A stretch of 64,000 bases of DNA. Origin: an uncultured Burkholderiales bacterium (GTDB lineage Bacteria; Pseudomonadota; Gammaproteobacteria; Burkholderiales; Burkholderiaceae_C). The number at the start of each line of letters is the position of its first letter. The first letter of the stretch is position 1. Shown here piece after piece: positions 1 to 64,000 of this stretch. Under the pieces are notes generated by a model, which saw only the letters and a program-made list of their open reading frames with translations, was not told where the DNA came from and searched no databases. Where the stretch lies: contig CAITYM010000020.1 of assembly GCA_903896615.1 (NCBI GenBank), positions 1 to 64,000 of the forward strand. Direction: 5' to 3'. The position numbers and the translations under genes were made by a program.

Positions 1-212
1 AATTGAATAAAAGTTCTCTCATCCATTGTCAGTTGTTTGTAGGTTTTAGTCATGCAACATTTTCCTTTAAAAAAAGTTGCACTTACTTTCTGAGCGCGCC
101 CTTCCATTCAATTGAGCAATCATTAATATTAAAAATTGAAGAGGTAAATTTACTTTATTGGTTAATAAAAAAAGAGCTCGCCCTCACCTAATTTTTGACC
201 AGAATTAGAGGC

Positions 213-506
213 TTATTTTGATTTTAAATTTTTAAAGATATTAATAGCAGCGCCTAATCCAACAATTACTACAGCACTTTGAAAATAATTCTTCACCTTA
301 CTTTTACTAATCGCCTCCTTTAGAAGTGGAGTAAATATCATAAGTGTTTTTTTATTGGTAATTGCTGAGGCGAGTTGAAAAATCTTAGTTATAACGAAGC
401 CTTTATTATGTTTGAAATCCTTGATTTTTTGAATATCCTGAGCTATCTCAATGCGGTGCATCATTCCTTTTACTACTAACATTTTAATTCGCTGCTCGCG
501 GTTCAT
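213..506 (-). CDS. YqjK-like small protein
   Basis: A 97-residue protein, last of a three-gene minus-strand operon. Its start overlaps the stop of the YqjE-like gene by four bases, so the two are probably translationally coupled. The N-terminal half is basic and the C-terminal third holds one hydrophobic stretch (residues about 78-92). Placement after a DUF883 protein and a YqjE-like membrane protein matches the yqjD-yqjE-yqjK arrangement of proteobacteria, a stress/stationary-phase inner-membrane group. The assignment rests on context and size, because no strong motif is visible. Confidence 0.6.
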   Translation of the reverse strand: MNREQRIKMLVVKGMMHRIEIAQDIQKIKDFKHNKGFVITKIFQLASAITNKKTLMIFTPLLKEAISKSKVKNYFQSAVVIVGLGAAINIFKNLKSK

Positions 507-856
507 GACTCTTCCTTAGAGCGAAAAATCTCACGATCTAACCGTAATTCATTCACTATATTTTTTAATTTTAATTTGTCGAGATCAATAACCCGCCAAA
601 TTTTATAAATTAAAAGGGCTGTACTAAACCAAAAGATCACCGTAATAAAAAGCAAGGACCAAAGTCCAATAATTGGCCACATATAGACTACGAATAAGGC
701 ACTTAATGATATCAACCCTAGAGTACCAAACAACAACACTCCCATTCCCCAAAATATAACTAATATGAGGTTATCTTTTACTTGTCCGAGTTCCTCGATA
801 AATAACGAGAAACGTGCAGAAATCAAGCTTATCAAATTATTAAGAAAATCTTGCAA
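503..856 (-). CDS. YqjE-like phage-holin-family membrane protein
   Basis: 117 residues with two long hydrophobic segments (about residues 31-57 and 62-88) separated by a short turn, and an amphipathic N-terminus. This is the layout of the YqjE/DUF1469 (putative Actinobacterial Holin-X, holin superfamily III) group. It lies 35 bp downstream of the DUF883 gene and overlaps the next gene by 4 bp. The family is an inner-membrane protein of unknown exact role, usually found with YqjD/ElaB-type ribosome-tethering proteins. No prophage genes surround it, so it is not a lysis holin here. Confidence 0.75.
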   Translation of the reverse strand: MQDFLNNLISLISARFSLFIEELGQVKDNLILVIFWGMGVLLFGTLGLISLSALFVVYMWPIIGLWSLLFITVIFWFSTALLIYKIWRVIDLDKLKLKNIVNELRLDREIFRSKEES

Positions 857-891
857 AGCGTAGTTTCTAGGGCTAATAAATTAAAGGGATG

Positions 892-1194
892 TTAGCGACG
901 ACCTATAAGCATACCAATCAAAGCGCCTGCAGCTGCGGCTACTCCAATTGCTTGCCAGGGGTGTTCGTGAACATAGCTGTCTGCGTCTTGAGCAATTCGC
1001 TTTCCTTTTTCCGCGCCAATTTCTTTCAAATGCTGCGCATCTGAGATCGCTCGGTCAAGTAACTCCATTGCCTTTGCTTGTAGCTCCTCAGATTTACTAC
1101 CGCTAACCTTTGCGGCTTCAGTGAAAAGAAGCTGAGCATCTTTCATTAAAGTCTTTAAATCGTCGCGAACTGCATTAATATTTGCATCTAACAT
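892..1194 (-). CDS. DUF883 (ElaB/YqjD-like) membrane-anchored protein
   Basis: 100 residues when started at the ATG at 1194, which has a clear AAGGAG ribosome-binding site about five bases upstream. A longer in-frame start at 1269 lacks this. The body is a charged amphipathic helix, followed by a conserved HEHPWQAIGVAAAAGALIG-type segment near the C-terminus, a glycine/alanine-rich membrane anchor, and a basic GRR tail. This is typical of DUF883. In E. coli the relatives YqjD and ElaB anchor ribosomes to the inner membrane in stationary phase; that role here is inferred from the family. It is first in the operon with the YqjE- and YqjK-like genes. Confidence 0.88.
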   Translation of the reverse strand: MLDANINAVRDDLKTLMKDAQLLFTEAAKVSGSKSEELQAKAMELLDRAISDAQHLKEIGAEKGKRIAQDADSYVHEHPWQAIGVAAAAGALIGMLIGRR

Positions 1195-2054
1195 GTTAAC
1201 TCCTTGTCTAATTTTTATTTGAAACAGTAGTGAAATTATTTTATATTTAACATATAAACAAAGCCACATTTCTTTATAAGATATTCTACATATCTGCCGA
1301 TTGTTTGACAGTAGTTGAAAAAATATATTTTTATAGTAGATTAAGGTGGTTGTCTCAAGGTATGAATATATCTTGATTCAGTGGTTTAGGTTTCACGTTT
1401 CACGTTTTGCGTTTCACGTTTTGCGTTTTGCATTTTGAGAGGGGATATCTCGCTATTTTTGAGCGGCCTTAAGTATCAGTAATATTATCAAATTCGATAC
1501 ACCTTGATGCTAAACCCTAATTGATGAGTTCATTCGATCCATCCGACGAAATTTTTGTGTATTGTTGTCCCAAATAGAACTTATTTGACTTTTGTCAATT
1601 ATTTTAGTGGTCGATTAAGAACGGATGGTTCCAGTTTATTTTGTATAAATATACTGCTAGCTGCGTGAGGGCCTAGCAACTCTTTAATCGTGTAGCGGAC
1701 AGCTCCGTCGTACTTAAAAGATTTTCTGAAGCTGCCGGTATTACAGAAAATGAACTTCAGCTAGCTAAGGCATTCTTTCCCTTATAAGTCCATCCCTTTG
1801 AAAGTATCTGATCTATTTATTCAATAAGAGTTACTGCGTTGACTGCAGATACAGCGGACTTAGCAGGGAAATTATTTTGATGTCAAGCAAGTAATTTTTG
1901 TTGATATCTACCGTTTATCATGAAAGTAGGAGCTTTCTTCCTTCGCTTCTATAAAGTTACTTCTAGTATGGAGACGTAATTTAAATGCTACCTCACCCAA
2001 TAGCGATCTACTTAAATTTAAATACACAAGTATTGATAGCGAAATTGTGTCTGA
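1195..2054. other. Long non-coding stretch upstream of the DUF883 operon
   Basis: About 860 bp with no convincing gene. It holds the heptamer array at 1391-1439. It also holds a short open frame at 1677-1787 (36 codons, no ATG, upstream stop at 1674) encoding a helix-like peptide ending in AKAFFPL, which could be the tail of a decayed gene. The rest is AT-rich, with stops in all frames. It probably includes the promoter of the DUF883 operon just upstream of 1194. Confidence 0.5.
1391..1439. repeat. Heptamer tandem repeat array (7 units)
   Basis: Seven consecutive 7-base units: TTTCACG, TTTCACG, TTTTGCG, TTTCACG, TTTTGCG, TTTTGCA, TTTTGAG. Every unit starts TTT, and two alternating variants (CACG and TGCG) make up the core, with decay toward the right end. 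It lies in non-coding DNA between the DUF883 operon and the KirBac gene. Confidence 0.9.
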
Positions 2055-2918
2055 TTATAGATTTTCTGTCGAATGAAGTTCGCTCAAATCAATGTATTGC
2101 GTTTTCGTTTTATCGTGGACTTTGAATAGATCTTTAAACCGCATATTCCAATGTATATTCCTACTGTGATAAGTTGTCTTCGCGTGAATGGTTTGCGATA
2201 GTGTCTCGTCAAGTCCAGTTACTGTAGCAATCAGTGTTGCTTCCTGGTTTATTAAATCATTTTCATTTAGCCCGTAAAGTGGACTATATTCATCAATAGG
2301 ATGCATAACAAGCCATGTTAGTAGCAGCATAGGGGAAGTGCTTCTCACTAGTTTCAGGTCATAGATGCGCATCATATTAGCCCCCTCTAGTGTCATTTCT
2401 TGCTTGAAAATACTGAGTGAGATTCGTGCATCAATGACAGAGTTGCTTCTATTATTTGCCAAGCGAATCATGAGGGTTGGTTTCCCATTATGCACAGAGA
2501 TGACAGCCTTATCGCTAAACGCTATAAGCGATCTTGGTAGGGACAGACGCGAAAATGCCACCGCTGCAAACAACCCTAAACTTAAAAGTCCCACCATAGC
2601 CTCGATCGTTACGAGTATGTGCCCGTATAGTGTTTGGGGGAACATTCCGCCGTATCCAATTGTTGCAAGTGTTTGGACGCTAAAGAAGAAGTAATTAAGG
2701 TACGAATGATCGTCCATGCCTCCTATTGAAGAAGGACTGAGCCAATAAAGAACGCCAAAGAGTGAGTTTATGAGTGTAAAGATAATTACGAAAAGTATAT
2801 TAAATTCGAGCCAAGAAAGTTTTAATACAGTGTGGTAAAGGTCCAAATGTTTTTTTGCATATACCAATACAGTCCGATTCCGTAAGGGGCTAGATAGTTT
2901 CTTAAATGAATAGGACAT
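2055..2918 (-). CDS. KirBac-type inward rectifier potassium channel
   Basis: 287 residues. Two transmembrane helices (about 38-60 and 98-122) flank a pore loop with the potassium selectivity filter TIGYG at residues 86-90. The last about 160 residues form a beta-rich cytoplasmic domain with segments typical of the Kir C-terminal domain (for example the conserved region around FSDKAVIS and LMIRLANNRS). Length and architecture match bacterial KirBac channels, which conduct K+ and are gated from the cytoplasm. The gene is alone, in more than 1.6 kb of flanking non-coding sequence, with heptamer repeat arrays on both sides. The start is the first ATG of the frame, before SYSFKKL. Confidence 0.93.
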   Translation of the reverse strand: MSYSFKKLSSPLRNRTVLVYAKKHLDLYHTVLKLSWLEFNILFVIIFTLINSLFGVLYWLSPSSIGGMDDHSYLNYFFFSVQTLATIGYGGMFPQTLYGHILVTIEAMVGLLSLGLFAAVAFSRLSLPRSLIAFSDKAVISVHNGKPTLMIRLANNRSNSVIDARISLSIFKQEMTLEGANMMRIYDLKLVRSTSPMLLLTWLVMHPIDEYSPLYGLNENDLINQEATLIATVTGLDETLSQTIHAKTTYHSRNIHWNMRFKDLFKVHDKTKTQYIDLSELHSTENL

Positions 2919-3707
2919 TTAATCTTTTAGTTTTTATTTGTTTGAGATTTTTTTATAACCCTGGCTAAACTAACTCGCAAATTACTTACCCTCTTAGAAC
3001 CGAAGTTGGTTAATAAATTTCAACATAAATGGCTTCAAAAAACTTTGTACAAAAGTGTAGTTGAGTAAAAAAAACTCCTGCAATAAGTAAGCCGCAAGGT
3101 AAGTATAGGTCATACACCTTCTTGGTGTAATGCAATTCTCGTTTTTCTTGCTCATAAACGTCAATAGACATTTGAAGTATCACAAAAATGCTTAAGAGAT
3201 GAATTGGCGACTAGCCTCAGAAGACCCCGTTTGGTATGAGTTTTTTTAATTGAAAGCTATGAAATACAGATGACTAGAATCATAAGAATCCATATCTTGC
3301 TATGAGTTTTGAGTTCTGAGTTTTGCAGTTCCTTTAGTGGTTACAAGCTAATAAGCATCTATGAAGAATGCAATTTTTGCAAATTTGATGCAAATAGAAA
3401 ATGAATTTGGATAGCTCTACTTGCAACTAGGAGTACTGAATAATTCATTGATCTAAGGTTTAAATGTATATCGGCTTTTGTCTGGGGTGTAAATTAGAGT
3501 CTAGATCAATGACAATATGGGAGGTGCTTGTATTGCGTCTGATTTATTGGAGTGCACTTGCGTGTACTAATAAAGTATAAAGAATAGAGCGCCAAGTATG
3601 TACATATCGTTCTTTAATTCTAAGTAGAAATGTGTAGTTTAAAAATTCAGGGTATTTTGAATTTGTTATATGATCTGTCTATCGAATTAAAACTAACTCA
3701 TTAATAT
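2919..3707. other. Long non-coding stretch between KirBac and mmsA
   Basis: About 790 bp of AT-rich DNA between the divergent KirBac and mmsA genes, with no supported coding sequence. It contains a small hairpin at 3113-3129 (TACACC, TTCTT loop, GGTGTA) and the second heptamer array at 3303-3330. Promoters for both genes should lie here, but I could not pick out convincing -35/-10 pairs. Confidence 0.5.
3303..3330. repeat. Heptamer tandem repeat array (4 units)
   Basis: Four contiguous 7-base units: TGAGTTT, TGAGTTC, TGAGTTT, TGCAGTT. Read in another phase they give GTTTTGA-like units resembling the TTTTGAG and TTTTGCA units of the 1391-1439 array. The two short arrays are therefore probably the same kind of simple-sequence element, one on each side of the KirBac gene. 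Confidence 0.75.
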
Positions 3708-5228
3708 ATGAAAGCTCCTCTCCCCTTTGTATCTAAGGAAGATATTGGTCACTACGTAGGTGGCAAGGTTGTTACCCCAAAGGACGGCCGATTTGCAGAT
3801 GTATTTAACCCATCCCTGGGTAAAGTTGCGCGAAGGGTTGCGCTTGCTAGCCGCAAGCAAGTTGATGAGGTCGTCTCGGTTGCTCAAATTGCTTTTCAAG
3901 AGTGGAGTCAAACGTCTCCTTTGAGACGTGCTCGCATCATGTTTAAATATTTAGAGTTGCTAAATGCGCATCGCGATGAATTAGCTGCGATCATTACCGC
4001 AGAGCACGGCAAGGTATTTACAGACGCACAGGGTGAGGTCACTCGTGGAATTGAAATCGTGGAATTTGCCACAGGTATTCCTGAACTCCTAAAGGGCGAG
4101 TACACAGAACAAGTATCAACTGGAATTGATAACTGGATTATGCGCCAGCCTTTAGGCGTTGTTGCTGGAGTCACGCCTTTTAATTTTCCTGTTATGGTTC
4201 CGATGTGGATGTTTCCAGTTGCCATAGCTTGTGGCAATAGTTTTATTCTGAAACCAAGCCCAACCGATCCTTCCGCATCTTTATTCATGGCTCGACTTCT
4301 TAAGGAAGCCGGTTTACCCGATGGTGTATTTAACGTGGTTCAAGGAGACAAGGAAGCAGTTGATGCTCTTATCGAGAACGATGACGTAAAGGCCGTAAGC
4401 TTTGTTGGGTCAACCCCTATTGCAAACTATATCTACGAGAGATGCGCACATTTTGGTAAGAGATCTCAAGCGCTTGGGGGTGCTAAAAACCACATGGTCA
4501 TCATGCCTGATGCTGATATTGAAAAAGCTATAGATGCTCTGATCGGAGCGGCCTATGGATCCGCTGGAGAGCGTTGTATGGCCATCTCCGTTGCTGTGTT
4601 GGTAGGTGACGCAGCTGAAAAGATCATGCCTAAGTTGATTGAGCGTACTAAGACTTTAAAGATTAAAAATGGTATGGAGCTTGATGCAGAAATGGGGCCC
4701 ATAGTCACAAAGGCTGCACTTGAGAGGATTACCGGTTATATTGAAAGTGGAGTTGCTTCAGGAGCGAAACTCTTGGTCGATGGTAGGGGATTAAAGGTGC
4801 CAGGGCACGAGGAAGGATTCTTTATAGGCGGAACTTTGTTTGACAATGTCAAACCTGACATGAAGATCTACCTTGAAGAAATCTTTGGCCCAGTATTGTC
4901 TTGTCTACGGGTTGCCAACTTTGCTGAAGCATTGAATCTGGTTAATTCGTGTGAGTTTGGTAACGGTGTTGCTTGCTTTACCAGTGACGGAAATATCGCA
5001 CGTGAATTTGCCCGTCGTATAGAGGTTGGAATGGTTGGTATAAATGTTCCAATTCCAGTTCCAATGGCTTGGCACGGATTTGGTGGGTGGAAAAAATCTA
5101 TCTTTGGCGATATGCATGCCTACGGTAAGGAGGGTGTTCGCTTTTACACAAAACAAAAGAGTGTGATGCAGCGTTGGCCGGAGAGTATTGGCAAGGGGGC
5201 CGAATTTGTGATGCCAACATCTAAATAA
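3708..5228 (+). CDS. mmsA: CoA-acylating methylmalonate-semialdehyde dehydrogenase
   Basis: 506 residues, full length for MmsA. It converts methylmalonate semialdehyde (or malonate semialdehyde) with NAD+ and CoA to propionyl-CoA (or acetyl-CoA), the last step of valine and inositol degradation. Visible ALDH features are TPFNFP with catalytic Asn159, the nucleotide-binding FVGSTPIA segment (232-239), and catalytic Cys290 in GSAGERCM. The general-base glutamate region of hydrolytic ALDHs is replaced by ALGGAKNH (255-262), a hallmark of the acylating MMSDH subfamily. No valine-pathway partners (mmsB, enoyl-CoA hydratase) lie next to it, so it stands alone. The start is the first ATG, with only a weak ribosome-binding site. 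Confidence 0.95.
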
Positions 5229-5261
5229 TTCGGCTAACGTTTAATCTGAGTAATTGCGGCT

Positions 5262-5278
5262 TCAAACTTCGAGTTTGA
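5262..5278. terminator. Possible hairpin between convergent mmsA and DUF4188 genes
   Basis: Perfect 7-bp inverted repeat TCAAACT / AGTTTGA with a TCG loop, in the 69 bp between two convergent genes. No T-run follows on either strand, so termination is only suggested by position. Confidence 0.35.
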
Positions 5279-5297
5279 GAAGTTACGTAAAAAGTCT

Positions 5298-5792
5298 TTA
5301 GCTCCAACGGCCTGATAGTCTTTCTTTTGCTGATTCACCAGTGCCCTGGACTTTCTCTAATGTCCCCGCCTTACCCAGGCCAAAGGGGGGCATGTGCGCG
5401 TAGATGTTTTCATAATTGCCATCAGATACGGCATAAGTTTCGTGCCAAATTCCAACAGATCCATCTTTCCCAATTTTTTGATTAAATTCTTTCCATGCGG
5501 GTAGGTGTTGTGAGTCCTTACTTTTCGCATATGCTATCAATTGATCCATGGAACGCCAGTACTGAACAATAATGAATGTTCTACCAAACCCCATTTCGTG
5601 ATGCAGTAAGCCGAGCTCTTTGTTGTTGTAGAGTTCTTTCAGCATTCTTCCCATTGCATTTATAACGGGTATCCATCTATGTATTTTCCAAAAGTCGTTG
5701 ATCCGCATTCCAATTAAAAATACTACAAAGTCACCTTTCATGTGGGCGCTCATGCGGCTGTGATGAATCATTAAGATCTCCAAATTTGACAT
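5298..5792 (-). CDS. DUF4188 domain protein (monooxygenase-like fold)
   Basis: 164 residues matching the DUF4188 pattern throughout: GDFVVFLIGMRIN, the FWKIHRW region, ELGLLHHE, GRTFIIVQYWRS, HLPAWKEFNQKIG, and the C-terminal VGIWHETY and PPFGLGKAG. The family has a dimeric alpha-beta barrel fold, and some members are annotated as monooxygenase- or aldoxime-dehydratase-like. No reaction is established for this member. It converges on mmsA and is monocistronic. The start ATG directly precedes SNLEILMIHH, and no alternative start is better supported. Confidence 0.88.
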   Translation of the reverse strand: MSNLEILMIHHSRMSAHMKGDFVVFLIGMRINDFWKIHRWIPVINAMGRMLKELYNNKELGLLHHEMGFGRTFIIVQYWRSMDQLIAYAKSKDSQHLPAWKEFNQKIGKDGSVGIWHETYAVSDGNYENIYAHMPPFGLGKAGTLEKVQGTGESAKERLSGRWS

Positions 5793-5970
5793 TGAAATGA
5801 ATTAGATAATGTAGATCAAAGAGCAGGTAAAACAATGTGATAAGAGTGTAAATCTTTCGAGATTTCGGAACTTTATAAGTTACTCATTAGGCTGACAATA
5901 CCAAGCCATCCTCTGTGAATTGACCTAAATCAAAGTTGAGACCCAAAAAAGACACACCTTAGGCCTTGAT

Positions 5971-5999
5971 TTGGAGTTAGTGTCAGGGTAATTTATAAT
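5971..5999 (+). promoter_or_regulatory. Sigma70-type promoter for the 6031 gene
   Basis: TTGGAG at 5971-5976, a 17-base spacer, and a consensus TATAAT at 5994-5999, ending 31 bases before the start codon of the outer-membrane protein gene. The -35 box matches consensus at 4 of 6 positions. Confidence 0.7.
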
Positions 6000-6030
6000 G
6001 GTGAATTAGTTTGTCAATTGAAAATTTATA

Positions 6031-6951
6031 ATGAACGCCAAACCCTTCCTACGTATTTTCTCCGCATCTATTTTGATTTTGTCATTGAATGCTGTTGCCC
6101 AATCAACAGATTCAATTTCACAGCAAGACCAAAAATCTTATATGCCGTTTAGGCTGAGCTCCGACTTGTCCAAAAAAGGATTTTTCAACTTAGATGCAGA
6201 ATGGTTTGGCTCAGTTGGCTTTAATAAAACCCGCTACCATGAATCTGATATCAATGTTAATCAACCAAGTCAAGGCAATAATTTCACCGTGCACGATATC
6301 CAAGGGCATGATGAATACAAGACCCCTGGTTTCAGGAGCCCTGACAATTTCAGGATTGGGCGCTTTATCGACGACCAGCGCAAATGGGCCGTTGAGCTTA
6401 GCCACGATCATGATAAATTTACCTCTACGCTTGGTCAAACTGCAAGCGTGACAGGAGTAGTCAGTAATTCAACTTCTTTAGCACCAACCAATAGCCATCT
6501 TGGCATAGGTACGAATCAGCTCAATACTACGACCTTCTCTTATATGCTTCATAATGGGCTGAACAGTACCATGATCAATTTGATTTATAGGAAGCCCTTG
6601 ATTGGAGAAATTGCTGATGAATCAAGTCTTTCTTTTATTGGGAAAATAGGTACAGGACTTGCCATCGTTCATCCTTACAACACCATTGACGGACAGGACG
6701 CTACAGTTGGCGAAAAAACATTCTCCAATGTGATTGGATTTAATAGCGGTTGGTGGCGAATTGTGGGTACATCCACAGGAGTTGAGGCTGGTTTTCGTTA
6801 CGTCGTAAAAAAACCTATCTATCTCGAGTTTACAAACAAACAGATGTATACCGAAATGAACAATATCCCCGTCAGTTCAGGTAATGCATCCCAAAAGCTT
6901 TGGTCTAACCAGTACATATTAAGTCTTGGTTATGAGTTTGGGGGCAAATAA
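6031..6951 (+). CDS. Probable outer-membrane beta-barrel protein
   Basis: 306 residues with a typical signal peptide (MNAKPFLRIF..., hydrophobic to about residue 21, cleavage after AVAQ or nearby). The mature part alternates polar and hydrophobic residues, is rich in Gly, Asn, Thr and aromatics, and ends in SLGYEFGGK, close to the end of the chain. This resembles small outer-membrane barrels of unknown substrate. There is no recognisable catalytic motif. It is preceded by a good sigma70 promoter and followed 48 bp later by the TPR gene. It could be a porin-like or surface-adhesion barrel; I cannot name the family. Confidence 0.6.
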   Translation: MNAKPFLRIFSASILILSLNAVAQSTDSISQQDQKSYMPFRLSSDLSKKGFFNLDAEWFGSVGFNKTRYHESDINVNQPSQGNNFTVHDIQGHDEYKTPGFRSPDNFRIGRFIDDQRKWAVELSHDHDKFTSTLGQTASVTGVVSNSTSLAPTNSHLGIGTNQLNTTTFSYMLHNGLNSTMINLIYRKPLIGEIADESSLSFIGKIGTGLAIVHPYNTIDGQDATVGEKTFSNVIGFNSGWWRIVGTSTGVEAGFRYVVKKPIYLEFTNKQMYTEMNNIPVSSGNASQKLWSNQYILSLGYEFGGK

Positions 6952-6999
6952 TCCTATGTGATTTGTGAGTGAGTTTTTTAGATGCATTAAGTACTAGGT

Positions 7000-8985
7000 G
7001 TGAATAACCGCAAAAACTCTGCCCTTACTAGCAAAACTAACGTTCTTAAAGGCCGTGAAAAAAAATTAGTGCTCAGCTCTGTCTTACAAGGCAAGCTGAG
7101 TCTGGCGGTTAAACATCACCAGCAAAAACAATTTGAGATTGCAGCTCCACTTTATGAGCTCATACTGGATGCCCATCCTGATCATTTTGATGCATTACAG
7201 CTTTATGCAACACTTCTTGCTCAAACTGGGCAACTCGAGAAAGCCCTAGCAATTTTGATAAAGGTAACTGAAGTTGCAAGAAATCAAGGGATTGATCAAC
7301 AAAAGCTTGTGGGTGTTTTCAATAATTTGGGTAATGTCTATAGAGCATTAGGGCGATTAGAACTCGCAGTCTCAAGCTACGAAGAGGCGATTTTATTGAA
7401 CTCCCATTATGCTGATGCACATAACAATAAAGGGCTTGTACTGGCTGAACTCTTTCGTTTTGAAGAAGCGGTACTCAGTTATCAGCAAGCAATAAGGATT
7501 AATCCAAATTTCGTCCAATCGCTCAGCAATATGGGTAGTGCATTAAGAGAATGCGGACAGTACACCGAAGCATTGAAAGCATATGATCATGCGTTAGAAC
7601 TCAACCCTCAGTACGCTCAGGCACACGCAAATAAAGGTTTGGTGCTTCAGGATATGCAAAGTTGGGACGCTGCACTGACTGCTTATAAAGAGGCTTTAAA
7701 AATCAGACCTGATTACGCAGAAGCACTCAATAATTGTGCAAATATATATAAAAAGTTGGGGTTAAAAAATGAGGCAAGGCAGTACTATTTGGCTGCGATA
7801 GGTCTGCGCAGCGATTATGCCGATGCTTTGAATAATCTGGGTAGCCTCTTCAAGGAGGATCATCAGTTCGACCAAGCATTGCAGTGTTACACCAAAGCCT
7901 TGGAGCTTAACCCGGGGTATTGTGAGGCTTTGTATAACCGGGGTAACCTTTACAAGGACCTTAGATATTTCAAAAATGCACTGGTTGAGTTTAGTCGGGC
8001 TGTGCATGTAAAGCCCTCATTTGCTGAAGCGAATCTTAATATTGCGATTGTAAATTTAACCCTTGGTGAAATGAAAAAAGGGTGGGCCGGTTTTGAGTGG
8101 CGTTGGAAGTCAACAGAACTCAGGGAAACACTAGGGCTCAGATGCTTTGAACAACCACTTTGGCTAGGTCGAGAATCCTTAGTGGGTAAAACGATACTGC
8201 TTTACTGTGAGCAGGGTCTAGGAGATACGATCCAGTTTTGTAGATACGCCCAAGTTGTCCAGGGTTTGGGTGCTCGCGTCATTTTGGAAGTCCAGCACGA
8301 GCTTTTTACGTTGTTAGGCAGCTTACCCGGGGTAGATACGCTCATTAAAAAGGGGGTAAATCCTCCTCCTTTTGATTTTCAGTGCCCACTGATGAGTTTA
8401 CCGCTTGCTTTAAACATGAGTTTGCAAAATATTCCAAATCCTGATGGGTATATTCAGTGCGATCAAGCTGCTGTCAATGTTTGGAGTACGAGACTAGATT
8501 CTCAGTCCACTCGAAAACCAATGATTGGTCTTGTTTGGTGCGGCAATCCCAAGCACCTTAATGACCGTAACAGAAGCTTACCATTGAACCAATTGAGGGT
8601 GATAACTTCATTGGGATGTCAGTTCGTAGGTTTGCAAAAAGAATGGTCTGATGCAGATAAAAATATGCTGGGTGATTCAAATCTCATTCAAGATGTGAGC
8701 ACAATGCTCCAAGACTTCGGGGATACTGCAGCACTTTTAGAGGTTTTGGATTTGATCATCACCGTTGATACTAGTGTCGCTCACCTTGCAGGAGCGATGG
8801 GCAAACAGGTATGGGTATTACTTCCATTTAATAGCGATTGGCGGTGGTTGGAGCACAAGGTAAGCACTCCTTGGTATTCAAGTATGACTCTTTACCGGCA
8901 AAGCAATTTCAGTGATTGGGGGAATGTTTTAGAGAGGGTTAAATCTGATCTTTCCCAGATGTTTGGGTTGACACCTGACCTTTAA
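7000..8985 (+). CDS. TPR-repeat protein with glycosyltransferase-like C-terminus
   Basis: 661 residues. Residues about 35-340 are a run of roughly nine TPR units with recurring YxxAL/NNxGxxLxxxG/P patterns (for example around A-NNKGLVLAEL and ALNNLGSLFKE). A linker GWAGFEWRWKS follows, and then a domain with CEQGLGDTIQFCRYA and, near the end, ITVDTSVAHLAGAMGK. These are features of the GT9/heptosyltransferase-like GT-B fold seen in TPR fusion proteins. The chosen start is GTG at 7000, because no earlier ATG is in frame and no strong ribosome-binding site is visible. A role in protein or surface glycosylation is inferred only from the domain pair. Confidence 0.85.
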   Translation: MNNRKNSALTSKTNVLKGREKKLVLSSVLQGKLSLAVKHHQQKQFEIAAPLYELILDAHPDHFDALQLYATLLAQTGQLEKALAILIKVTEVARNQGIDQQKLVGVFNNLGNVYRALGRLELAVSSYEEAILLNSHYADAHNNKGLVLAELFRFEEAVLSYQQAIRINPNFVQSLSNMGSALRECGQYTEALKAYDHALELNPQYAQAHANKGLVLQDMQSWDAALTAYKEALKIRPDYAEALNNCANIYKKLGLKNEARQYYLAAIGLRSDYADALNNLGSLFKEDHQFDQALQCYTKALELNPGYCEALYNRGNLYKDLRYFKNALVEFSRAVHVKPSFAEANLNIAIVNLTLGEMKKGWAGFEWRWKSTELRETLGLRCFEQPLWLGRESLVGKTILLYCEQGLGDTIQFCRYAQVVQGLGARVILEVQHELFTLLGSLPGVDTLIKKGVNPPPFDFQCPLMSLPLALNMSLQNIPNPDGYIQCDQAAVNVWSTRLDSQSTRKPMIGLVWCGNPKHLNDRNRSLPLNQLRVITSLGCQFVGLQKEWSDADKNMLGDSNLIQDVSTMLQDFGDTAALLEVLDLIITVDTSVAHLAGAMGKQVWVLLPFNSDWRWLEHKVSTPWYSSMTLYRQSNFSDWGNVLERVKSDLSQMFGLTPDL

Positions 8986-9010
8986 ACCTTTAAACCTTTA
9001 AGCCTTTAAA
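8979..9010. repeat. Four 8-bp tandem repeats over a stop codon
   Basis: CCTTTAAA, CCTTTAAA, CCTTTAAG, CCTTTAAA in direct succession. The stop codon of the TPR gene (TAA at 8983-8985) lies within the first unit. Because 8 is not a multiple of 3, copy-number change could alter the sequence after the stop but not the protein, since the stop comes first. Confidence 0.9.
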
Positions 9011-9064
9011 TTACCAATTTGTGACGGCTTAAAAGTCTATTAACACTAGCCACCCCATTTGACT

Positions 9065-10066
9065 TTAACTGGTTTGAATACCAAGCTTGGTGAGAAGTGC
9101 TTGGTCTCTTTCCCAATCGGGGTTTCCAGTCGTTAGTAATTTATCCCCGTAGAAAATAGAATTTGCACCTGCCATAAAACAAAGCGCCTGAACAGCCTCA
9201 GACATGTTTTGTCGCCCAGCAGAGAGCCTGACACGTGCTGTAGGCATCGTAATTCTTGCAACTGCAATGGTGCGCACAAACTCAAGTGGATCCAGTTCTT
9301 TTGTGCCGTAAAGGGGCGTACCCTCAACTTGAACCAAATTATTGATCGGTACGGACTCAGGATATGGATCAAGATTGGCCAGTTGGTGTAGGAGTGCGGC
9401 TCTTTCTTGTCTACTCTCGCCCATGCCAACAATGCCTCCACTGCAAACATTCACACCCGCATTTCTTACGTTATCTAGGGTGTCTAAGCGCTCTTGATAA
9501 ACGCGGGTCGTGATGATGTCTGAATAAGATTCGGGAGATGTATCTAGGTTGTGGTTGTAATAATCAAGGCCTGCTTGCTTCAAGCTTTGTGCGTGCTGGG
9601 CGCTCAGCATTCCTAATGTACAGCATGCCTCAAGTCCAAGTTCCTTTACAACTTTGATAAGTTCTGTTACTTTTTCGATATCGCGGTCTTTGGGCTCCCT
9701 CCAAGCAGCGCCCATGCAAAAGCGACTGGCACCGTTTTTCTTAGCCTCCAGGGCTGCAAGGCGCACATCCTCTACATCCATAATCTTGGATGCTTCTACC
9801 TCAGTTTCATAGTGCGAGGACTGCGGACAATAGGCGCAGTCTTCAGGGCAGCCACCTGTTTTTATAGATAAGAGAGTTGATAGTTGGACTTCGTTGGGGT
9901 TAAAGTGCTCACGGTGAATTTTTTGAGCTTTGAAGAGTAAATCGTTGAAAGGCAGGTTGATAAGCTCAAGCACCTTGGCTGGCGTCCAAACCCCCCTCGT
10001 CTCAGGGGTAGGCGTCTTTGTCGTACGGAGTTGGACCTGACGTTCCTGGGTTTGTTGGGTATGCAT
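9065..10066 (-). CDS. bioB: Biotin synthase
   Basis: 333 residues. It is a radical SAM enzyme that inserts sulfur into dethiobiotin to give biotin. The SAM [4Fe-4S] motif CPEDCAYC is visible with Cys73, Cys77 and Cys80. The second cluster region is carried by CCTLGML and [11 protein letters not shown], and the late motif RLSAGR provides the family arginine. Length is normal. AAGAGGA lies seven to ten bases upstream of the ATG at 10066 and supports this start. No other bio genes are in the window. It converges on the TPR gene and is followed upstream by an unknown minus-strand gene. Confidence 0.97.
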
Positions 10067-10153
10067 GGCTATCCTCTTAATCTTCGGTCAAATGATCCCC
10101 TATTGTCTCTCAAAAATACCCTAGACTCTAACCAGATAGGGTGGGTATAAATA

Positions 10154-10555
10154 TTAGTTTTGATTGCCTAAATCGTGCATTAAAAGTTTTAAAGAGTAAT
10201 TAATATTACCCAGAGTACTCTCTAATTCAAGGGTGTCACTTGCGCTAGCGGACCATTTTTGTGAGGCGCGCCAAACGGGCTCTAAATCTGACAAGGCAAC
10301 CCCTGGTACAGAAACCCCTTTGCTCTGTATCACCTGCATCAGGACTAGGGTGGAAAATAAAAACAAGCGGTAGTAAAGGGCGATGCAGGCATTTTCAGAA
10401 AAATGTTTGTTTTCAACGAACCCAAAGAATATGTTTTTAATTTCGTCAATTAAATGGACTCGGTGAGAGCCGATATCAAATTCGTTTTCAAGTGAGCGTG
10501 TGCAAATAGCCCATTTTTTTTCACAGTAAGTTTGTTCTTTGGGCGTGAGCGGCAT
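10154..10555 (-). CDS. Hypothetical protein, 133 aa
   Basis: I do not recognise a family. The protein is mostly alpha-helical by eye, with a central hydrophobic stretch (YYRLFLFSTLVLMQVIQ, about residues 62-78) that could be a buried or membrane helix, two Cys near the N-terminus, and no signal peptide. It is divergent from modB across about 180 bp and sits 87 bp from the bioB start on the same strand, so it could be co-transcribed with bioB. It is not a ModE-type regulator, as no helix-turn-helix or TOBE segment is visible. Confidence 0.55.
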   Translation of the reverse strand: MPLTPKEQTYCEKKWAICTRSLENEFDIGSHRVHLIDEIKNIFFGFVENKHFSENACIALYYRLFLFSTLVLMQVIQSKGVSVPGVALSDLEPVWRASQKWSASASDTLELESTLGNINYSLKLLMHDLGNQN

Positions 10556-10739
10556 AAATAGATTGTTTTTTTAAACAGAATTTAATAATTTGCTGTAAGC
10601 GTTAAACTGAGGAAGTTCCATTTGTAAACCGATAAACTTTCTTTTAAAGTTAACACACCTCAGTACTAGCGTGTATTATGATTGCTGGCACAGCCTCTTG
10701 ATGATCCGCTAGAGTTCACATGTTCAAAACATCTAAATT

Positions 10740-11432
10740 ATGAAAGACGTACTAGACCCGTCTATCTTACAGGCACTTTGGTTAACTTCAGAGTTGGCCG
10801 GAGCAACCACTTTGCTGCTCCTCTTAATTGGAACTCCAATTGCTTGGTGGTTATCCAGGACTAACCATATTCTTCGTTATCCAATCAAGGCTGTCGTTAC
10901 TCTGCCCCTTGTTTTGCCGCCCACCGTTTTAGGTTTTTATCTGCTCCTGATTTTGGGTCCTACAGGTCCCTTGGGGCAGCTAACCCAGAGTTTGGGTTGG
11001 GGTACTTTGCCCTTCACCTTTTGGGGGCTGTTGATTGGGTCAGTCGTGTATTCATTGCCTTTTGCTGTGCAACCCTTGCAAAATGCATTTGAAGCCATAG
11101 GCACTAAGCCTTGGGAGGTTGCACAAACTCTTAGAGCGAGCCCATGGGACGCTTTTTTCAGTGTCATCCTCCCCATGGCTCGCCCGGGTATTTACATGGC
11201 CAGCGTTTTAAGCTTTGCCCATACAGTGGGTGAGTTTGGAATAGTACTCATGATTGGTGGAAATATACCTGGCAAGACCCAGGTCGTATCTACTCAAATT
11301 TATGGGTTCGTTGAGTCCATGGATTATCAAAAGGCAAATGAACTAGCGGCATTGATGCTTTTATTCTCGTTCATCGTATTACTCCCTTTGGCAATTTGGG
11401 GACAAAGAATGCAAACTAAACTAAACGGATGA
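10740..11432 (+). CDS. modB: Molybdate ABC transporter permease
   Basis: 230 residues with about five to six transmembrane helices and the ABC-permease EAA-type loop (EVAQTLRASPWDAFFSVILPMARPG, residues about 126-150). The N-terminal TSELAGATT and PLVLPPTVLGFYLL segments are characteristic of ModB. It forms the inner-membrane channel for molybdate (or tungstate) with ModC, whose gene starts 11 bp downstream. No modA periplasmic binding-protein gene lies upstream, and a ModE-box palindrome is not evident. The ATG chosen lacks a clear ribosome-binding site, but the alternatives are worse. Confidence 0.95.
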   Translation: MKDVLDPSILQALWLTSELAGATTLLLLLIGTPIAWWLSRTNHILRYPIKAVVTLPLVLPPTVLGFYLLLILGPTGPLGQLTQSLGWGTLPFTFWGLLIGSVVYSLPFAVQPLQNAFEAIGTKPWEVAQTLRASPWDAFFSVILPMARPGIYMASVLSFAHTVGEFGIVLMIGGNIPGKTQVVSTQIYGFVESMDYQKANELAALMLLFSFIVLLPLAIWGQRMQTKLNG

Positions 11433-11443
11433 ATGAGGTTTAA

Positions 11444-12529
11444 ATGCTTGCATCAAACGTGATCCGATTGGACCTTGAAAAGGATATCTTTAAAGCCCGA
11501 GTTGAACTAAGCTTTAGGGAAGGGGAGTGCCTTGGGCTTTGGGGGCCTTCAGGAAGCGGTAAGACAACCATCTTGAGAGCAATAGCAGGATTTGAAACGC
11601 CCAAGGCGGCTTATATCAACGTTGCTGGTGAGGTTTGGCAAGATAACGCCAAACACATCAGCTTGCCAACTTATCAACGCTCTCTTGGCTTTGTGTTTCA
11701 AGAAGCTAGTTTATTTCCCCATCTAAATGTTCAAAAGAATTTGGAGTACGCACTACATAGAAATAAGTCTGCTTTATCGCCCCTTGAGTTGAACAATATC
11801 ACTGAGTTGCTAGATATAAAGGGACTCATGTCAAAATATTCCGGGCAGTTATCGGGTGGCGAGCGACAAAGGGTTGCTATTGCGCGCGCATTACTGAGTA
11901 GTCCCAAACTTTTACTGCTAGATGAGCCCTTAAGCGCGATTGATGTTCATAAAAAGGAGGAGGTACTCCCCTGGCTAGAAAGAGTAAGGCGCGATCTTGG
12001 GATATCTATGGTTTATGTGACCCACTCTCTTGAAGAACTTACCAGACTTGCTGACCGAGTTGCAGTGCTAAGGGGCGGGGAAATCGTTACCCAGGGAAGT
12101 TTATTGGAGGTAATCGCAAGTCATAAATCTCATTTTTACTTTGATAATCAGGATCCAGGCGTTTTAGTTGAGGGCGTAATCGGTGTTGTGGATTCAAAGT
12201 GGAATCTGGTTGAGCTAGTATTTACCGGTGGTGCTCTTTGGTTGAAAGACCAAAATTTCAGACCAGGTCAGGCACTAAGGGTCAAAATCAGCGCCTCAGA
12301 TGTAAGCATTGCAACACAGTTGCCCCAGCAAACAAGCATCCAAAATATCCTCCCCGGCGTCATCGACAACATTACGCAGTTAAAGCATCCCGGTGAGTGC
12401 TTGGTGATTGTGAATTGCCAGGGTACCTCGTTTCAATCAAAGATCACGTTACGAGCGGTTGAACAATTAGAGCTCACCCCTGGTCGCCCCGTTTGGTTAC
12501 AAGTTAAGTCAGTAGCTTTGCTTAAATAA
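11444..12529 (+). CDS. modC: Molybdate ABC transporter ATP-binding protein
   Basis: 361 residues. The ABC ATPase domain has Walker A GPSGSGKTT (about residues 35-43), Q-loop FQEAS, signature LSGGERQRVAIARAL, Walker B LLLLDEPLSAID and H-loop THS. The C-terminal about 70 residues (from about 285) form a Mop/TOBE-type molybdate-binding domain. It energises molybdate uptake with ModB. GAGG seven bases before the ATG supports the start, which lies 11 bp after the modB stop, so the pair is an operon. The substrate-binding modA is missing here. Confidence 0.96.
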   Translation: MLASNVIRLDLEKDIFKARVELSFREGECLGLWGPSGSGKTTILRAIAGFETPKAAYINVAGEVWQDNAKHISLPTYQRSLGFVFQEASLFPHLNVQKNLEYALHRNKSALSPLELNNITELLDIKGLMSKYSGQLSGGERQRVAIARALLSSPKLLLLDEPLSAIDVHKKEEVLPWLERVRRDLGISMVYVTHSLEELTRLADRVAVLRGGEIVTQGSLLEVIASHKSHFYFDNQDPGVLVEGVIGVVDSKWNLVELVFTGGALWLKDQNFRPGQALRVKISASDVSIATQLPQQTSIQNILPGVIDNITQLKHPGECLVIVNCQGTSFQSKITLRAVEQLELTPGRPVWLQVKSVALLK

Positions 12530-12683
12530 ACTAAAAATCAAGTTTTATCTCGAAAAATGCTATTTATTAATACTATTTAATTAATTGATCTCTAAAGTTC
12601 GGTTTACTAGTGCCGATCCATTTGACAATCGAACCTCATTTGAGAAATTCATTCGAGGAAATGGCTTAATCGGGGAACTTGAA

Positions 12684-13397
12684 ATGAAAAAATTATCTTT
12701 TGTGATGCTCACATGCGTTGGTGTACTGAGCGGGTGTGCAAGCGTTGTGAGTACCAACGATACTGCTCGTGTCCCCGTGCCCTCGATAGCAGCTACGGAT
12801 TCATTGGCCGATATCGAGATCAAGGAATTAGTGCGAGGGCAGGGTTGTGTGACTAAGACGTTGGGTTTTATCAGCTCTGGAGATAAAAACTTCTTGGACA
12901 CAACTGGTGAGCCAAGCTTTGGAGTGATAGACCGCGCAAAAGCCGCGGCAACTTATAACGCCTTATCAAAGGACGGTTTGACCACTGATATTTTGGTCAA
13001 CCCAGTTTGGGAGATCCACAGCAATGATTCCTTGTTTGTGAATGATGTTTGTGCAAGGGTGGTCGGATACAGGGGTGTTATTAAGGGCTTTAAGCAGATG
13101 AAAACAGTGACGCGTGCATCTGAATATAAGACTGCAAAAGAACCAACCAACGACGCTCCAATTGAAAAGCGCGCCACAAACTCCCATTTTTCTCAAGCAT
13201 CTGATGAGATGGAGCATGAGGTGATCATCCACGAAGAGTCAAATACAAAAGCCGCTCACTCCGAGGCTAAGGGTGAGGAATCAAAGCGTGAGGAGTCCAA
13301 GCGCAGCGAGGCCAAACACGAGGAATCGGGCCACAGCGAATCCAAAGCTGTAAAGAGACCGGAATCTCGTAAGAGCGAAGAGAAAAAAGAAGATTAA
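12684..13397 (+). CDS. Lipoprotein with charged low-complexity tail
   Basis: 237 residues from the ATG at 12684. An in-frame upstream ATG at 12585 would bury the signal sequence. The N-terminus has a lipoprotein signal with lipobox LSGC (Cys at about residue 17). The middle (about 45-150) is a soluble domain of unknown family with two further Cys. The last about 50 residues are almost only Glu, Lys, Ser, Arg, Ala and His in short repeats such as EESK and SEAK, likely an extended periplasmic tail. It precedes clpB by 115 bp but has no obvious link to it. Function unknown. Confidence 0.75.
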   Translation: MKKLSFVMLTCVGVLSGCASVVSTNDTARVPVPSIAATDSLADIEIKELVRGQGCVTKTLGFISSGDKNFLDTTGEPSFGVIDRAKAAATYNALSKDGLTTDILVNPVWEIHSNDSLFVNDVCARVVGYRGVIKGFKQMKTVTRASEYKTAKEPTNDAPIEKRATNSHFSQASDEMEHEVIIHEESNTKAAHSEAKGEESKREESKRSEAKHEESGHSESKAVKRPESRKSEEKKED

Positions 13398-13450
13398 CTA
13401 AATTTTTCTATCCTTTAGTTGATAACAATCAAATTTTTTTAGTCCACAGG

Positions 13451-13479
13451 CTTGAAAATGAACCTGCTAATCCTCAAGT
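13451..13479 (+). promoter_or_regulatory. Heat-shock (sigma32-type) promoter of clpB
   Basis: CTTGAAA at 13451-13457 is an exact match to the sigma32 -35 element. After a 14-base spacer, CCTCAAGT at 13472-13479 matches CCCCATNT at most positions. It lies 33 bases before the clpB start codon, so the 5' leader would be about 25 bases. clpB is a classic RpoH target, which supports the reading. Confidence 0.65.
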
Positions 13480-13490
13480 AGAGGATTAGC
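13466..13490. other. Perfect 10-bp inverted repeat overlapping the clpB promoter
   Basis: GCTAATCCTC and GAGGATTAGC flank a 5-base spacer (AAGTA) and cover the proposed sigma32 -10 element. It could be an operator for a repressor, a 5'-leader hairpin, or the terminator of the upstream lipoprotein gene, although the following TTAATTTATT is a weak T-run. It resembles CIRCE in style but not in sequence or spacing. Confidence 0.8.
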
Positions 13491-13512
13491 TTAATTTATT
13501 TGAGAGCCTAAT

Positions 13513-16149
13513 ATGCGAGTTGAGAAGTTCACAACCAAGTTTCAAGAAGCCCTGAGCGATGCACAAACTCTGGCGCTTGGCGCAGACAACGCTTACATCG
13601 AGCCCCCCCATCTCATATTAGCGATGATTCAACAAGAGGACGGCCCAAAATCCATCTTGCAACGCGCTGGTGTAAATGTAACTGCACTTGAAAATGCGGC
13701 ACAAGTGGCCATGAAAAAACTTCCCCAAGTACAGGGCCAAGATCAGATCACAGTAGGTCGTGATCTGATAGGTCTTTTGCAGGGTGCAGAAAAGGAATCG
13801 TTAAAACGCGGCGACCAATACGTGGCAGGAGAACTCTTTTTCTGTGCCCTTGCTGAGCACAAGGGCGAGTGGGGAGACTTGGCCCGTAAATCAGGACTCA
13901 CTAAAATTGGTTTAGAAACGGCAATTCAATCCGTACGCGGAGGTGCACCCGTTGACAACCCCCAAGCAGAGGGGCAAAGAGAGTCACTTAAAAAATACTG
14001 CCTTGACTTAACTGAGCGCGCCCGCTCCGGCAAACTTGATCCGGTTATTGGCAGGGACGATGAGATACGTCGTGCCATTCAAGTCCTACAAAGGCGAACT
14101 AAAAATAATCCAGTCCTCATCGGTGAACCAGGTGTGGGTAAAACTGCAATTGTTGAAGGCTTGGCGCAGCGTATCGTTGCGGGTGAGGTGCCCGACTCAT
14201 TAAAGGGTAAGCGCGTACTCTCATTGGATATGGCGTCACTACTGGCTGGCGCTAAATTCAGAGGTGAGTTTGAGGAGCGACTCAAGTCCGTTTTAAATGA
14301 ACTCGCTAAGGATCAAGGACAAACGATTGTATTTATTGATGAGTTGCACACAATGGTGGGCGCAGGTAAGGCTGAGGGGGCGATGGATGCGGGCAACATG
14401 CTTAAACCCGCTCTTGCAAGGGGAGAGTTGCACTGTGTAGGTGCGACAACGCTAGATGAGTACAGAAAGTACATCGAAAAAGATGCTGCACTGGAGCGTC
14501 GATTCCAAAAAATTATCGTTGATGAACCAAGCGTTGAGGCAACCATTGCAATTTTGAGGGGGCTCCAAGAGAAGTACGAAATACACCACGGCGTAGAAAT
14601 CACAGATCCTGCAATCGTAGCCGCCGCAGAGCTCTCGCATCGCTACATTACTGACCGATTTTTACCAGATAAGGCCATTGACTTAATTGACGAGGCGGCT
14701 GCCAAAATCAAAATTGAGATTGACTCCAAACCTGAGGAAATGGATAAGCTCGACCGACGTTTAATCCAACTCAAGATTGAGCGAGAGGCCGTAAAAAAAG
14801 AGAAAGATGATGCCTCGCAAAAGAGACTTGCGCTCATCGAGGAGGAGATTGTCAAACTTGGCAAGGAAGCGGCAGATTTAGAGGAAATTTGGAAGGCTGA
14901 GAAAGCCGCAGCTCAGGGTGGAGCTCAAATCAAGGAACAAATCGATAAGCTACGTTCACAAATTGAAGAGTACACCAGAAAGGGGGATTTCAACAAGGTC
15001 GCAGAAATCCAGTACGGTAAATTACCAGAGCTTGAAAAGCGCTACAAGGATGCCGCGGCGAGTGAGAAATCAAATGCAAGTGGCGCTGACGCACTCAAGA
15101 GCATTGGATCCTCTAAGCCCGCGGTTCGCAGGCTGCTCAGGACGCAAGTTGGAGCAGAGGAGATTGCCGAGGTGGTTGCGCGTGCAACTGGAATCCCAGT
15201 CTCCAAACTCATGCAAGGCGAGCGCGAGAAGTTGCTCAAAATGGAGGAGCACCTTCACAAACGAGTGGTCGGTCAAGATGAGGCGATTAATGCTGTGGCT
15301 AACGCCATCAGGCGTTCAAGGGCTGGGCTTGGCGATCCAAATAGGCCAACCGGGTCGTTTTTGTTTCTCGGCCCAACAGGCGTTGGTAAGACTGAATTGT
15401 GCAAAGCGCTTGCAGGATTTTTGTTTGATAGTGAAGATCATCTGATTCGATTAGACATGAGTGAGTTCATGGAGAAGCATTCGGTCAGCCGCTTGATAGG
15501 AGCGCCTCCTGGCTATGTTGGTTACGATGAGGGGGGCTACTTGACCGAGGCTGTCAGAAGGAAACCCTACAGTGTGCTTTTAATGGATGAGATTGAGAAA
15601 GCGCATCCAGACGTTTTTAATGTCTTGTTGCAAGTTCTTGATGATGGCCGCCTAACTGACGGGCAGGGTCGAACGGTAGACTTTAAAAACACTGTAATAG
15701 TGATGACCTCTAACATTGGCTCTCATCTGATCCAGTCCATGGCAGGTCAAGATGCGAGTGAGATGAGGGACGCTGTTTTGGAGGAGCTTAAAAACCACTT
15801 TAGGCCTGAGTTCTTAAACCGTATTGATGAAACCGTTGTGTTCCACAGTTTGGCAGCTACGCACATTTCACAAATTGCCGCCATTCAGTTACAGGTCTTG
15901 GTTGAGCGTTTGCACAAAATCGATTTAACCCTTGAAGTTACGCCTTCTGCACTTGAGGAGTTAGCGAAAGTAAGTTTCGATCCGGTTTACGGCGCACGGC
16001 CTTTAAAGCGTGCCATTCAACAGCGTATTGAAAATCCCCTTTCTAAGCAACTTTTGGAGGGTAAGTTTGCGCCTAAAGACAAAATAACTGTGAGCGTCGA
16101 TCCAATTTTGGCGCCAGGGGACTTTAAGTTTTCTTGCACCCCGGCATAG
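13513..16149 (+). CDS. clpB: ATP-dependent disaggregase ClpB
   Basis: 878 residues, normal for full-length ClpB (Hsp104 family), which dissolves aggregated proteins together with DnaK. Domains in order are: the N-domain (two Clp repeats, 1-150); AAA+ 1 with Walker A GEPGVGKT at about 203-210 and Walker B IVFIDELH; the coiled-coil M-domain (about 400-525), which distinguishes ClpB from ClpA; AAA+ 2 with GPTGVGKTE and [14 protein letters not shown]; and the C-terminal domain with [14 protein letters not shown]. The promoter looks sigma32-type. It is followed 77 bp later by an MFS gene on the same strand, without obvious functional link. Confidence 0.98.
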
Positions 16150-16226
16150 CACTGGTAAGGGACAATACCTAGCCTAAAAGGGGCGCAAGAGTCCTTAATG
16201 CTTAATTAGAGTTAGCATAGGGGGCT

Positions 16227-17576
16227 ATGAGTACCTTAGACCCGCTTTTTGAAGCCCCCCGCACTCCATCCAACGAGCAGACTGAGCTCAGAGGCGATGC
16301 AAAGTTGATAGCCTTAGTCGGTATTGCGCATTTGGTAAGCCACTTCAGCCAACTCGTCTTGCCCCCTTTGTTCCCCTGGATCAAAGAGGGCTTGCACGTG
16401 AGTTACGCTGAGCTTGGTTCTTTGATGTCCATCTTCTTTGTTGTATCTTGCGCTGTGCAGGCTCTATCTGGTTTCGCAGTAGACAGGTTTGGACCTAGGC
16501 CACTACTTTTTTTAGGGCTTGCTTTTTTGGTGTTCGCCAATTTTGGCTACGCACTAAGCGAGAGCTATTCTCAGATGACGCTTTGTGCATTTATAGCAGG
16601 GATGGGCAACGGCGTTTTTCATCCTGCTGATTACACGCTGATTAATCAACGCGTGCGTTCACAAAGAATAGGCCATGCTTACAGTATTCACGGGCTCACT
16701 GGAAGTTTGGGCTGGGCTTTGGCCCCGACTCTTATGGTTCCACTCGCTCTTGCATATTCTTGGCATGTTGCGCTTTTCGCGGCTGGATTAATTGCACTAG
16801 CGGTACTTATTCTTTTGTGGTTTAAGCGCGAAGACTTGAGCCTAGACGGTAGCAATGCTGAGTTGATAGAAGTGGCAACTACTCTTACTAATCCTGGAGC
16901 TAATGCCGGATCAATTACCGGATCAATTCCCGCATCAAACCCCAATACTAACTCCACACGAGTTGTTAAACTTAGGGATGACCAAGATGAGAGTGCATTT
17001 GCATTTCTGAAAATCCCAGTTGTTTGGATGTGTTTTGCGTTTTTTCTCTTTTACTCTATGGCACTTAGTATCGTCCAGGCCTATGCGCCCGAGGCAGTAA
17101 GGCATCTCCAGTCTGTGCCGCTTAGTGTGACTGCATCTTGTTTAACCGTTTACATGCTCTGCAGCGCAGCAGGAGTATTTTTAGGAGGCTTTCTCGCCTC
17201 TAACCCACAACGCGCAGAAAAAGTGGTGGGTCTTGCTTTTTTAACAGCTGGTTTACTCTCCTTGAGTCTTGTTTTTCTCGCCTTGGCGGCTTGGCAGGTT
17301 ATTGCACTATTTGGTTTGATGGGACTTATTTCAGGCTCAGCCAGTCCATCCAGAGATTTATTGGTCAAACAATCGACTCCAGCAAACTCCACGGGTCGGG
17401 TATACGGAGTGGTGTATTCTGGGCTCGATATTGGACAGGCGATATCCGCATTTATTTTTGGCGTCTTGATGGACCATCAAAACTACTCTGCCGTCATCGT
17501 TGGCTTGGCGTGTTTGCAAGGCATCTTGGTGATAGGGGCCTTAAATGTAAGGCGCGTTCAAAGTAACCCCGTTTAA
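16227..17576 (+). CDS. MFS transporter, fosmidomycin-resistance (Fsr)-like
   Basis: 449 residues with about 12 hydrophobic segments. The first-helix region HLVSHFSQLVLPPLFPWIKE and the segment GMGNGVFHPADYTLI are characteristic of the Fsr-like branch of the major facilitator superfamily. The usual MFS loop motif appears as DRFGPRP after helix 2. A Thr/Asn/Ser-rich cytoplasmic loop (about residues 212-250) separates the two six-helix halves. The substrate cannot be told. The start ATG at 16227 is preceded by AGGGGG a few bases upstream. Confidence 0.85.
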   Translation: MSTLDPLFEAPRTPSNEQTELRGDAKLIALVGIAHLVSHFSQLVLPPLFPWIKEGLHVSYAELGSLMSIFFVVSCAVQALSGFAVDRFGPRPLLFLGLAFLVFANFGYALSESYSQMTLCAFIAGMGNGVFHPADYTLINQRVRSQRIGHAYSIHGLTGSLGWALAPTLMVPLALAYSWHVALFAAGLIALAVLILLWFKREDLSLDGSNAELIEVATTLTNPGANAGSITGSIPASNPNTNSTRVVKLRDDQDESAFAFLKIPVVWMCFAFFLFYSMALSIVQAYAPEAVRHLQSVPLSVTASCLTVYMLCSAAGVFLGGFLASNPQRAEKVVGLAFLTAGLLSLSLVFLALAAWQVIALFGLMGLISGSASPSRDLLVKQSTPANSTGRVYGVVYSGLDIGQAISAFIFGVLMDHQNYSAVIVGLACLQGILVIGALNVRRVQSNPV

Positions 17577-17650
17577 ATTGCAATTAAATTTCTCTTCAGA
17601 GAAGCTAAATGGTTTTATGTTTTTTGTTTTAAATTTATTTCTAATTTTTT

Positions 17651-19375
17651 ATGAATCAGTCCTTACAAAATAAAGAACAATTGGCAGGCCACTTACTCGT
17701 TGAGTGTTTAGTTGAACAAGGAGTGGAGCATGTGTTTGGCGTTCCGGGGGAGAGTTTTTTAGCGGTACTGGACGGCTTTCATGCTTACAAAGACAAAATT
17801 GATTTTGTGATTTGCCGTCAAGAAGGCGGCGCTGCCTTTATGGCAGAAGCTGTTGGCAAACTGAGCCAGCGCCCTGGGATTTGTATGGTGACGCGTGGCC
17901 CTGGCGCAACCAACGCCTCAATAGGGGTGCATGCAGCCTTTCAAGACAGCACCCCCATGATTCTCTTTGTTGGAGATGTGGGGAGTGATTTTAGGAACAG
18001 AGAGGCTTTCCAAGAGCTTGACTATTCAAGTTTTTTTGGTCCAAGCACAGGCGGTATGGCCAAGCGCGTTGAGCGTATCGATGACCCCGAGCGCATACCC
18101 GAATATGTCGCTCGAGCTTTTGCAACCGCCATGAATGGTCGTCCAGGTCCCGTAGTGCTGGTGTTACCCGAGGATATGCTCACAAAGCCTGTGAAAGCCA
18201 AGCCCTTGGCACGCGTAGAAGCTGTGCAGGCATGGAGTGACCCCGGTGCGTTAAGAACTCTAAGAGAGATGTTACTCGCCTCTAAAAAACCCTTTGTTAT
18301 CGCCGGAGGCGGTGGATGGACTCCGCAGGCCGCACAGGCATTGGAGCGGTTCAGTGAGAACTGGAGACTACCTGTTGGTAATGCTTTTCGGTTTCAAGAT
18401 ACCTTTGATAACCACCACCCCAATTATGCCGGCGACGTGGGAATAGGACTTAACCCCAAACTTGCACAGCGTATCAAAGAAAGTGATTTGATTATTGCGA
18501 TTGGTCCACGCCTTGGTGAGATGACGACTCAGGGATACACCTTGATAAAAGCGCCTGTGGCAGATCAAAAGTTAGTTCACTTTCATGCAAGTCCCGAGGA
18601 ATTGAACCGGGTATACAGAGCTGATTTGGCTATTCTTGCTTCTATGAACGCAGCCGCTAGGTCGTTAGAGGTATTGACAGCACCCGTGAGCGTAGCTTGG
18701 GAGGATTGGACGCTCAGTGCGAATGCTGACTTTTTGGCCAACCAGGTGGCACCTGCGCCGAGCGAAACTGCTTTGATTGATATGCCCTCCATTGTTGAGT
18801 GTGTGAACCGACACTTGCCAAAGGACGCAGTACTCACCAACGGAGCTGGAAATTTTGCGAGTTGGGTGCACCGTTATCACAAGCACCATGGTTTATCAAA
18901 AGGCTATAAAACACAATTGGCACCAACCGTTGGATCAATGGGGTACGGGGTACCGGCGGGGATTGCCGCAAGCATCACTACAGGCCGCGTAACATTCACA
19001 ATAGCCGGTGACGGGGATTTCTTAATGAACGGTCAAGAACTAGCAACTGCTTGTCAATACGGGGCAAAAACAATTATTGTGCTTTTGAATAACGGTATGT
19101 ACGGCACCATCCGAATGCATCAAGAGCGTGAATATCCCCGACATCAGAGTGGTTCAAATCTGACAAATCCTGATTTTGTGGCACTTGCCAAAGCCTACGG
19201 TTACGAGGGGGTACGTATCACCCGAACTGAGGAGTTTGAATCAGCCCTTAAGGGCGCAATTGCTAGTCATAAAGGCACTCTAATAGAAATCATGCTTGAC
19301 CCAGAGATCATCACCACCAGAGCTACGCTTAGCCAAATAAGGGATGCAGCAATCAAGAGCAAAAATTTGAAATAA
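17651..19375 (+). CDS. ThDP-dependent enzyme, acetolactate synthase large-subunit-like
   Basis: 574 residues with all three domains of the ThDP decarboxylase/AHAS family: the Pyr domain with GVPGES and catalytic Glu in CRQEGGAAFMAEA (about residue 58), the central domain, and the PP domain with GDGDFLMNGQELATACQ followed by NN (the GDG-x-N ThDP-Mg motif, about 457-485). No small regulatory ilvN subunit is adjacent, so biosynthetic acetolactate synthase is not certain. Relatives include oxo-acid decarboxylases and similar lyases. The gene is monocistronic and followed by a strong terminator shared with the convergent SWIB gene. Confidence 0.88.
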   Translation: MNQSLQNKEQLAGHLLVECLVEQGVEHVFGVPGESFLAVLDGFHAYKDKIDFVICRQEGGAAFMAEAVGKLSQRPGICMVTRGPGATNASIGVHAAFQDSTPMILFVGDVGSDFRNREAFQELDYSSFFGPSTGGMAKRVERIDDPERIPEYVARAFATAMNGRPGPVVLVLPEDMLTKPVKAKPLARVEAVQAWSDPGALRTLREMLLASKKPFVIAGGGGWTPQAAQALERFSENWRLPVGNAFRFQDTFDNHHPNYAGDVGIGLNPKLAQRIKESDLIIAIGPRLGEMTTQGYTLIKAPVADQKLVHFHASPEELNRVYRADLAILASMNAAARSLEVLTAPVSVAWEDWTLSANADFLANQVAPAPSETALIDMPSIVECVNRHLPKDAVLTNGAGNFASWVHRYHKHHGLSKGYKTQLAPTVGSMGYGVPAGIAASITTGRVTFTIAGDGDFLMNGQELATACQYGAKTIIVLLNNGMYGTIRMHQEREYPRHQSGSNLTNPDFVALAKAYGYEGVRITRTEEFESALKGAIASHKGTLIEIMLDPEIITTRATLSQIRDAAIKSKNLK

Positions 19376-19400
19376 GAGGGGCAGGGCACGGGATCATAAA

Positions 19401-19427
19401 AAAGGGCGCTAGATAAAGCGCCCTTTT
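19401..19427. terminator. Bidirectional rho-independent terminator
   Basis: AAAGGGCGCT at 19401-19410 pairs perfectly with AGCGCCCTTT at 19417-19426 around a six-base loop. A-runs on the left and T-runs on the right let it work on both strands. It lies between the convergent ThDP-enzyme and SWIB genes. Confidence 0.9.
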
Positions 19428-19478
19428 AATGGAATCAAAGCAACCCCTGAGAGTTACTTTGAAATCAGATCAACTCAC

Positions 19479-19934
19479 TTAGTGTAAGTGCTTGCCGATT
19501 AGGGCTGCCAACTCAAACATTGTGATTTGAGCTTTGCCAAAAACTACGCGCAACTTGTCGTCAGCGTTGATGTTACGCTTGTTGACATGGTCTTGCAGAC
19601 CGTGTTTTTTGATGTAAACCCAGAGCTTGCTCACAACTTCGGTACGGGGCATTGGGCTATGTCCGATGACCGCTGCGAGTGCTGCGCTAGGTGTTAATGG
19701 CTTCATGAACGCTGCGTTAGGAGTGCGTTTCTTGGCAGGAGCCTTTTTAGCAGCAACTTTTTTAGCTGCTACTTTTTTTGCAGGAGCTTTTTTAGCTACT
19801 ACTTTTTTTGCCACTGGCTTTTTAGCTGCTACTTTTTTTGCAGGAGCTTTTTTAGCTACTACTTTTTTAGCAGGGGCCTTTTTTGCGGCGGGTTTCTTTG
19901 CTGCTTTTTTTACAGCTTTTTTTGCAGTTGCCAT
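19479..19934 (-). CDS. Histone H1-like SWIB-domain DNA-binding protein
   Basis: 151 residues. The N-terminal half (about 1-72) is a tandem array of Lys/Ala/Pro units ([16 protein letters not shown]), like the C-terminal tail of histone H1 and bacterial histone-like proteins. From about residue 74 there is a SWIB/MDM2-type domain ([61 protein letters not shown]). Such fusions occur in Chlamydiae and some Burkholderiales and are thought to compact or regulate the chromosome. The repeat DNA makes this locus prone to length change. The 455 bp upstream is a long leader/promoter region shared with thrS. Confidence 0.93.
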
Positions 19935-20389
19935 TTTTTAGATTTCCTTTTTTAGTTTAAGTGAAATACTGCACCCGTTGTTGAGAGATACAGCACTGCG
20001 GATGCTAATGGAAAAAACACCATTTCCCAAGGGAAAAACAACTTTTTTTCAATTATTTTGTGCTTTTCTCCTCTGAAAATGCATTTTTCTTCCTCTGGGG
20101 AACGTGTTTTTCCCTCTGTGCACCCCCTGAGAGCACTACCAACTCCCCAATAAAGACACCAAAGCGTATGCCCTTTTTAAGCCCTAACCGTGCAGTGTGT
20201 TGATGAATCAGTAAGTACAAATGAAGTTTTTTTTGGCGTTTAAAACCTTGTTCTCAAAGAGGCGCGGAGCAAGAGTAAAATTAAGCTTGAAAGAGTTGTT
20301 TAGGTGCGATCACGGATCACCCGCTTTTTTAATGAATAGAGTTGCTATCAACTTCACACTCCCTTTTTTGTAATTCTTGACTCAACAAC
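19935..20389. other. Intergenic region between SWIB gene and thrS
   Basis: 455 bp between divergent genes with no coding sequence. It is rich in pyrimidine and A-tracts. It contains a perfect 10-bp inverted repeat, GGGAAAAACA at 20031-20040 and TGTTTTTCCC at 20105-20114, 64 bases apart. These could be paired binding sites or the arms of a long leader hairpin. Promoters for both genes must lie here, but the boxes are not clear. Confidence 0.5.
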
Positions 20390-22297
20390 ATGCCTCAAAT
20401 AACGCTACCTGACGGATCTGTTCGCTCTTTCGAAACTGCAGTTTCTGTGGACCAAATTGCCCAAAGCATTGGCTCAGGGTTGGCCAAGGCTACCCTGGCT
20501 GGACGAGTTAACGGTGCTTTGGTGGACTCCTCGCACCTCATACACGAGGACTCAAAGGTTTCGATTGTGACGGCCAAGGATGCTGATGGACTTGAGGTAA
20601 TACGGCACTCAACGGCTCATTTGTTGGCGTACGCTGTCAAGGAGTTATATCCACAAGCGCAGGTCACTATTGGTCCTGTAATTGAAAATGGGTTTTACTA
20701 CGATTTCTCTTTTTCCAGGCCCTTCACGCCTGAGGACTTGGTTGCTATCGAGAAACGTATGAACGAGTTAAGCGCTAAAGACGAGCCTGTGCGCAGAACC
20801 GTAATGGAGCGTGACGCAGCGGTTAAATTTTTCAAAGATTTGGGTGAGCACTACAAGGCGGAGATTATTGGATCTATACCTGCAGGTGAGGATGTATCTT
20901 TGTATTCTGAAGGTGCATTTACAGATTTATGCCGTGGACCTCACGTTCCATCTACAGGGCGCTTAAAGCACTTCAAACTCATGAAGGTGGCAGGTGCTTA
21001 CTGGCGTGGCGATCACAACAATGAGATGCTTCAACGTGTATACGGAACGGCTTGGGCGACCAAAGAGGAGTTGCAGCAGTATTTGGTGATGCTTGAGGAA
21101 GCAGAGAAACGGGATCACCGAAAGTTAGGGCGTGAGCTTGACTTATTTCACATTGACGAGCACTCGCCTGGAACTGTGTTTTGGCATCCAAAGGGTTGGA
21201 CTTTGTGGCAAGAGGTGGAGCAGTACATGCGTGCTGTCTACAGGGATAACGGATACCAAGAGGTCAAAGGCCCCCAAATTTTGGATCAATCACTTTGGGA
21301 AAAAACTGGGCATTGGGACAAATACCGTGAAAACATGTTCACAACTGAGAGCGAGAAGCGGGACTATGCTTTAAAGCCTATGAATTGCCCCGGGCATTTG
21401 CTTATTTTTAAGCAAGGCATAAAGAGCTACCGTGATTTGCCCCTTCGTTTTGGTGAGTTTGGGCAATGTCACAGAAATGAGCCTACAGGTGGTTTGCACG
21501 GCATTATGCGTGTGAGGGCATTTACTCAGGATGATGGGCATATCTTTTGTACAGAGGATCAAATTCAATCCGAAGTGGTTGCGTTTACAACCCTTTTGCA
21601 AAAGGTGTATAAAGATTTTGGATTCAAGGACATCATCTACAAACTCTCTACACGCCCGGAAAAAAGAATAGGCTCCGAGGAAAGTTGGGACCGTGCGGAG
21701 CATGCCTTAGCCGAAGGACTGCGAGCTTCGGGGTGTGAGTTTGAGTATTTGCCCGGGGAGGGAGCTTTTTACGGGCCTAAGATCGAGTACACGCTTAAAG
21801 ACGCGCTGGGTCGACCCTGGCAATGCGGCACCATCCAAGTTGATCCCAATATGCCTGAGCGTTTGGATGCTGAGTATGTTGGGGAGGACGGGCAACGCCA
21901 TCGCCCAATCATGCTGCACAGGGCGATTGTGGGCAGTTTGGAGCGATTTATTGGTATTTTGATTGAACAATTTGCCGGGGCGCTCCCTGTTTGGCTGGCC
22001 CCAACCCAGGTTTGCGTCTTGAATATTTCTGAGGCTCAGGCGGAATATTCGACAAATGTCTCGAAAATGCTGAAGAATCAAGGGTTTAGGGTGCTCCAGG
22101 ATTTGAGAAATGAGAAAATTACGTTTAAAATACGCGAGCACTCGTTGCAAAAGCTTCCTTATCTGCTTGTCATAGGTGACAAAGAGGTAGCTACAAGTAC
22201 CGTGGCAGTGCGCGCCCGAGGAAATATTGACCTCGGAGTGATGTCCTTGGAGGCCTTTACTCAAAGAATCCTGGAAGATGTTGCTCATAAAAGATGA
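20390..22297 (+). CDS. thrS: Threonyl-tRNA synthetase
   Basis: 635 residues, full length. It charges tRNA-Thr and edits Ser-tRNA-Thr. Domains are: TGS (1-62); the editing domain with [16 protein letters not shown] (about 73-88) and the [10 protein letters not shown] site; the class II catalytic core with motif 1 near [11 protein letters not shown], motif 2 FRxxE-type [16 protein letters not shown], and zinc ligands including Cys in MNCPGHL; and the C-terminal anticodon-binding domain. It heads the translation block with infC, rpmI and rplT. The initiating ATG lies just after a TTGACT-rich stretch, and no strong ribosome-binding site is visible. Confidence 0.98.
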
Positions 22298-22395
22298 TCT
22301 GGTTTAGGCTAGATTGACTGTGGCGTACCACTGGGCCGGATATTTACCAGTCTGACCAAGAGCGTTTGACTGGGTTATTTTTGAGGATATGAACC

Positions 22396-22998
22396 ATCGC
22401 TACAGAATTTAGAGATCGCCGTCAGCGCGAAGAGCGTAAGCATCGTTTAAACCGTGAAATCACGGCCACCGAAGTACGTATAACTGGTCCAGACAACGAG
22501 CCTTTGGGTGTTGTCAGTATTGCAGAGGCCCTGCGAATGGCCGGCGAATACGATGTGGATTTAGTTGAGATTGCACCCATGGCAACTCCACCTGTTTGTC
22601 GGTTAATGGACTACGGAAAGTTCAAATACCAAGAGCAGAAAAAAGCTGCCGAGGCTAAATCTAAGCAAAAGGTAATTGATGTCAAGGAGATTAAATTTCG
22701 TCCTGGCACCGATGACGGCGATTACAACATCAAGATGCGCAATATCAAGCGTTTCTTGGATGACGGAGATAAATGCAAGATAACCCTTCGGTTTAGGGGG
22801 CGTGAGATTACGCACCAAGAGCTTGGAATGGCGCTGTTGCAAAGAATTAAGGATGAGTTGGCGGATTTAATCATTGTTGAGCAATTCCCTAAATTAGAGG
22901 GAAGGCAGATGGTAATGATGATTGCGCCAGGAAAGAGAAAACCGGGTAGCGTAGTCAAACCCGTAGCTGAAGCGGCAACCATTGCCGAGGATGCTTAA
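22396..22998 (+). CDS. infC: Translation initiation factor IF-3, ATC start
   Basis: About 200 residues. IF-3 binds the 30S subunit and checks the initiation codon. The frame contains the conserved [14 protein letters not shown]-domain start, [25 protein letters not shown], the basic linker, and the C-domain [20 protein letters not shown]. No ATG lies in frame at the head. The best start is ATC at 22396, nine bases after GAGG (22383-22386), giving [10 protein letters not shown]. This fits the known use of rare starts by infC for self-control (ATT in E. coli). A TTG at 22504 would delete conserved N-domain residues. An out-of-frame ATG at 22389 encodes only seven codons. Confidence 0.93.
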
Positions 22999-23037
22999 AA
23001 GGCAGCGCAAAGCCAAAGTGTCTCGGGGCTAACAAGA

Positions 23038-23056
23038 CTGCGGGTTTTTTTCGCAG
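23038..23056 (+). promoter_or_regulatory. Small hairpin in the infC-rpmI leader
   Basis: CTGCG and CGCAG flank a T-rich nine-base loop, 37 bases before the rpmI start. L20 is known to repress rpmI-rplT translation in enterobacteria by binding the leader. Whether this hairpin takes part is only a guess. Confidence 0.35.
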
Positions 23057-23092
23057 GCGCCTCACGAGCACAATTTAAAAAGGGAGCAGTAA

Positions 23093-23296
23093 ATGCCCAA
23101 GATGAAGACTAAAAGTAGCGCAAAAAAGCGCTTTCGAGTTCGCCCGGGTGGTACCGTTAAACGCGGTCAAGCCTTCAAACGTCATATCTTGACAAAGAAG
23201 AGCACTAAGAACAAACGTCACCTGCGTGGAGCCGTCACTGTACATGAGACCAATATGGGCCACATGGCACAGATGCTGCCCATGGCTGGCCTTTAA
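23093..23296 (+). CDS. rpmI: 50S ribosomal protein L35
   Basis: 67 residues, standard length. Begins [14 protein letters not shown] and continues with the highly basic L35 sequence, including [15 protein letters not shown] and [13 protein letters not shown] strong AGGGAG ribosome-binding site lies upstream of the ATG. It is a structural component of the large ribosomal subunit, and sits between infC and rplT as in most bacteria, probably co-transcribed and subject to L20 feedback. Confidence 0.98.
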
Positions 23297-23323
23297 TCAT
23301 CCAAGCGAACTAGGAGAACAAAT

Positions 23324-23683
23324 ATGCCTCGCGTAAAACGTGGTGTGACGGCAAGAGCCCGTCACAAAAAAGTACTAACCCTTGCTAAGGGTTTCCGTGG
23401 CCGTCGTGGCAATGTTTTTAGAATCGCTAAACAAGCGGTAATGAAAGCAGGGCAGTATGCCTACAGAGATCGTCGTACAAAGAAACGTGTTTTCAGACAA
23501 CTTTGGATTGCGCGTATCAATGCAGCAGCCAGAGAGTTTGGAATTACATACAGCCAATTTGCTAATGGTCTGCGCAAAGCGGCTATTGAGATTGATCGCA
23601 AAATGCTTGCTGACTTGGCAGTTCATGATAAGGCAGCCTTTGGTAGCATCGTTGATCAAGTAAAGGCGCACCTGGCTGCATAA
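23324..23683 (+). CDS. rplT: 50S ribosomal protein L20
   Basis: 119 residues, typical of L20, an early large-subunit assembly protein and the autogenous repressor of its operon in E. coli. It starts [16 protein letters not shown], followed by the conserved [20 protein letters not shown] and [17 protein letters not shown] segments. AGGAG lies upstream, and the gene begins 27 bp after rpmI. Confidence 0.98.
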
Positions 23684-23901
23684 AGTGAGTTATTCATCAA
23701 CTCCTACCTAAGCCACTTTAAAAGCGTTTGGGAATGAGTTGATGGGTATTCGAAGTAGTTGATGAGTCTAGTTCAGGGTCAAATTTTTTAGGCATCTGTT
23801 CAACCACGCATCACATTAGCTTTGTGATTAAGGGATTGTGGCTTTTTTTAAAGCTCCAATCCTTTTTTTATTTCCACAGATCAATTACATATAAGAGTTT
23901 T
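23684..23901 (+). promoter_or_regulatory. pheS leader with possible attenuator
   Basis: A 218-bp leader between rplT and pheS. CATCAACTC (23695-23703) can pair with GAGTTGATG (23736-23744), and a related AGTTGATGAG recurs at about 23758. The leader ends in a strong terminator hairpin (23831-23870). pheST attenuation is known in E. coli, but no upstream Phe-rich leader peptide with its own stop was found here, so the mechanism is open. Confidence 0.5.
23831..23870 (+). terminator. Rho-independent terminator before pheS
   Basis: GGATTG..GGCTTT (23833-23845) pairs with AAAGC..CAATCC (23850-23862) around a TTTT loop, with twelve pairs of thirteen counting one G-U. Seven T follow. It lies 32 bases before the pheS start, so it ends the infC-rplT transcript, fully or conditionally. 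Confidence 0.88.
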
Positions 23902-24939
23902 ATGAGCGAACTAGATACCTTGGTGCAAGAAGCTAGGACGTTATTTGAGTCTTGTCAAACTCCCGCTGACCTTGAAAATGCGAAAGCTCAGTTTTTGGGC
24001 AAGTCCGGACACATTACGCTGATGATGAAGGGGCTGGGTGCTTTAAGCGTTGAGGAAAAGAAAACTCAGGGCGCACTTATCAATAAATCCAAAGTCGGTA
24101 TTGAGGAGGCTTTAAACTCGAGAAGGCAAAGCCTAGCCAATGCCGAGCTTGAGTTACAACTCAAAGCCGAAGCTATTGACGTAACCTTACCGGGACGCGC
24201 GCGCGCGCAGGGTGGCTTACATCCTGTATCTCTCACACTAGAGCGAATAGAAGCCATCTTTGGGTCTATGGGTTTTGATGTCGCCCAGGGCCCCGAGATT
24301 GAGACAGATTGGTTTAACTTTACTGCACTTAATACGCCCCCAGATCATCCCGCCCGCTCAATGCATGACACTTTTTATGTGGAGGGGGATTACGTACTCA
24401 GAACCCATACGAGTCCCATGCAGATTCGTTATGCTGTGGAGCATGTGCGCCGCCATAAGGAAGCTTTAGATGCGGGGCTACCGATGCCCGAGATAAGGGT
24501 TATCGCTCCGGGAAGAACCTACCGAGTGGATAGTGATGCAACGCACTCACCAATGTTTCACCAGTGCGAGGGCTTATGGTTGGGTGAGCACGTAAGTTTT
24601 AAAGATTTAAAAGTGGTGTTTACCAATTTTTGCTATTCATTTTTTGAAACGCGTGAACTTGAACTCCGTTTTAGACCTAGCTTCTTTCCTTTTACAGAGC
24701 CCAGCGCGGAGATTGATATTCAATTTGGTAGCGGACCTTTAGCGGGTAGATGGCTGGAGGTTGCTGGCTCTGGACAAGTGCATCCCAAAGTGGTCTCTAA
24801 CATGGGCCTAGATCCCGAAAAGTATATTGGCTTTGCATTTGGTATGGGCCCAGATCGCCTAACCATGCTTAGGTACGGCGTCAATGATTTAAGACTCTTC
24901 TTTGACGGGGATCTTCGGTTCCTTAGTCAATTTAGATAA
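23902..24939 (+). CDS. pheS: Phenylalanyl-tRNA synthetase alpha subunit
   Basis: 345 residues from the ATG at 23902 (MSELDTL), which has AAGAG a few bases upstream. A GTG at 23824 in the same frame would start inside the terminator stem and is rejected. The N-terminal coiled coil (about 1-85) is followed by the class II core: motif 1 near [22 protein letters not shown] and THTSPMQIR (motif 2 region), and motif 3 [17 protein letters not shown]. Together with PheT it charges tRNA-Phe as an alpha2-beta2 enzyme. The pheT start follows 48 bp downstream. Confidence 0.98.
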
Positions 24940-24987
24940 ATCATTTTTATAAAAAAATAATTTAACGATTCTTTAACGATATTTTTT

Positions 24988-27471
24988 ATGCAATTTCCAG
25001 AATCATGGTTGCGTGAGTTTTGCAATCCACCTATTACGACTCAGGCCCTAGCCGATGTTTTAACCATGGCCGGTTTAGAGGTGGAGGAATTGAGTGCTGT
25101 TGCACCGCCTTTTACAAAAGTCGTTGTAGGCGAGATAGTGGAGGTTGCTCAGCACCCCAATGCAGACCGACTTCGAGTTTGCAAGGTAGATGTGGGTACC
25201 GGTCACCCCCTTGGAATTGTTTGTGGCGCCCCCAATGCTCGCGTCGGTATCAAAGTGCCCTGTGCGATGGTTGGTGCTGAGTTGCCACCAGGATCTGATG
25301 GGAAACCCTTTGTCATCAAAGTTGGACAACTTCGGGGCGTAGAGAGTGCAGGTATGCTCTGCTCCTCCAAGGAGTTAGGGTTGAATGATGAGCATGGTGG
25401 CTTGCTTGAGCTCGCAGCGGACGCGCAAATTGGTCAAGATATTAGAGTTCATTTGAATTTAGATGACACACTCTTCACCCTTAAATTGACACCGAATTTG
25501 GCACATTGCTTGAGTGTTTACGGCGTTGCGAGAGAGGTGAGCGCGCTCACTGGCGCACCCCTAAAGTCGCTACCTTCTGCAGCGTTAGCGTTTGGTGATT
25601 CAAATCAAAGTAAGGAGTCCTTGGGCATTCACGTTCAAGCTCCTGATTTGTGTGGACGTTTTAGTGGGCGCGTGGTGAGCGGCGTCAAGTCGCAAACACA
25701 GTCGCAAACGCCGCATTGGATGGTTCAGCGGCTTGAGCGTTGTGGCCAGCGCAGCGTGAGCCCGCTAGTTGATATCTCAAACTATGTGATGTTTGAGTGT
25801 GGACAGCCTACACATATTTTTGATCGCGACAAAATCAAGGGCGATTTGCAGGTTCGTTTTGCAAAGCAGGGCGAGACCCTCAAACTCTTGAATGGAAACA
25901 CTGTGAACTTGGACGCTACAGTTGGGGTCATCGCCGATGACCAGGCTGTTGAATCATTAGCAGGTATCATGGGCGGGGAGGAGAGTTCGGTTGGAGATAG
26001 CACTCAAAATATTTATATTGAAGCTGCATTTTGGTGGCCAAGCAGTGTCGCTGGGCGTGCAAGGCGGTATAACTTCAGCACAGACGCTGGACACCGATTT
26101 GAGCGTGGCGTTGATCCTGAATTAACACCCTACGCTGTTGATCGGATTACTGGGTTGGTCATGCAAATTTGTGGAGACAAAGAGACCGCCTATGGTCCCT
26201 TCTTTGATGTATCACCTAAAAGACCAACGCGAGCACCGGTTAATCTGCGTGTAGAGCGTGCTGTCAAGATTATCGGAATGCCAATCACTCAGCAGCAAAT
26301 GGTGGATGCGTTAACCCGTTTAGGTCTAGGTGTTAGTGAGAAAAAGGGTGTACTTACAGTGACACCACCTAGTTATCGATTTGATATTCAAATCGAAGAG
26401 GATTTAATAGAAGAAGTTGCTCGAATCATTGGTTTTGATCAACTACCCATGACTGACCCAGTTGCTCCCATTACACCAAAGATAAGGGATGAGTCCTTGA
26501 GGGCTCCTTTTGCACTTAGGCGAAGAATTGCAGGTTTAGGTTACCAAGAAACTATTAATTTTAGTTTTGTTAAAGAAGAGTGGGAGAGTGAGTTGGCGGG
26601 CAACTCAAATCCGATCAAACTTCTAAACCCTATTGCTGCACCGATGAGCGTCATGCGCTCTTCATTGATTGGATCATTGCTTGAAGTGCTGCGTTTTAAC
26701 CTTGACCGTAAAGCTACTCGAGTGCGGGTGTTTGAGGTGGGGCGCGTCTTTAAAAAGGATTCCTCAGTAGAGCACTCAAGTACAACGGTTGCAGGGATCG
26801 ATCAGCCTATGCGCATTGCAGGTCTCGCTTACGGTCCTGATGCCCCTTTGCAGTGGGGCACTCAGGAGCGAGCGGTTGATTTTTTTGATATCAAAGCTGA
26901 CGTTCAAAACCTATTTGCCCCTGTGGAGCTAGAGTTTGTTTCATTAAGTGATAAACATGGGGAAACCAAATATCATGATGCCCATCCAGCCCTGCACCCT
27001 GGTAGAAGCGCTGCGGTACTAAAGAACGGCGCTGTGATTGGGTACTTGGGAGAACTTCATCCCAAGCACCGCCAGTCTTGGGGGTTTTCTCAAGCCCCCA
27101 TACTATTTGAGTTTGATTGGGATGCGTTGACACAGGGGTCGATTCCAAAGGCCCAGGGTGTTGCTCGTTTTCAGTCCGTTGAGCGCGACATAGCTGTGGT
27201 CGTTAAAGAGAGTGTCTCGCACGCCGAATTAATTGATGCAGTGAACTCAGCCGCAACAAAAGGGCTACTCAAAGGTGCTTGTCTGTTTGATATCTACAGA
27301 CCCAAGGGCCAAGCCGCATCAGGTATGAGCGAGGGTGAGAAGAGTTTGGCTGTTAGGCTGACTCTTGCAAATGATGAGGCAACTCTTACTGAGTCTGAAA
27401 TTGAGGGCGTTACAAAGGTTGTGCTTGAGGCTCTTGGAGTTAAGGTGGGCGCGCGATTGCGCGCAGCCTAG
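24988..27471 (+). CDS. pheT: Phenylalanyl-tRNA synthetase beta subunit
   Basis: 827 residues, somewhat above the usual near-800 length. Domains in order are: B1; the tRNA-binding EMAP-like domain (about 39-150, with ADRLRVCKVDVG and IVCGAPNAR); the B3/B4 editing domain; B5; a pseudo-catalytic core; and the C-terminal FDX-ACB anticodon domain (VARFQSVERDIAVVV at about 730). It starts MQFPESWLREF. It is co-transcribed with pheS and followed 47 bp later by ihfA, the classical pheS-pheT-ihfA order. Confidence 0.98.
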   Translation: MQFPESWLREFCNPPITTQALADVLTMAGLEVEELSAVAPPFTKVVVGEIVEVAQHPNADRLRVCKVDVGTGHPLGIVCGAPNARVGIKVPCAMVGAELPPGSDGKPFVIKVGQLRGVESAGMLCSSKELGLNDEHGGLLELAADAQIGQDIRVHLNLDDTLFTLKLTPNLAHCLSVYGVAREVSALTGAPLKSLPSAALAFGDSNQSKESLGIHVQAPDLCGRFSGRVVSGVKSQTQSQTPHWMVQRLERCGQRSVSPLVDISNYVMFECGQPTHIFDRDKIKGDLQVRFAKQGETLKLLNGNTVNLDATVGVIADDQAVESLAGIMGGEESSVGDSTQNIYIEAAFWWPSSVAGRARRYNFSTDAGHRFERGVDPELTPYAVDRITGLVMQICGDKETAYGPFFDVSPKRPTRAPVNLRVERAVKIIGMPITQQQMVDALTRLGLGVSEKKGVLTVTPPSYRFDIQIEEDLIEEVARIIGFDQLPMTDPVAPITPKIRDESLRAPFALRRRIAGLGYQETINFSFVKEEWESELAGNSNPIKLLNPIAAPMSVMRSSLIGSLLEVLRFNLDRKATRVRVFEVGRVFKKDSSVEHSSTTVAGIDQPMRIAGLAYGPDAPLQWGTQERAVDFFDIKADVQNLFAPVELEFVSLSDKHGETKYHDAHPALHPGRSAAVLKNGAVIGYLGELHPKHRQSWGFSQAPILFEFDWDALTQGSIPKAQGVARFQSVERDIAVVVKESVSHAELIDAVNSAATKGLLKGACLFDIYRPKGQAASGMSEGEKSLAVRLTLANDEATLTESEIEGVTKVVLEALGVKVGARLRAA

Positions 27472-27518
27472 AAAATGCTTAAGTAGCATTGAGATATAGA
27501 AATTAGGAGCAAGGAATC

Positions 27519-27839
27519 ATGGAATTATCATTAGAAAGTTTAGAGACCCCGGCTTTGACCAAGGCTCACTTAGCCGAAATGTTGTTCGAACAGATCGGCT
27601 TAAACAAACGAGAGTCTAAGGACATGATTGATGCCTTTTTTGATTTAATTTCTCAAAAATTGGTCGAAGGTGAGGATGTCAAGATCTCTGGGTTTGGTAA
27701 TTTCCAAATACGTACCAAGGCCCAAAGACCAGGAAGAAACCCTAGAACGGGAGAATCCATCCCTATTGAAGCCCGTCGAGTGGTTACTTTTCACGCAAGC
27801 TCTAAATTAAAACAACAAATTCAGGGCGAAGAAGCATAA
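27519..27839 (+). CDS. ihfA: Integration host factor alpha subunit
   Basis: 106 residues of the HU/IHF family. IHF bends DNA sharply at specific sites and is a heterodimer with IhfB. The arm sequence [20 protein letters not shown] with the intercalating proline is present, and the dimer core [13 protein letters not shown] is intact. A good ribosome-binding site (AGGAGC) precedes the ATG. The position after pheT is the standard location in proteobacteria. Confidence 0.97.
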
Positions 27840-27893
27840 AAAGCTTACTAATTGTCCCAAGATCGTGTACCCTCTACCCTCTGTTCTTGAGCA

Positions 27894-28352
27894 ATGAATA
27901 CCATGGAGACATCCCTCCCAGTTATACCTTCAAAGCGCTACTTCACCATTGGTGAGGTTAGCGAGTTATGCGGTGTTAAACCACATGTGCTTCGCTATTG
28001 GGAGCAGGAATTTACGCAACTACGCCCAATGAAGCGCAGGGGAAACCGTCGTTACTATCAGCATCACGAAGTACTTTTGGTCCGTCGCATTAGAGATTTA
28101 CTCTATGACCAAGGATTCACTATAAGTGGTGCACGCAATAAACTACAAGAAATTGTCCAACTGGAAAGAGATAAAAAACGTGCAGGGGAGGTCTTGCTCG
28201 TTGGGGTCGAAGATTTGGAGGACAACTTGAGTATTGGTGACGTAGCTGGGGATGAGCCTTGGAGCCTCGCTGGTGTCCTAACCGATAAGCCTAGGCTACA
28301 GGCCTTGCGTCGCGAACTCTACGAAATTCGAGAATTACTCAGTGAACCATAG
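27894..28352 (+). CDS. MerR-family transcriptional regulator
   Basis: 152 residues. The N-terminal winged helix-turn-helix reads YFTIGEVSELCGVKPHVLRYWEQEF (about 15-40), followed by RPMKRRGNRRYYQHHEV, the MerR wing. A dimerisation helix follows (about 75-100). There are no metal-binding cysteines of the CueR or ZntR type in the tail, which is instead Asp/Glu/Leu-rich. This regulator regularly follows ihfA in betaproteobacteria; its targets are unknown. A second ATG nine bases downstream is an alternative start. Confidence 0.93.
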   Translation: MNTMETSLPVIPSKRYFTIGEVSELCGVKPHVLRYWEQEFTQLRPMKRRGNRRYYQHHEVLLVRRIRDLLYDQGFTISGARNKLQEIVQLERDKKRAGEVLLVGVEDLEDNLSIGDVAGDEPWSLAGVLTDKPRLQALRRELYEIRELLSEP

Positions 28353-28360
28353 CCTGTGTG

Positions 28361-28390
28361 TTAAGAATTTAAAACTAAGCGCGTTATAAT
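28361..28390 (+). promoter_or_regulatory. Promoter of tRNA-Pro
   Basis: A consensus TATAAT at 28385-28390 ends ten bases before the mature 5' end of the tRNA. TTAAGA at 28361-28366, with an 18-base spacer, is a 4-of-6 match to the -35 box. Confidence 0.75.
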
Positions 28391-28399
28391 GTACATCTT

Positions 28400-28476
28400 C
28401 GGCGTGTAGCGCAGCCTGGTAGCGCACTTGCATGGGGTGCAAGGGGTCGCGAGTTCGAATCCCGCCACGCCGACCA
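28400..28476 (+). tRNA. tRNA-Pro (anticodon GGG)
   Basis: A 77-base cloverleaf. The seven-bp acceptor stem CGGCGTG / CACGCCG carries discriminator A73 and an encoded CCA. The anticodon stem CTTGC / GCAAG encloses the loop ATGGGGT with anticodon GGG (28433-28437 region), and the T-loop is GTTCGAATCCC-type. It reads CCC (and CCU by wobble). Confidence 0.97.
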
Positions 28477-28485
28477 GTAGATATA

Positions 28486-28520
28486 AGGGCTAGCATTTGA
28501 GTAAGTGCTAGCCCTCTTTT
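28486..28520 (+). terminator. Rho-independent terminator after tRNA-Pro
   Basis: AGGGCTAGCA (28486-28495) and TGCTAGCCCT (28506-28515) form a perfect ten-bp stem with a ten-base loop, followed by CTTTTATTTTT. It starts ten bases after the tRNA. Confidence 0.92.
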
Positions 28521-28909
28521 ATTTTTGTCATCAAATACTGGCTCCTTACCATATAGGGGAGAGGCTTTTCTTGCAGAGCAAATAGTCATTTTTTAGACTT
28601 TAATCTATTCGGGTCATGTTGATCATAATTCAGGCCCTGAGTTCGTCTTCCCAAAAAGATGGACTCTAAATACTCCTTAACTTGAAGAATCAATGTCTCA
28701 AATGTTATTGATTGGAGAGTGAGGGTCAAAATATTTGATTATGACTGTCTAAAAAATATTTTTATTCTAAATATACTCACTTCACGTTCATCTTACGCTC
28801 ATCTGGTAGAGCAGTTCGTTTCGGTAGCGTAATACCTTTGAAGTACGTGTAGATGCTAATTTTGGTAATAAACTTGACTTTATCAAATTGAGTGTTGAGG
28901 TTGGCGGTT
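28521..28909. other. Non-coding stretch after tRNA-Pro
   Basis: About 390 bp without a supported gene. At about 28795-28815 the sequence GCTCATCTGGTAGAGCAG resembles a tRNA D-arm, but no acceptor or T-arm partner can be found nearby, so it may be a tRNA relic or chance. No repeat of the tRNA-Pro 3' end, which would mark an integrated element, is visible. Confidence 0.4.
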
Positions 28910-29197
28910 ATGACTGTGACAAACTTTACTTATGAAGACGATAAATTAGAAACCATTTGTATGTGGATACGTGCAAACGTAGATAAACAAATTGGTTGGT
29001 GTGAATTGTCCAAGATCAGTGATTTATCGCATACGAACTTAATTAGATTATTCAAAAAAATTAATACAACTCCAATGAGCTTTGTCAGACGAGTTAAAGA
29101 TGAAGAGCGTTTAAAGGAAATCGAAACGCAAGAGCTAAAAGAAGGTCGAAAAATAGAAAAACTTCTTCACTCTGAATTATTGAAAAAAATGCACTAA
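28910..29197 (+). CDS. Small AraC-type helix-turn-helix protein
   Basis: 95 residues from the ATG at 28910 (a TTG at 28892 is an alternative). Residues about 10-62 match the AraC/XylS DNA-binding region: LSKISDLSHTNLIRLFKKINTTPMSFVRRVK corresponds to the first HTH and linker. The second HTH is not recognisable, and the sensory domain is absent. The tail is charged and helical. It may be a truncated AraC regulator, or a stand-alone small DNA-binding protein of the kind often annotated as AraC-family. Neighbouring genes give no target. Confidence 0.7.
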   Translation: MTVTNFTYEDDKLETICMWIRANVDKQIGWCELSKISDLSHTNLIRLFKKINTTPMSFVRRVKDEERLKEIETQELKEGRKIEKLLHSELLKKMH

Positions 29198-29262
29198 AGG
29201 GCTTATCCTTAATCGGTCCAATCTACCTATTCAAATTGCATGCAAAGCAATTTTTAACTGAA

Positions 29263-30306
29263 TTAGATCTCAGCTTGAGTTATAGCTCCCACCGCCGAAA
29301 ACAAGTTCTTAATCATCTCTATAGAGATATTATTTCGAGTGATAAAGACAATTCGCGTTGAGTGATTTTCGCTTGGCCAACTATCAAGTTCAACTGGTTT
29401 ATGAAATATGTGTTGGACACCTTGGATGACCACTGGGCGACCCTGAACATTCAATATCCCTTTAACCCTTAGCAAGTCAGGACCCCTAAGGGTGGTCAAC
29501 AACTCCAAGGCTGACGAAAATGCTGGCCACGTAAAAGGTTCTTTAAAGGTGAGGGACAGAGTTTTTATGGAGATGTGTTTCTCTGAAAAGTCGCCTAGGT
29601 ACCGGTCTTGCTGATTGTCGTCTTGAAGTTCAACCAAATTGGTGAGAAATTTATTTGAGGTACTTTGGACTTTGTTTGAACTTAAACCAATGTTAATTAA
29701 ATCACTCGGCGCAATCTCACCATTAAGTACCCTAATAAAACTTGCCATTGGGTTAAGAGTTCTGAGCCTTTTTTCAAGACTTACTATTGAGCCTTCATCT
29801 GATAGATCGCATTTTGTTAGCAGCAATCGATCAGCCAATGCAATTTGTCGCACAGACTCAAGTTGTGTATCTAGCAAATTATTTGCGTTAACTGTGTCTA
29901 CCAACGTTACAACGCCATCGAGTCTGAATCTTGCCTCCAAGAGGGTGTCACTTGTCAGTGTCTGAATGATCGGTGCAGGATCAGCAAGTCCCGTCGTCTC
30001 TATGACCACCCGGTCAAAGTCAAAGACTTCTCCAACTTGACGCCTCGCAAATAAGTCGCGTAAGGTCTCTTGCATATCTGTTCGGACCGAGCAGCATATG
30101 CATCCATTGGCCAGCAAAGAAATATTCTCTGTTGATTGTGTGACCAGATCATGGTCTATCCCAATTTCACCAATTTCATTAATAATGACTGCGACCTTAT
30201 TCATCAATGGATGGCGAACCAATTTTGATAGTAAAGTCGTCTTGCCACTACCTAGAAACCCAGTTATGAGTGTGACAGGTAATTTACCAGCGAGTTGATC
30301 TCTCAT
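29263..30306 (-). CDS. CobW/COG0523-family GTPase
   Basis: 347 residues. A G3E P-loop GTPase and putative metal chaperone. The Walker A GFLGSGKTT (16-24), the metal-binding GCICC motif (68-72), the NEIGEIGIDHDLV switch region and the TKCD base-recognition motif are visible. The C-terminal about 90 residues form the CobW_C domain, with LRVKGILNVQGRPVVIQGVQHIFH. Such proteins deliver Zn or Co, or help metal enzymes. Adjacency to a Rieske oxygenase cluster is suggestive only. It shares its orientation with the LVIVD-repeat gene, 102 bp upstream. Confidence 0.94.
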   Translation of the reverse strand: MRDQLAGKLPVTLITGFLGSGKTTLLSKLVRHPLMNKVAVIINEIGEIGIDHDLVTQSTENISLLANGCICCSVRTDMQETLRDLFARRQVGEVFDFDRVVIETTGLADPAPIIQTLTSDTLLEARFRLDGVVTLVDTVNANNLLDTQLESVRQIALADRLLLTKCDLSDEGSIVSLEKRLRTLNPMASFIRVLNGEIAPSDLINIGLSSNKVQSTSNKFLTNLVELQDDNQQDRYLGDFSEKHISIKTLSLTFKEPFTWPAFSSALELLTTLRGPDLLRVKGILNVQGRPVVIQGVQHIFHKPVELDSWPSENHSTRIVFITRNNISIEMIKNLFSAVGAITQAEI

Positions 30307-30408
30307 TCGTTAACTTAAATCTTCCTTGAAAAGGGTTGACTCTAGGGGGTTAACCTAGAGGTAATTAGCAGAGGTCGTTCAATTCAAAGACTAAAATTAT
30401 GAAAACGG

Positions 30409-31656
30409 TTAGATCGTCATCTCTAAAATGTAGAGTCCCCCCGTAAAACGGTCTACGGTGTAAACGATTCGCCGGTCATCTACAAAAACATCGTTCAGTT
30501 GAATGGCTCCGGCTGGAGAGAGCTTGGGTGCTGCTGGTACGTAGTACGCTACTTCTTCGACTCTAAATGGATTAGACGTATCGAAAATCCGTACCCCTGC
30601 GTTAAAGAAAGTTCCGATGATGAGCGAGTCAGATACAAAGGAGCAGGGGCCTGGGAGGTTTTCGTGCAAATTATGCGCTCCGTAGCGTCCTCCCCTTTTG
30701 ACAAAAGCATCCAGTTCGGGTGTGGGAAATGTACCAATTGGAACTGGATTTTTTTCATCTCTTGAGTCTAAAACCCAAACTAATTTGGGCCAGTCGAGTC
30801 CACCGTCTTGTACACATTCATCGCTTACGATCCACAAATTCCTATCAAACAACGGTAAAACAGTATGTATAAATCCATTGAGTGGAGGGGAATGGTTCCA
30901 ATGGGATAGTACTTTGATATCGCTAGGCTGTGAAATATCAAGTACAAAACCGCCTCCATCAATATAGCCAACATAAGCTTTATCTGGATGGGACGGGAAT
31001 ACATTTGTGTTGTGAGCTCTAAAGCCCGTGTCCAGTATGCCTTTTAATCTCTTAGGTGGAGGCGCGCTGTCGCCCACCCTGGTGCCTGGATACCACCAAC
31101 GGCCCTTTTCTGTGGGTTTGGCTGGGTTGCGGACATCAAGAATTCTATAAAACTGGTCGTCCAAGGGATTTGTTGGCTCAAAATCCCCTGAGCCAGCAGA
31201 CATATGAATGGTCTCACCATCTACAAACCAAAGTGCGTGAACTCCGCGGGAGTGAGGACCGGAGCAATCAAAGTGAGATATCAATTTTGGTGTCTCAGGA
31301 ACGCTCACATCAAAAAGATCAACGCCTGCTGGTTTGATACCAACTTTGCTCGCTTGATATGCGACAGCTAACGTGTTGCCAACTACGTCTAGGGAGTTGG
31401 AGCGCAGACTCATATGGGGCAGATCCGTTTGGACAATCAATTTTGGATTTTTCGGATCCGTGACATCCACGCCTGAGAAGTTCTTAGGTGCTGATTCATG
31501 CGCCAGCCATAAAATTCTCCTCCCCTTTGGATCCATCTGCATGGAGATGCCCTCTCCTAACCCCCCGAACCCCCCTAACTCATGGTGAGCAAGGAGTTTC
31601 ATGTTTAAAGAAAGGGTTTGGTCAGCTTTAGAGGAGGGGGAGGAAATATTTAACAT
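30409..31656 (-). CDS. LVIVD-repeat beta-propeller protein
   Basis: 415 residues with repeated blades of the form VDVTDPKNPKLI, VDLFDVSVPETPKLI, LDVRNPAKPTEKG, LDISQPSDIKVL, LDSRDEKNPVPI and IFDTSNPFRVEEVA, typical of LVIVD-repeat propellers. No signal peptide is evident, so it is probably cytoplasmic. Family members occur next to aromatic or hydroxylating oxygenase genes in Burkholderiales, and function has not been assigned. It is divergent from the first Bug protein across 66 bp, suggesting a shared regulatory region with the oxygenase locus. Confidence 0.85.
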   Translation of the reverse strand: MLNISSPSSKADQTLSLNMKLLAHHELGGFGGLGEGISMQMDPKGRRILWLAHESAPKNFSGVDVTDPKNPKLIVQTDLPHMSLRSNSLDVVGNTLAVAYQASKVGIKPAGVDLFDVSVPETPKLISHFDCSGPHSRGVHALWFVDGETIHMSAGSGDFEPTNPLDDQFYRILDVRNPAKPTEKGRWWYPGTRVGDSAPPPKRLKGILDTGFRAHNTNVFPSHPDKAYVGYIDGGGFVLDISQPSDIKVLSHWNHSPPLNGFIHTVLPLFDRNLWIVSDECVQDGGLDWPKLVWVLDSRDEKNPVPIGTFPTPELDAFVKRGGRYGAHNLHENLPGPCSFVSDSLIIGTFFNAGVRIFDTSNPFRVEEVAYYVPAAPKLSPAGAIQLNDVFVDDRRIVYTVDRFTGGLYILEMTI

Positions 31657-31722
31657 CGTATTTATACCAAGTGTATGTTTTTGTATATCAGAGTATATTG
31701 CCAGACTTACTTGGGAGGACTA

Positions 31723-32733
31723 ATGAAAATCACTAATGTACTGAGAATTAATTTAGAAAACTTCAAATTCTCAAAAGCACTTTACAGTTTTGTGTTGTTT
31801 TTTTTGCTTGGAATTTGCGCCCATGCAGAGCAAGCTGTATTCCCTGCCAAGCCCATTAAATTCATAGTGACTTATCCGGCTGGAGGGAGTTCAGACCTTT
31901 TGGCAAGAATTCTCACTAGGAAATTGAACGAGCAATTTGGACAACCCATTATTGTTGATAACAAAAATGGTGCAGCTGGATCGATTGGGATGGACTATGC
32001 GGCTCACCAAGCCCCTGATGGTTACAGTTTTGTAATTGGAAACTTAGGGCCGGCTCTTGTTAATCCAATGTTGTCTAAATTAAGCTACAACATGGATCAA
32101 GACTTCATTCCGCTTTGTCTGATAGCTACTGGGCCCAATGTACTTGTGGTGAACGCAAGCTCGCCCTATAAATCCTTGGACGATTTATTGAATGCTGCAA
32201 GGGCTGCACCTGATAAAGTTAATTTTGGAAGCAGCGGAGCTGGTAGTATGTCCCACCTCAGTACTGAGATGATCATGGGCAAGACAAACGTAAAGTTAAC
32301 GCATGTACCTTATAAAGGAGGAGGCTTAGCCGTAAACGATCTTCTTGCTGGGCATATTGATTTTTTAATCTCGGATGCCTTGCCGGTCATGCAATTTATT
32401 AAAAGTGGGCAGCTTCGCCCGCTTGCCGTGACAAGTGCAAATAGGTTCTCTGCATTTCCTAATGTTCCGACTTTCAATGAGGTTGGGATTTCTGGATTGG
32501 TAGCTCTTAATTGGTGGGGAATTTATTTACCTGCAAAGACTCCGAAAAATATTGTAGATAAATATCTTAGTGCATTTACAAAGGTGATGGCTGATGAAGA
32601 TGTTAAGGCTCAGTTTGCAAGCTTAGGAGTTGATGCGGTCATGAGCACCCCGAAAGAATTTAAGAACTTCTTGGTTGGTGAGACAAGTAAATATTCCAAA
32701 TTAATCAAAGAAAATAACATTCGCAGTGAGTGA
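31723..32733 (+). CDS. Bug-type solute-binding protein 1
   Basis: 336 residues from the ATG at 31723, which has GGGAGGA four bases upstream. A TTT (tripartite tricarboxylate transporter) substrate-binding protein: after a signal peptide (hydrophobic to about residue 34) it shows FPAKPIKFIVTYPAGGSSDLL, the GAAGSIGMDYAAH loop, VPYKGGG and DLLAGHIDF, all hallmarks of the Bug family, which binds carboxylates in the periplasm. No TctA/TctB membrane partners are adjacent. It precedes the Rieske oxygenase genes by 324 bp, so the ligand may be the oxygenase substrate. Confidence 0.93.
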   Translation: MKITNVLRINLENFKFSKALYSFVLFFLLGICAHAEQAVFPAKPIKFIVTYPAGGSSDLLARILTRKLNEQFGQPIIVDNKNGAAGSIGMDYAAHQAPDGYSFVIGNLGPALVNPMLSKLSYNMDQDFIPLCLIATGPNVLVVNASSPYKSLDDLLNAARAAPDKVNFGSSGAGSMSHLSTEMIMGKTNVKLTHVPYKGGGLAVNDLLAGHIDFLISDALPVMQFIKSGQLRPLAVTSANRFSAFPNVPTFNEVGISGLVALNWWGIYLPAKTPKNIVDKYLSAFTKVMADEDVKAQFASLGVDAVMSTPKEFKNFLVGETSKYSKLIKENNIRSE

Positions 32734-33057
32734 TAGATAAAAGGTGTTAAAAACTTATTGTTGAGTTTAGATAAGCTCATTTTTAAATGTTAAATCCTTA
32801 AAATTGCCCCTTAATTGTTGGCCGGGCGTTGTCATAATGCAATTAAAGGGTAATCCATAGGATCTCGTCTTTTGAGTTAGTCTTAAGGACTAGAAGTTAA
32901 CATTAAACTCCTAAGCTTTATTAAGGTAGTACAACCCTAAACTATGCTTAGTAGAAATAATTGAGTTTTATTGTTATTTTTTGGTTAACTGATTGCTACT
33001 TGCGATTTAGAAAATCTATAGATGTATTCCTTAATGGTTTTAAACTGACGAAATAAA
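32734..33057. other. Non-coding gap before the oxygenase genes
   Basis: 324 bp with no gene. A weak TGAG/CTCA hairpin followed by TTTTTAAA lies near 32763-32787 and might end the solute-binding protein transcript. The remainder is AT-rich and should hold the oxygenase promoter, though no box is convincing. Confidence 0.4.
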
Positions 33058-34299
33058 ATGAATGTAAAAGAACATCAATTAAAGTGGCCTAAAGAGGGGT
33101 TTACAGCATCCCCGTATTGGATTTACTCTGATCCAGAGATTTACCTTGCTGAGCAAAAGAGAATTTTTCAAGGTAATACATGGAGTTATGTTGGACTAGA
33201 GGCAGAGGTTCCTAATCTGGGTGACTATAAGACTACGTTTATCGGAGATCAGTCTGTCGTATTAACGAGGGATGTTGATAATACTTTGCACTGTGTGGTC
33301 AATCGCTGTGCGCACCGTGGAAACATGATTTGTAAGGATGCCTTTGGAAATGGGAAAAAATTGCACTGCGTATATCACGCTTGGAATTACAACCTAAAGG
33401 GAGATCTTACTCATGCTGCATTCTCACAGGGCCTAAAAGGTGAGGGAGGATTACCCAAAGACTTCGATATGAAGGAGCATGGACTCATGAAACTACGTGT
33501 TCAAACAATATGTGGTTTAGTGTTCGCAACTTTTTCAGAATCTACACCTCCTTTGCTTGAGTGGCTAGGTGAGGTAGGGGACGGAATAAGGCGTGTGCTG
33601 CACAAACCGCTCAAGGTGCTTGGTTATGATACGCAGCGTATTCATGCAAATTGGAAGACTTATCACGAAAATCCACGCGACTCTTATCATGCAAATATCT
33701 TGCATACTTTTTATGGAACATTTGGTCTCTCACGCCAGTCACAAGAGTCCGGAATGGTTCTTGATCAAAGTGGACGGCATGTTTATTTTTATACAAAGGC
33801 AGGCACAGAGAAAAAATCAGAAGATTTCGAGAGCACTTCAAAAGACCTTCGCTCTAATAACGACAGACTAAAACTTGAAGACCCCAGTATTCTTAAGTGG
33901 CAAGATGAGTTCGGGGACGGTGTCAGTGTACAAATTTTGACTACCTATCCCTCTTTTGTACTGCACCAAATCGCGAACAGTCTAGCCACACGTCAACTAT
34001 TGCCAAAAGGACCTTTGCAATGTGATTTGGTCTGGACTTACTTTGGATTTGAAGATGATTCACCAGAGTTGACGCAATCAAGACTAAAGCAAGCAAACTT
34101 AGCCGGATCAGCTGGATTAATTTCTGTTGAAGATGCGGCCGTTTGCGAGATGATGCAACGCGCATTCGGGGATGGACAAACTGGGCAATCTTTCATTCAA
34201 ATGGGCGGTAAAGAATTGAACAGCGGTGGGAACTCCAAGCTCTCAGAGCGGGCAATACGAAATTTTTGGAATAACTACCGATTGGATATGGATCTGTAA
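33058..34299 (+). CDS. Aromatic ring-hydroxylating dioxygenase alpha subunit
   Basis: 413 residues. The Rieske [2Fe-2S] motif C-x-H-x17-C-x2-H is complete: Cys84, His86, Cys104 and His107. The mononuclear iron site appears as NWKTYHENPRDSYHANILH, with the bridging Asp208 and ligands His211 and His216. This makes it a Rieske non-haem iron oxygenase large subunit that hydroxylates an organic substrate, with electrons from a separate reductase. The substrate cannot be read from sequence. The stop overlaps the next start (TAATG), so it is coupled to the small subunit. No ferredoxin or reductase gene lies nearby. Confidence 0.95.
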   Translation: MNVKEHQLKWPKEGFTASPYWIYSDPEIYLAEQKRIFQGNTWSYVGLEAEVPNLGDYKTTFIGDQSVVLTRDVDNTLHCVVNRCAHRGNMICKDAFGNGKKLHCVYHAWNYNLKGDLTHAAFSQGLKGEGGLPKDFDMKEHGLMKLRVQTICGLVFATFSESTPPLLEWLGEVGDGIRRVLHKPLKVLGYDTQRIHANWKTYHENPRDSYHANILHTFYGTFGLSRQSQESGMVLDQSGRHVYFYTKAGTEKKSEDFESTSKDLRSNNDRLKLEDPSILKWQDEFGDGVSVQILTTYPSFVLHQIANSLATRQLLPKGPLQCDLVWTYFGFEDDSPELTQSRLKQANLAGSAGLISVEDAAVCEMMQRAFGDGQTGQSFIQMGGKELNSGGNSKLSERAIRNFWNNYRLDMDL

Positions 34300-34781
34300 T
34301 GAAATTAACTGATACCAAGACTCACAGAATAGCTGAGAATTTAATCTTTGAATGGGCTAGATCGATAGACGAAAACCGTGTAGAGGATATAGCTCAACTC
34401 TTGCAGACTGATGGGCAATACAAAGTTCAATCCAGGTTTAACCATGACCGTGGATTACCTATGGCAATTATTGATTGCAGAAGTGCAGCTCAATTACGAG
34501 ACCGTATTTTATCGATGCGAGTAGCCAATGTATACGAACCCCAGCATTACAGGCATATATTGTCGGGTGTTCAAGTTCTAAGTGAAGAAAACTCTGTGTT
34601 ACAGGTCCGATCAAATTACATGGTTGTTAGGACTATGGAGTTAGATGGAAATATGATGATCGTTTCTACGGGACAATGCAGAGATGAGATAGTCCTTGAT
34701 GGGGATTCTGCAAAATTCAAGAGTCGTCTTTATCTATATGATTCACGTGTAATTGAAACCCTACTAATTATTCCCATCTAA
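34299..34781 (+). CDS. Ring-hydroxylating dioxygenase beta subunit
   Basis: 160 residues of the NTF2/SnoaL-like fold used by small dioxygenase subunits: an N-terminal helix (AENLIFEWARSIDENRVEDIAQLL) and the later RHILSGVQVLSEENSVLQVRSNYMVVRT strands. It stabilises the alpha hexamer and has no catalytic metal. The start overlaps the alpha stop by one base and it ends 16 bp before the second solute-binding protein gene, so the three genes are one operon. Confidence 0.92.
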   Translation: MKLTDTKTHRIAENLIFEWARSIDENRVEDIAQLLQTDGQYKVQSRFNHDRGLPMAIIDCRSAAQLRDRILSMRVANVYEPQHYRHILSGVQVLSEENSVLQVRSNYMVVRTMELDGNMMIVSTGQCRDEIVLDGDSAKFKSRLYLYDSRVIETLLIIPI

Positions 34782-34797
34782 CGATACTTAACTGTAA

Positions 34798-35808
34798 ATG
34801 TCCCTACCCATTAATCAATCTAGACGAGATTTATTAGATAAAGTAATCAGTACCACTTTGTCAATTGGTTTATCTTCACACTCTAGTTATCTCATTGCTG
34901 AGTCCAAGATCCCTGCATGGCCAGTTAAGCCAATTCATATTATTGTTCCCAACCCCGCTGGCGGTACTGCTGACATATTGACTCGCTTAATAGCGGAGGG
35001 GTTAACGCAGAAACTAGGTCAACCCATCATAATTGAAAACAAACCCGGTGCGGCTGGAAATATTGGTGCAGAATATGTTTTTAATTCAGATCCTGATGGC
35101 TATACGCTGATGTCGGCGCCGCCTCCAGCGCTCGCCATTAATGTGAGTTTGTATCCAAAACTAGCTTACGACTCGGCCAAATTTACAGCAATTACAGAGC
35201 TTGCACATGTTCCTAACGCTTTAATTATCAATCCTTCGCTCCCGTTTGGTACTTTGAAAGAGTTTATTGCCTATGCGAAAGCCAATCCTAGCCGCTTAAC
35301 TTATGCTTCACAGGGTAACGGATCTACCTCACATTTAACAGCCGAACTCTTCAAGCAAAAAACCGGTATTGAACTCATTCACATTCCCTATAAAGGCGAC
35401 GCACCCGCAATTGCAGATTTATTAGCAGGGCATGTTGATTTGATGTTTGGTAATATGACTCAAGCTTCAAATTACATCAGTTCGGGTAAGTTAAAAGTGC
35501 TCGCAGTCACGAGTAGTAAAAGGTTGAAGGGTTTTCCAAGTATCCCAACTGTTCAAGAATCGATCCCAGGATTTGTTGTTGTTGCTTGGTTTGCGATGGT
35601 TGCTCCCCCGAAGACACCAACTTATATCGTTCAAACTCTCGCTAATTCAATTGGTGAGATTCTAAAATCGCCTGAAATAGTTCGAAGATACGCTGAAATT
35701 GATGCTCAACCGATTGGAAATTCACCCGCTGAGATGGCTTCATGGATGAAGGAGGAAACAGAGCGTTGGAGAGCGGTCATAAAGACTGGGGAGGTGAGAA
35801 TTGATTGA
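34798..35808 (+). CDS. Bug-type solute-binding protein 2
   Basis: 336 residues. The N-terminus has a twin-arginine-like SRRDLL and a hydrophobic segment, suggesting Tat export of a folded protein, unlike the first Bug protein, which carries an ordinary signal. It then shows WPVKPIHIIVPNPAGGTADILTR, the GAAGNIGAEYVF loop, IPYKGDAP and DLLAGHVDLMFG. It belongs to the TTT substrate-binding family. Being the third gene of the oxygenase operon, it probably captures the same or a related substrate. Confidence 0.93.
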   Translation: MSLPINQSRRDLLDKVISTTLSIGLSSHSSYLIAESKIPAWPVKPIHIIVPNPAGGTADILTRLIAEGLTQKLGQPIIIENKPGAAGNIGAEYVFNSDPDGYTLMSAPPPALAINVSLYPKLAYDSAKFTAITELAHVPNALIINPSLPFGTLKEFIAYAKANPSRLTYASQGNGSTSHLTAELFKQKTGIELIHIPYKGDAPAIADLLAGHVDLMFGNMTQASNYISSGKLKVLAVTSSKRLKGFPSIPTVQESIPGFVVVAWFAMVAPPKTPTYIVQTLANSIGEILKSPEIVRRYAEIDAQPIGNSPAEMASWMKEETERWRAVIKTGEVRID

Positions 35809-36106
35809 ATTTTTAAGTGGTACACCGGTCTATTAGTTAATACTAAGCTACAAAGTGGCATAGTAGAATATCTTTGATTCTTAATTAAAAAAAAGATTCA
35901 CTCTTAAAATATCTAGCAACCTTGATCTAAAGTCAGCAATTGATCTATATCAACCTATAACGACTGACATCGACTAATATTAATGTATATGAGGCTGTGA
36001 GCGGTTAATGTTCGTGTAATTTTAGATAACTATGGGCTTTTAAAAAGCTTGAATGAAATATCTTAAAACGTAGTCCCAAGAGTAGAATTTAGACTTAGGA
36101 TGCAAT

Positions 36107-36649
36107 ATGAATCAAGCAAGACAAACCAGTGCTAGACATACAGATTACATTCACTCTTATTTAGCCAAATTTTGGCTCTTGATTCGCAGTAGTATTTTTC
36201 TATCAGTAGCTATACTGAGTATGTACTATCCTGTGCATTCAAATGCAGTAGCTGGGCAGGTAAATACCTTAGTTTCTGTATCAGCAACTGTGATTCCAAA
36301 TGCAAAGTTACAAACTACTTATGAAACAAGCCAACTTAGCATTTCAAGTGCAGATATAAATCGAGGTTATATAGATATTCCATCTGCTCTTAGATTTACT
36401 GTACTTACAAATAGCAGAAATGGGTATAGATTAGATTTTAATGCGAAAGGATTTGTATTTGAGTCTGTACAAGTAATTGGCATTTCAAATTTGGTGCGAC
36501 TTGGACCTGATGGAGGATCTATTGTCCTGCGGGAAATGAGCAATCGGAATATCATTCACGACCTAAGTTTTAGATTCATCTTACGATCAGATATAAAGCC
36601 AGGACTGTATCAATGGCCGTTGGAGTTTTCAGTACATGCCATTTCTTAG
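36107..36649 (+). CDS. Secreted hypothetical protein convergent with pilus operon
   Basis: 180 residues. A long N-terminal region with a hydrophobic stretch (about residues 28-46) acts as a signal peptide or anchor, cleaved perhaps after SNAVA. The rest is beta-rich without Cys, with the segment LRFTVLTNSRNGYRLDFNAKG. I do not recognise a family. It converges on the Csu-type pilus operon, 28 bp away, so a role in the surface structure is possible but unproven. Confidence 0.55.
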   Translation: MNQARQTSARHTDYIHSYLAKFWLLIRSSIFLSVAILSMYYPVHSNAVAGQVNTLVSVSATVIPNAKLQTTYETSQLSISSADINRGYIDIPSALRFTVLTNSRNGYRLDFNAKGFVFESVQVIGISNLVRLGPDGGSIVLREMSNRNIIHDLSFRFILRSDIKPGLYQWPLEFSVHAIS

Positions 36650-36676
36650 CTTTTTTTACATGTAAATAACAAAACG

Positions 36677-37174
36677 CTAGAAATCTATTGTGACAATAAT
36701 GCTGTCCGAATATTGACCAACGCTTGCATCTTGGTTTGCTGGTATTTGGCCAAATATGTTGAGAGTCGTGAGTACACTGTCTGACACAGATATAGACTTA
36801 CTGGCCCCATTACCATCACCCCAAATTAATGTTCTGGCTGAATTTGTGTAAAGGTTGTAATTGATTTGATTTGCACCACTTGTCATAATTCGAGCATCAA
36901 AGTTATTGCTTTGCCCTGTACTCAAACCAATGACACGCTGAGGCCCTACACCTTGACAACTGATGCTGATACTGCCAACGCCGGTATTGTTCGCCGCTAT
37001 ATCCAGAGCACTGTATTGTCCAAAATTGATGCCGCTTACGCCTGTAAAAGTGCAGTCAGCCAAAACTGGACCTATTTGAAGTGTTATAGCCAAAGTGCTA
37101 ATAATTTTAAGTCTCGATCTGATTTTAGAAATGTTAATCCCAAAAGTGTATGAGATACGATTAGCAGTTTTCAT
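36677..37174 (-). CDS. Spore coat protein U domain pilin (tip-type)
   Basis: 165 residues with a long N-terminal signal (to about residue 40, ending LADC). The mature domain starts CTFTGVSGINFGQYSALDIAANNTG and carries SISCQG, the pattern of SCPU-domain subunits of archaic chaperone-usher pili such as CsuA/CsuE. It ends GQYSDSIIVTIDF, like the final strand of the other subunit. It is the last gene of the operon; its start overlaps the usher stop by four bases. Confidence 0.85.
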   Translation of the reverse strand: MKTANRISYTFGINISKIRSRLKIISTLAITLQIGPVLADCTFTGVSGINFGQYSALDIAANNTGVGSISISCQGVGPQRVIGLSTGQSNNFDARIMTSGANQINYNLYTNSARTLIWGDGNGASKSISVSDSVLTTLNIFGQIPANQDASVGQYSDSIIVTIDF

Positions 37175-39648
37175 TGTCTAACTTCCCTGCAAATAAAGGT
37201 GCCAAGATCTTGTAGAGGATCAGAGCTTTTTTTGAAGTTAACTTCAAAATCACAATTCTGATGATTCCAATTTACGTGTACTTTATTTATGTTTTTTAAA
37301 TCAACAGCGTAGACTTCTCCGCCGTACCCTACGGTGAAAACTTGTTCGTTTGAATTAATCTTTACTTTTGCACCGGTTTGCATAGGTTTTCCGTCCTCTA
37401 AATGTATAGTGAATGTTGCTCCTCTTGAATGCGTAATCGGAAATCGCACTTCGATACCGCTACGGTAATAGGGGACAGCAGTAACTTTAGTTGCTAGAAT
37501 TTTTGCATCCAGTGGTAGGCCTGCTGGATCGATAGATATCTCGTTTCTGTCATAGGCGCGTAAACGCGGTATAAGTGCGTTGCCGTTTATATCAGTTTTT
37601 GCTACAGGCTGGTTGTCCGTTAGAACTGTTAGATTAGAAAAATCCGGTATGCGTGCAACCGCAAAACTTTGATCTAATCTTCTACTCAAGAATACGTCAT
37701 TGCCAAGGGCTGCGATACCACCGTTAATGTCAAGACTTGTTGATGTTAGTCCACTGTTCTGGGCAATAGATGCCGTATAAGTGCCAATATTATTTTGGAG
37801 TGTATAAGTTGCTTGGCTAGTTCCATCGCTACGCGTCTGTAAAAAATAACCATAGCCGTCCCCGCTTGGGATATTCCTTTGTATTGTGCTGGCAAAGTCA
37901 TTCCCATTCCCGTTGTTGGCGCCTCTTTTGGACTGAGAACTAAAACTGGCGCTAGTTGGCCCTCCCAGTGGTATGCTTAACATTGTAAAAAATGTTGTTC
38001 CTGCATCAAGTGTTGCTAAATCCCGTAGTGCGGACAAACTGATTGCTCCCATTCTTCCGAGTGTTACGCTATAGCCAATCGTTACTATTCGCGAGCTGGG
38101 AATATCACGGTTGATCTGGCTTATATAAGCCGCCCCGAAGGATCCAAATTTAGAAGTTGTATAGCTAAGATTACTGGTGATTTGGTTTGTTGGAGAAAAT
38201 TGTGTGGCTACCTGACCAACCTCCGTAAAGCCACTGCTTGCCCATTGTGACCTTACACCCATGCTCCAGGGCTGTGCTAAGCGATCAACACCTAGCACGA
38301 TAAGGGTACCCAAGGGAGACTCTTTATTTGTACTCTTGTAAGTGTTTAACTCACTATTTGGCATCTCTATCGTAGCTATGTAAGGATCGCTAATTTTTTT
38401 ATGACTGGCTGCAATATAAGAGCTGATTGTGCCAATTTGGGGTATGAGGTAATCTCCCCCAATTCCCAAGCTTTGCTGTCCTTGCATAATCTCTATATGG
38501 ACTTCTCCTGTTAAGTCATTGCTCAAGCCTCTTCTATAGTTTTCAGAGGCAAGCCAATTATGGTAGTCATTACTATTTATACCAAAGTTATCCCTTATAA
38601 AACCTAATTCATAGGAGTAATTTTCTAAACCCTTACTTAGTAGGGACTGACTGGCGTAAAAAGGCTGATTAATAATAAGCTCTCTTCCAAAGAGATCGCG
38701 AACCATCAGATTAACTTGTCCAGCACCTGTTACAACTGGAAGATTGCTGATAGCAAATGGGCCTGGGGGAACAATTTGTCGAGATACAAGGGCATTGTTT
38801 ATAAATACATCGACTGTTGACGGCATTACAGCTTGACCAACTGCACTTTGCATAGGATAAGTTCGAAATCCTGGTTGTGTAGCAAAGTTGGTACCAAACT
38901 GAATTCCACCAAACCGAACTGAACGCCCCCACGTACCGGGGGTGCTAATTACGTCCCCGAGCCGCAATGTTCTCATATCTTCCGGTATATCCTGACTCCA
39001 TGTAGTGTCCAGTCTTATTGCACTTGTATTAGTTCCGTAATTTTCAGCCAGAATATTACCCGTCAATACTCCGTTTTCGTTAAAGTATCCAAATTCAAAT
39101 TGTCCAGAGTGTTGCACATAATCCAGAGAATTTACTGTGAATAAATCATAGTTTAAGAATCCACCGGGATTAGATTTCACTGGAGACGGTAAATTCGGAT
39201 AAATAGATGATCGTACAGTTAAATTAAATGCATCAGCTTGAACATGTATTTTTAAGCTTAAATTATGTTCATCATAAATATGTGATTCACCCACAATCGC
39301 GCTCAGTGGATAATAAGTACTATCTTGATATTTAATTCCTGTCTTTCGACTTGGTTCCCGAAAACGCCAGCTAAGTAAATCTTCCTTTTTTAAATAAAAA
39401 TGACCAGTCATATCAACTATTACTACAACAATTTGATTTAACTCCTGATCATTGATATCGATTTCTAGCAAAAGTTCAGTATAAGGCGATTTTAAGTTGC
39501 TTACCTTTTCAGATGGAGATGCAGGCACTTCATAATCATTTGAGTTATCAGATGAAGTAAATGTGCTTGCTAATACGCTTGAAGGATAATTAAGTAATAA
39601 AAACCACGGCAGAACTGCGAGTATGAGATTACGGTTTGTCCAGGACAA
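37171..39648 (-). CDS. Archaic chaperone-usher pilus outer-membrane usher (CsuD-like)
   Basis: 825 residues with a signal peptide (cleaved near VLAS). It contains the usher N-domain (about 30-150), a large beta-barrel (about 170-680) with recurrent Gly/aromatic strands such as LRLGDVISTPGTWGRSVRFGGIQFGTNF and FINNALVSRQIVPPGPFAISNLP, and C-terminal domains. The motif PFAISNLPVVTGAGQVNLMV and the ensuing FYASQSLL are typical of CsuD. It assembles and exports pilus subunits. Overlaps link it to the chaperone gene upstream (20 bp) and the SCPU gene downstream (4 bp). Confidence 0.92.
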   Translation of the reverse strand: MSWTNRNLILAVLPWFLLLNYPSSVLASTFTSSDNSNDYEVPASPSEKVSNLKSPYTELLLEIDINDQELNQIVVVIVDMTGHFYLKKEDLLSWRFREPSRKTGIKYQDSTYYPLSAIVGESHIYDEHNLSLKIHVQADAFNLTVRSSIYPNLPSPVKSNPGGFLNYDLFTVNSLDYVQHSGQFEFGYFNENGVLTGNILAENYGTNTSAIRLDTTWSQDIPEDMRTLRLGDVISTPGTWGRSVRFGGIQFGTNFATQPGFRTYPMQSAVGQAVMPSTVDVFINNALVSRQIVPPGPFAISNLPVVTGAGQVNLMVRDLFGRELIINQPFYASQSLLSKGLENYSYELGFIRDNFGINSNDYHNWLASENYRRGLSNDLTGEVHIEIMQGQQSLGIGGDYLIPQIGTISSYIAASHKKISDPYIATIEMPNSELNTYKSTNKESPLGTLIVLGVDRLAQPWSMGVRSQWASSGFTEVGQVATQFSPTNQITSNLSYTTSKFGSFGAAYISQINRDIPSSRIVTIGYSVTLGRMGAISLSALRDLATLDAGTTFFTMLSIPLGGPTSASFSSQSKRGANNGNGNDFASTIQRNIPSGDGYGYFLQTRSDGTSQATYTLQNNIGTYTASIAQNSGLTSTSLDINGGIAALGNDVFLSRRLDQSFAVARIPDFSNLTVLTDNQPVAKTDINGNALIPRLRAYDRNEISIDPAGLPLDAKILATKVTAVPYYRSGIEVRFPITHSRGATFTIHLEDGKPMQTGAKVKINSNEQVFTVGYGGEVYAVDLKNINKVHVNWNHQNCDFEVNFKKSSDPLQDLGTFICREVRQ

Positions 39649-40396
39649 TTACTTTATCGATGTTCTCAGCATCTGTATAGGCTTTAAGATGCAGGCGCCC
39701 AGCGTTAACTGGTTCAGTATTGTTAGATTTTAGGAGCCAATCGTGGCTTTGCCCAGCGAGTATGTAACTAGATCCTGATTCTGTTGCAATAATTTGCTCG
39801 CTGCCAAGTGTGTATAAAGAAAAATCAGATATTTGAACGTGAGCATCACCATCATTGCGTAATTCGACTTTAACCATATTTTCTGGTGTTGACGATATTT
39901 TCCATGACATTTTTGGAGCAGCATTTCCTTTTCGCGACTGAATGAATACGGGAATTCCAATTCTCATTGCCAATTTGACACCAGATTCATTCGTTGCAGT
40001 TGCTTCTGGTAATTCCTGTAAATTTACCCGGTATGCAAGCTCTTTAGTTGCATCTGCCGGTATACGTAATGTCATACGAATGAGTTGAGTAGACTTGGGG
40101 GCAATCGTTATGATGGGAGGTGATATGAGGAGATCCCTCGTCGGCATAAATATATCTTTACCATCTACTTGTGACCACGAAACAGCTTGAATTTGAACTG
40201 TTGTAGGTTGGTCTGTATCATTTGTAAAAGTTAAAGCAGCTGTTTGTTTTGTAGGGGTAAGTTCAATCCGAATTGGATCAATGCTCCAGCCTGCTGCTTG
40301 AACTGAGTTTGGAAGTACAAATGCTAAGATGCAAATTATTGAGTAAAGCGTTTTGAACTTTAGTTGATTTAGTTTTATATTCACTGGTATATCCAT
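39629..40396 (-). CDS. Pilus periplasmic chaperone (CsuC-like)
   Basis: 255 residues with a signal peptide (to about residue 34, SVQA). Pilus-chaperone fold: the N-terminal strand WSIDPIRIELTPTKQTAALTFTND, PTTVQIQAVSW, the proline/threonine motif LLISPPIITIAPKSTQLIRMTLR, and the VNLQELP-type region. It caps SCPU subunits by donor-strand complementation and hands them to the usher. It starts one base after the first SCPU gene's stop and overlaps the usher gene by 20 bp. Confidence 0.9.
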   Translation of the reverse strand: MDIPVNIKLNQLKFKTLYSIICILAFVLPNSVQAAGWSIDPIRIELTPTKQTAALTFTNDTDQPTTVQIQAVSWSQVDGKDIFMPTRDLLISPPIITIAPKSTQLIRMTLRIPADATKELAYRVNLQELPEATATNESGVKLAMRIGIPVFIQSRKGNAAPKMSWKISSTPENMVKVELRNDGDAHVQISDFSLYTLGSEQIIATESGSSYILAGQSHDWLLKSNNTEPVNAGRLHLKAYTDAENIDKVIVLDKP

Positions 40397-40397
40397 T

Positions 40398-40937
40398 TTA
40401 AAAATTGATCGTCGCTATGACGGTGTCTGCATAAGTATCAGCCGCAACATCTTGCCCGCCCGAAATAGTTCCGCAAACGTTATATACCCTTGCAACTCTC
40501 GATGTTGAGTTCGTCAGAGTAAACATACCTACACCTGTATTTGTCCAGAGTGTTGTTCCTGGAAAAGTGCAAACTGCAAGGGCTGCAGTGCTACTTGGTT
40601 GGTAAATCGAATAAGAAAGTAAATTTGAATTGACTGCACCAATCATTTGACGTTGAGTGCCGGATACGTGCACTCCATTATCCATGCCTATGGTTAAGCC
40701 GCTAGCGCCCTTAGAACAAGCCACGCTTATTTGTCCTATGCTGTTTAAAGGTGCAGTTGCATTCGTACCTATAGGGTCATATATTGCGAATGCTAAAGCA
40801 GTAGAAGTGCTAACTGAACATACCTGTGTAACTGATGCAGAAACAGGCAGACTTGCAGTTGCAGTAGCGGCTATTGCTAACTTGGAGATAAATAATAATA
40901 GTATTATTTTTATAAATAGGAAATTAATTTTTTTCAT
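40398..40937 (-). CDS. Spore coat protein U domain pilin (major subunit-type)
   Basis: 179 residues from the ATG at 40937. This start gives a proper Lys-rich signal peptide, MKKINFLFIKI; a longer start at 40973 would add twelve residues before it. The mature part has VCSVSTSTALAFAIYDPIGTNATAPL and GQISVACSKGASG, with a C-terminal strand DTVIATINF. This matches SCPU-domain pilins of the Csu type. It is first in the four-gene operon, so it is probably the main shaft subunit. Confidence 0.85.
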   Translation of the reverse strand: MKKINFLFIKIILLLFISKLAIAATATASLPVSASVTQVCSVSTSTALAFAIYDPIGTNATAPLNSIGQISVACSKGASGLTIGMDNGVHVSGTQRQMIGAVNSNLLSYSIYQPSSTAALAVCTFPGTTLWTNTGVGMFTLTNSTSRVARVYNVCGTISGGQDVAADTYADTVIATINF

Positions 40938-41031
40938 GATACTTTTATTTTTGCCAAATACAGATGCTCGCATTAAATTAGTAATTCATCTGTTCGTTTG
41001 CATACGAACAATCATTATGAATATTTTTGAT

Positions 41032-44000
41032 CTATTTAGTATTAGGGAGTACTTCCAATGTACCATTTACATACTTTATTACGTAGTTGGCTGAGTTGAA
41101 AGTTCCACCCGTCGCAATTCCAGGTGTGATTGCATATGGGCTTCCTTCAACTGTTGCACCTTGAGAAGAACCAGGGCTTGATTCTGATATCGCACCTACT
41201 GTATCCCCGTTAACCAATCCATTCATAGTAAATGCAGTTAAAACCATCGTTGTACCAAATGGTTTCCAGGCATCGGCAACTGTGATCAGTAGACCAATCG
41301 GTTGCACGACCAATAATCCATTTACGTATTGAATTTTGTAGTTTCTTGGATCAAAACTCCCACCAGATGCATTACTTGGTGTAATGAGATACGGACTCAT
41401 AGATACCCCAGCTGATGATGAAACTCCAGAGCTCGTTAGCGTTACGAACTCGATAGTCTCGTTGTTCATCAGTCCAGATTGTGTAAATGCTGATAAAACT
41501 GCAGTTTGGCCAAAGTTTTTACTAAAATTTGATGCCGTCACGGTTAGTGGTGCAGTTTCGATATTTGCAGTTGTACTAGCGCTTGAACTAATGCTGTAAT
41601 TTGAAGAGTCTGCACCTGTTAATGCTACTCCTGAGACACTAATTGATTTACCAATCCCTACATTTGCATCGCTAAAAGTACTGAATTTATAAGTGGCAAT
41701 TACTGTATCCCCAGTGATGACTTGGTCTGTGAGAAATACCGAAGCAGAAGTTGTTCCGTCATATGTCTTATTAGCTGCTACTGCTGTGATAGTAAGTGGT
41801 TTTGGAGTGATAGTTGCTGAAGTACTGCCGTTAGGTGTGAATAGTGCATAATTTGAAGCATTTGAGCCAATTAGGCTATACCCGCTATAGATTACGGTCT
41901 TTGCTATACCGGTGTTTTTGTCATTAAAATTTGCCTGTCCAGGGAGTAAATTAACGTTTCCTCCTACACTTGGATTACCATTTAATTGCAGTGAGGCAGA
42001 AGTTGTTCCGTCATAAACTTTATTACTTCCAACAGCATATACCCAAGCTTTTGCATCAGCTAAGGCTGGATATAAAGCTATGTCAGCGGATGTAGCGGCG
42101 TACCCGTCCGGATTAAACCGAATCATAAGCTGTGGAGACGCTACAGCGCCAAATAATGATACTGTGCCTGAGCTAATTCCAGGGCCTGTACCGGCAAGTC
42201 CAGAGACTAATTGAATGGAGGATCCCGCCGGACTAGCCGTAATAGCAGAGTTAATGCTTATATTTCTCCCTGCGTTTAGTGCTATCTGAGTTGTAGCGGC
42301 TCCTGCCGTAATTGCTGCTGTAGTTGAAGTAGTAATATCACGTCCCGCGGTTAAATTAACCGCTGAAGATGCAGCTACGGCTATAATTTCAGCATTAGTA
42401 GCAATATCGAGTCCAGCTTTCACGTTAACTGTTGTACTCTGCGCTGTTGCGGTGATTGCTCCGCCAATGGATACGTCATTACCTGCAGTAATTGCAATTG
42501 ATGAATTAGCTGCAACAGCGTGTATGGGCGCAACAGAAGTCACATTTTGACCGGCTGTTACAATAATAGAAGTATTTGCCGCTGTGCCGGTAATACCAGA
42601 GTTAATATTTACATTGTTACCAGCACTCAACTGCAAACTAGCAACAGCTCCAATACTTGAAATAGTAGAATTTACGTCTATATCATGTCCAGCTATTAAG
42701 GAGAGGCTTGCGCCAGCTGTATTGGCTGTTATTGCACTATTTACTACAACATCGTGTATTGCATTAAGTGTTAAAGTCGTTGCTCCAGCCCAATTAATAG
42801 GTTGATTGACTTGTATATCTCCCAAATTCCCTGCATGTCCGTTACTACTTAAGACGGTGATATTTGACGAAAGTAGATTGTTGACGAGAATTGCGCTTGT
42901 AATATCGCCACCATTTAGTACTGAATCGATAACAAAATTATTAGGATCAATGATCCAATTACCTACCAATCCTTTAGTTGATAACGTATTGACTACTGCT
43001 GAGCCACTTACGGTAAGTTTATTTCCAGACGTCTCTATTAATCCACCGCTCCCCCCTTGTGTTCCGCCTTGTGCAAAGATCGTTCCAGTTATATTCGTTT
43101 GACTTGAAGGATTGGCTAAATCTGAAATGATCAATACTGTGCCACCATTAGAATTATTCTGTGATGCAGCGTCAGCTCTTAGTGAGCCGCCTACATTGAT
43201 AGATTGAGAGGCAAGTAATTCGATAACTCCTCCATTACTTGTGATTCCGCTTGCGTCCAAGACTCCTGTATTTCCAATGATTCCAGCTTGTATTTGATGA
43301 GCAGATTGTGCCGACAAAATGATAAGCCCACCAGGTGCTAAAACAGCACCTCCATTTGTAACTAAGGCATCAATCAATCCTGGACTAACAATAATTGAGC
43401 TCAAAGTGCTGCCAGCTAATGTGAGTGAGTATTGATTGCCAGAGGCCATTACTACGGTACCCATTTGTGCCACAATGACTCCGTTATTACGGACATTAGG
43501 TGCTAAAAGGGCAATATATCCTCCAATCTTGGATTGAAGATTTCCATCATTTACTACGCTTGATGGAGTACTGTTACCATTGAAATTTGAAAGACCAGCA
43601 AGAAAATCGTGCGAAGAAATAGTATTGGTAGTTGCGACAAGTCCACCAACATTAACACTGGCGCTTGGTGAAAAATAAATTCCATTTGAGTTAGTGATAA
43701 ACAGTTGACCATTAGAGTTTAAATGTCCAAAAATTTGTGTAGGATTTGAGCTAAGCACTTGGTTAAGTAGAATGCTATTTCCAGTAGGTTGTAATACATT
43801 TACAGTCGCTAAGCTTCCAATATTAAAACTTTGCCAATCGATAGCTGCTCGATCAGTGGATTGATAAATTGACATAACCGAATTAGACTGTGTAACAGCT
43901 ACTAGACCAGAGATAACATTACTATTAAACGGTAGTTGATTAGGAATTGGGGGTGCTGCAACGGCATTAGTTGAGATGATTAATATTAGAAATAAAAGAT

Positions 44001-44040
44001 ATGGTTTGATAGGTGTATACATGTAAGTAGATAGTCCCAT
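41032..44040 (-). CDS. TpsA-type exoprotein with beta-helix repeats and MBG/YDG-like domains
   Basis: 1002 residues, a two-partner-secretion adhesin. After the signal (about 1-29) the TPS domain shows VTQSNSVMSIYQSTDRAAIDWQSFNIGS and NPTQIFGHLNSNGQLFITNSNGIYF, the filamentous-haemagglutinin N-terminal pattern, with NSNG in place of the common NPNG. Residues about 431-615 form about eight units of 23 residues. Residues about 660-1000 hold YDG (VYDGTTSAS, TYDGTTSAS) and MBG-like repeats (SNFSKNFGQTAVLSAF, DAWKPFGTTMVLTAF). It is probably exported by the TpsB encoded two bases upstream, and acts in adhesion or biofilm. The C-terminus is not a toxin domain. Confidence 0.9.
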   Translation of the reverse strand: MGLSTYMYTPIKPYLLFLILIISTNAVAAPPIPNQLPFNSNVISGLVAVTQSNSVMSIYQSTDRAAIDWQSFNIGSLATVNVLQPTGNSILLNQVLSSNPTQIFGHLNSNGQLFITNSNGIYFSPSASVNVGGLVATTNTISSHDFLAGLSNFNGNSTPSSVVNDGNLQSKIGGYIALLAPNVRNNGVIVAQMGTVVMASGNQYSLTLAGSTLSSIIVSPGLIDALVTNGGAVLAPGGLIILSAQSAHQIQAGIIGNTGVLDASGITSNGGVIELLASQSINVGGSLRADAASQNNSNGGTVLIISDLANPSSQTNITGTIFAQGGTQGGSGGLIETSGNKLTVSGSAVVNTLSTKGLVGNWIIDPNNFVIDSVLNGGDITSAILVNNLLSSNITVLSSNGHAGNLGDIQVNQPINWAGATTLTLNAIHDVVVNSAITANTAGASLSLIAGHDIDVNSTISSIGAVASLQLSAGNNVNINSGITGTAANTSIIVTAGQNVTSVAPIHAVAANSSIAITAGNDVSIGGAITATAQSTTVNVKAGLDIATNAEIIAVAASSAVNLTAGRDITTSTTAAITAGAATTQIALNAGRNISINSAITASPAGSSIQLVSGLAGTGPGISSGTVSLFGAVASPQLMIRFNPDGYAATSADIALYPALADAKAWVYAVGSNKVYDGTTSASLQLNGNPSVGGNVNLLPGQANFNDKNTGIAKTVIYSGYSLIGSNASNYALFTPNGSTSATITPKPLTITAVAANKTYDGTTSASVFLTDQVITGDTVIATYKFSTFSDANVGIGKSISVSGVALTGADSSNYSISSSASTTANIETAPLTVTASNFSKNFGQTAVLSAFTQSGLMNNETIEFVTLTSSGVSSSAGVSMSPYLITPSNASGGSFDPRNYKIQYVNGLLVVQPIGLLITVADAWKPFGTTMVLTAFTMNGLVNGDTVGAISESSPGSSQGATVEGSPYAITPGIATGGTFNSANYVIKYVNGTLEVLPNTK
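42196..42750 (-). repeat. In-frame 69-bp coding repeats within the TpsA gene
   Basis: About eight tandem units of 23 residues, each ending in an L/V-x-AG-x-(D/N)-(I/V) step: for example LIAGHDI, LSAGNNV, VTAGQNV, ITAGNDV, VKAGLDI, LTAGRDI, LNAGRNI. They form an extended beta-helix. Units differ in sequence, so the array looks old rather than recently expanded. Confidence 0.85.
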
Positions 44041-44042
44041 AA

Positions 44043-45743
44043 TTAATAGCTAAGGCTACTAGAAATCCAAAATTCATAGCTGCCACTAGTGCCGTTTTGA
44101 TAAGTACCTTTAGAGGTGGGGTTGGGGTTAATGCCGATTCGCTTTGCCCAAGACATTTTTAGATCTAACTTCGGCATTGGTACCCATTCAAGAGAAAGAC
44201 CGTCTCCTTTCATATCAAAGCTGTTATGCGAAGTCGATCCCTCAAAATTATTATCAACATTAATCTGTACGTGCCCATAATCATAAAATAGGGATAAGAT
44301 GGTATTGAACGGTAAAGATTTACGTAATTCCATTGTTCCCAGTTGACCTTGACTCCCCGCGCCTTCATTGGTTGGAAACGCTCTAACTCCACCTATACCT
44401 CCTAGGTAAAATAATTCCGAAGCATCTAAATTTCTATTCGATATTTGCCCGCTTATATTTCCGAATAATGTAAATCCGGGTGTTAATGATTGATTACGGT
44501 TGGCAACATAACGGATTTTTGTAAAGTTACCCTGAGCATTATTTGTCATTGCAACCGCCGGTTGATTTACAGATCCGGACAGATCGGTGCTGCCGTTAAT
44601 GAGTGATAGGCTAATGCTGTTTGTTCCTGATCCGTTAAAATGATCAATTGAAGAAAAATATACAGAACTTGAAAGATCTGTGACTGAATACTGATTAATT
44701 AAGCCTTGTTGCGAGTTGTTATTACTAAATGTTCGGTAATCTAGATTAATACCTAAGTACAAGTTGAGTGCAATTGTGCGAATTATTGGGTATGTTGATT
44801 CAATGCCATTTGTAATAGCTGTGCCAGTTGCATCAATTGCTTGAAATTGGGATCCAACCAAGTGATATGACATGGCTGAGGTACTTAATCCAATCCGAAG
44901 CCCGTTATCACCGAACGGAAGTGTGTATCTTAAATGTCCATAGTTACTACCTTCGGAATTTAAAAAGTCACCCGTCAATGCGTCGCCAGTAGTAAAAGGA
45001 TTATTTATACCAAGGCTACCAATAATTCGGTTTGCTCCAATTGAAACTGGATTGGCGTTGTCTACAAGAATTGTGAAATAACCCGGATTCACCTCAGTAA
45101 TATTTGCCACTAAATCTGTTGTTAGTGGTGTTGAGCTTTTTCGTAAAGAGGCATTAATTCCAATACCAGGTAAGTCTCCTGTTAGTAATATGCTGCGTTC
45201 TAGTTGTTTGAGGTCAATAAGTTTGCCTGGTATCTGTAAAAAACTAATCGTATCAATTACTTTTTGAGGATTCAAATGAAGGTATTGATTATCAATTAAA
45301 ACTTCACCCCATTTTGATTCCTCAATTTGGATATACAAAGTTTCATCTAAGATCCTCTGGGGAGGAATTAATACCCGTGCTAACCCCCCGGAGAGACGAT
45401 ATTGGTTCTCAATTGAAAAAGTCAATACTTGTAATTGATTAAAAGAAATTACTTTTTGCAGATAATCATTAATTACTAAATTAATTTGATCATTAGAAAG
45501 CAGGGTATTGCCAGAAAATATAATCTTTTTAACTGAAAAATGAATATCATCTGGAACTGGTGTTTCATTAGGCAGGGGTAGGGAGCGCTCTTGCGTAGGT
45601 ATATTGGGAATGCGCTGAAAGCCGTTTTCAATATTTTGTTGGATTGATCCGGAATTAGGGATTTGTGCATAAGTTCCAGTTGTATATAAAAATGTACTTA
45701 AAAATATATTTAATATAAAAAATTTAGAAAATAGTAATTTCAT
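44043..45743 (-). CDS. TpsB outer-membrane transporter (ShlB/FhaC/HecB family)
   Basis: 566 residues. Signal peptide (to about 26), then POTRA-type domains with FSVKKIIFSGNTLLSNDQINLVINDYL (about 70-95), and a C-terminal Omp85-type 16-strand barrel (about 210-566) with ALTGDFLNSEGSNYGHLRYTLPFG, LGGIGGVRAFPTNEG (the conserved loop L6 VRG/Y-like motif as VRAF) and a final FWISSSLSY strand. It exports the partner TpsA encoded two bases downstream. Gene order tpsB-tpsA with near-zero spacing indicates translational coupling. Confidence 0.93.
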   Translation of the reverse strand: MKLLFSKFFILNIFLSTFLYTTGTYAQIPNSGSIQQNIENGFQRIPNIPTQERSLPLPNETPVPDDIHFSVKKIIFSGNTLLSNDQINLVINDYLQKVISFNQLQVLTFSIENQYRLSGGLARVLIPPQRILDETLYIQIEESKWGEVLIDNQYLHLNPQKVIDTISFLQIPGKLIDLKQLERSILLTGDLPGIGINASLRKSSTPLTTDLVANITEVNPGYFTILVDNANPVSIGANRIIGSLGINNPFTTGDALTGDFLNSEGSNYGHLRYTLPFGDNGLRIGLSTSAMSYHLVGSQFQAIDATGTAITNGIESTYPIIRTIALNLYLGINLDYRTFSNNNSQQGLINQYSVTDLSSSVYFSSIDHFNGSGTNSISLSLINGSTDLSGSVNQPAVAMTNNAQGNFTKIRYVANRNQSLTPGFTLFGNISGQISNRNLDASELFYLGGIGGVRAFPTNEGAGSQGQLGTMELRKSLPFNTILSLFYDYGHVQINVDNNFEGSTSHNSFDMKGDGLSLEWVPMPKLDLKMSWAKRIGINPNPTSKGTYQNGTSGSYEFWISSSLSY

Positions 45744-46250
45744 TTAATTGATGCCATATTTTTGAGTTAATCAAAAATACTAAATAAGGATTTAATGATT
45801 TAATTAAGAATTGATCACTGCAAAATTGAATTTGGTAGATAGACACGATAATCAATTCACAAGTAAGATTTATATAATTCGGAGTTTATATTTCATCATA
45901 ACCATGATCGAATATTAAATTAATAGTGTCTGTACTAAACCGAACAGGAACAACGTTAATTCAGCTACAAAAATAATTAATTATTCGAAATAAAAAACCA
46001 ATGATGTGATTGACAAGCTTACAATTAGAGTGATATTTTGTTTCGTTAATTCTTTATCGTTTAAAATAAATTTTCAATCTTTTTGAAAGAATTAAAAAAG
46101 TAAAAAATTTTTTCACATACGCCTAGCATTAATTTGATGAGTTTTTACTTGCTCATCTATAGATTGTTGGTTGACAAATTAATTTTTTCAAAACTTTTTT
46201 ATCAACGACTTTAAGTTAGTGAGTAAATAAATAATTTTGGATGTAATTAA
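45744..46250. other. Long AT-rich non-coding stretch
   Basis: 507 bp between the divergent tpsB and dioxygenase genes, strongly AT-rich with no coding frame. It contains two TTGACA -35-like boxes at 46010-46015 and 46171-46176. The first has TATTTT after 18 bases and is a candidate promoter for the plus-strand gene, though about 210 bases upstream. A six-bp hairpin (GATGAG/CTCATC) sits at 46136-46157. Confidence 0.5.
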
Positions 46251-46985
46251 ATGAAAATTGAATTGAATATTTCTAAAATGGATGAGATTTCATCTAAATT
46301 AAAAGAAAATGGGTTTTGTATTTTTGACATAGAAGTCCTATTAGCCGGCTCACATATACCCATTAGCAAATTAAAAGAATTTGAAAGTTACTGGGATTTT
46401 TTGAAAATTGATCAATATTTGAAAGATTTGGGTCAATATAGATATCGTAGGCATAGTAGTTACATTATTGAAAGCGGTAACACAAGGACGGTGCCTCACA
46501 GAGCACATTGGCAGTCTTTAGACTACAACGCTTTGCACGGTGGTATCAGTCGTATGTTTGATCCAATAGATCAGAATCTAAATTCTTCAAAGGAATGGAT
46601 GGAATTGATTGCATCTGTAGCTAACGTAATTGATCAAAAGAACATTGATACAACTTGGTTTGCGGAGGCCCATCAATTTAGAATCAGTACTCAAGGAGGA
46701 TTAGGCCGACCAACTCCTGAGGGCGCCCATCGCGACGGTGTAGATTATGTGGCGGTGATAATGATAAATCGCAGTTTTATCAGCGGTGGAGAGACTAGAA
46801 TATTTTCGATTGATGGTAATACGGGTCTTAGATTCACATTAGAAAAACCTTGGACTGTATTATTGCTTGATGATAATCGTATGATTCATGAAACAACTCC
46901 CATTAAGGACAATGGTGGAAATGGATATAGGGATACGCTCGTTTTGACTTTTCGTAAGTCTGGATTTCAAGATCCTATTAGTTAA
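46251..46985 (+). CDS. 2-oxoglutarate/Fe(II)-dependent dioxygenase
   Basis: 244 residues matching the 2OG-Fe dioxygenase group of BsmA/isoleucine-dioxygenase type. The metal site is His160 and Asp162 in EGAHRDGVDY, with the distal His213 in DNRMIHETTPI. Arg227 in GYRDTLVLTFRK is the likely 2-oxoglutarate-binding residue. FRISTQGGLGRPTPEG precedes the HxD motif, as in that family. The substrate is probably an amino acid or similar small molecule, but is not known here. It is a single gene with no partners in either direction. Confidence 0.88.
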   Translation: MKIELNISKMDEISSKLKENGFCIFDIEVLLAGSHIPISKLKEFESYWDFLKIDQYLKDLGQYRYRRHSSYIIESGNTRTVPHRAHWQSLDYNALHGGISRMFDPIDQNLNSSKEWMELIASVANVIDQKNIDTTWFAEAHQFRISTQGGLGRPTPEGAHRDGVDYVAVIMINRSFISGGETRIFSIDGNTGLRFTLEKPWTVLLLDDNRMIHETTPIKDNGGNGYRDTLVLTFRKSGFQDPIS

Positions 46986-47153
46986 GTTCTCTGATTTTTT
47001 TGAAAATTTGATTTATAAATTATTTTTAAAAATCTATTCTTCTTTAATGCTGGATGCATATCTCTAAGGGTTTTGTGTGTGTAGTGTCTGAACACGCACA
47101 TACAATTGACTACATTTAAATATATCATATTCTTTTAACTCTTCGTTAGATAT

Positions 47154-47378
47154 ATGAATTGGTGCTTGACTGAATGTAACTGGGAATACTTTAAGAGCTT
47201 GATCCTTAGTCGATGGGACTTGCTTTCAAATACAGAGTTTGATGACATTGAAATCAAACGAGAAATGTTGGCTCATAAAATACAGCAAATTTACGGAATA
47301 AAAAATGAACAACTAGAGGCTGAAATTATGTATTTTCAAGCACAAAATAAAGAACATGTTAAGTCTTTATCCAAGTAA
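47154..47378 (+). CDS. CsbD-like small stress protein
   Basis: 74 residues resembling CsbD/YjbJ: CNWEYFKSLILSRWDLLSNTEFDDIEIKREMLAHKIQ fits the family's NWKQFKGKVKEQWGKLT...GKRDQLVGKIQ pattern, followed by IYGIKNEQLEAEIMYF for the final helix. These small hydrophilic proteins are induced by general stress in many bacteria. The match is divergent but the length and spacing agree. It is between the dioxygenase and the convergent P-type ATPase genes and is not clearly in an operon. Confidence 0.8.
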   Translation: MNWCLTECNWEYFKSLILSRWDLLSNTEFDDIEIKREMLAHKIQQIYGIKNEQLEAEIMYFQAQNKEHVKSLSK

Positions 47379-47443
47379 GTGTTATCCTTTGAATAAGTAG
47401 CAATTATTTGTGCTTAAACAACTGAGCAGTAGAAATATTTAAT

Positions 47444-49570
47444 TTATAGTTTAATTTTTGAAATCAAGGGTCGCATGGCATTAAGGGTAGCTAATAAAGT
47501 TGAACCATTGCTTAAAATTGTGCACGTAGCAGGCGATATCAATCCACTAGGTAACGCTAAAGCAAGTGCAAGGGTGTTAAATCCACCAATTAATGTGCAA
47601 TTTTGTTTGATTAATTTAAGAGCGTTCCGACTTAAATCAATTGCTGGCAATAGTAGATGCAGACCTTCTTTCATAAATACCACGTCTGCTGCAGAACGAG
47701 CAATGTCTGCGCCATCAATTAACGAAATTCCAACATCGGCTTGAGCAAGTGCAGGCGAATCATTCACCCCGTCTCCAACCATGGCAAAAGTCCCGTTGAT
47801 TAACCTCAACTCCTTAATTATTGAAGCTTTCTCATGTGGAAGGACCTCAGAATATACTGTTTTAATACCTACAGATTTTGCAATTCTCTGCGCAACACCC
47901 TCACGGTCCCCGGAAAGCATAACTATTTCATTGACCCCACGTTTTCTTAGTCCCGCTATTACAGAGCGAGCTTCGCCTCTTGGTTCGTCGTTACAAGCTA
48001 TGGCTCCTACTAAATGATTATCATAAGCCACCAACAGACCAATATGGCCTATACGCTCTAGTTCGAGTAAATATCTCTGTGCTTTGCTTGTAGGGATTCC
48101 CAGTTTTTTCAAATATCGTTCACTACCAATATTTATCACATGATCTTCCAAACACGCAGATACACCTAATCCAATTGAAAATTGCACATCCTCACAAATA
48201 GGTAGACTCAAACCAATTATTTTTTGAGCGTAAGATACAAGTGCACGGGCTACAGGATGGCTCAATTCAGTTTCTGCTGCGGCAGCGAGTTGTAAAATTC
48301 TAGTTGAACTAATTTTTATGTGAAAAGACTTTATATCAATAACTTGTAAACGTCCACAGGTTAGTGTCCCTGTTTTGTCGAAAGCAATCCCTTCTAGTGT
48401 GGCTAAATTCTCAACGTGCTTACCGCTTTTAATCAATATCCCTTCTTGTGCAGCTTTCGTCATTGTGGTCAATATACTAGTTGGAGCAGCAACTCGTATC
48501 CCTGTTCCGTAATCCACAATAGCGAGAGACATAAATCGGTCAAGATTTCCACTAGCTACTAATAGGGCAACATTTGCGCCTAGCATAGGTGCCACTAAAT
48601 GATCGGCAAATTTCTCCGCGTAATTTTGAATCCTTGTTTCCCCAATGGGCGCTGATTCAACTAATTCAACAATTTTAGAGGCCACAGTATTAGCACCTGC
48701 TTCTGTGATTTTAACGGTGATGGAGCCCTCAATAATTGAAGATCCTGCATATACTGAATCGCCAATATTCATGGTCGCAGGCATTGACTCTCCAGTTATA
48801 TGACGCTGATCCACAGCCGCTATACCGTTTATAACAACTCCATCTGCGGGAATAAGCTCACCGGATAGTATAAGAACTACTTCCGCGGATCGTAATGTTT
48901 GAGCTATAACAATGGATATACTCCCATCATGCTCAATTTTTCTAGCGTTAAGAGTATGGAGTTCTAATAATTGCTTTACATAACCTCGCGATTGACGCGC
49001 TGTAAGTTCTCGTACGTAATCCCCTAAATGAACTAAAAGAGCCATCAGAGCTGCTGTCCTTGGTTGTTGTCGCAGTACAGCAATCGTCAACGCTAAACCA
49101 TCAAGAAAGTCAACATTTAACCTTTTCTCATAAATCAATGTTGATAATGCCCTTCTCCAAATCGGGAAACCAGTTGTAATAATTAAACCAATTGAAATTA
49201 CGGGCCCAACTGCAGCGCCTAATACGAGTGCAACACCAGAAATAGCTAAGGAATATATGGGTTTTAGCTCATTTATTGAAGGAAATAGTGTGTAATTATT
49301 AGTTGATTCAGTGGAAGCAACCAATTGAAACACTTCAACTTCTTCAAGTATTAAAAATAATTGGCTAATTTCTCCATCATAGTCAATAGAAATGGATGAG
49401 CACGTTTTATTTAATTTATATTTATTAACAAAATTGCACAACTTCAATTTTCTTTCTATGGATGATATTTTGACTCCATCGTCTTTTAAATCGCAATATC
49501 TTAGTCTACATCGACCGGGTACGTTATGTAGTAACGTGAAGTGTTTGTTCGAAGTGATGGGAGATAGCAT
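47444..49570 (-). CDS. P1B-type heavy-metal ATPase with non-canonical membrane motif
   Basis: 708 residues. An N-terminal HMA_2-like domain (LLHNVPGRCRLRYCDLK, no CxxC), then the ATPase core with TGES (259-262), phosphorylation motif DKTGT (Asp398) and GDGVNDSPAL near the C-terminus. Membrane helices appear at about 107-135, 155-185, 330-350 and in the last about 45 residues. The CPC/SPC metal site of P1B pumps is replaced by DYGTGIRVAAP (353-363), with no cysteine. This suggests an atypical metal, or an altered role. It is the third gene of the DUF5132-HMA-ATPase operon. Confidence 0.9.
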   Translation of the reverse strand: MLSPITSNKHFTLLHNVPGRCRLRYCDLKDDGVKISSIERKLKLCNFVNKYKLNKTCSSISIDYDGEISQLFLILEEVEVFQLVASTESTNNYTLFPSINELKPIYSLAISGVALVLGAAVGPVISIGLIITTGFPIWRRALSTLIYEKRLNVDFLDGLALTIAVLRQQPRTAALMALLVHLGDYVRELTARQSRGYVKQLLELHTLNARKIEHDGSISIVIAQTLRSAEVVLILSGELIPADGVVINGIAAVDQRHITGESMPATMNIGDSVYAGSSIIEGSITVKITEAGANTVASKIVELVESAPIGETRIQNYAEKFADHLVAPMLGANVALLVASGNLDRFMSLAIVDYGTGIRVAAPTSILTTMTKAAQEGILIKSGKHVENLATLEGIAFDKTGTLTCGRLQVIDIKSFHIKISSTRILQLAAAAETELSHPVARALVSYAQKIIGLSLPICEDVQFSIGLGVSACLEDHVINIGSERYLKKLGIPTSKAQRYLLELERIGHIGLLVAYDNHLVGAIACNDEPRGEARSVIAGLRKRGVNEIVMLSGDREGVAQRIAKSVGIKTVYSEVLPHEKASIIKELRLINGTFAMVGDGVNDSPALAQADVGISLIDGADIARSAADVVFMKEGLHLLLPAIDLSRNALKLIKQNCTLIGGFNTLALALALPSGLISPATCTILSNGSTLLATLNAMRPLISKIKL

Positions 49571-49580
49571 TAAATTATGA

Positions 49581-50180
49581 TTAATAGCTTTGCAAGCTGT
49601 GAGTTAAATTTTGCTGCATTGGTTTGTTAATTCTTCTATGGTGAAATGTTAAGAAAGAATTAAATGCAAAAGTACTCAAACTAATCCACATTGGAGTTCC
49701 TCTACCTCTAGCTCTATGCAGTGATGTGGCAACTGCAATTCCTAAAGGAAGAAGCACTTTAAAATCCAAGTATCCATTGCTTGCTTGCAATAGCCCTGCA
49801 TCTAACTGTTCTGCTACAGAGACTATCGATTCTGCTATACGTGAATGTTGTGCTGAATAAATAGAATCAATTGAAAATTTTGGATCAATTAAATCACTTG
49901 ACCCATCTTCCTCTAGTAAAGTAAGCCACTGCTTGAGCGCAGGATCGTCATGAATTCTATTATGAAAATCAGCGTCTTGTGAAATATAGTTTACAACAAT
50001 ACTAGAAGAATGAGGATTAACTCTAACCGAATTAACACCAGGAAAGTTTAATATTGTTTTTTTTATGTCGCTAAAAAAGCTATCGCTAGCCGGTGCCCCC
50101 ATTATCTTGATGCGTAACCTGCCAGGAACGTGATGGACAATATTTCCTTTTCTGGCTAGTTTTTTTGCATTTGATTGCAT
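49581..50180 (-). CDS. HMA_2-domain protein
   Basis: 199 residues. The N-terminal domain (IVHHVPGRLRIKIMGAPAS, ILNFPGVNSVRVNPHSSSIVVNYI) is the same HMA_2-like ferredoxin fold found at the head of the adjacent ATPase, again without a CxxC pair. The C-terminal half has one or two hydrophobic stretches (about 140-160 and 165-180). It lies 10 bp upstream of the ATPase start and one base after the DUF5132 gene, so the three form an operon. It is probably an accessory or regulatory partner of the pump. Confidence 0.8.
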   Translation of the reverse strand: MQSNAKKLARKGNIVHHVPGRLRIKIMGAPASDSFFSDIKKTILNFPGVNSVRVNPHSSSIVVNYISQDADFHNRIHDDPALKQWLTLLEEDGSSDLIDPKFSIDSIYSAQHSRIAESIVSVAEQLDAGLLQASNGYLDFKVLLPLGIAVATSLHRARGRGTPMWISLSTFAFNSFLTFHHRRINKPMQQNLTHSLQSY

Positions 50181-50181
50181 G

Positions 50182-50748
50182 TCAATGAGTAGGTAGTTCG
50201 TTCGAAGTATTTTCAGCCTTCGTATAGCCTCTCTCTTGTTTTATTTCATCATGCCGTTCTTGTTTAACCTCAGCAACTAAATCGCTTACTTGTTCATTTG
50301 CCTCAGCGAATATTTGACGAGCTTTATTTGTAGCGTTGAATCCGGCTCTAACAGCTCCTTTAATTGCTGGTCGAATATAGCTTCCAAATTCAGGAAATAC
50401 TTTTCCTAATAGTATCGCGCCTGCACCGATAACGAGTCCAGGTATAAGCTCTACCTCAATCAGTGCTGCACCGAGAATAATTGCTCCTGCAGTTGCGACG
50501 CTAGTGGCTTCATGAGAAAGTAGATCTTTTCCTCTCTCAATGAGGCTTTCGTTCCATTTTTTACTAGCACTAATATTTTCAATACTCGGTGAATTAACCC
50601 CGTTACGATGACTAGTTTCATGTTCTAACATATGTGAGCCGATTCCATTCTTTGTTGTTGCCCCAATTTTCTGCTCATCATCTTGTATCTTTGTTGCTAG
50701 ATTATTCTCAGATTGCGCATGATTATTTTTTTTTACGATTACTACCAT
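50182..50748 (-). CDS. DUF5132-like membrane-associated protein
   Basis: 188 residues. The central part (about 85-150) is a glycine/alanine-rich hydrophobic region, AIILGAALIEVELIPGLVIGAGAILLGKVFPEFG, followed by a basic helix, as in DUF5132 proteins found with metal ATPases. N- and C-terminal parts are hydrophilic. AAGGAG lies seven bases upstream of the ATG at 50748. It is the first gene of the operon, so its promoter lies in the 290-bp gap before the 51036 gene. Confidence 0.8.
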   Translation of the reverse strand: MVVIVKKNNHAQSENNLATKIQDDEQKIGATTKNGIGSHMLEHETSHRNGVNSPSIENISASKKWNESLIERGKDLLSHEATSVATAGAIILGAALIEVELIPGLVIGAGAILLGKVFPEFGSYIRPAIKGAVRAGFNATNKARQIFAEANEQVSDLVAEVKQERHDEIKQERGYTKAENTSNELPTH

Positions 50749-51035
50749 TTAATTCTCCTTGATCCTTCAAGCAAACAGATCTCAAACGAGCTCTTAAAAA
50801 TATGCTTTCCTGATACTCCCATTTTCTATCATGCATTTCTGTACGGTTTCCCACATAGTTGGTACTTATCTTTCGTTGATTTGTTTGTGCCAATACGTTT
50901 TTAATTTATATTTAATATATTTATCTAATTAAACACGTTGTGAAAATATCAAGATTAGTATAAAGTTTCAATAATATATTTATATACGGTATATTATTCT
51001 TGTATCTTTATCTGTTTTTGTGTGAAGGGTGTAAA

Positions 51036-51326
51036 TTGGCTAATTTCTGGGTAAAACGAAATCATACGCTTGGCTTACTTCAAATGCGTAAAAATGCTTT
51101 TAATTGGGCGGTTTACGCTGAAAGCGAATTCAGCATGAACTGTATTTACGAAGAGGGAGAGTTAGAAGATTTGGTCATTTTCTCCAAACCCGGAGCAAAA
51201 GGTCGTCTAATGATTTCAAGTAATTTGTTAGAACTACATATACTTCTTGGTGTTTTATTGACACCTTTTAAAGTTAGTATTGAAAATGAAATTGTAAAAA
51301 ATTTAGATCTTATTTTAATTGGATAA
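51036..51326 (+). CDS. Hypothetical small protein, TTG start
   Basis: 96 residues starting at a TTG at 51036 (MANFWVKRNHTLGLL) that has GAAGGGTG about seven bases upstream. A further in-frame TTG at 51000 lacks such a site, and no in-frame ATG occurs until residue 16. It is a mixed alpha/beta protein with no signal peptide, ending in a possible hydrophobic helix. I do not recognise a family. Divergent from the DUF5132 operon. Confidence 0.4.
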   Translation: MANFWVKRNHTLGLLQMRKNAFNWAVYAESEFSMNCIYEEGELEDLVIFSKPGAKGRLMISSNLLELHILLGVLLTPFKVSIENEIVKNLDLILIG

Positions 51327-51549
51327 TTTCTACATATTGAATAAAACTTTTGTGTTTGTTATCGCACAGATTAATTTCTTGTTAAATTTTATATTGTGAC
51401 TACGTTTTGATTCAATTTACTAAAATTAATGTTTGGTATTCAATCCGCCATTTTGGTTGTAGCTTATATTTTGATTGATTTTTAAAGATACTCATAAATT
51501 CATATTTAATTTATTCCAATTTTGTTTCTATCTACTTGAGTGGTAATCT

Positions 51550-53721
51550 ATGTCAAATACTGAAAAGTGTCCTTATTTTAGGACGTTGGCTACAAAAACA
51601 TCTATAGATGAATGGTGGCCAAATCGATTAGATTTGACTTCACTGAATGAAAATTCACCACTTAAAAATCCTATGGATCCTGAGTACGACTATTCAGTTC
51701 AATTTAAAAGTCTCAATTTAGATTCTGTAGTCAAGGATTTAACCTTTCTTATGACTGACTCGCAAGACTGGTGGCCCGCTGATTTTGGTAATTATGGTCC
51801 CTTTTTTATTCGTATGTCATGGCACAGTGCTGGAACCTACCGTATTTCTGATGGGCGAGGGGGGGCGGGCAATGGTGCTCAGCGTTTTGCACCACTAAAT
51901 AGCTGGCCAGATAATGTTAACTTAGATAAAGCCCGTCGACTTCTTTGGCCAATCAAGCAAAAATACGGTCTTAAATTATCTTGGGCTGACTTAATTGTCT
52001 TAGCGGGTACAGTTGCTTTGCAATCTATGGGACTGGCGATTTGTGGATTTGCAGGGGGACGAACCGATACTTGGTCCCCTGAAGATTTAAATTGGGGTTC
52101 TGAGAAGAAGTGGCTTGACGATAAGCGGTACACAGGCGATCATGAATTAGCAAATCCCCTAGCCGCGGTCCAAATGGGGCTAATCTATGTTAATCCTGAG
52201 GGACCAAATGGAATACCCGACCCCTTGGCCGCGGCTGGAGACATAAGGGAGACTTTTCTACGAATGTCTATGAATGATGAGGAAACCGTGGCTCTAATTG
52301 CGGGTGGTCATACTTTCGGGAAAACCCATGGAGCTGCAAACCCAATCTCATTTATGGGTCCAGCGCCCGAAGCCGCTTCTCTAGAAGAGCAAGGATTGGG
52401 ATGGAAGAATTCGTTTGGATCTGGTAGCGCAAACAATACCATTTCAAGTGGAATTGAAGGTTCTTGGACAAGGCACCCTACTAAATGGAGTAGTGACTAT
52501 TTAGATAATTTACTTAACTTTGAATGGGAACTTACCGTGAGTCCTGCGGGTGCGCATCAATGGACTCCCAAAGATGTCTCAGTTCGTACTGTGCCCGATG
52601 CTCATGAAGCAAATAAAAAGCATTTTCCAATCATGCTAACTACGGATTTGGCACTTAAATATGATCCAGTCTACTTAAAAATTTCTAAACATTATCAAAA
52701 AAACAATATTCAACTAGCAGATGAATTTTCAAAAGCTTGGTTTAAACTGACTCATCGTGATATGGGTCCTATAACTCGTTATTTGGGGCCATTAGTCCCA
52801 TCGCAACAATTTATATGGCAAGATCCAATTCCACTAAAAAATAATATACCATTAGATGCTAAAGACATTATAAATCTGAAAAAAAGAATTTTAGATTCTC
52901 CTCTAACCGTTTCTCAATTAGTGAGAACTGCCTGGGCTTCGGCTTCTACTTATCGAAATAGTGATAAACGAGGAGGTGCCAATGGGGGGCGTATTAATCT
53001 ACTACCGCAAAAAAATTGGCAAATTAATTCCCCTGATGAATTAAAGACCATATTAAATATATTTAATACTATTAAAAATGATTTCCATAATGAGCACACT
53101 ATTAATAAAAATATTTCAATTGCAGATTTAATTATTTTTGGCGGTGGAGTTGCAATTGAGAAATGTGTTGAAAATGCAGGGCAATTTTTCAGTGTTCCAT
53201 TCATGCAGGGGAGAAATGATGCATTTCAAGAAGACACGGACATAGAATCATTTAAATTTCTTGAGCCTAAAACCGATGGTTTTAGAAACTTTTTAGGCAG
53301 CTGTCGGGAATATTCTGCATGTGAACGTTTAGTGGATAGAGCAAACCAACTTACCCTAACCGCTCCAGAAATGACGGTTTTGATTGGGGGGTTGAGAGTA
53401 TTAAAAGCAAATTTTGAGGAATCCTCAGTGGGCTTATTTTCTGAAAAAATCGAAACCCTATCAAACGATTTCTTTATAAATCTTCTTGATATGCAAATTG
53501 TTTGGACTAAGTCCTCCAATACAAAACATTTCGAAGGACGTGACCGAAAAACTGGAATTCTTAGGTGGATCGGGTCGGATATTGACCTAATTTTTGGTTC
53601 AAGCAGTGAGCTTCGAGCAATTTCAGAAGTCTATGCAAGTGATGATGCTCAAATTAAATTTATCAAAGATTTTATTTCCGCTTGGACAAAGGTTATGAAT
53701 CTAGATAGGTTTGATTTATAG
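51550..53721 (+). CDS. katG: Catalase-peroxidase
   Basis: 723 residues, the standard length for the bifunctional haem enzyme that degrades hydrogen peroxide. The distal triad Arg88, Trp91 and His92 is in [12 protein letters not shown]. Tyr213 ([10 protein letters not shown]) and Met239 complete the KatG-specific Trp-Tyr-Met adduct, and proximal His254 is in [10 protein letters not shown]. The second, inactive half-domain is present. No OxyR gene is nearby, and the promoter is not clear. The gene is convergent with the SDR gene. Confidence 0.97.
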
Positions 53722-53792
53722 TGATTTTCAAAATGCAGCTTATCAAATCAATTCGCAAGTTCCTACTAAGTTTGTTTGTCAATATGCGCTAA

Positions 53793-54542
53793 TTAACGAG
53801 CCAAATAGCCTCCATCCACCGGATAAAAGGCTCCTGTAACAAATGATGCTCGGTCCGATGCAAGCCAAGCAACCATTTCTGCTACTTCTTGTGGCCTTCC
53901 TAATCTTGCTAATGCATGTGCTGCAATTAGATTCGCATGTGCCTCTTGTGTATCTATGAGTTCTTTTTCTAAAGGAGTATCGATGTATCCAGGGCAAACT
54001 GCATTAATACGAATACCTGATGTTCCGTATTCCCAAGCTGCTGTTTGTGTTAATCCAATAACTCCGTGTTTTGCAGCTACATAAGCTGGAGATCGAGGAG
54101 TTCCAACTAGACCCAGGACGGAAGAAATATTGATGATTGAACCATGCCCGTTTGAGAGCATTGCTGCAATTTGTGCTTGCATCCCATAGAACACACCACT
54201 AAGGTTAGTCTGAATGACCTGATCCCAAGCTTTTAATGAATAATTTGCTGTTAACGCTCTTTGACCACCGATGCCTGCACAGTTGCAACCTATGTCGATT
54301 TTTCCGTAATGATCTAAGGTTAATTTCACTAGATCTTGACACGCCTGTGGGTCACAAACATTGCTCTTAACTGCTAAAGCGATACCCCCTTGGTTTTGAA
54401 CCAGACTAGCAGTTTCATTAATGAGTGTTTCGTTCAAGCCAGATAATACAACCTTAGCTCCTTCTCTAGACAAGACTAATGCTATTGCTCTTCCAATGCC
54501 TGAAGAAGCTCCGGTTACGATTGCGACTTTACTTTTTAGCAT
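53793..54542 (-). CDS. Short-chain dehydrogenase/reductase
   Basis: 249 residues, a classical SDR. NAD(P)-binding GASSGIG (11-17), NCAG (87-90), catalytic Ser140/141, Tyr154 and Lys158 in YVAAKHG, and a C-terminal PG motif (CPGYIDTPLEKEL). The C-terminus GAFYPVDGGYLAR is typical. Its substrate could be a 3-hydroxybutyrate- or other 3-hydroxyacyl-type compound, given the CoA-transferase and acetoacetate decarboxylase-like genes next to it. It is divergent from those genes across 230 bp. Confidence 0.9.
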   Translation of the reverse strand: MLKSKVAIVTGASSGIGRAIALVLSREGAKVVLSGLNETLINETASLVQNQGGIALAVKSNVCDPQACQDLVKLTLDHYGKIDIGCNCAGIGGQRALTANYSLKAWDQVIQTNLSGVFYGMQAQIAAMLSNGHGSIINISSVLGLVGTPRSPAYVAAKHGVIGLTQTAAWEYGTSGIRINAVCPGYIDTPLEKELIDTQEAHANLIAAHALARLGRPQEVAEMVAWLASDRASFVTGAFYPVDGGYLAR

Positions 54543-54772
54543 ATTTAGTTGAAATAATTATTAACTCAAGGTTTTAAGACATCTTCAATAGATTTATTAA
54601 AAAAACTTGGGTACATGAATGAATGGGAAAAAATTACACTTACTAATTGTTTAGTTATTTAATTGTTTAATCAGTTCGTTAAAGTACAGACTTGAGTTTC
54701 CATATAAGTAAAAATTCGAGCTTTGTACGCTCTGTATATACCATTTGACTGAACTTAGAGAAACTGAAGTTA

Positions 54773-56416
54773 ATGAGAAATCCAAATTTTGTAGCGCGTA
54801 CTTATCCTGGTGGTAAAGTACTAACAGCCACCGAAGCAGTTCGCCACATTCGCCCAGGCGTAACATTAGCCACTGGAGGATTTATAGGAAGCGGCTTTGC
54901 TGAGGGATTGGCTATAGCACTTGAACACAGGTACCTTGGACAGGATCCTCAGTCTCCTCCTGGAATGCCAAATAATTTAACTCTTTTGTATGCTGGAGGG
55001 CAAGGTGACGGTTTTGATCGAGGTCTTAATCATTTAGCTCATGCGGGTTTTTTAAAGTGTGTAATAGGAGGCCACTGGGGTTTAGTACCTAAACTTCAAC
55101 ACTTAGCATTAACAAACCAAATTGAAGCGTACAACCTTCCTCAGGGTGTCATTAGTCAATTATTTAGAGATACATCAGCGCATCGTCCTGGTTTAATTTC
55201 TAAAGTTGGATTAGGTACGTTCGTAGACCCAAGAAAAGGCGGCGGGAGATTAAACAAGCAAAGCCAACAGGTCTTAGTAGAGCTACTACCAATTGGAGGG
55301 ATTGAATATCTGTTTTATAAAGCAATTCCGATAGACGTGTGTATGCTTCGGGGCACTACTGCTGATGAACACGGAAATATTACGATGGAAAAAGAGGCTT
55401 TGACTCTGGATTCATTATCTATAGCCATGGCCACTCACAACTCTGGTGGAATTGTTATGGTGCAGGTAGAGCGGTTAGCTAAAGCAGGGTCGCTTGCCTC
55501 TAGAGAGGTCAAAATTCCAGGAATCCTGGTTGATTACGTAGTAATTTCTGAAAAACCAGAGTATCAATTTCAAACTTATGCCGAACCTTATAGTGCGGTA
55601 TTTGCCGGCGAAATAATTAGTCCACCTATAGAAATTCAGTTTAGACCCTTAGATGCAAGAAAAATAATTGCTAGGCGTGCATCTCTTGAACTGCGAGCAC
55701 ATGACATAGTAAACCTTGGTGTAGGAATTCCTGAGGTGATAGCAGGTATTGCTGCAGAGGAGGAAATATCGGATTTTATGACCCTAACTGCTGAGCCAGG
55801 AGTAGTTGGAGGTATACCTGCCAGTGGATTAAATTTTGGGGCCGCTGTAAACGCAGTTGCAATATTAGATCAGCCGTACCAATTCGATTTTTACGACGGC
55901 GGGGGACTAGATATCGCATTCCTAGGGATGGCTCAGGTAGATAAAAAAGGAAATTTGGATGTAAGTCAATTTAATGGCCATCTTGCAGGTGCAGGTGGTT
56001 TTATAAGTATTAGTCAGAACACTCAGCGTTTGGTATTTGTAGGAACATTTTGTGCAGGACCATTAGATATTGAGATTAATGATGGAAAAATAAAAATTAA
56101 AAATGATGCAAAGATAAAGAAATTTATAAATCTCGTTGATCAAATTACTTTTAATGCACCGGATAGCATTTCACGGAACCAATCAGTAATATATGTCACA
56201 GAAAGATGTGTCTTTCAATTATCTGCAGATGGTCTGGAATTAATTGAAATAGCGCCTGGTATTGATTTAGAAAAGGATATTCTTAATTTAATGGATTTTA
56301 AGCCGCACATATCTTCAAAATTAAAGCTAATGGATTCAAAAATCTTCAAAAATGAACTTATGGAACTAAAACTGGATATGTTGAAACACAAAACAATTAA
56401 GGAATTGACACTATGA
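54773..56416 (+). CDS. Fused class I CoA-transferase (YdiF-like)
   Basis: 547 residues combining alpha (about 1-280) and beta (about 295-545) CoA-transferase subunits in one chain. The alpha half has [12 protein letters not shown] and [11 protein letters not shown]. The beta half has NLGVGIPE and the catalytic Glu341 in [16 protein letters not shown]. Such enzymes move CoA between acetyl-, acetoacetyl- or related acyl-CoA and free acids. Its stop overlaps the start of the acetoacetate decarboxylase-like gene (ATGA). Together they point to ketone-body or short-chain 3-oxoacid breakdown. Confidence 0.92.
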
Positions 56417-57150
56417 ATATTCAAGATGTAAAAGCGAACGCTTTTGCAATGCCTTTGACAAGTCCAGCATTTCCTCATGGTCCGTATAGATTTATCAAAA
56501 GAGAATTTCTTATCATTACATATCGAACAGATTTGGACGCATTGCGATCTGTGGTACCTGAGCCCCTAGAGATTCAAGAACCCTTGGTTAAATTTGAATT
56601 CATACATATGCCCGATTCAACTGGTTTTGGCTCTTATACAGAGTCAGGGCAGGTAATACCCGTGCGTTTAGACGGTGTTAACGGATCCTATGCACATGCC
56701 ATGTTTCTTAATGATCATCCACCAATTGCTGGAGGGAGGGAATTGTGGGGATTCCCCAAAAAATTAGCAAATCCCAAATTGGAAATTGAAATAGATACGC
56801 TGGTTGGAACGTTAGACTACGGAAAAGTTCAGATTGCTAGAGCAACAATGGGGTTTAAGCACAGAGAAGTAAACCCAGCTTTGGTAATGGCTTCGCTGGC
56901 TTCACCAAACTATCTTTTAAAAATAATTCCGCATGTTGATGGAACAGCGCGGATATGTGAATTAGTTAGATATTACACAACACATGTAAATCTTCAAGGT
57001 GCTTGGACTGGCCCTGCAACTCTTGAATTACATCCCCATGCACTTGCCCCAGTATCTGAATTACCAGTTTTAGAAATAATGTCTAGTTTACACTTTGTAG
57101 CTGACTTAACGCTTGGCTTAGGCGAGGTTGTTTACGACTATTTGAAATGA
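56413..57150 (+). CDS. Acetoacetate decarboxylase-family protein
   Basis: 245 residues. The active-site lysines align as Lys116 and Lys117 in [15 protein letters not shown], with Glu77 (GSYTESGQ) also matching the family. Adc forms a Schiff base with acetoacetate to yield acetone and CO2; this homologue may do that or act on a related 3-oxo acid. The start ATG overlaps the stop of the CoA-transferase gene, so they are translationally coupled. Confidence 0.93.
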
Positions 57151-57344
57151 CGATTAACAAGAACCGCATCGCTATATATATGCTGTCTAGTGATCTTAAA
57201 TAACAAGATAACTATCAGCGTAAATGTTAATTTCAAGTTATATTTGATAGGTTACGTATTATTTAGTGAATAGACTAAAGTAAATGCTGAATAGATTGAT
57301 ATCTTCTGGGGCGTGATACTTAGTTACAGATGAATGTGTATATA

Positions 57345-58568
57345 TTAAAACACTGGGCTTATGAATATTTTTTTAGGGACTTGATCAGATGAAGAGTTTG
57401 AATTGCTTTTCAAGGATTCAGACTCCATGCGCGCTTTTCTTAGTTGCTCTTCAAGATTATTCCTGGACTGGGTCTCAATCTTCAGCCTTTCCTCCGTAGC
57501 CGCAAGCACTTTGTCTTTTTCTCGCTTCTCTTTCTCGAGTCGATCAAGTTCTTTTTGTTTTAATGCATCTGCTTGTTTTAGAAGTGCTTCGTTTTCAGAC
57601 TGTTTGGAAGAATCTTGATTTTGACGCAAGTTTGCTGAAGCCTGGTTTTGTAACGTATCAATCATTTTTTTAGCGACTGTTACGAAAGATCCGTTTGGAA
57701 ATTGATTTATGTATCCTTGGTAATCCTCAATTTTTGAAGAAGTAAGGACGGATTCCCAAATTGCTATTTCAGTTAAAAGTTTTGTTTTTTCATTTTCTTG
57801 CTCTTGGCAGCCACCAAAACAGAAGTCACCTTCTAAACTACCCTCAGACCAGGGTTCTTGTCTGCCCTTGGATTTGTTTTTTACGGAGGACACCATTTGC
57901 TTTAACACTTGCTCAATGGGCTTGTGTATATCCATCAATTTGATTAGTTCTTCAGTGTAAAGTCCATTCCTTCCATCGCCGTCTTGAGCAACACTACCAG
58001 GCCTTGTCGAATAAGCTATTAATGTTCCAGATGGAGAATTTACCTTTGCCAGTCCTGCTGATAAAGAACGTGTTTTTCTTTCAAAAGGGTTATTTCGGCA
58101 AGCATCTAAGATAACAATGTTGGTGCTTGTTTTAGCTTCCTCTAGAATGTCCATCAACTGGTGTAGCGCTAAGCTTTGAATTGGAATATCTTCTTCAGAG
58201 GCGATATCAGCATCAACTACTGGGAAATAATTTTCTCCCCTCATTTGAAGGCCATGGCCAGCATAAAAAACTAGGGCAATAGAGCCGGGAGTGAGTTTTG
58301 ATTTGAATTCTCGGAGCATCGAGCCCACTTGCATAATTTTTAGGTTTTCTCTATAGACAACATCAAAGCCTTGTTGTTTGAGCTTTGCTGCAAAATCTTT
58401 TGAATCGTTCGTGGGATTTTTTAAGGGTGAAAGTTGATAGTTTGCATTACCAATTACTAAAGCGATTAATTTTTGCGGAGTGGTTGTCGTATTTTCTTGC
58501 TGTGCTGCAAACGAATCGTAACTAGTTAGAGTAAGAGCAAGGGAGATGATTCTTATAAATTTTTTCAT
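57345..58568 (-). CDS. Secreted caspase-family protein with C-terminal coiled coil
   Basis: 407 residues. Signal peptide MKKFIRIISLALTLTS..., cleaved near AFAA, so the protein is periplasmic or exported. The caspase-like (peptidase C14) domain (about 33-245) carries the catalytic dyad His105 in FYAGHG and Cys157 in LDACRNN. The C-terminal about 100 residues are a Glu/Lys/Leu-rich coiled coil (about 310-395) that may mediate assembly. The activating processing site is not visible. It is oppositely oriented to the second caspase of the window. Function of such exported caspases is not known to me. Confidence 0.9.
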   Translation of the reverse strand: MKKFIRIISLALTLTSYDSFAAQQENTTTTPQKLIALVIGNANYQLSPLKNPTNDSKDFAAKLKQQGFDVVYRENLKIMQVGSMLREFKSKLTPGSIALVFYAGHGLQMRGENYFPVVDADIASEEDIPIQSLALHQLMDILEEAKTSTNIVILDACRNNPFERKTRSLSAGLAKVNSPSGTLIAYSTRPGSVAQDGDGRNGLYTEELIKLMDIHKPIEQVLKQMVSSVKNKSKGRQEPWSEGSLEGDFCFGGCQEQENEKTKLLTEIAIWESVLTSSKIEDYQGYINQFPNGSFVTVAKKMIDTLQNQASANLRQNQDSSKQSENEALLKQADALKQKELDRLEKEKREKDKVLAATEERLKIETQSRNNLEEQLRKARMESESLKSNSNSSSDQVPKKIFISPVF

Positions 58569-58803
58569 TGGTTATTGTGTATTTATAAATACCTCGTAAA
58601 CTTCCTTATCATTTTAACAAAATTAAACTTTAATTAATGGATAACAATTAATTCACCATACATAAATAATATTTTGTAATGATAAATAATACATGTAGTC
58701 AATTGGTTTAATATAATTCAACTATTTATTCTTGTATGAACAGTTTTAGGTAATTTTTGTCCCACCCATTTGTTTGCGCATTTAGCAAAGAAAATGAATT
58801 TAA

Positions 58804-59421
58804 TTAAAACTTTCTTACTAACTCCGTAATTTTGCAGTCTCCTACTCCCTTTGCTTTTGACTTGGTAATCATCTTTTTGAGGTAGCTTGATACGCCTGTT
58901 GACTCGTAGGTGAACGTGCCATTTAAGGAATTGATACTGAAATCATATCCATCATAAGTGAAGTTGATTTTTGTGTATTTATCTACTGGAAAAACCTCAT
59001 CGCCTTCGACAAATACTTTACGTAGTTTACCGATCTCATCTCTTTCGATATCGATTTGGGTGCTCATACCATCTGCGAAACAGGTTAAATGGTTTTTAGA
59101 GGGTTTATTTGAATTATCTGATTGTTGGTTTGCAATCTCCGTAATTAGAGTAAATTCAGAGGCTGGAAAACTTTTCACGCCGGAGCCGTCAATCATCTCT
59201 AATTTAACTTGCTCTCCTTCTCTGGACCAACATGCCTCAATTTTCTTATTGCCTGAAGCGTAAGTTGCATTACCTATTGGTTTTATACATGCGGCGTCAT
59301 TAGTTGTTACGAGTTCATTACTACCATTTGGATTTTTAAAAATGGCAGCTGACATCTTTTCCGCGTAAGTAAAACTAATTAAAAGTAACGATATTACAAA
59401 GCCAACCACATATTTAGTCAT
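58804..59421 (-). CDS. Hypothetical exported protein
   Basis: 205 residues with a typical signal peptide (MTKYVVGFVISLLLISFTYA, cleavage after TYA). The mature part contains four Cys (near residues 45, 64, 114 and 197) that could form disulfides, and no known domain. It sits 235 bp upstream of the caspase gene on the same strand and divergent from the plus-strand envelope operon, so it probably belongs to the same locus. Confidence 0.6.
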   Translation of the reverse strand: MTKYVVGFVISLLLISFTYAEKMSAAIFKNPNGSNELVTTNDAACIKPIGNATYASGNKKIEACWSREGEQVKLEMIDGSGVKSFPASEFTLITEIANQQSDNSNKPSKNHLTCFADGMSTQIDIERDEIGKLRKVFVEGDEVFPVDKYTKINFTYDGYDFSINSLNGTFTYESTGVSSYLKKMITKSKAKGVGDCKITELVRKF

Positions 59422-59768
59422 TTTGATATCCTTGATCGAGTAAGTTGAATTCTATAGCCAACCTTGATAGGGAAGAGTTCTGATAGCGGGTAAGGTGTAA
59501 AGATGTTGTTTTTCGTTTCCAAGTCAAGATAATTGGAGGTATGTAAAAATAAGTTGCTATTGGTGAGGGATTATGAGAATTCGGATCGATTTTTAGTACT
59601 TCTTGGCACCCAGTTACAGAGTTGTAATTGCTATTTAGCCTAATTAAGGATAATTTGAAGTTTTTTTAAGACACATATTTTTTCTTTCTTTTTGGGCCTT
59701 AAAATTACTTATCATAGTTGATAATACCCGGAGTACTTAAATATTAAATATTTGAGAGTTAGTTTTAA
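59422..59768. other. Non-coding region upstream of the caspase operon
   Basis: 347 bp of AT-rich sequence between divergent genes. A perfect six-bp palindrome, TTATCA / TGATAA around TAGT (59709-59724), lies 45 bases before the first plus-strand reading frame and could be an operator. Long T-tracts lie around 59661-59695. No coding frame is supported. Confidence 0.45.
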
Positions 59769-59954
59769 ATGAAATACGTATTCCTCACATTATTGATAAG
59801 TATCATTTGCGTTAGCTCAGACGCTATCGATGTAAATTTACATTTCTTGACTATACCTAGACTTTCTTCTGTTAGGGCTTTTATTTTTTCTACTGTCGTG
59901 AAGTCAGTTTTATCCACCTGCGATTCTGTTTTATCCGGTTTTAAATCTATCTAA
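59769..59954 (+). CDS. Possible small exported peptide
   Basis: 61 codons starting MKYVFLTLLISIICVSSDA, a signal-like hydrophobic N-terminus, ending 11 bp before the lipoprotein gene. It has no match I know, and the only support is the signal-like start and the position at the head of the operon. It may be a short leader or a chance frame. Confidence 0.3.
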   Translation: MKYVFLTLLISIICVSSDAIDVNLHFLTIPRLSSVRAFIFSTVVKSVLSTCDSVLSGFKSI

Positions 59955-59965
59955 AATAATTTTCT

Positions 59966-60469
59966 ATGAAAAAAATAACAAAACTGATTGTTACTGCTTT
60001 AATATTTTCTATTTATGCTTGTAGCTCAAACAACTTAGCTTCTAGAACAAGTGAGACATCAAATCAACTGAGCTTTGTAGATTTGAGCGCATTTGATAAG
60101 GATCTCTCAGCCTCACTTGGTGATAAGTACGAATCTGTAGATGTTGCGTTTTATGAGAAGGTAAGTCCTAATCAATTGCCCGAACGTCTACAAAAATGGA
60201 TGTCATCAGTAGAGCAATCAGGAGGGCGAGTAAATATTGAACCTCCTCCCGGTGAGGTGGCGCCAAAAGATCCATTCACTATTATTAGTCTGATAGCTTC
60301 TGCAATCGGAGGTGCTAAGAACTTTGCAGAATTCAAAAATAACAGAACCTACGAACCCGCCAAAGAAAGGGATGCTGTAATTTCATTGGAGCGAAACGCC
60401 AAAGGAGAGGTTGTTGTGTCTAAGGTACAGTTTGTAAAGCGTCACCTCAAGGATGGTGATAAAAAATGA
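59966..60469 (+). CDS. Lipoprotein of the caspase operon
   Basis: 167 residues. The N-terminus MKKITKLIVTALIFSIYACSS is a lipoprotein signal, with the lipobox Cys at about residue 19. The rest is soluble and charged, without a domain I can name. Its stop overlaps the start of the caspase/DUF4384 gene by four bases (ATGA), so the two are translationally coupled and probably act together at the envelope. Confidence 0.75.
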   Translation: MKKITKLIVTALIFSIYACSSNNLASRTSETSNQLSFVDLSAFDKDLSASLGDKYESVDVAFYEKVSPNQLPERLQKWMSSVEQSGGRVNIEPPPGEVAPKDPFTIISLIASAIGGAKNFAEFKNNRTYEPAKERDAVISLERNAKGEVVVSKVQFVKRHLKDGDKK

Positions 60470-62235
60470 AAGGTATAGGTTTAATATTCCTAATTTGCTC
60501 TTTAAGTTGTCTAGCCCAGCAAGCTCCTAATTCGCTTTCAAACAGACATGCGTTAATTATTGGCGTGTCTGAATATCAAAATCCTCAAATACCGACCTTA
60601 ACTGGTGTTCCTTATGATATGGATAGTGCCAAGAGGATTGCCTTGGCTATGGGGATACCAGAGGGAAATATTGAGTTTTTGAAAAATTCAGATGCAACCA
60701 AAGAAAACATTATTAATCGATTAGAGAAAATGGGAAACTCAGCTTCGGAGGGGGCTCGCGATTTCGTCTATTTTTCTGGACACGGTACTCGCTACCAAGA
60801 TTATTCGGCTGGTGGCTGTGTTGAGGGGCTATTCAGTTACGATGGTCAGGCAATTACCAACCTTGAGTTTGCTGCAGCTACGAAGAAGTTAATTGCAAAT
60901 GCGGACAAGGTCATCACAATGATCGACGCCTGTCACTCGGAAGGGGTTGTGCCGCCTAAGAGCTCAACTAGGTCTATTTCAATTGCTTTGACGCCTAAGT
61001 TTTTTTTGGGAAAAGCAGGTAGTGCAGATAGTGCTTGTGCAAAACCTGCAAATCAGAGAACCCGGGGTTTGATATCAGAAGCTACCAGAATGGGTGCATT
61101 GCAAGAAAATGTGGTTCAAATTACGTCTTCAAGGCCAGATGAGGTTAGTTTTGATGAACCAGGCAAGGGTGGCATTGCAACACAAGCTGTTAGAGATTGT
61201 TTGCTTGGTAGGGGTAAGGATATAGACAATTCGGGTGCGGTCTCCATAGCAGAGGTTCAGCAATGCGCACAAGAAATAATCAATGGAAAATTACAGAATC
61301 AAATTGACTATACGCCTCATCACGTAACTGTTACCGGTAACAGAAACCTGATTCCTGTTCAAAAACCTAAGCCACCAGAACTTATAACAGAAACGCCAAT
61401 TGTCACGTCAACTTCAGCGCAAGTAGTTGTTGGTCAGCAAAATTCAAAAATAGAAGGTCAACCACAGCCTGATAAAAGCCCTAGTCCTGAAAAGCCCGCA
61501 GATAAACCAACAGAGCAAATTGTTGCAAATTCCGCTCAAGGGCAAAGTACATCCGCTTATACCGCCCCAGCTGCTTTGCCTCCTACAAAAATAGAAGATA
61601 ACACATCTGCATTAACCGCTAACCAAAAACCGCAGCATCAGTCATCAATAGCTACATCATCAAATTTAGCGTCTGGACCTAGGCCATTTAAGGATAGGCC
61701 TGTTTCAATGGATAAGCCGTCTCAAATTGAACTTGAGTTAGCATCTATGGCGACCCTCAAGGATATTCAACAGCAGGGAAACCCTAAACGCCTAGTTACA
61801 GTTACATTAAGTAAGGCCAGCTTAAAAATTGGAAGAGATAGTCTCGACTTAACCATAAAATCAAATCATGATGGATTCGTCTATATAGTTTTACTTGGTA
61901 GCGATTCTAAAAGTTTTTACATTCTCTACCCTAATGGTCTAGATCAAAATAATCGAATTCATGCGGGGGAATCTTTGAGGGTTCCCAAATCTGATTGGCA
62001 AGTCTTGGCAAATGGTCCGGTTGGGACCGATAATTTACTCGTTATGGTTTCTGATAGTCCGCGAAAATTAAACGGACTAAATATGGCGTCCCCCACTGCT
62101 TCTGAGCCATTTACTTATGCCTTAAACGACATCGGTGGTAGAGGAGTGTTAATTGATTTCTTAACTGGATCCGGAGTCGATGGAAAATCAGAGAGCTTTG
62201 GATCTACCCTTGTTTCATTGAAGGAGATCAAATGA
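60466..62235 (+). CDS. Exported caspase-family protein with EF-hand-type loop and DUF4384-like domain
   Basis: 589 residues. Signal peptide (to about 18, LAQQ). The caspase domain (about 25-290) has catalytic His106 in YFSGHG and Cys156 in IDACHSEG. Within it, residues 252-263 (DIDNSGAVSIAE) fit the Asp-x-Asp-x-Ser-Gly-x-Val-Ser-x-x-Glu pattern of an EF-hand calcium loop, suggesting calcium dependence. A low-complexity Pro/Gln/Ser/Thr linker (about 300-425) leads to a DUF4384-like domain (about 445-540, with GFVYIVLLGSDSKSFYILYPN). Four-base overlaps with both neighbours indicate coupling. Confidence 0.9.
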   Translation: MKGIGLIFLICSLSCLAQQAPNSLSNRHALIIGVSEYQNPQIPTLTGVPYDMDSAKRIALAMGIPEGNIEFLKNSDATKENIINRLEKMGNSASEGARDFVYFSGHGTRYQDYSAGGCVEGLFSYDGQAITNLEFAAATKKLIANADKVITMIDACHSEGVVPPKSSTRSISIALTPKFFLGKAGSADSACAKPANQRTRGLISEATRMGALQENVVQITSSRPDEVSFDEPGKGGIATQAVRDCLLGRGKDIDNSGAVSIAEVQQCAQEIINGKLQNQIDYTPHHVTVTGNRNLIPVQKPKPPELITETPIVTSTSAQVVVGQQNSKIEGQPQPDKSPSPEKPADKPTEQIVANSAQGQSTSAYTAPAALPPTKIEDNTSALTANQKPQHQSSIATSSNLASGPRPFKDRPVSMDKPSQIELELASMATLKDIQQQGNPKRLVTVTLSKASLKIGRDSLDLTIKSNHDGFVYIVLLGSDSKSFYILYPNGLDQNNRIHAGESLRVPKSDWQVLANGPVGTDNLLVMVSDSPRKLNGLNMASPTASEPFTYALNDIGGRGVLIDFLTGSGVDGKSESFGSTLVSLKEIK

Positions 62236-62747
62236 AAAAAGTACTAGTCTTGTCTAGTTTGTTGATTGGATTTATGACTTTGGCTCAAAACCAAACTGCA
62301 GATAGAGTTGATCAGCCTATGAACTCAGCAAGTATCGATCAATTAGTAGAGAAGCTTGCTCCTGAGCCAGCGGTTAGGACAAGAAGTTTAAGAAACCTTG
62401 CTCCTGCACCTAAAAGTGTCGACTTAGTTATTCAATTTGATTTTGATTCTGCAAAACTACAAGCCGCTAGCAAACCACTATTGAATAATCTAGCAGCTGC
62501 AATGAAAACAGATCGACTTATGCAAATCAGCTTCAAAGTAGAAGGACATACAGACGCTAAGGGTTCTGAATCTTATAACCAACAACTCAGCCAAAAGAGG
62601 GCTGAGTCAGTAGTTACTTATATGGCTGAGCAAGGGATTGATAAATCAAGAATGGAGAGTGTAGGAAAGGGATTTAGTGATTTACTTTATCCAGATCGTC
62701 CTCAGGCTATGGAAAACCGTAGAGTAAGAATTACAACAGTCCAATAA
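62232..62747 (+). CDS. OmpA-domain peptidoglycan-binding protein
   Basis: 171 residues. Signal peptide (to about 21), a short linker, and a C-terminal OmpA/MotB domain (about 65-171): IQFDFDSAKLQAASKPLLNNLA, FKVEGHTDAKGSESYNQQLSQKRAESVVTYM, and ENRRVRITTVQ. The Asp and Arg residues that bind meso-diaminopimelate are conserved (HTDAKG, KRAESV). It should tether the operon's products to peptidoglycan. Its start overlaps the caspase stop, and the next gene begins five bases after its stop. Confidence 0.92.
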   Translation: MKKVLVLSSLLIGFMTLAQNQTADRVDQPMNSASIDQLVEKLAPEPAVRTRSLRNLAPAPKSVDLVIQFDFDSAKLQAASKPLLNNLAAAMKTDRLMQISFKVEGHTDAKGSESYNQQLSQKRAESVVTYMAEQGIDKSRMESVGKGFSDLLYPDRPQAMENRRVRITTVQ

Positions 62748-62752
62748 AAAAT

Positions 62753-63199
62753 ATGAAAAAAATCATTTTCAGCTGTATAGCTTCCTTTGCATTTTTGACC
62801 CACGCCGCACAGCCCTTGATGCTCGTTACGGTAGATGAGATGATTGAGTCCAACAAGGCGCCTCCACTATTTACTGCAAAAGCGATACCCGAAAAAGATG
62901 CGCCTGTCATTCAGATTATCAATCCTAAGATAGCGTCTACTGTTTCTTCTCCAACGCCAGTGGAGATTAAGTTTCAATCAGCTGATCAAAGTACTGTCAA
63001 GCCAGAATCATTTAAGGTTTTGTATGGTACGTTTCAAATAGATATTACTAAAAGAATTTTGAATGTTACAAAAGTAACTTCAGATGGCGTTTTAGTCCAG
63101 GCGGCAAATCTGCCAGCTGGAAAGCATAAATTAATATTAAACATTGAAGATAGCCAAGGCAGGTCGGGTTCACAGGTTGTCGAGTTTGAAGTGAAATAA
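62753..63199 (+). CDS. Exported Ig-like-domain protein, paralogue A
   Basis: 148 residues. Signal peptide (to about 18, THAA). The mature part is one all-beta domain (about 55-148): VIQIINPKIASTVSSPTPVEIKFQSAD, IDITKRI, LPAGKHKLILNIEDSQGRSGSQVVEFEV, with the end motif characteristic of bacterial Ig-like folds. The following gene encodes a clear paralogue. Function unknown; it is likely a structural or ligand-binding partner of the caspase. Confidence 0.7.
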   Translation: MKKIIFSCIASFAFLTHAAQPLMLVTVDEMIESNKAPPLFTAKAIPEKDAPVIQIINPKIASTVSSPTPVEIKFQSADQSTVKPESFKVLYGTFQIDITKRILNVTKVTSDGVLVQAANLPAGKHKLILNIEDSQGRSGSQVVEFEVK

Positions 63200-63231
63200 A
63201 GTTGGTTAACTTTGTATTGCGGAGTTTAAGT

Positions 63232-63663
63232 ATGAAACGTAATTTAATTTACACCCTCACTGTTTTTTTATCAGTTCAAACAGTGATAGCCGGCGAACTT
63301 ATTTCTGATGAAGAAAATCAACTGCCATCTCTCATACCACTTCGAACCCGAAGTATTTCAAGGGGCCCGGGTATAAAGGTGATTTCACCTGATCTGGATG
63401 CTACAACTAAATCGCCTGTCAATATCAAAGTTCAATTTGAAGCGCGAGGGGGATCTAAGATTGATTCATCCTCAGTTAAAGTGATATATTTGAAAAGTCC
63501 GAACATAGATATTACTCAAAGATTGAATACTGGTATTACAGAAAGCGGCATAGATTTTTCAAAGGCCGAAATACCACCTGGAAATCAAAGTTTGCAAGTT
63601 ATTGTGAAAGACAGTGATGGACGTGAAAATACCACTGTCCTTAACTTTACTATTATTAAATAA
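63232..63663 (+). CDS. Exported Ig-like-domain protein, paralogue B
   Basis: 143 residues from the ATG at 63232, with GGAG eight bases upstream; an earlier in-frame ATG at 63202 would add ten residues before the signal peptide. Mature domain: IKVISPDLDATTKSPVNIKVQFEARGG, IDITQRL, IPPGNQSLQVIVKDSDGRENTTVLNFTII. The alignment with paralogue A (ITKRI against ITQRL, LPAGKHKLILNIEDSQGR against IPPGNQSLQVIVKDSDGR) shows tandem duplication. The stop overlaps the next ATG (TAATG). Confidence 0.7.
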   Translation: MKRNLIYTLTVFLSVQTVIAGELISDEENQLPSLIPLRTRSISRGPGIKVISPDLDATTKSPVNIKVQFEARGGSKIDSSSVKVIYLKSPNIDITQRLNTGITESGIDFSKAEIPPGNQSLQVIVKDSDGRENTTVLNFTIIK

Positions 63664-64000
63664 TGAAATGCCCATATTGCTTATCTGAAGTTTTGGATGA
63701 GGCTTCTGTTTGCAGTAATTGCACAAAAGATATTTATTTATTCAAATCGTTAGTCTCTCAAATTGAAGGCTTGCAACACAATCTTAATGAATTTCCAGAC
63801 AGAAAAGCCCTAGAGGCAAAGATCTTTGAACTTGAAGCAATCATTCAAGAGCTTGAGCCACAAAAGTCACAAAATAATATTTCTCAAACCGTAATTGAAT
63901 TTGGACAATTTATCGTAGTTCCGTTGCTATTTTTGCTTTTGGCTCATTGGTCAATAACGATGGTATTTGATGCTAAGCTAATTTATTTAAGGGTGATTTC
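63663..64000 (+). CDS. Zinc-ribbon, coiled-coil membrane protein (partial at window edge)
   Basis: An open frame of at least 112 codons that runs off the right edge. It starts MKCPYC, and with a following CSNC (residues 3-6 and 17-20) forms a four-cysteine zinc ribbon. A helical Glu/Leu-rich segment (about 30-75) suggests a coiled coil. A hydrophobic helix (about 85-102, FIVVPLLFLLLAHWS) is a probable membrane anchor, so the ribbon is likely cytoplasmic. TAATG overlap with paralogue B shows it belongs to the same operon. Family not recognised. Confidence 0.75.
   Translation, partial: MKCPYCLSEVLDEASVCSNCTKDIYLFKSLVSQIEGLQHNLNEFPDRKALEAKIFELEAIIQELEPQKSQNNISQTVIEFGQFIVVPLLFLLLAHWSITMVFDAKLIYLRVI

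Follow-up and report, generated by a model that had tools for sequence, protein, structure and literature searches.

A signal-bearing caspase homologue, an OmpA-type anchor and an Ig-like protein as the core of a candidate envelope protease system in Burkholderiales

Described caspase-fold proteases in bacteria

Bacterial caspase homologues and CHAT proteases have mostly been discussed as cytosolic, and the envelope is a setting in which bacterial caspases have hardly been studied. Exported proteases of the caspase fold do exist, such as the gingipains and clostripain, which are secreted members of clan CD. These resemble the system described here in export and fold but belong to different peptidase families, and we know of no OmpA, Ig-like and zinc-ribbon gene set that goes with them. 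Metacaspase and orthocaspase operons are a second point of comparison. In the parts of a 2012 survey drawn on here (Asplund-Samuelsson, PMC3501461), 14 of the 217 operons predicted combine OmpA-domain and C14 genes, and an N-terminal helix on some C14 proteins is perhaps a signal peptide. Up to three C14 genes occur per operon, and the operons with several C14 genes were limited to four groups: Alphaproteobacteria, Bacteroidetes, Cyanobacteria and Deltaproteobacteria. OmpA with C14 is common to those operons and our locus, but the same parts of the survey describe no such gene set, no export model and no Ig-like, zinc-ribbon, lipoprotein or CHAT partner. The first-pass annotation of our locus knew of no named system with these genes; literature searches likewise found no description of the set, nor of any member of a class of periplasmic initiator/executioner caspase cascades, although the OmpA association had already been noted in 2012.

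Caspase conflict systems of the EACC1/EACC2 type, in the sections of PMC8195603 used, likewise feature caspase-fold proteases whose partner domains vary and include CHASE2, but the proteases of our locus bear signal sequences. Membership among EACC1-associated systems was rejected (NF047832, 61.1 and 34.8 against 140 bits). Our central protein, CaspB, shares the p20 fold, the His-Cys dyad and an acidic motif with eukaryotic type I metacaspases (Mca1, 4f6o) and with GSU0716 (3bij), and a profile search of the PDB matched both of these structures as well as the metacaspase 6w8s. CaspB differs from Mca1 and GSU0716 in its signal sequence, EF-hand-type loop and DUF4384 domain. Eukaryotic metacaspases are for the most part calcium-dependent; the orthocaspases examined to date process themselves without an activator and have been termed calcium-independent (both from the portions of PMC5756287 used).

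The locus and its proteins

The window, a 64,000-nt stretch of DNA from an uncultured Burkholderiales bacterium, ends inside a plus-strand operon in the order LipoP, CaspB (caspase-DUF4384), OmpA, Ig1, Ig2, ZnTM and then CHAT-TPR. The start/stop overlaps reported earlier were measured as 4 nt (LipoP/CaspB), 4 nt (CaspB/OmpA) and 1 nt (Ig2/ZnTM), and the gap between OmpA and Ig1 is 5 nt. A promoter and terminator scan returned fewer sites than shuffles (12 vs 30.8; 6 vs 8.7). All the genes first listed were found. Beyond the window edge, in sequence that the first-pass annotation did not have, ZnTM (63663..64000 in the window) continues to 64442 and is followed by the operon's last gene, CHAT-TPR (64462-67410, outside the window, plus strand), which encodes a third caspase-clan protease. 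On the minus strand lie CaspA (57345..58568; 407 aa), divergent from the operon, and OrfM2 (58804..59421).

The claim of two signal-bearing caspases close together was upheld. The CaspA and CaspB genes are 1.9 kb apart, and both proteins exceed the curated PF00656 (C14) cut-off of 21.4 bits (CaspA, 1.8e-34 and 119.9 bits; CaspB, 3.4e-18 and 66.6 bits). A His-Cys dyad is intact in each, and both belong to Peptidase C14, with predicted proteolytic activity. CaspB (60466..62235, plus strand; 589 aa) has its catalytic His106 encoded at 60781..60783 and Cys156 at 60931..60933, and ends in a DUF4384 domain (PF14326, 3.9e-13; residues 453-532, 61822..62061). The dyad was checked across relatives: both residues are present in 80/80 CaspB relatives, where the His count is partly circular since SGHGTR stood in one scan pattern and the Cys stood in none. 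Dyad loss was seen in one relative, L041. In the CaspA-like family (48 rows), H is kept in 46 and C in 47, the remainder being gaps, and the CHAT dyad is present in 23/23 proteins (CHAT-TPR of our locus: PF12770, 160.7 bits vs a cut-off of 24, 7.1e-47).

CaspB also keeps the acidic motif after p20, and behind it sits an EF-hand-type loop, DIDNSGAVSIAE (residues 252-263, 61219..61254). Among the 80 relatives, position 1 is D in 79, position 3 is D or N in 80, position 6 is G in 80 and position 12 is E or D in 80. This is a candidate calcium-binding loop and possibly gives CaspB a metacaspase-like calcium gating.

Two means served to judge signal peptides, visual inspection and, in relatives, a crude rule. 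Read by eye, signal-like N-termini are present in eight of the nine block proteins (CaspA, OrfM2, LipoP with its Cys19, CaspB, OmpA, Ig1, Ig2 and CHAT), ZnTM being the sole exception. By the crude rule, 88/110 C14 proteins in relatives carry a signal, against 240/661 of all other genes.

The remaining components are less familiar. LipoP (59966..60469, plus strand) belongs to a new family; the window member has no Pfam match, and weak Pfam matches are scattered across the 25 family members. Its Cys19 is kept in 8/8 and in at least 90% of those 25. The residue at +2 is not Asp, and outer membrane placement is therefore the expected one. OmpA (62232..62747, plus strand) is an OmpA-type peptidoglycan anchor (PF00691, 2.9e-21). 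Ig1 (62753..63199) and Ig2 (63232..63663 from its ATG, with a TTG alternative at 63202), both on the plus strand, are paralogous as first proposed (phmmer 6e-15), but the Ig label is weak for the window proteins themselves: the best Pfam E for Ig1 is 0.11 and Ig2 has no match. In its favour, 6/30 members of the Ig family, A6, match Big_13 (best E 0.0012). PDB profile searches of LipoP and Ig gave no credible match (best E 0.25 and 0.081). The zinc ribbon of ZnTM (plus strand) scores 16.1 against a cut-off of 25 bits, although two CxxC pairs are visible; a coiled coil can be recognised by eye, and the hydrophobic segments number four to five. ZnTM is a conserved family whose window member has no Pfam family above cut-off. 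With LipoP and ZnTM, the families that Pfam does not model number at least two. OrfM2 has no Pfam match and no relative elsewhere among the 110 loci searched, its own included, and for lack of such relatives it was rejected as a member of the system.

Conservation and distribution of the gene set

A scan of GTDB contigs for CaspB relatives gave 171 matches, of which 80 were kept. The main count is limited to the 39 loci with at least 6 kb on both sides, leaving out 41 with short flanks. Within 6 kb of CaspB, OmpA is found in 36 of these 39 loci, Ig in 33, a further C14 gene in 22, CHASE2 in 15, ZnTM in 13, CHAT in 12 and LipoP in 10. Unfiltered, the 80 loci give OmpA 64, Ig 55, C14 38, CHASE2 31, LipoP 25, CHAT 18 and ZnTM 18. 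OmpA is missing in 3/39 full-flank loci, and one of the 39, L050, has CaspB alone. The family HMMs were built from these same loci, and the control is therefore the contrast between near and far DNA (642 kb and 478 kb, far being beyond 5 kb) rather than the match itself. Near/far counts were OmpA 66/1, Ig 66/0, ZnTM 18/0, CHASE2 33/2, CHAT 21/2, CaspA 45/3 and LipoP 22/3. The neighbourhood is looser at close range: within 300 bp of CaspB, in all 80 loci with cut ones included, OmpA is found in 40, Ig in 22, CHASE2 in 22, LipoP in 10, C14 in 7, ZnTM in 6 and CHAT in 4.

Name-blind clustering of 1216 genes ranked the CaspB-system families at the top; the next families, in 18/91 and 12/91 loci, resemble large transporter families. 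A search of 300 Burkholderiales genomes with ZnTM as sole query gave 13 matches, and after three weak ones (zinc ribbon or N-terminal part only) were left out, 10/10 strong matches had both Ig and at least one of C14 and CHAT nearby, two of them (G000, G048) already being in the query alignment and CHAT N-termini having been inspected in L137 and L139 only. One strong match, L140, has just a partial CHAT match, and its Ig gene lies on the opposite strand. In the class, ZnTM was found in 1/369 genomes, the source genome. Wherever ZnTM occurs in the 80 loci, an Ig gene lies directly upstream (18/18), as Ig2 does here, Ig1 being the partner of CaspB-OmpA. LipoP alone retrieved 4/300 genomes, one of them with LipoP not near CaspB.

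The CaspB query found some match in 118/300 genomes of the order, mostly weak or part-length. Both p20 and DUF4384 parts are present in 12-13 of the 300 and in 9/37 genomes of the genus, the source genome included; named Limnohabitans strain records carry the system. Of 13 genomes with both parts (one split over contigs), 11 have OmpA within about 6 kb and 11 a second caspase-clan gene. For G246, the OmpA match is a piece scoring 24 bits where the contig ends, and no second caspase-clan gene lies on the CaspB contig; in G104, a CHAT piece lies at 7.7 kb.

Partner proteases vary. At least two caspase-clan genes are present in 32/39 full-flank loci, and their types include C14 alone, Sel1-C14, MORN-C14 and CHAT-TPR. 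CHAT occurs three times in each of L057 and L091, and L117 has five caspase-clan genes. A minus-strand caspase upstream of CaspB is found in 13/80 loci, and the best relative of CaspA sits in a CaspB operon (L041). CaspA is one among several exchangeable partner proteases and not part of the core. CHAT matches below 1e-10 occur in 7/10 genomes with CaspB and 11/51 without (p=0.005, shared ancestry ignored).

Membrane partners vary as well. A CaspB tree, which left out 3/87 rows of 350 aa or less, places 18/19 ZnTM loci in one clade, and a second clade carries CHASE2 instead (35/41 rows). No locus of 80 has both, an exclusion that may be due to ancestry alone since each marks one clade. Changes on the tree number 13 for CHAT, 18 for LipoP, 10 for ZnTM and 6 for CHASE2, counts that lean high because cut loci were scored as absent.

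A 10.4-kb block that includes CaspA is absent in the congener G026, where its flanks are adjacent, and gain or loss both fit this empty site. No tRNA was found in L031 or L152, no repeat pair among those listed flanks the block, and its GC resembles the surroundings; there is thus no mark of a means of transfer. The eight families checked in relatives are under purifying selection as judged from substitution rates (dN/dS 0.035-0.315 in eight close pairs).

The core of the gene set is CaspB, OmpA and Ig. Because OmpA and Ig co-occur with CaspB, zinc-ribbon loci form a clade and the dyads are conserved, the genes proposed as a system by the first-pass annotation can be read as a conserved system rather than a chance neighbourhood, a reading that gains strong support. 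That annotation would have been refuted had CaspB homologues seldom neighboured OmpA, Ig-like or zinc-ribbon genes, and the counts above do not refute it.

A candidate envelope relay and its alternatives

CaspB recurs with a peptidoglycan-binding OmpA and an Ig-like protein, mostly with at least one further caspase-clan protease and often with ZnTM or CHASE2 as alternative membrane partners. We put at about even the chance that this is an accessory envelope protease system, a tethered and possibly calcium-gated relay with exchangeable membrane partners and proteases; the envelope is proposed as its workplace because of the signal sequences. OmpA and LipoP would tether CaspB to the wall and the outer membrane, and the membrane partner would link CaspB to the cytoplasm or report its state. 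The EF-hand-type loop could let periplasmic calcium, perhaps altered by envelope damage, gate CaspB. Once active, CaspB, with its acidic pocket motif kept, would cut after basic residues and switch on, or act alongside, CaspA and CHAT, which in turn may cleave envelope or surface proteins. A stricter version, a periplasmic relay in which CaspB, anchored to wall and outer membrane and coupled through an exchangeable inner-membrane partner, is a calcium-gated initiator that activates exchangeable C14/CHAT executioners, is more tentative. The first-pass annotation had suggested envelope stress, signalling or interbacterial defence as possible roles. A conserved signal-bearing set that here has three caspase-clan proteases, a wall anchor and the LipoP and ZnTM families would move bacterial caspase biology into the envelope, and the old question of what caspase homologues do in bacteria becomes testable. 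Knock-outs may be realistic in the named Limnohabitans strains, and through the EF-hand-type loop one can ask directly whether calcium controls a member of an enzyme class that has been called calcium-independent.

Two other functions are each rather unlikely. The first is surface-protein maturation, in which large exoproteins, chiefly those of two-partner secretion (TPS), would be processed or released by the exported proteases, as dedicated proteases do with FhaB in Bordetella, whose regulated processing is known (PMC8263021, in part). For instance, L134 has the order LipoP-OmpA-CaspB-TpsB-TPS-C14, two loci from other Burkholderiales (L042, L043) have OmpA and DUF4384 genes beside a TPS exoprotein ending in a C14 domain, and the source genome encodes four TPS proteins, one in the window. 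However, TPS is not significantly linked to CaspB in 61 genomes (8/10 with, 26/51 without, p=0.16), a result on which dependence of the system on TPS was rejected. In two genomes, G018 and G029, the system occurs without a TPS match, and no TPS family is among the 40 most recurrent at 91 loci, where clustering could miss large multidomain proteins. The second is a conflict or death module, an envelope suicide or anti-predator/anti-phage device in which envelope damage unleashes several proteases. It would suit the patchy spread, the accessory block with its empty site and the varied, multiplied partner proteases, and conflict systems use caspases as effectors (PMC8195603, in the sections used), but purifying selection suits steady use equally and the Pfam matches of the block include no NTPase sensor domain. 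PADLOC, run on eight of the nine block genes (ZnTM truncated where the window ends, CHAT not included), gave only its generic caspase model, OmpA/MotB cross-matches and otherwise weak matches, and no known anti-phage system with specific models for several of the genes.

It is very improbable that the locus is a branch of T6SS-type threonine-phosphorylation regulators, in which a Ser/Thr kinase carries the DUF4384 domain and has FHA, PP2C and OmpA proteins as neighbours. Loci with DUF4384 kinases near FHA, PP2C or T6SS genes (L042, L043, L149) also pair DUF4384 with OmpA, sometimes with a TPS-C14 exoprotein or CHAT-TPR, but have a kinase ahead of DUF4384 where CaspB has a caspase. L042 and L043 carry kinase-DUF4384, FHA with T6SS_FHA_C, OmpA-like genes and PP2C (recognised by Pfam in the former and by eye in the latter), and in Caballeronia a T6SS cluster includes a kinase-DUF4384 gene that has CHAT-TPR next to it. 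The nine genes of the block have no Pfam match to a kinase, phosphatase or FHA domain, and the window shares with such clusters domains alone. A chance neighbourhood of unrelated exported genes is hardly credible: it would suit the lack of OrfM2 relatives elsewhere and the varying gene order, but for CaspB, OmpA, Ig and ZnTM it is refuted by the near/far and ZnTM-anchored tests, and Ig-ZnTM and CaspB-OmpA are kept in the congener G018 and in G048, from another family.

The envelope relay is also favoured by a parallel signal-bearing set in Deinococcus, with C14-DUF4384, an SLH anchor and a PKD lipoprotein, together with a TPR-annotated protein and a WD40 protein annotated as a caspase.

Gene content of the accessory block

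The source genome comprises 3.18 Mb in 173 contigs, and the window covers the opening 64 kb of one of them (C20, 145,780 bases). Nine genes lie between two flanking genes, named here from a reading of their sequence: an acetoacetate-decarboxylase-like gene ending at 57150 and a 3-hydroxybutyrate-dehydrogenase-like gene on the minus strand (67514-68299). The minus strand also carries the caspase homologue CaspA (57345-58568, Pfam C14) and OrfM2 (58804-59421). On the plus strand are LipoP (59966-60469), a lipoprotein with a conserved lipobox cysteine; CaspB (60466-62235), a second caspase homologue matching Pfam C14 and DUF4384; OmpA (62232-62747, Pfam OmpA); the Ig-like paralogues Ig1 (62753-63199) and Ig2 (63202 or 63232 to 63663); the zinc-ribbon membrane protein ZnTM (63663-64442), which extends past the window edge; and, beyond the window, the caspase-clan protease CHAT-TPR (64462-67410, Pfam CHAT and TPR). 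Plus-strand junctions range from a 4-nt overlap up to a 32-nt gap. The gene set of the first-pass annotation was confirmed but incomplete, as the window showed just the start of ZnTM and no CHAT gene. Signal-like N-termini can be read by eye on all nine proteins except ZnTM.

One congener, G026, lacks a CaspB match, and there the flanking genes stand next to each other with 23 bp between the called ORFs; the genes further out are kept on either side. Together these observations indicate that 57151-67513 (10.4 kb), CaspA included, is on sequence comparison one accessory block.

A Pfam search with the window's LipoP and ZnTM gave no family above cut-off; ZnTM has four cysteines at its N-terminus plus four to five hydrophobic segments. 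The Ig-like assignment of the two paralogues draws on weak matches in 6 of 30 relatives and on alignments that separate an Ig1-type subfamily beside CaspB/OmpA, which includes Ig1, from an Ig2-type subfamily beside ZnTM, which includes Ig2. A PDB profile search relates CaspB to metacaspases and GSU0716. Its SRPDEVSFDE segment, which the EF-hand-type loop follows, aligns with SKDNQTSAD of yeast Mca1. Catalytic-dyad conservation was checked, and both the catalytic residues and the EF loop are kept in CaspB relatives, the histidine count being partly circular because one scan pattern contained that residue. For eight close relative pairs and eight families, dN/dS ranged from 0.035 to 0.315, with families not all represented in each pair and some dS values above 1. 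At one locus (L041, 8969-10468), CaspB has neither the catalytic His nor the Cys, and three other C14 genes of the same operon keep their motifs; judged by its sequence, this CaspB is a pseudo-caspase, with a possible regulatory role.

Neighbourhoods of CaspB relatives

Relatives were sought in 61 genomes (the source genome, 36 congeners and one from each of 24 other families). CaspB was matched in 18, of which 10 matched both the p20 and DUF4384 parts and eight were weak or part-length. A single scan of GTDB contigs gave 171 relatives, and neighbourhood counts cover 80 of these. Many of the 80 loci are titled Comamonadaceae or carry the genus names Limnohabitans, Rhodoferax, Polaromonas or Hylemonella; one Nevskiaceae and one Neisseriaceae record are included. 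Strain records of Limnohabitans are among the carriers. Two loci with MAG titles, Cytophagales (L061) and Bordetella parapertussis (L085), have CaspB rows that group with Burkholderiales in the tree, and are perhaps mislabelled bins.

Name-blind clustering of 1216 genes called in 91 loci (three present twice, each entering the 80-locus counts once) ranked C14 first, in 86 loci. It was followed by OmpA (64), Ig (50), CHASE2 (36), LipoP (29), ZnTM (21) and CHAT (21); next came one family resembling substrate-binding proteins (18 loci) and one resembling ABC ATPases (12). HMMs built from the clustered families were used for neighbourhood counting, with the main count limited to the 39 of 80 loci whose flanks each reach 6 kb or further. 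The proposed association was borne out by this count: within 6 kb of CaspB were found OmpA at 36 loci, Ig at 33, other C14 at 22, CHASE2 at 15, ZnTM at 13, CHAT at 12 and LipoP at 10. Genes up to 5 kb from CaspB (642 kb of DNA) and beyond (478 kb) numbered, respectively, 66 and 1 for OmpA, 66 and 0 for Ig, 18 and 0 for ZnTM, 33 and 2 for CHASE2, 21 and 2 for CHAT, 45 and 3 for C14, and 22 and 3 for LipoP. Counts within 300 bp at all 80 loci (OmpA 40, Ig 22, CHASE2 22, LipoP 10, C14 7, ZnTM 6, CHAT 4) are lower because other system genes often intervene and contigs are cut. CaspB stood alone at five of the 80 loci, four of them short or cut and one (L050) with full flanks. At another locus (L131, 11392-12625, genome G300), two small cysteine-motif proteins with a hydrophobic segment and no clear Pfam match adjoin CaspB, and the cluster continues with a Tubulin_2 protein, a DUF4384 protein and OmpA.

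Exchangeable partners and modules

A quick maximum-likelihood tree built from 84 CaspB proteins places 18 of the 19 ZnTM loci in one clade (35 rows, SH-aLRT 96) and 35 of the 37 CHASE2 loci in another (41 rows, SH-aLRT 99). ZnTM and CHASE2 occur together at none of the 80 loci. The CHASE2 protein encoded one gene away from CaspB in one genome (G104) also has a nucleotide-cyclase domain. Partner proteases also differ among loci, being C14 alone, Sel1-C14, MORN-C14 or CHAT; at least two caspase-clan genes are present at 32 of 39 loci, with a maximum of five (L117). Two loci have three CHAT-TPR genes each (L057, 12085-21114; L091, 6424-15183), a local multiplication of the partner protease.

With ZnTM alone as query, 300 genomes of the order gave 13 matches, of which 10 were strong, two of these from genomes already in the query alignment. 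Six strong matches lie beside CaspB. The other four (L137-L140) lack CaspB, and in all four Ig and CHAT matches adjoin ZnTM; ORFs were inspected in L137 and L139, and in L140 the CHAT match is partial, at a contig edge, with Ig on the opposite strand. Since Ig and CHAT accompany ZnTM there without CaspB, the operon in the window seems to consist of two modules joined together, LipoP-CaspB-OmpA-Ig1 and Ig2-ZnTM-CHAT. An Ig gene lies directly upstream of ZnTM in 18 of 18 cases among the 80 named loci. LipoP alone as query matched four of 300 genomes, three times beside CaspB-type genes (one with weak CaspB scores) and once (G276) on another contig. A second locus in the source genome (contig C82; L032, 6902-9562 and 10691-12184) encodes two C14 proteins, one directly adjoining a membrane protein that is zinc-ribbon-like by eye and has a sub-threshold LprI match (20.5 vs 22 bits), an echo of the ZnTM-caspase pairing.

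Possible function and wider kin

The comparisons directly show the gene set, its conservation, the intact dyads and the accessory block. As for function, we favour, at about even confidence, a regulated envelope protease relay over two rivals. System proteins would be exported from the cytoplasm and tethered, calcium may gate the caspase, the proteases would act on one another, and the membrane partner would provide coupling. A death or defence module is, by our estimate, unlikely. Surface-protein maturation is similarly doubtful: two-partner secretion (TPS) was found in 8 of 10 genomes with the system vs 26 of 51 without, a difference that is not significant (p=0.16). CHAT tracks the CaspB system, in 7 of 10 genomes with it vs 11 of 51 without (p=0.005, uncorrected for ancestry).

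Individual parts have precedents. A 2012 survey of prokaryotic metacaspases reports OmpA in 14 of 217 operons and helices that are possibly signal peptides (PMC3501461). DUF4384 has been described on alphaproteobacterial pseudo-orthocaspases, also with kinases (PMC6426788), and on cyanobacterial ones (PMC7475262). The former source also lists archaeal proteins with EF-hand motifs (7) and Big_7 Ig motifs (15), so neither feature is new for the family. A literature search of titles, abstract starts and passages, with few subscription journals, found no description of the gene set, in keeping with the initial view that no named system has it.

Related arrangements can be found more widely. In two other Burkholderiales families (L042, L043), a Ser/Thr kinase carries DUF4384, with FHA, PP2C and OmpA genes near and a nearby TPS exoprotein ending in C14. 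In G255, LipoP-OmpA-CaspB is followed by a TpsB transporter gene and one for a TPS-C14 exoprotein. On a plasmid of Deinococcus sp. NW-56 (L150, 2751-12753), a NACHT gene is followed by genes for C14-DUF4384, hypothetical, SLH, PKD lipoprotein, TPR-annotated and WD40 proteins, all six beginning with signal-like sequences. The WD40 protein is annotated as caspase family; Pfam on the fetched part gave WD40 alone, and the gene extends beyond the stretch. In a different phylum, this cluster thus repeats the parts list of the window system (caspase-DUF4384, wall anchor, Ig-like protein), which as a single case hints at function.

A Caballeronia T6SS cluster (L149, 1-10510) includes a kinase-DUF4384 gene, and a CHAT-TPR gene there is oriented divergently from tssJ. 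The source genome has four TPS matches, and on the minus strand of the window (41032-45743) a TPS exoprotein and TpsB-like transporter adjoin a chaperone-usher-like cluster at 36677-40973.
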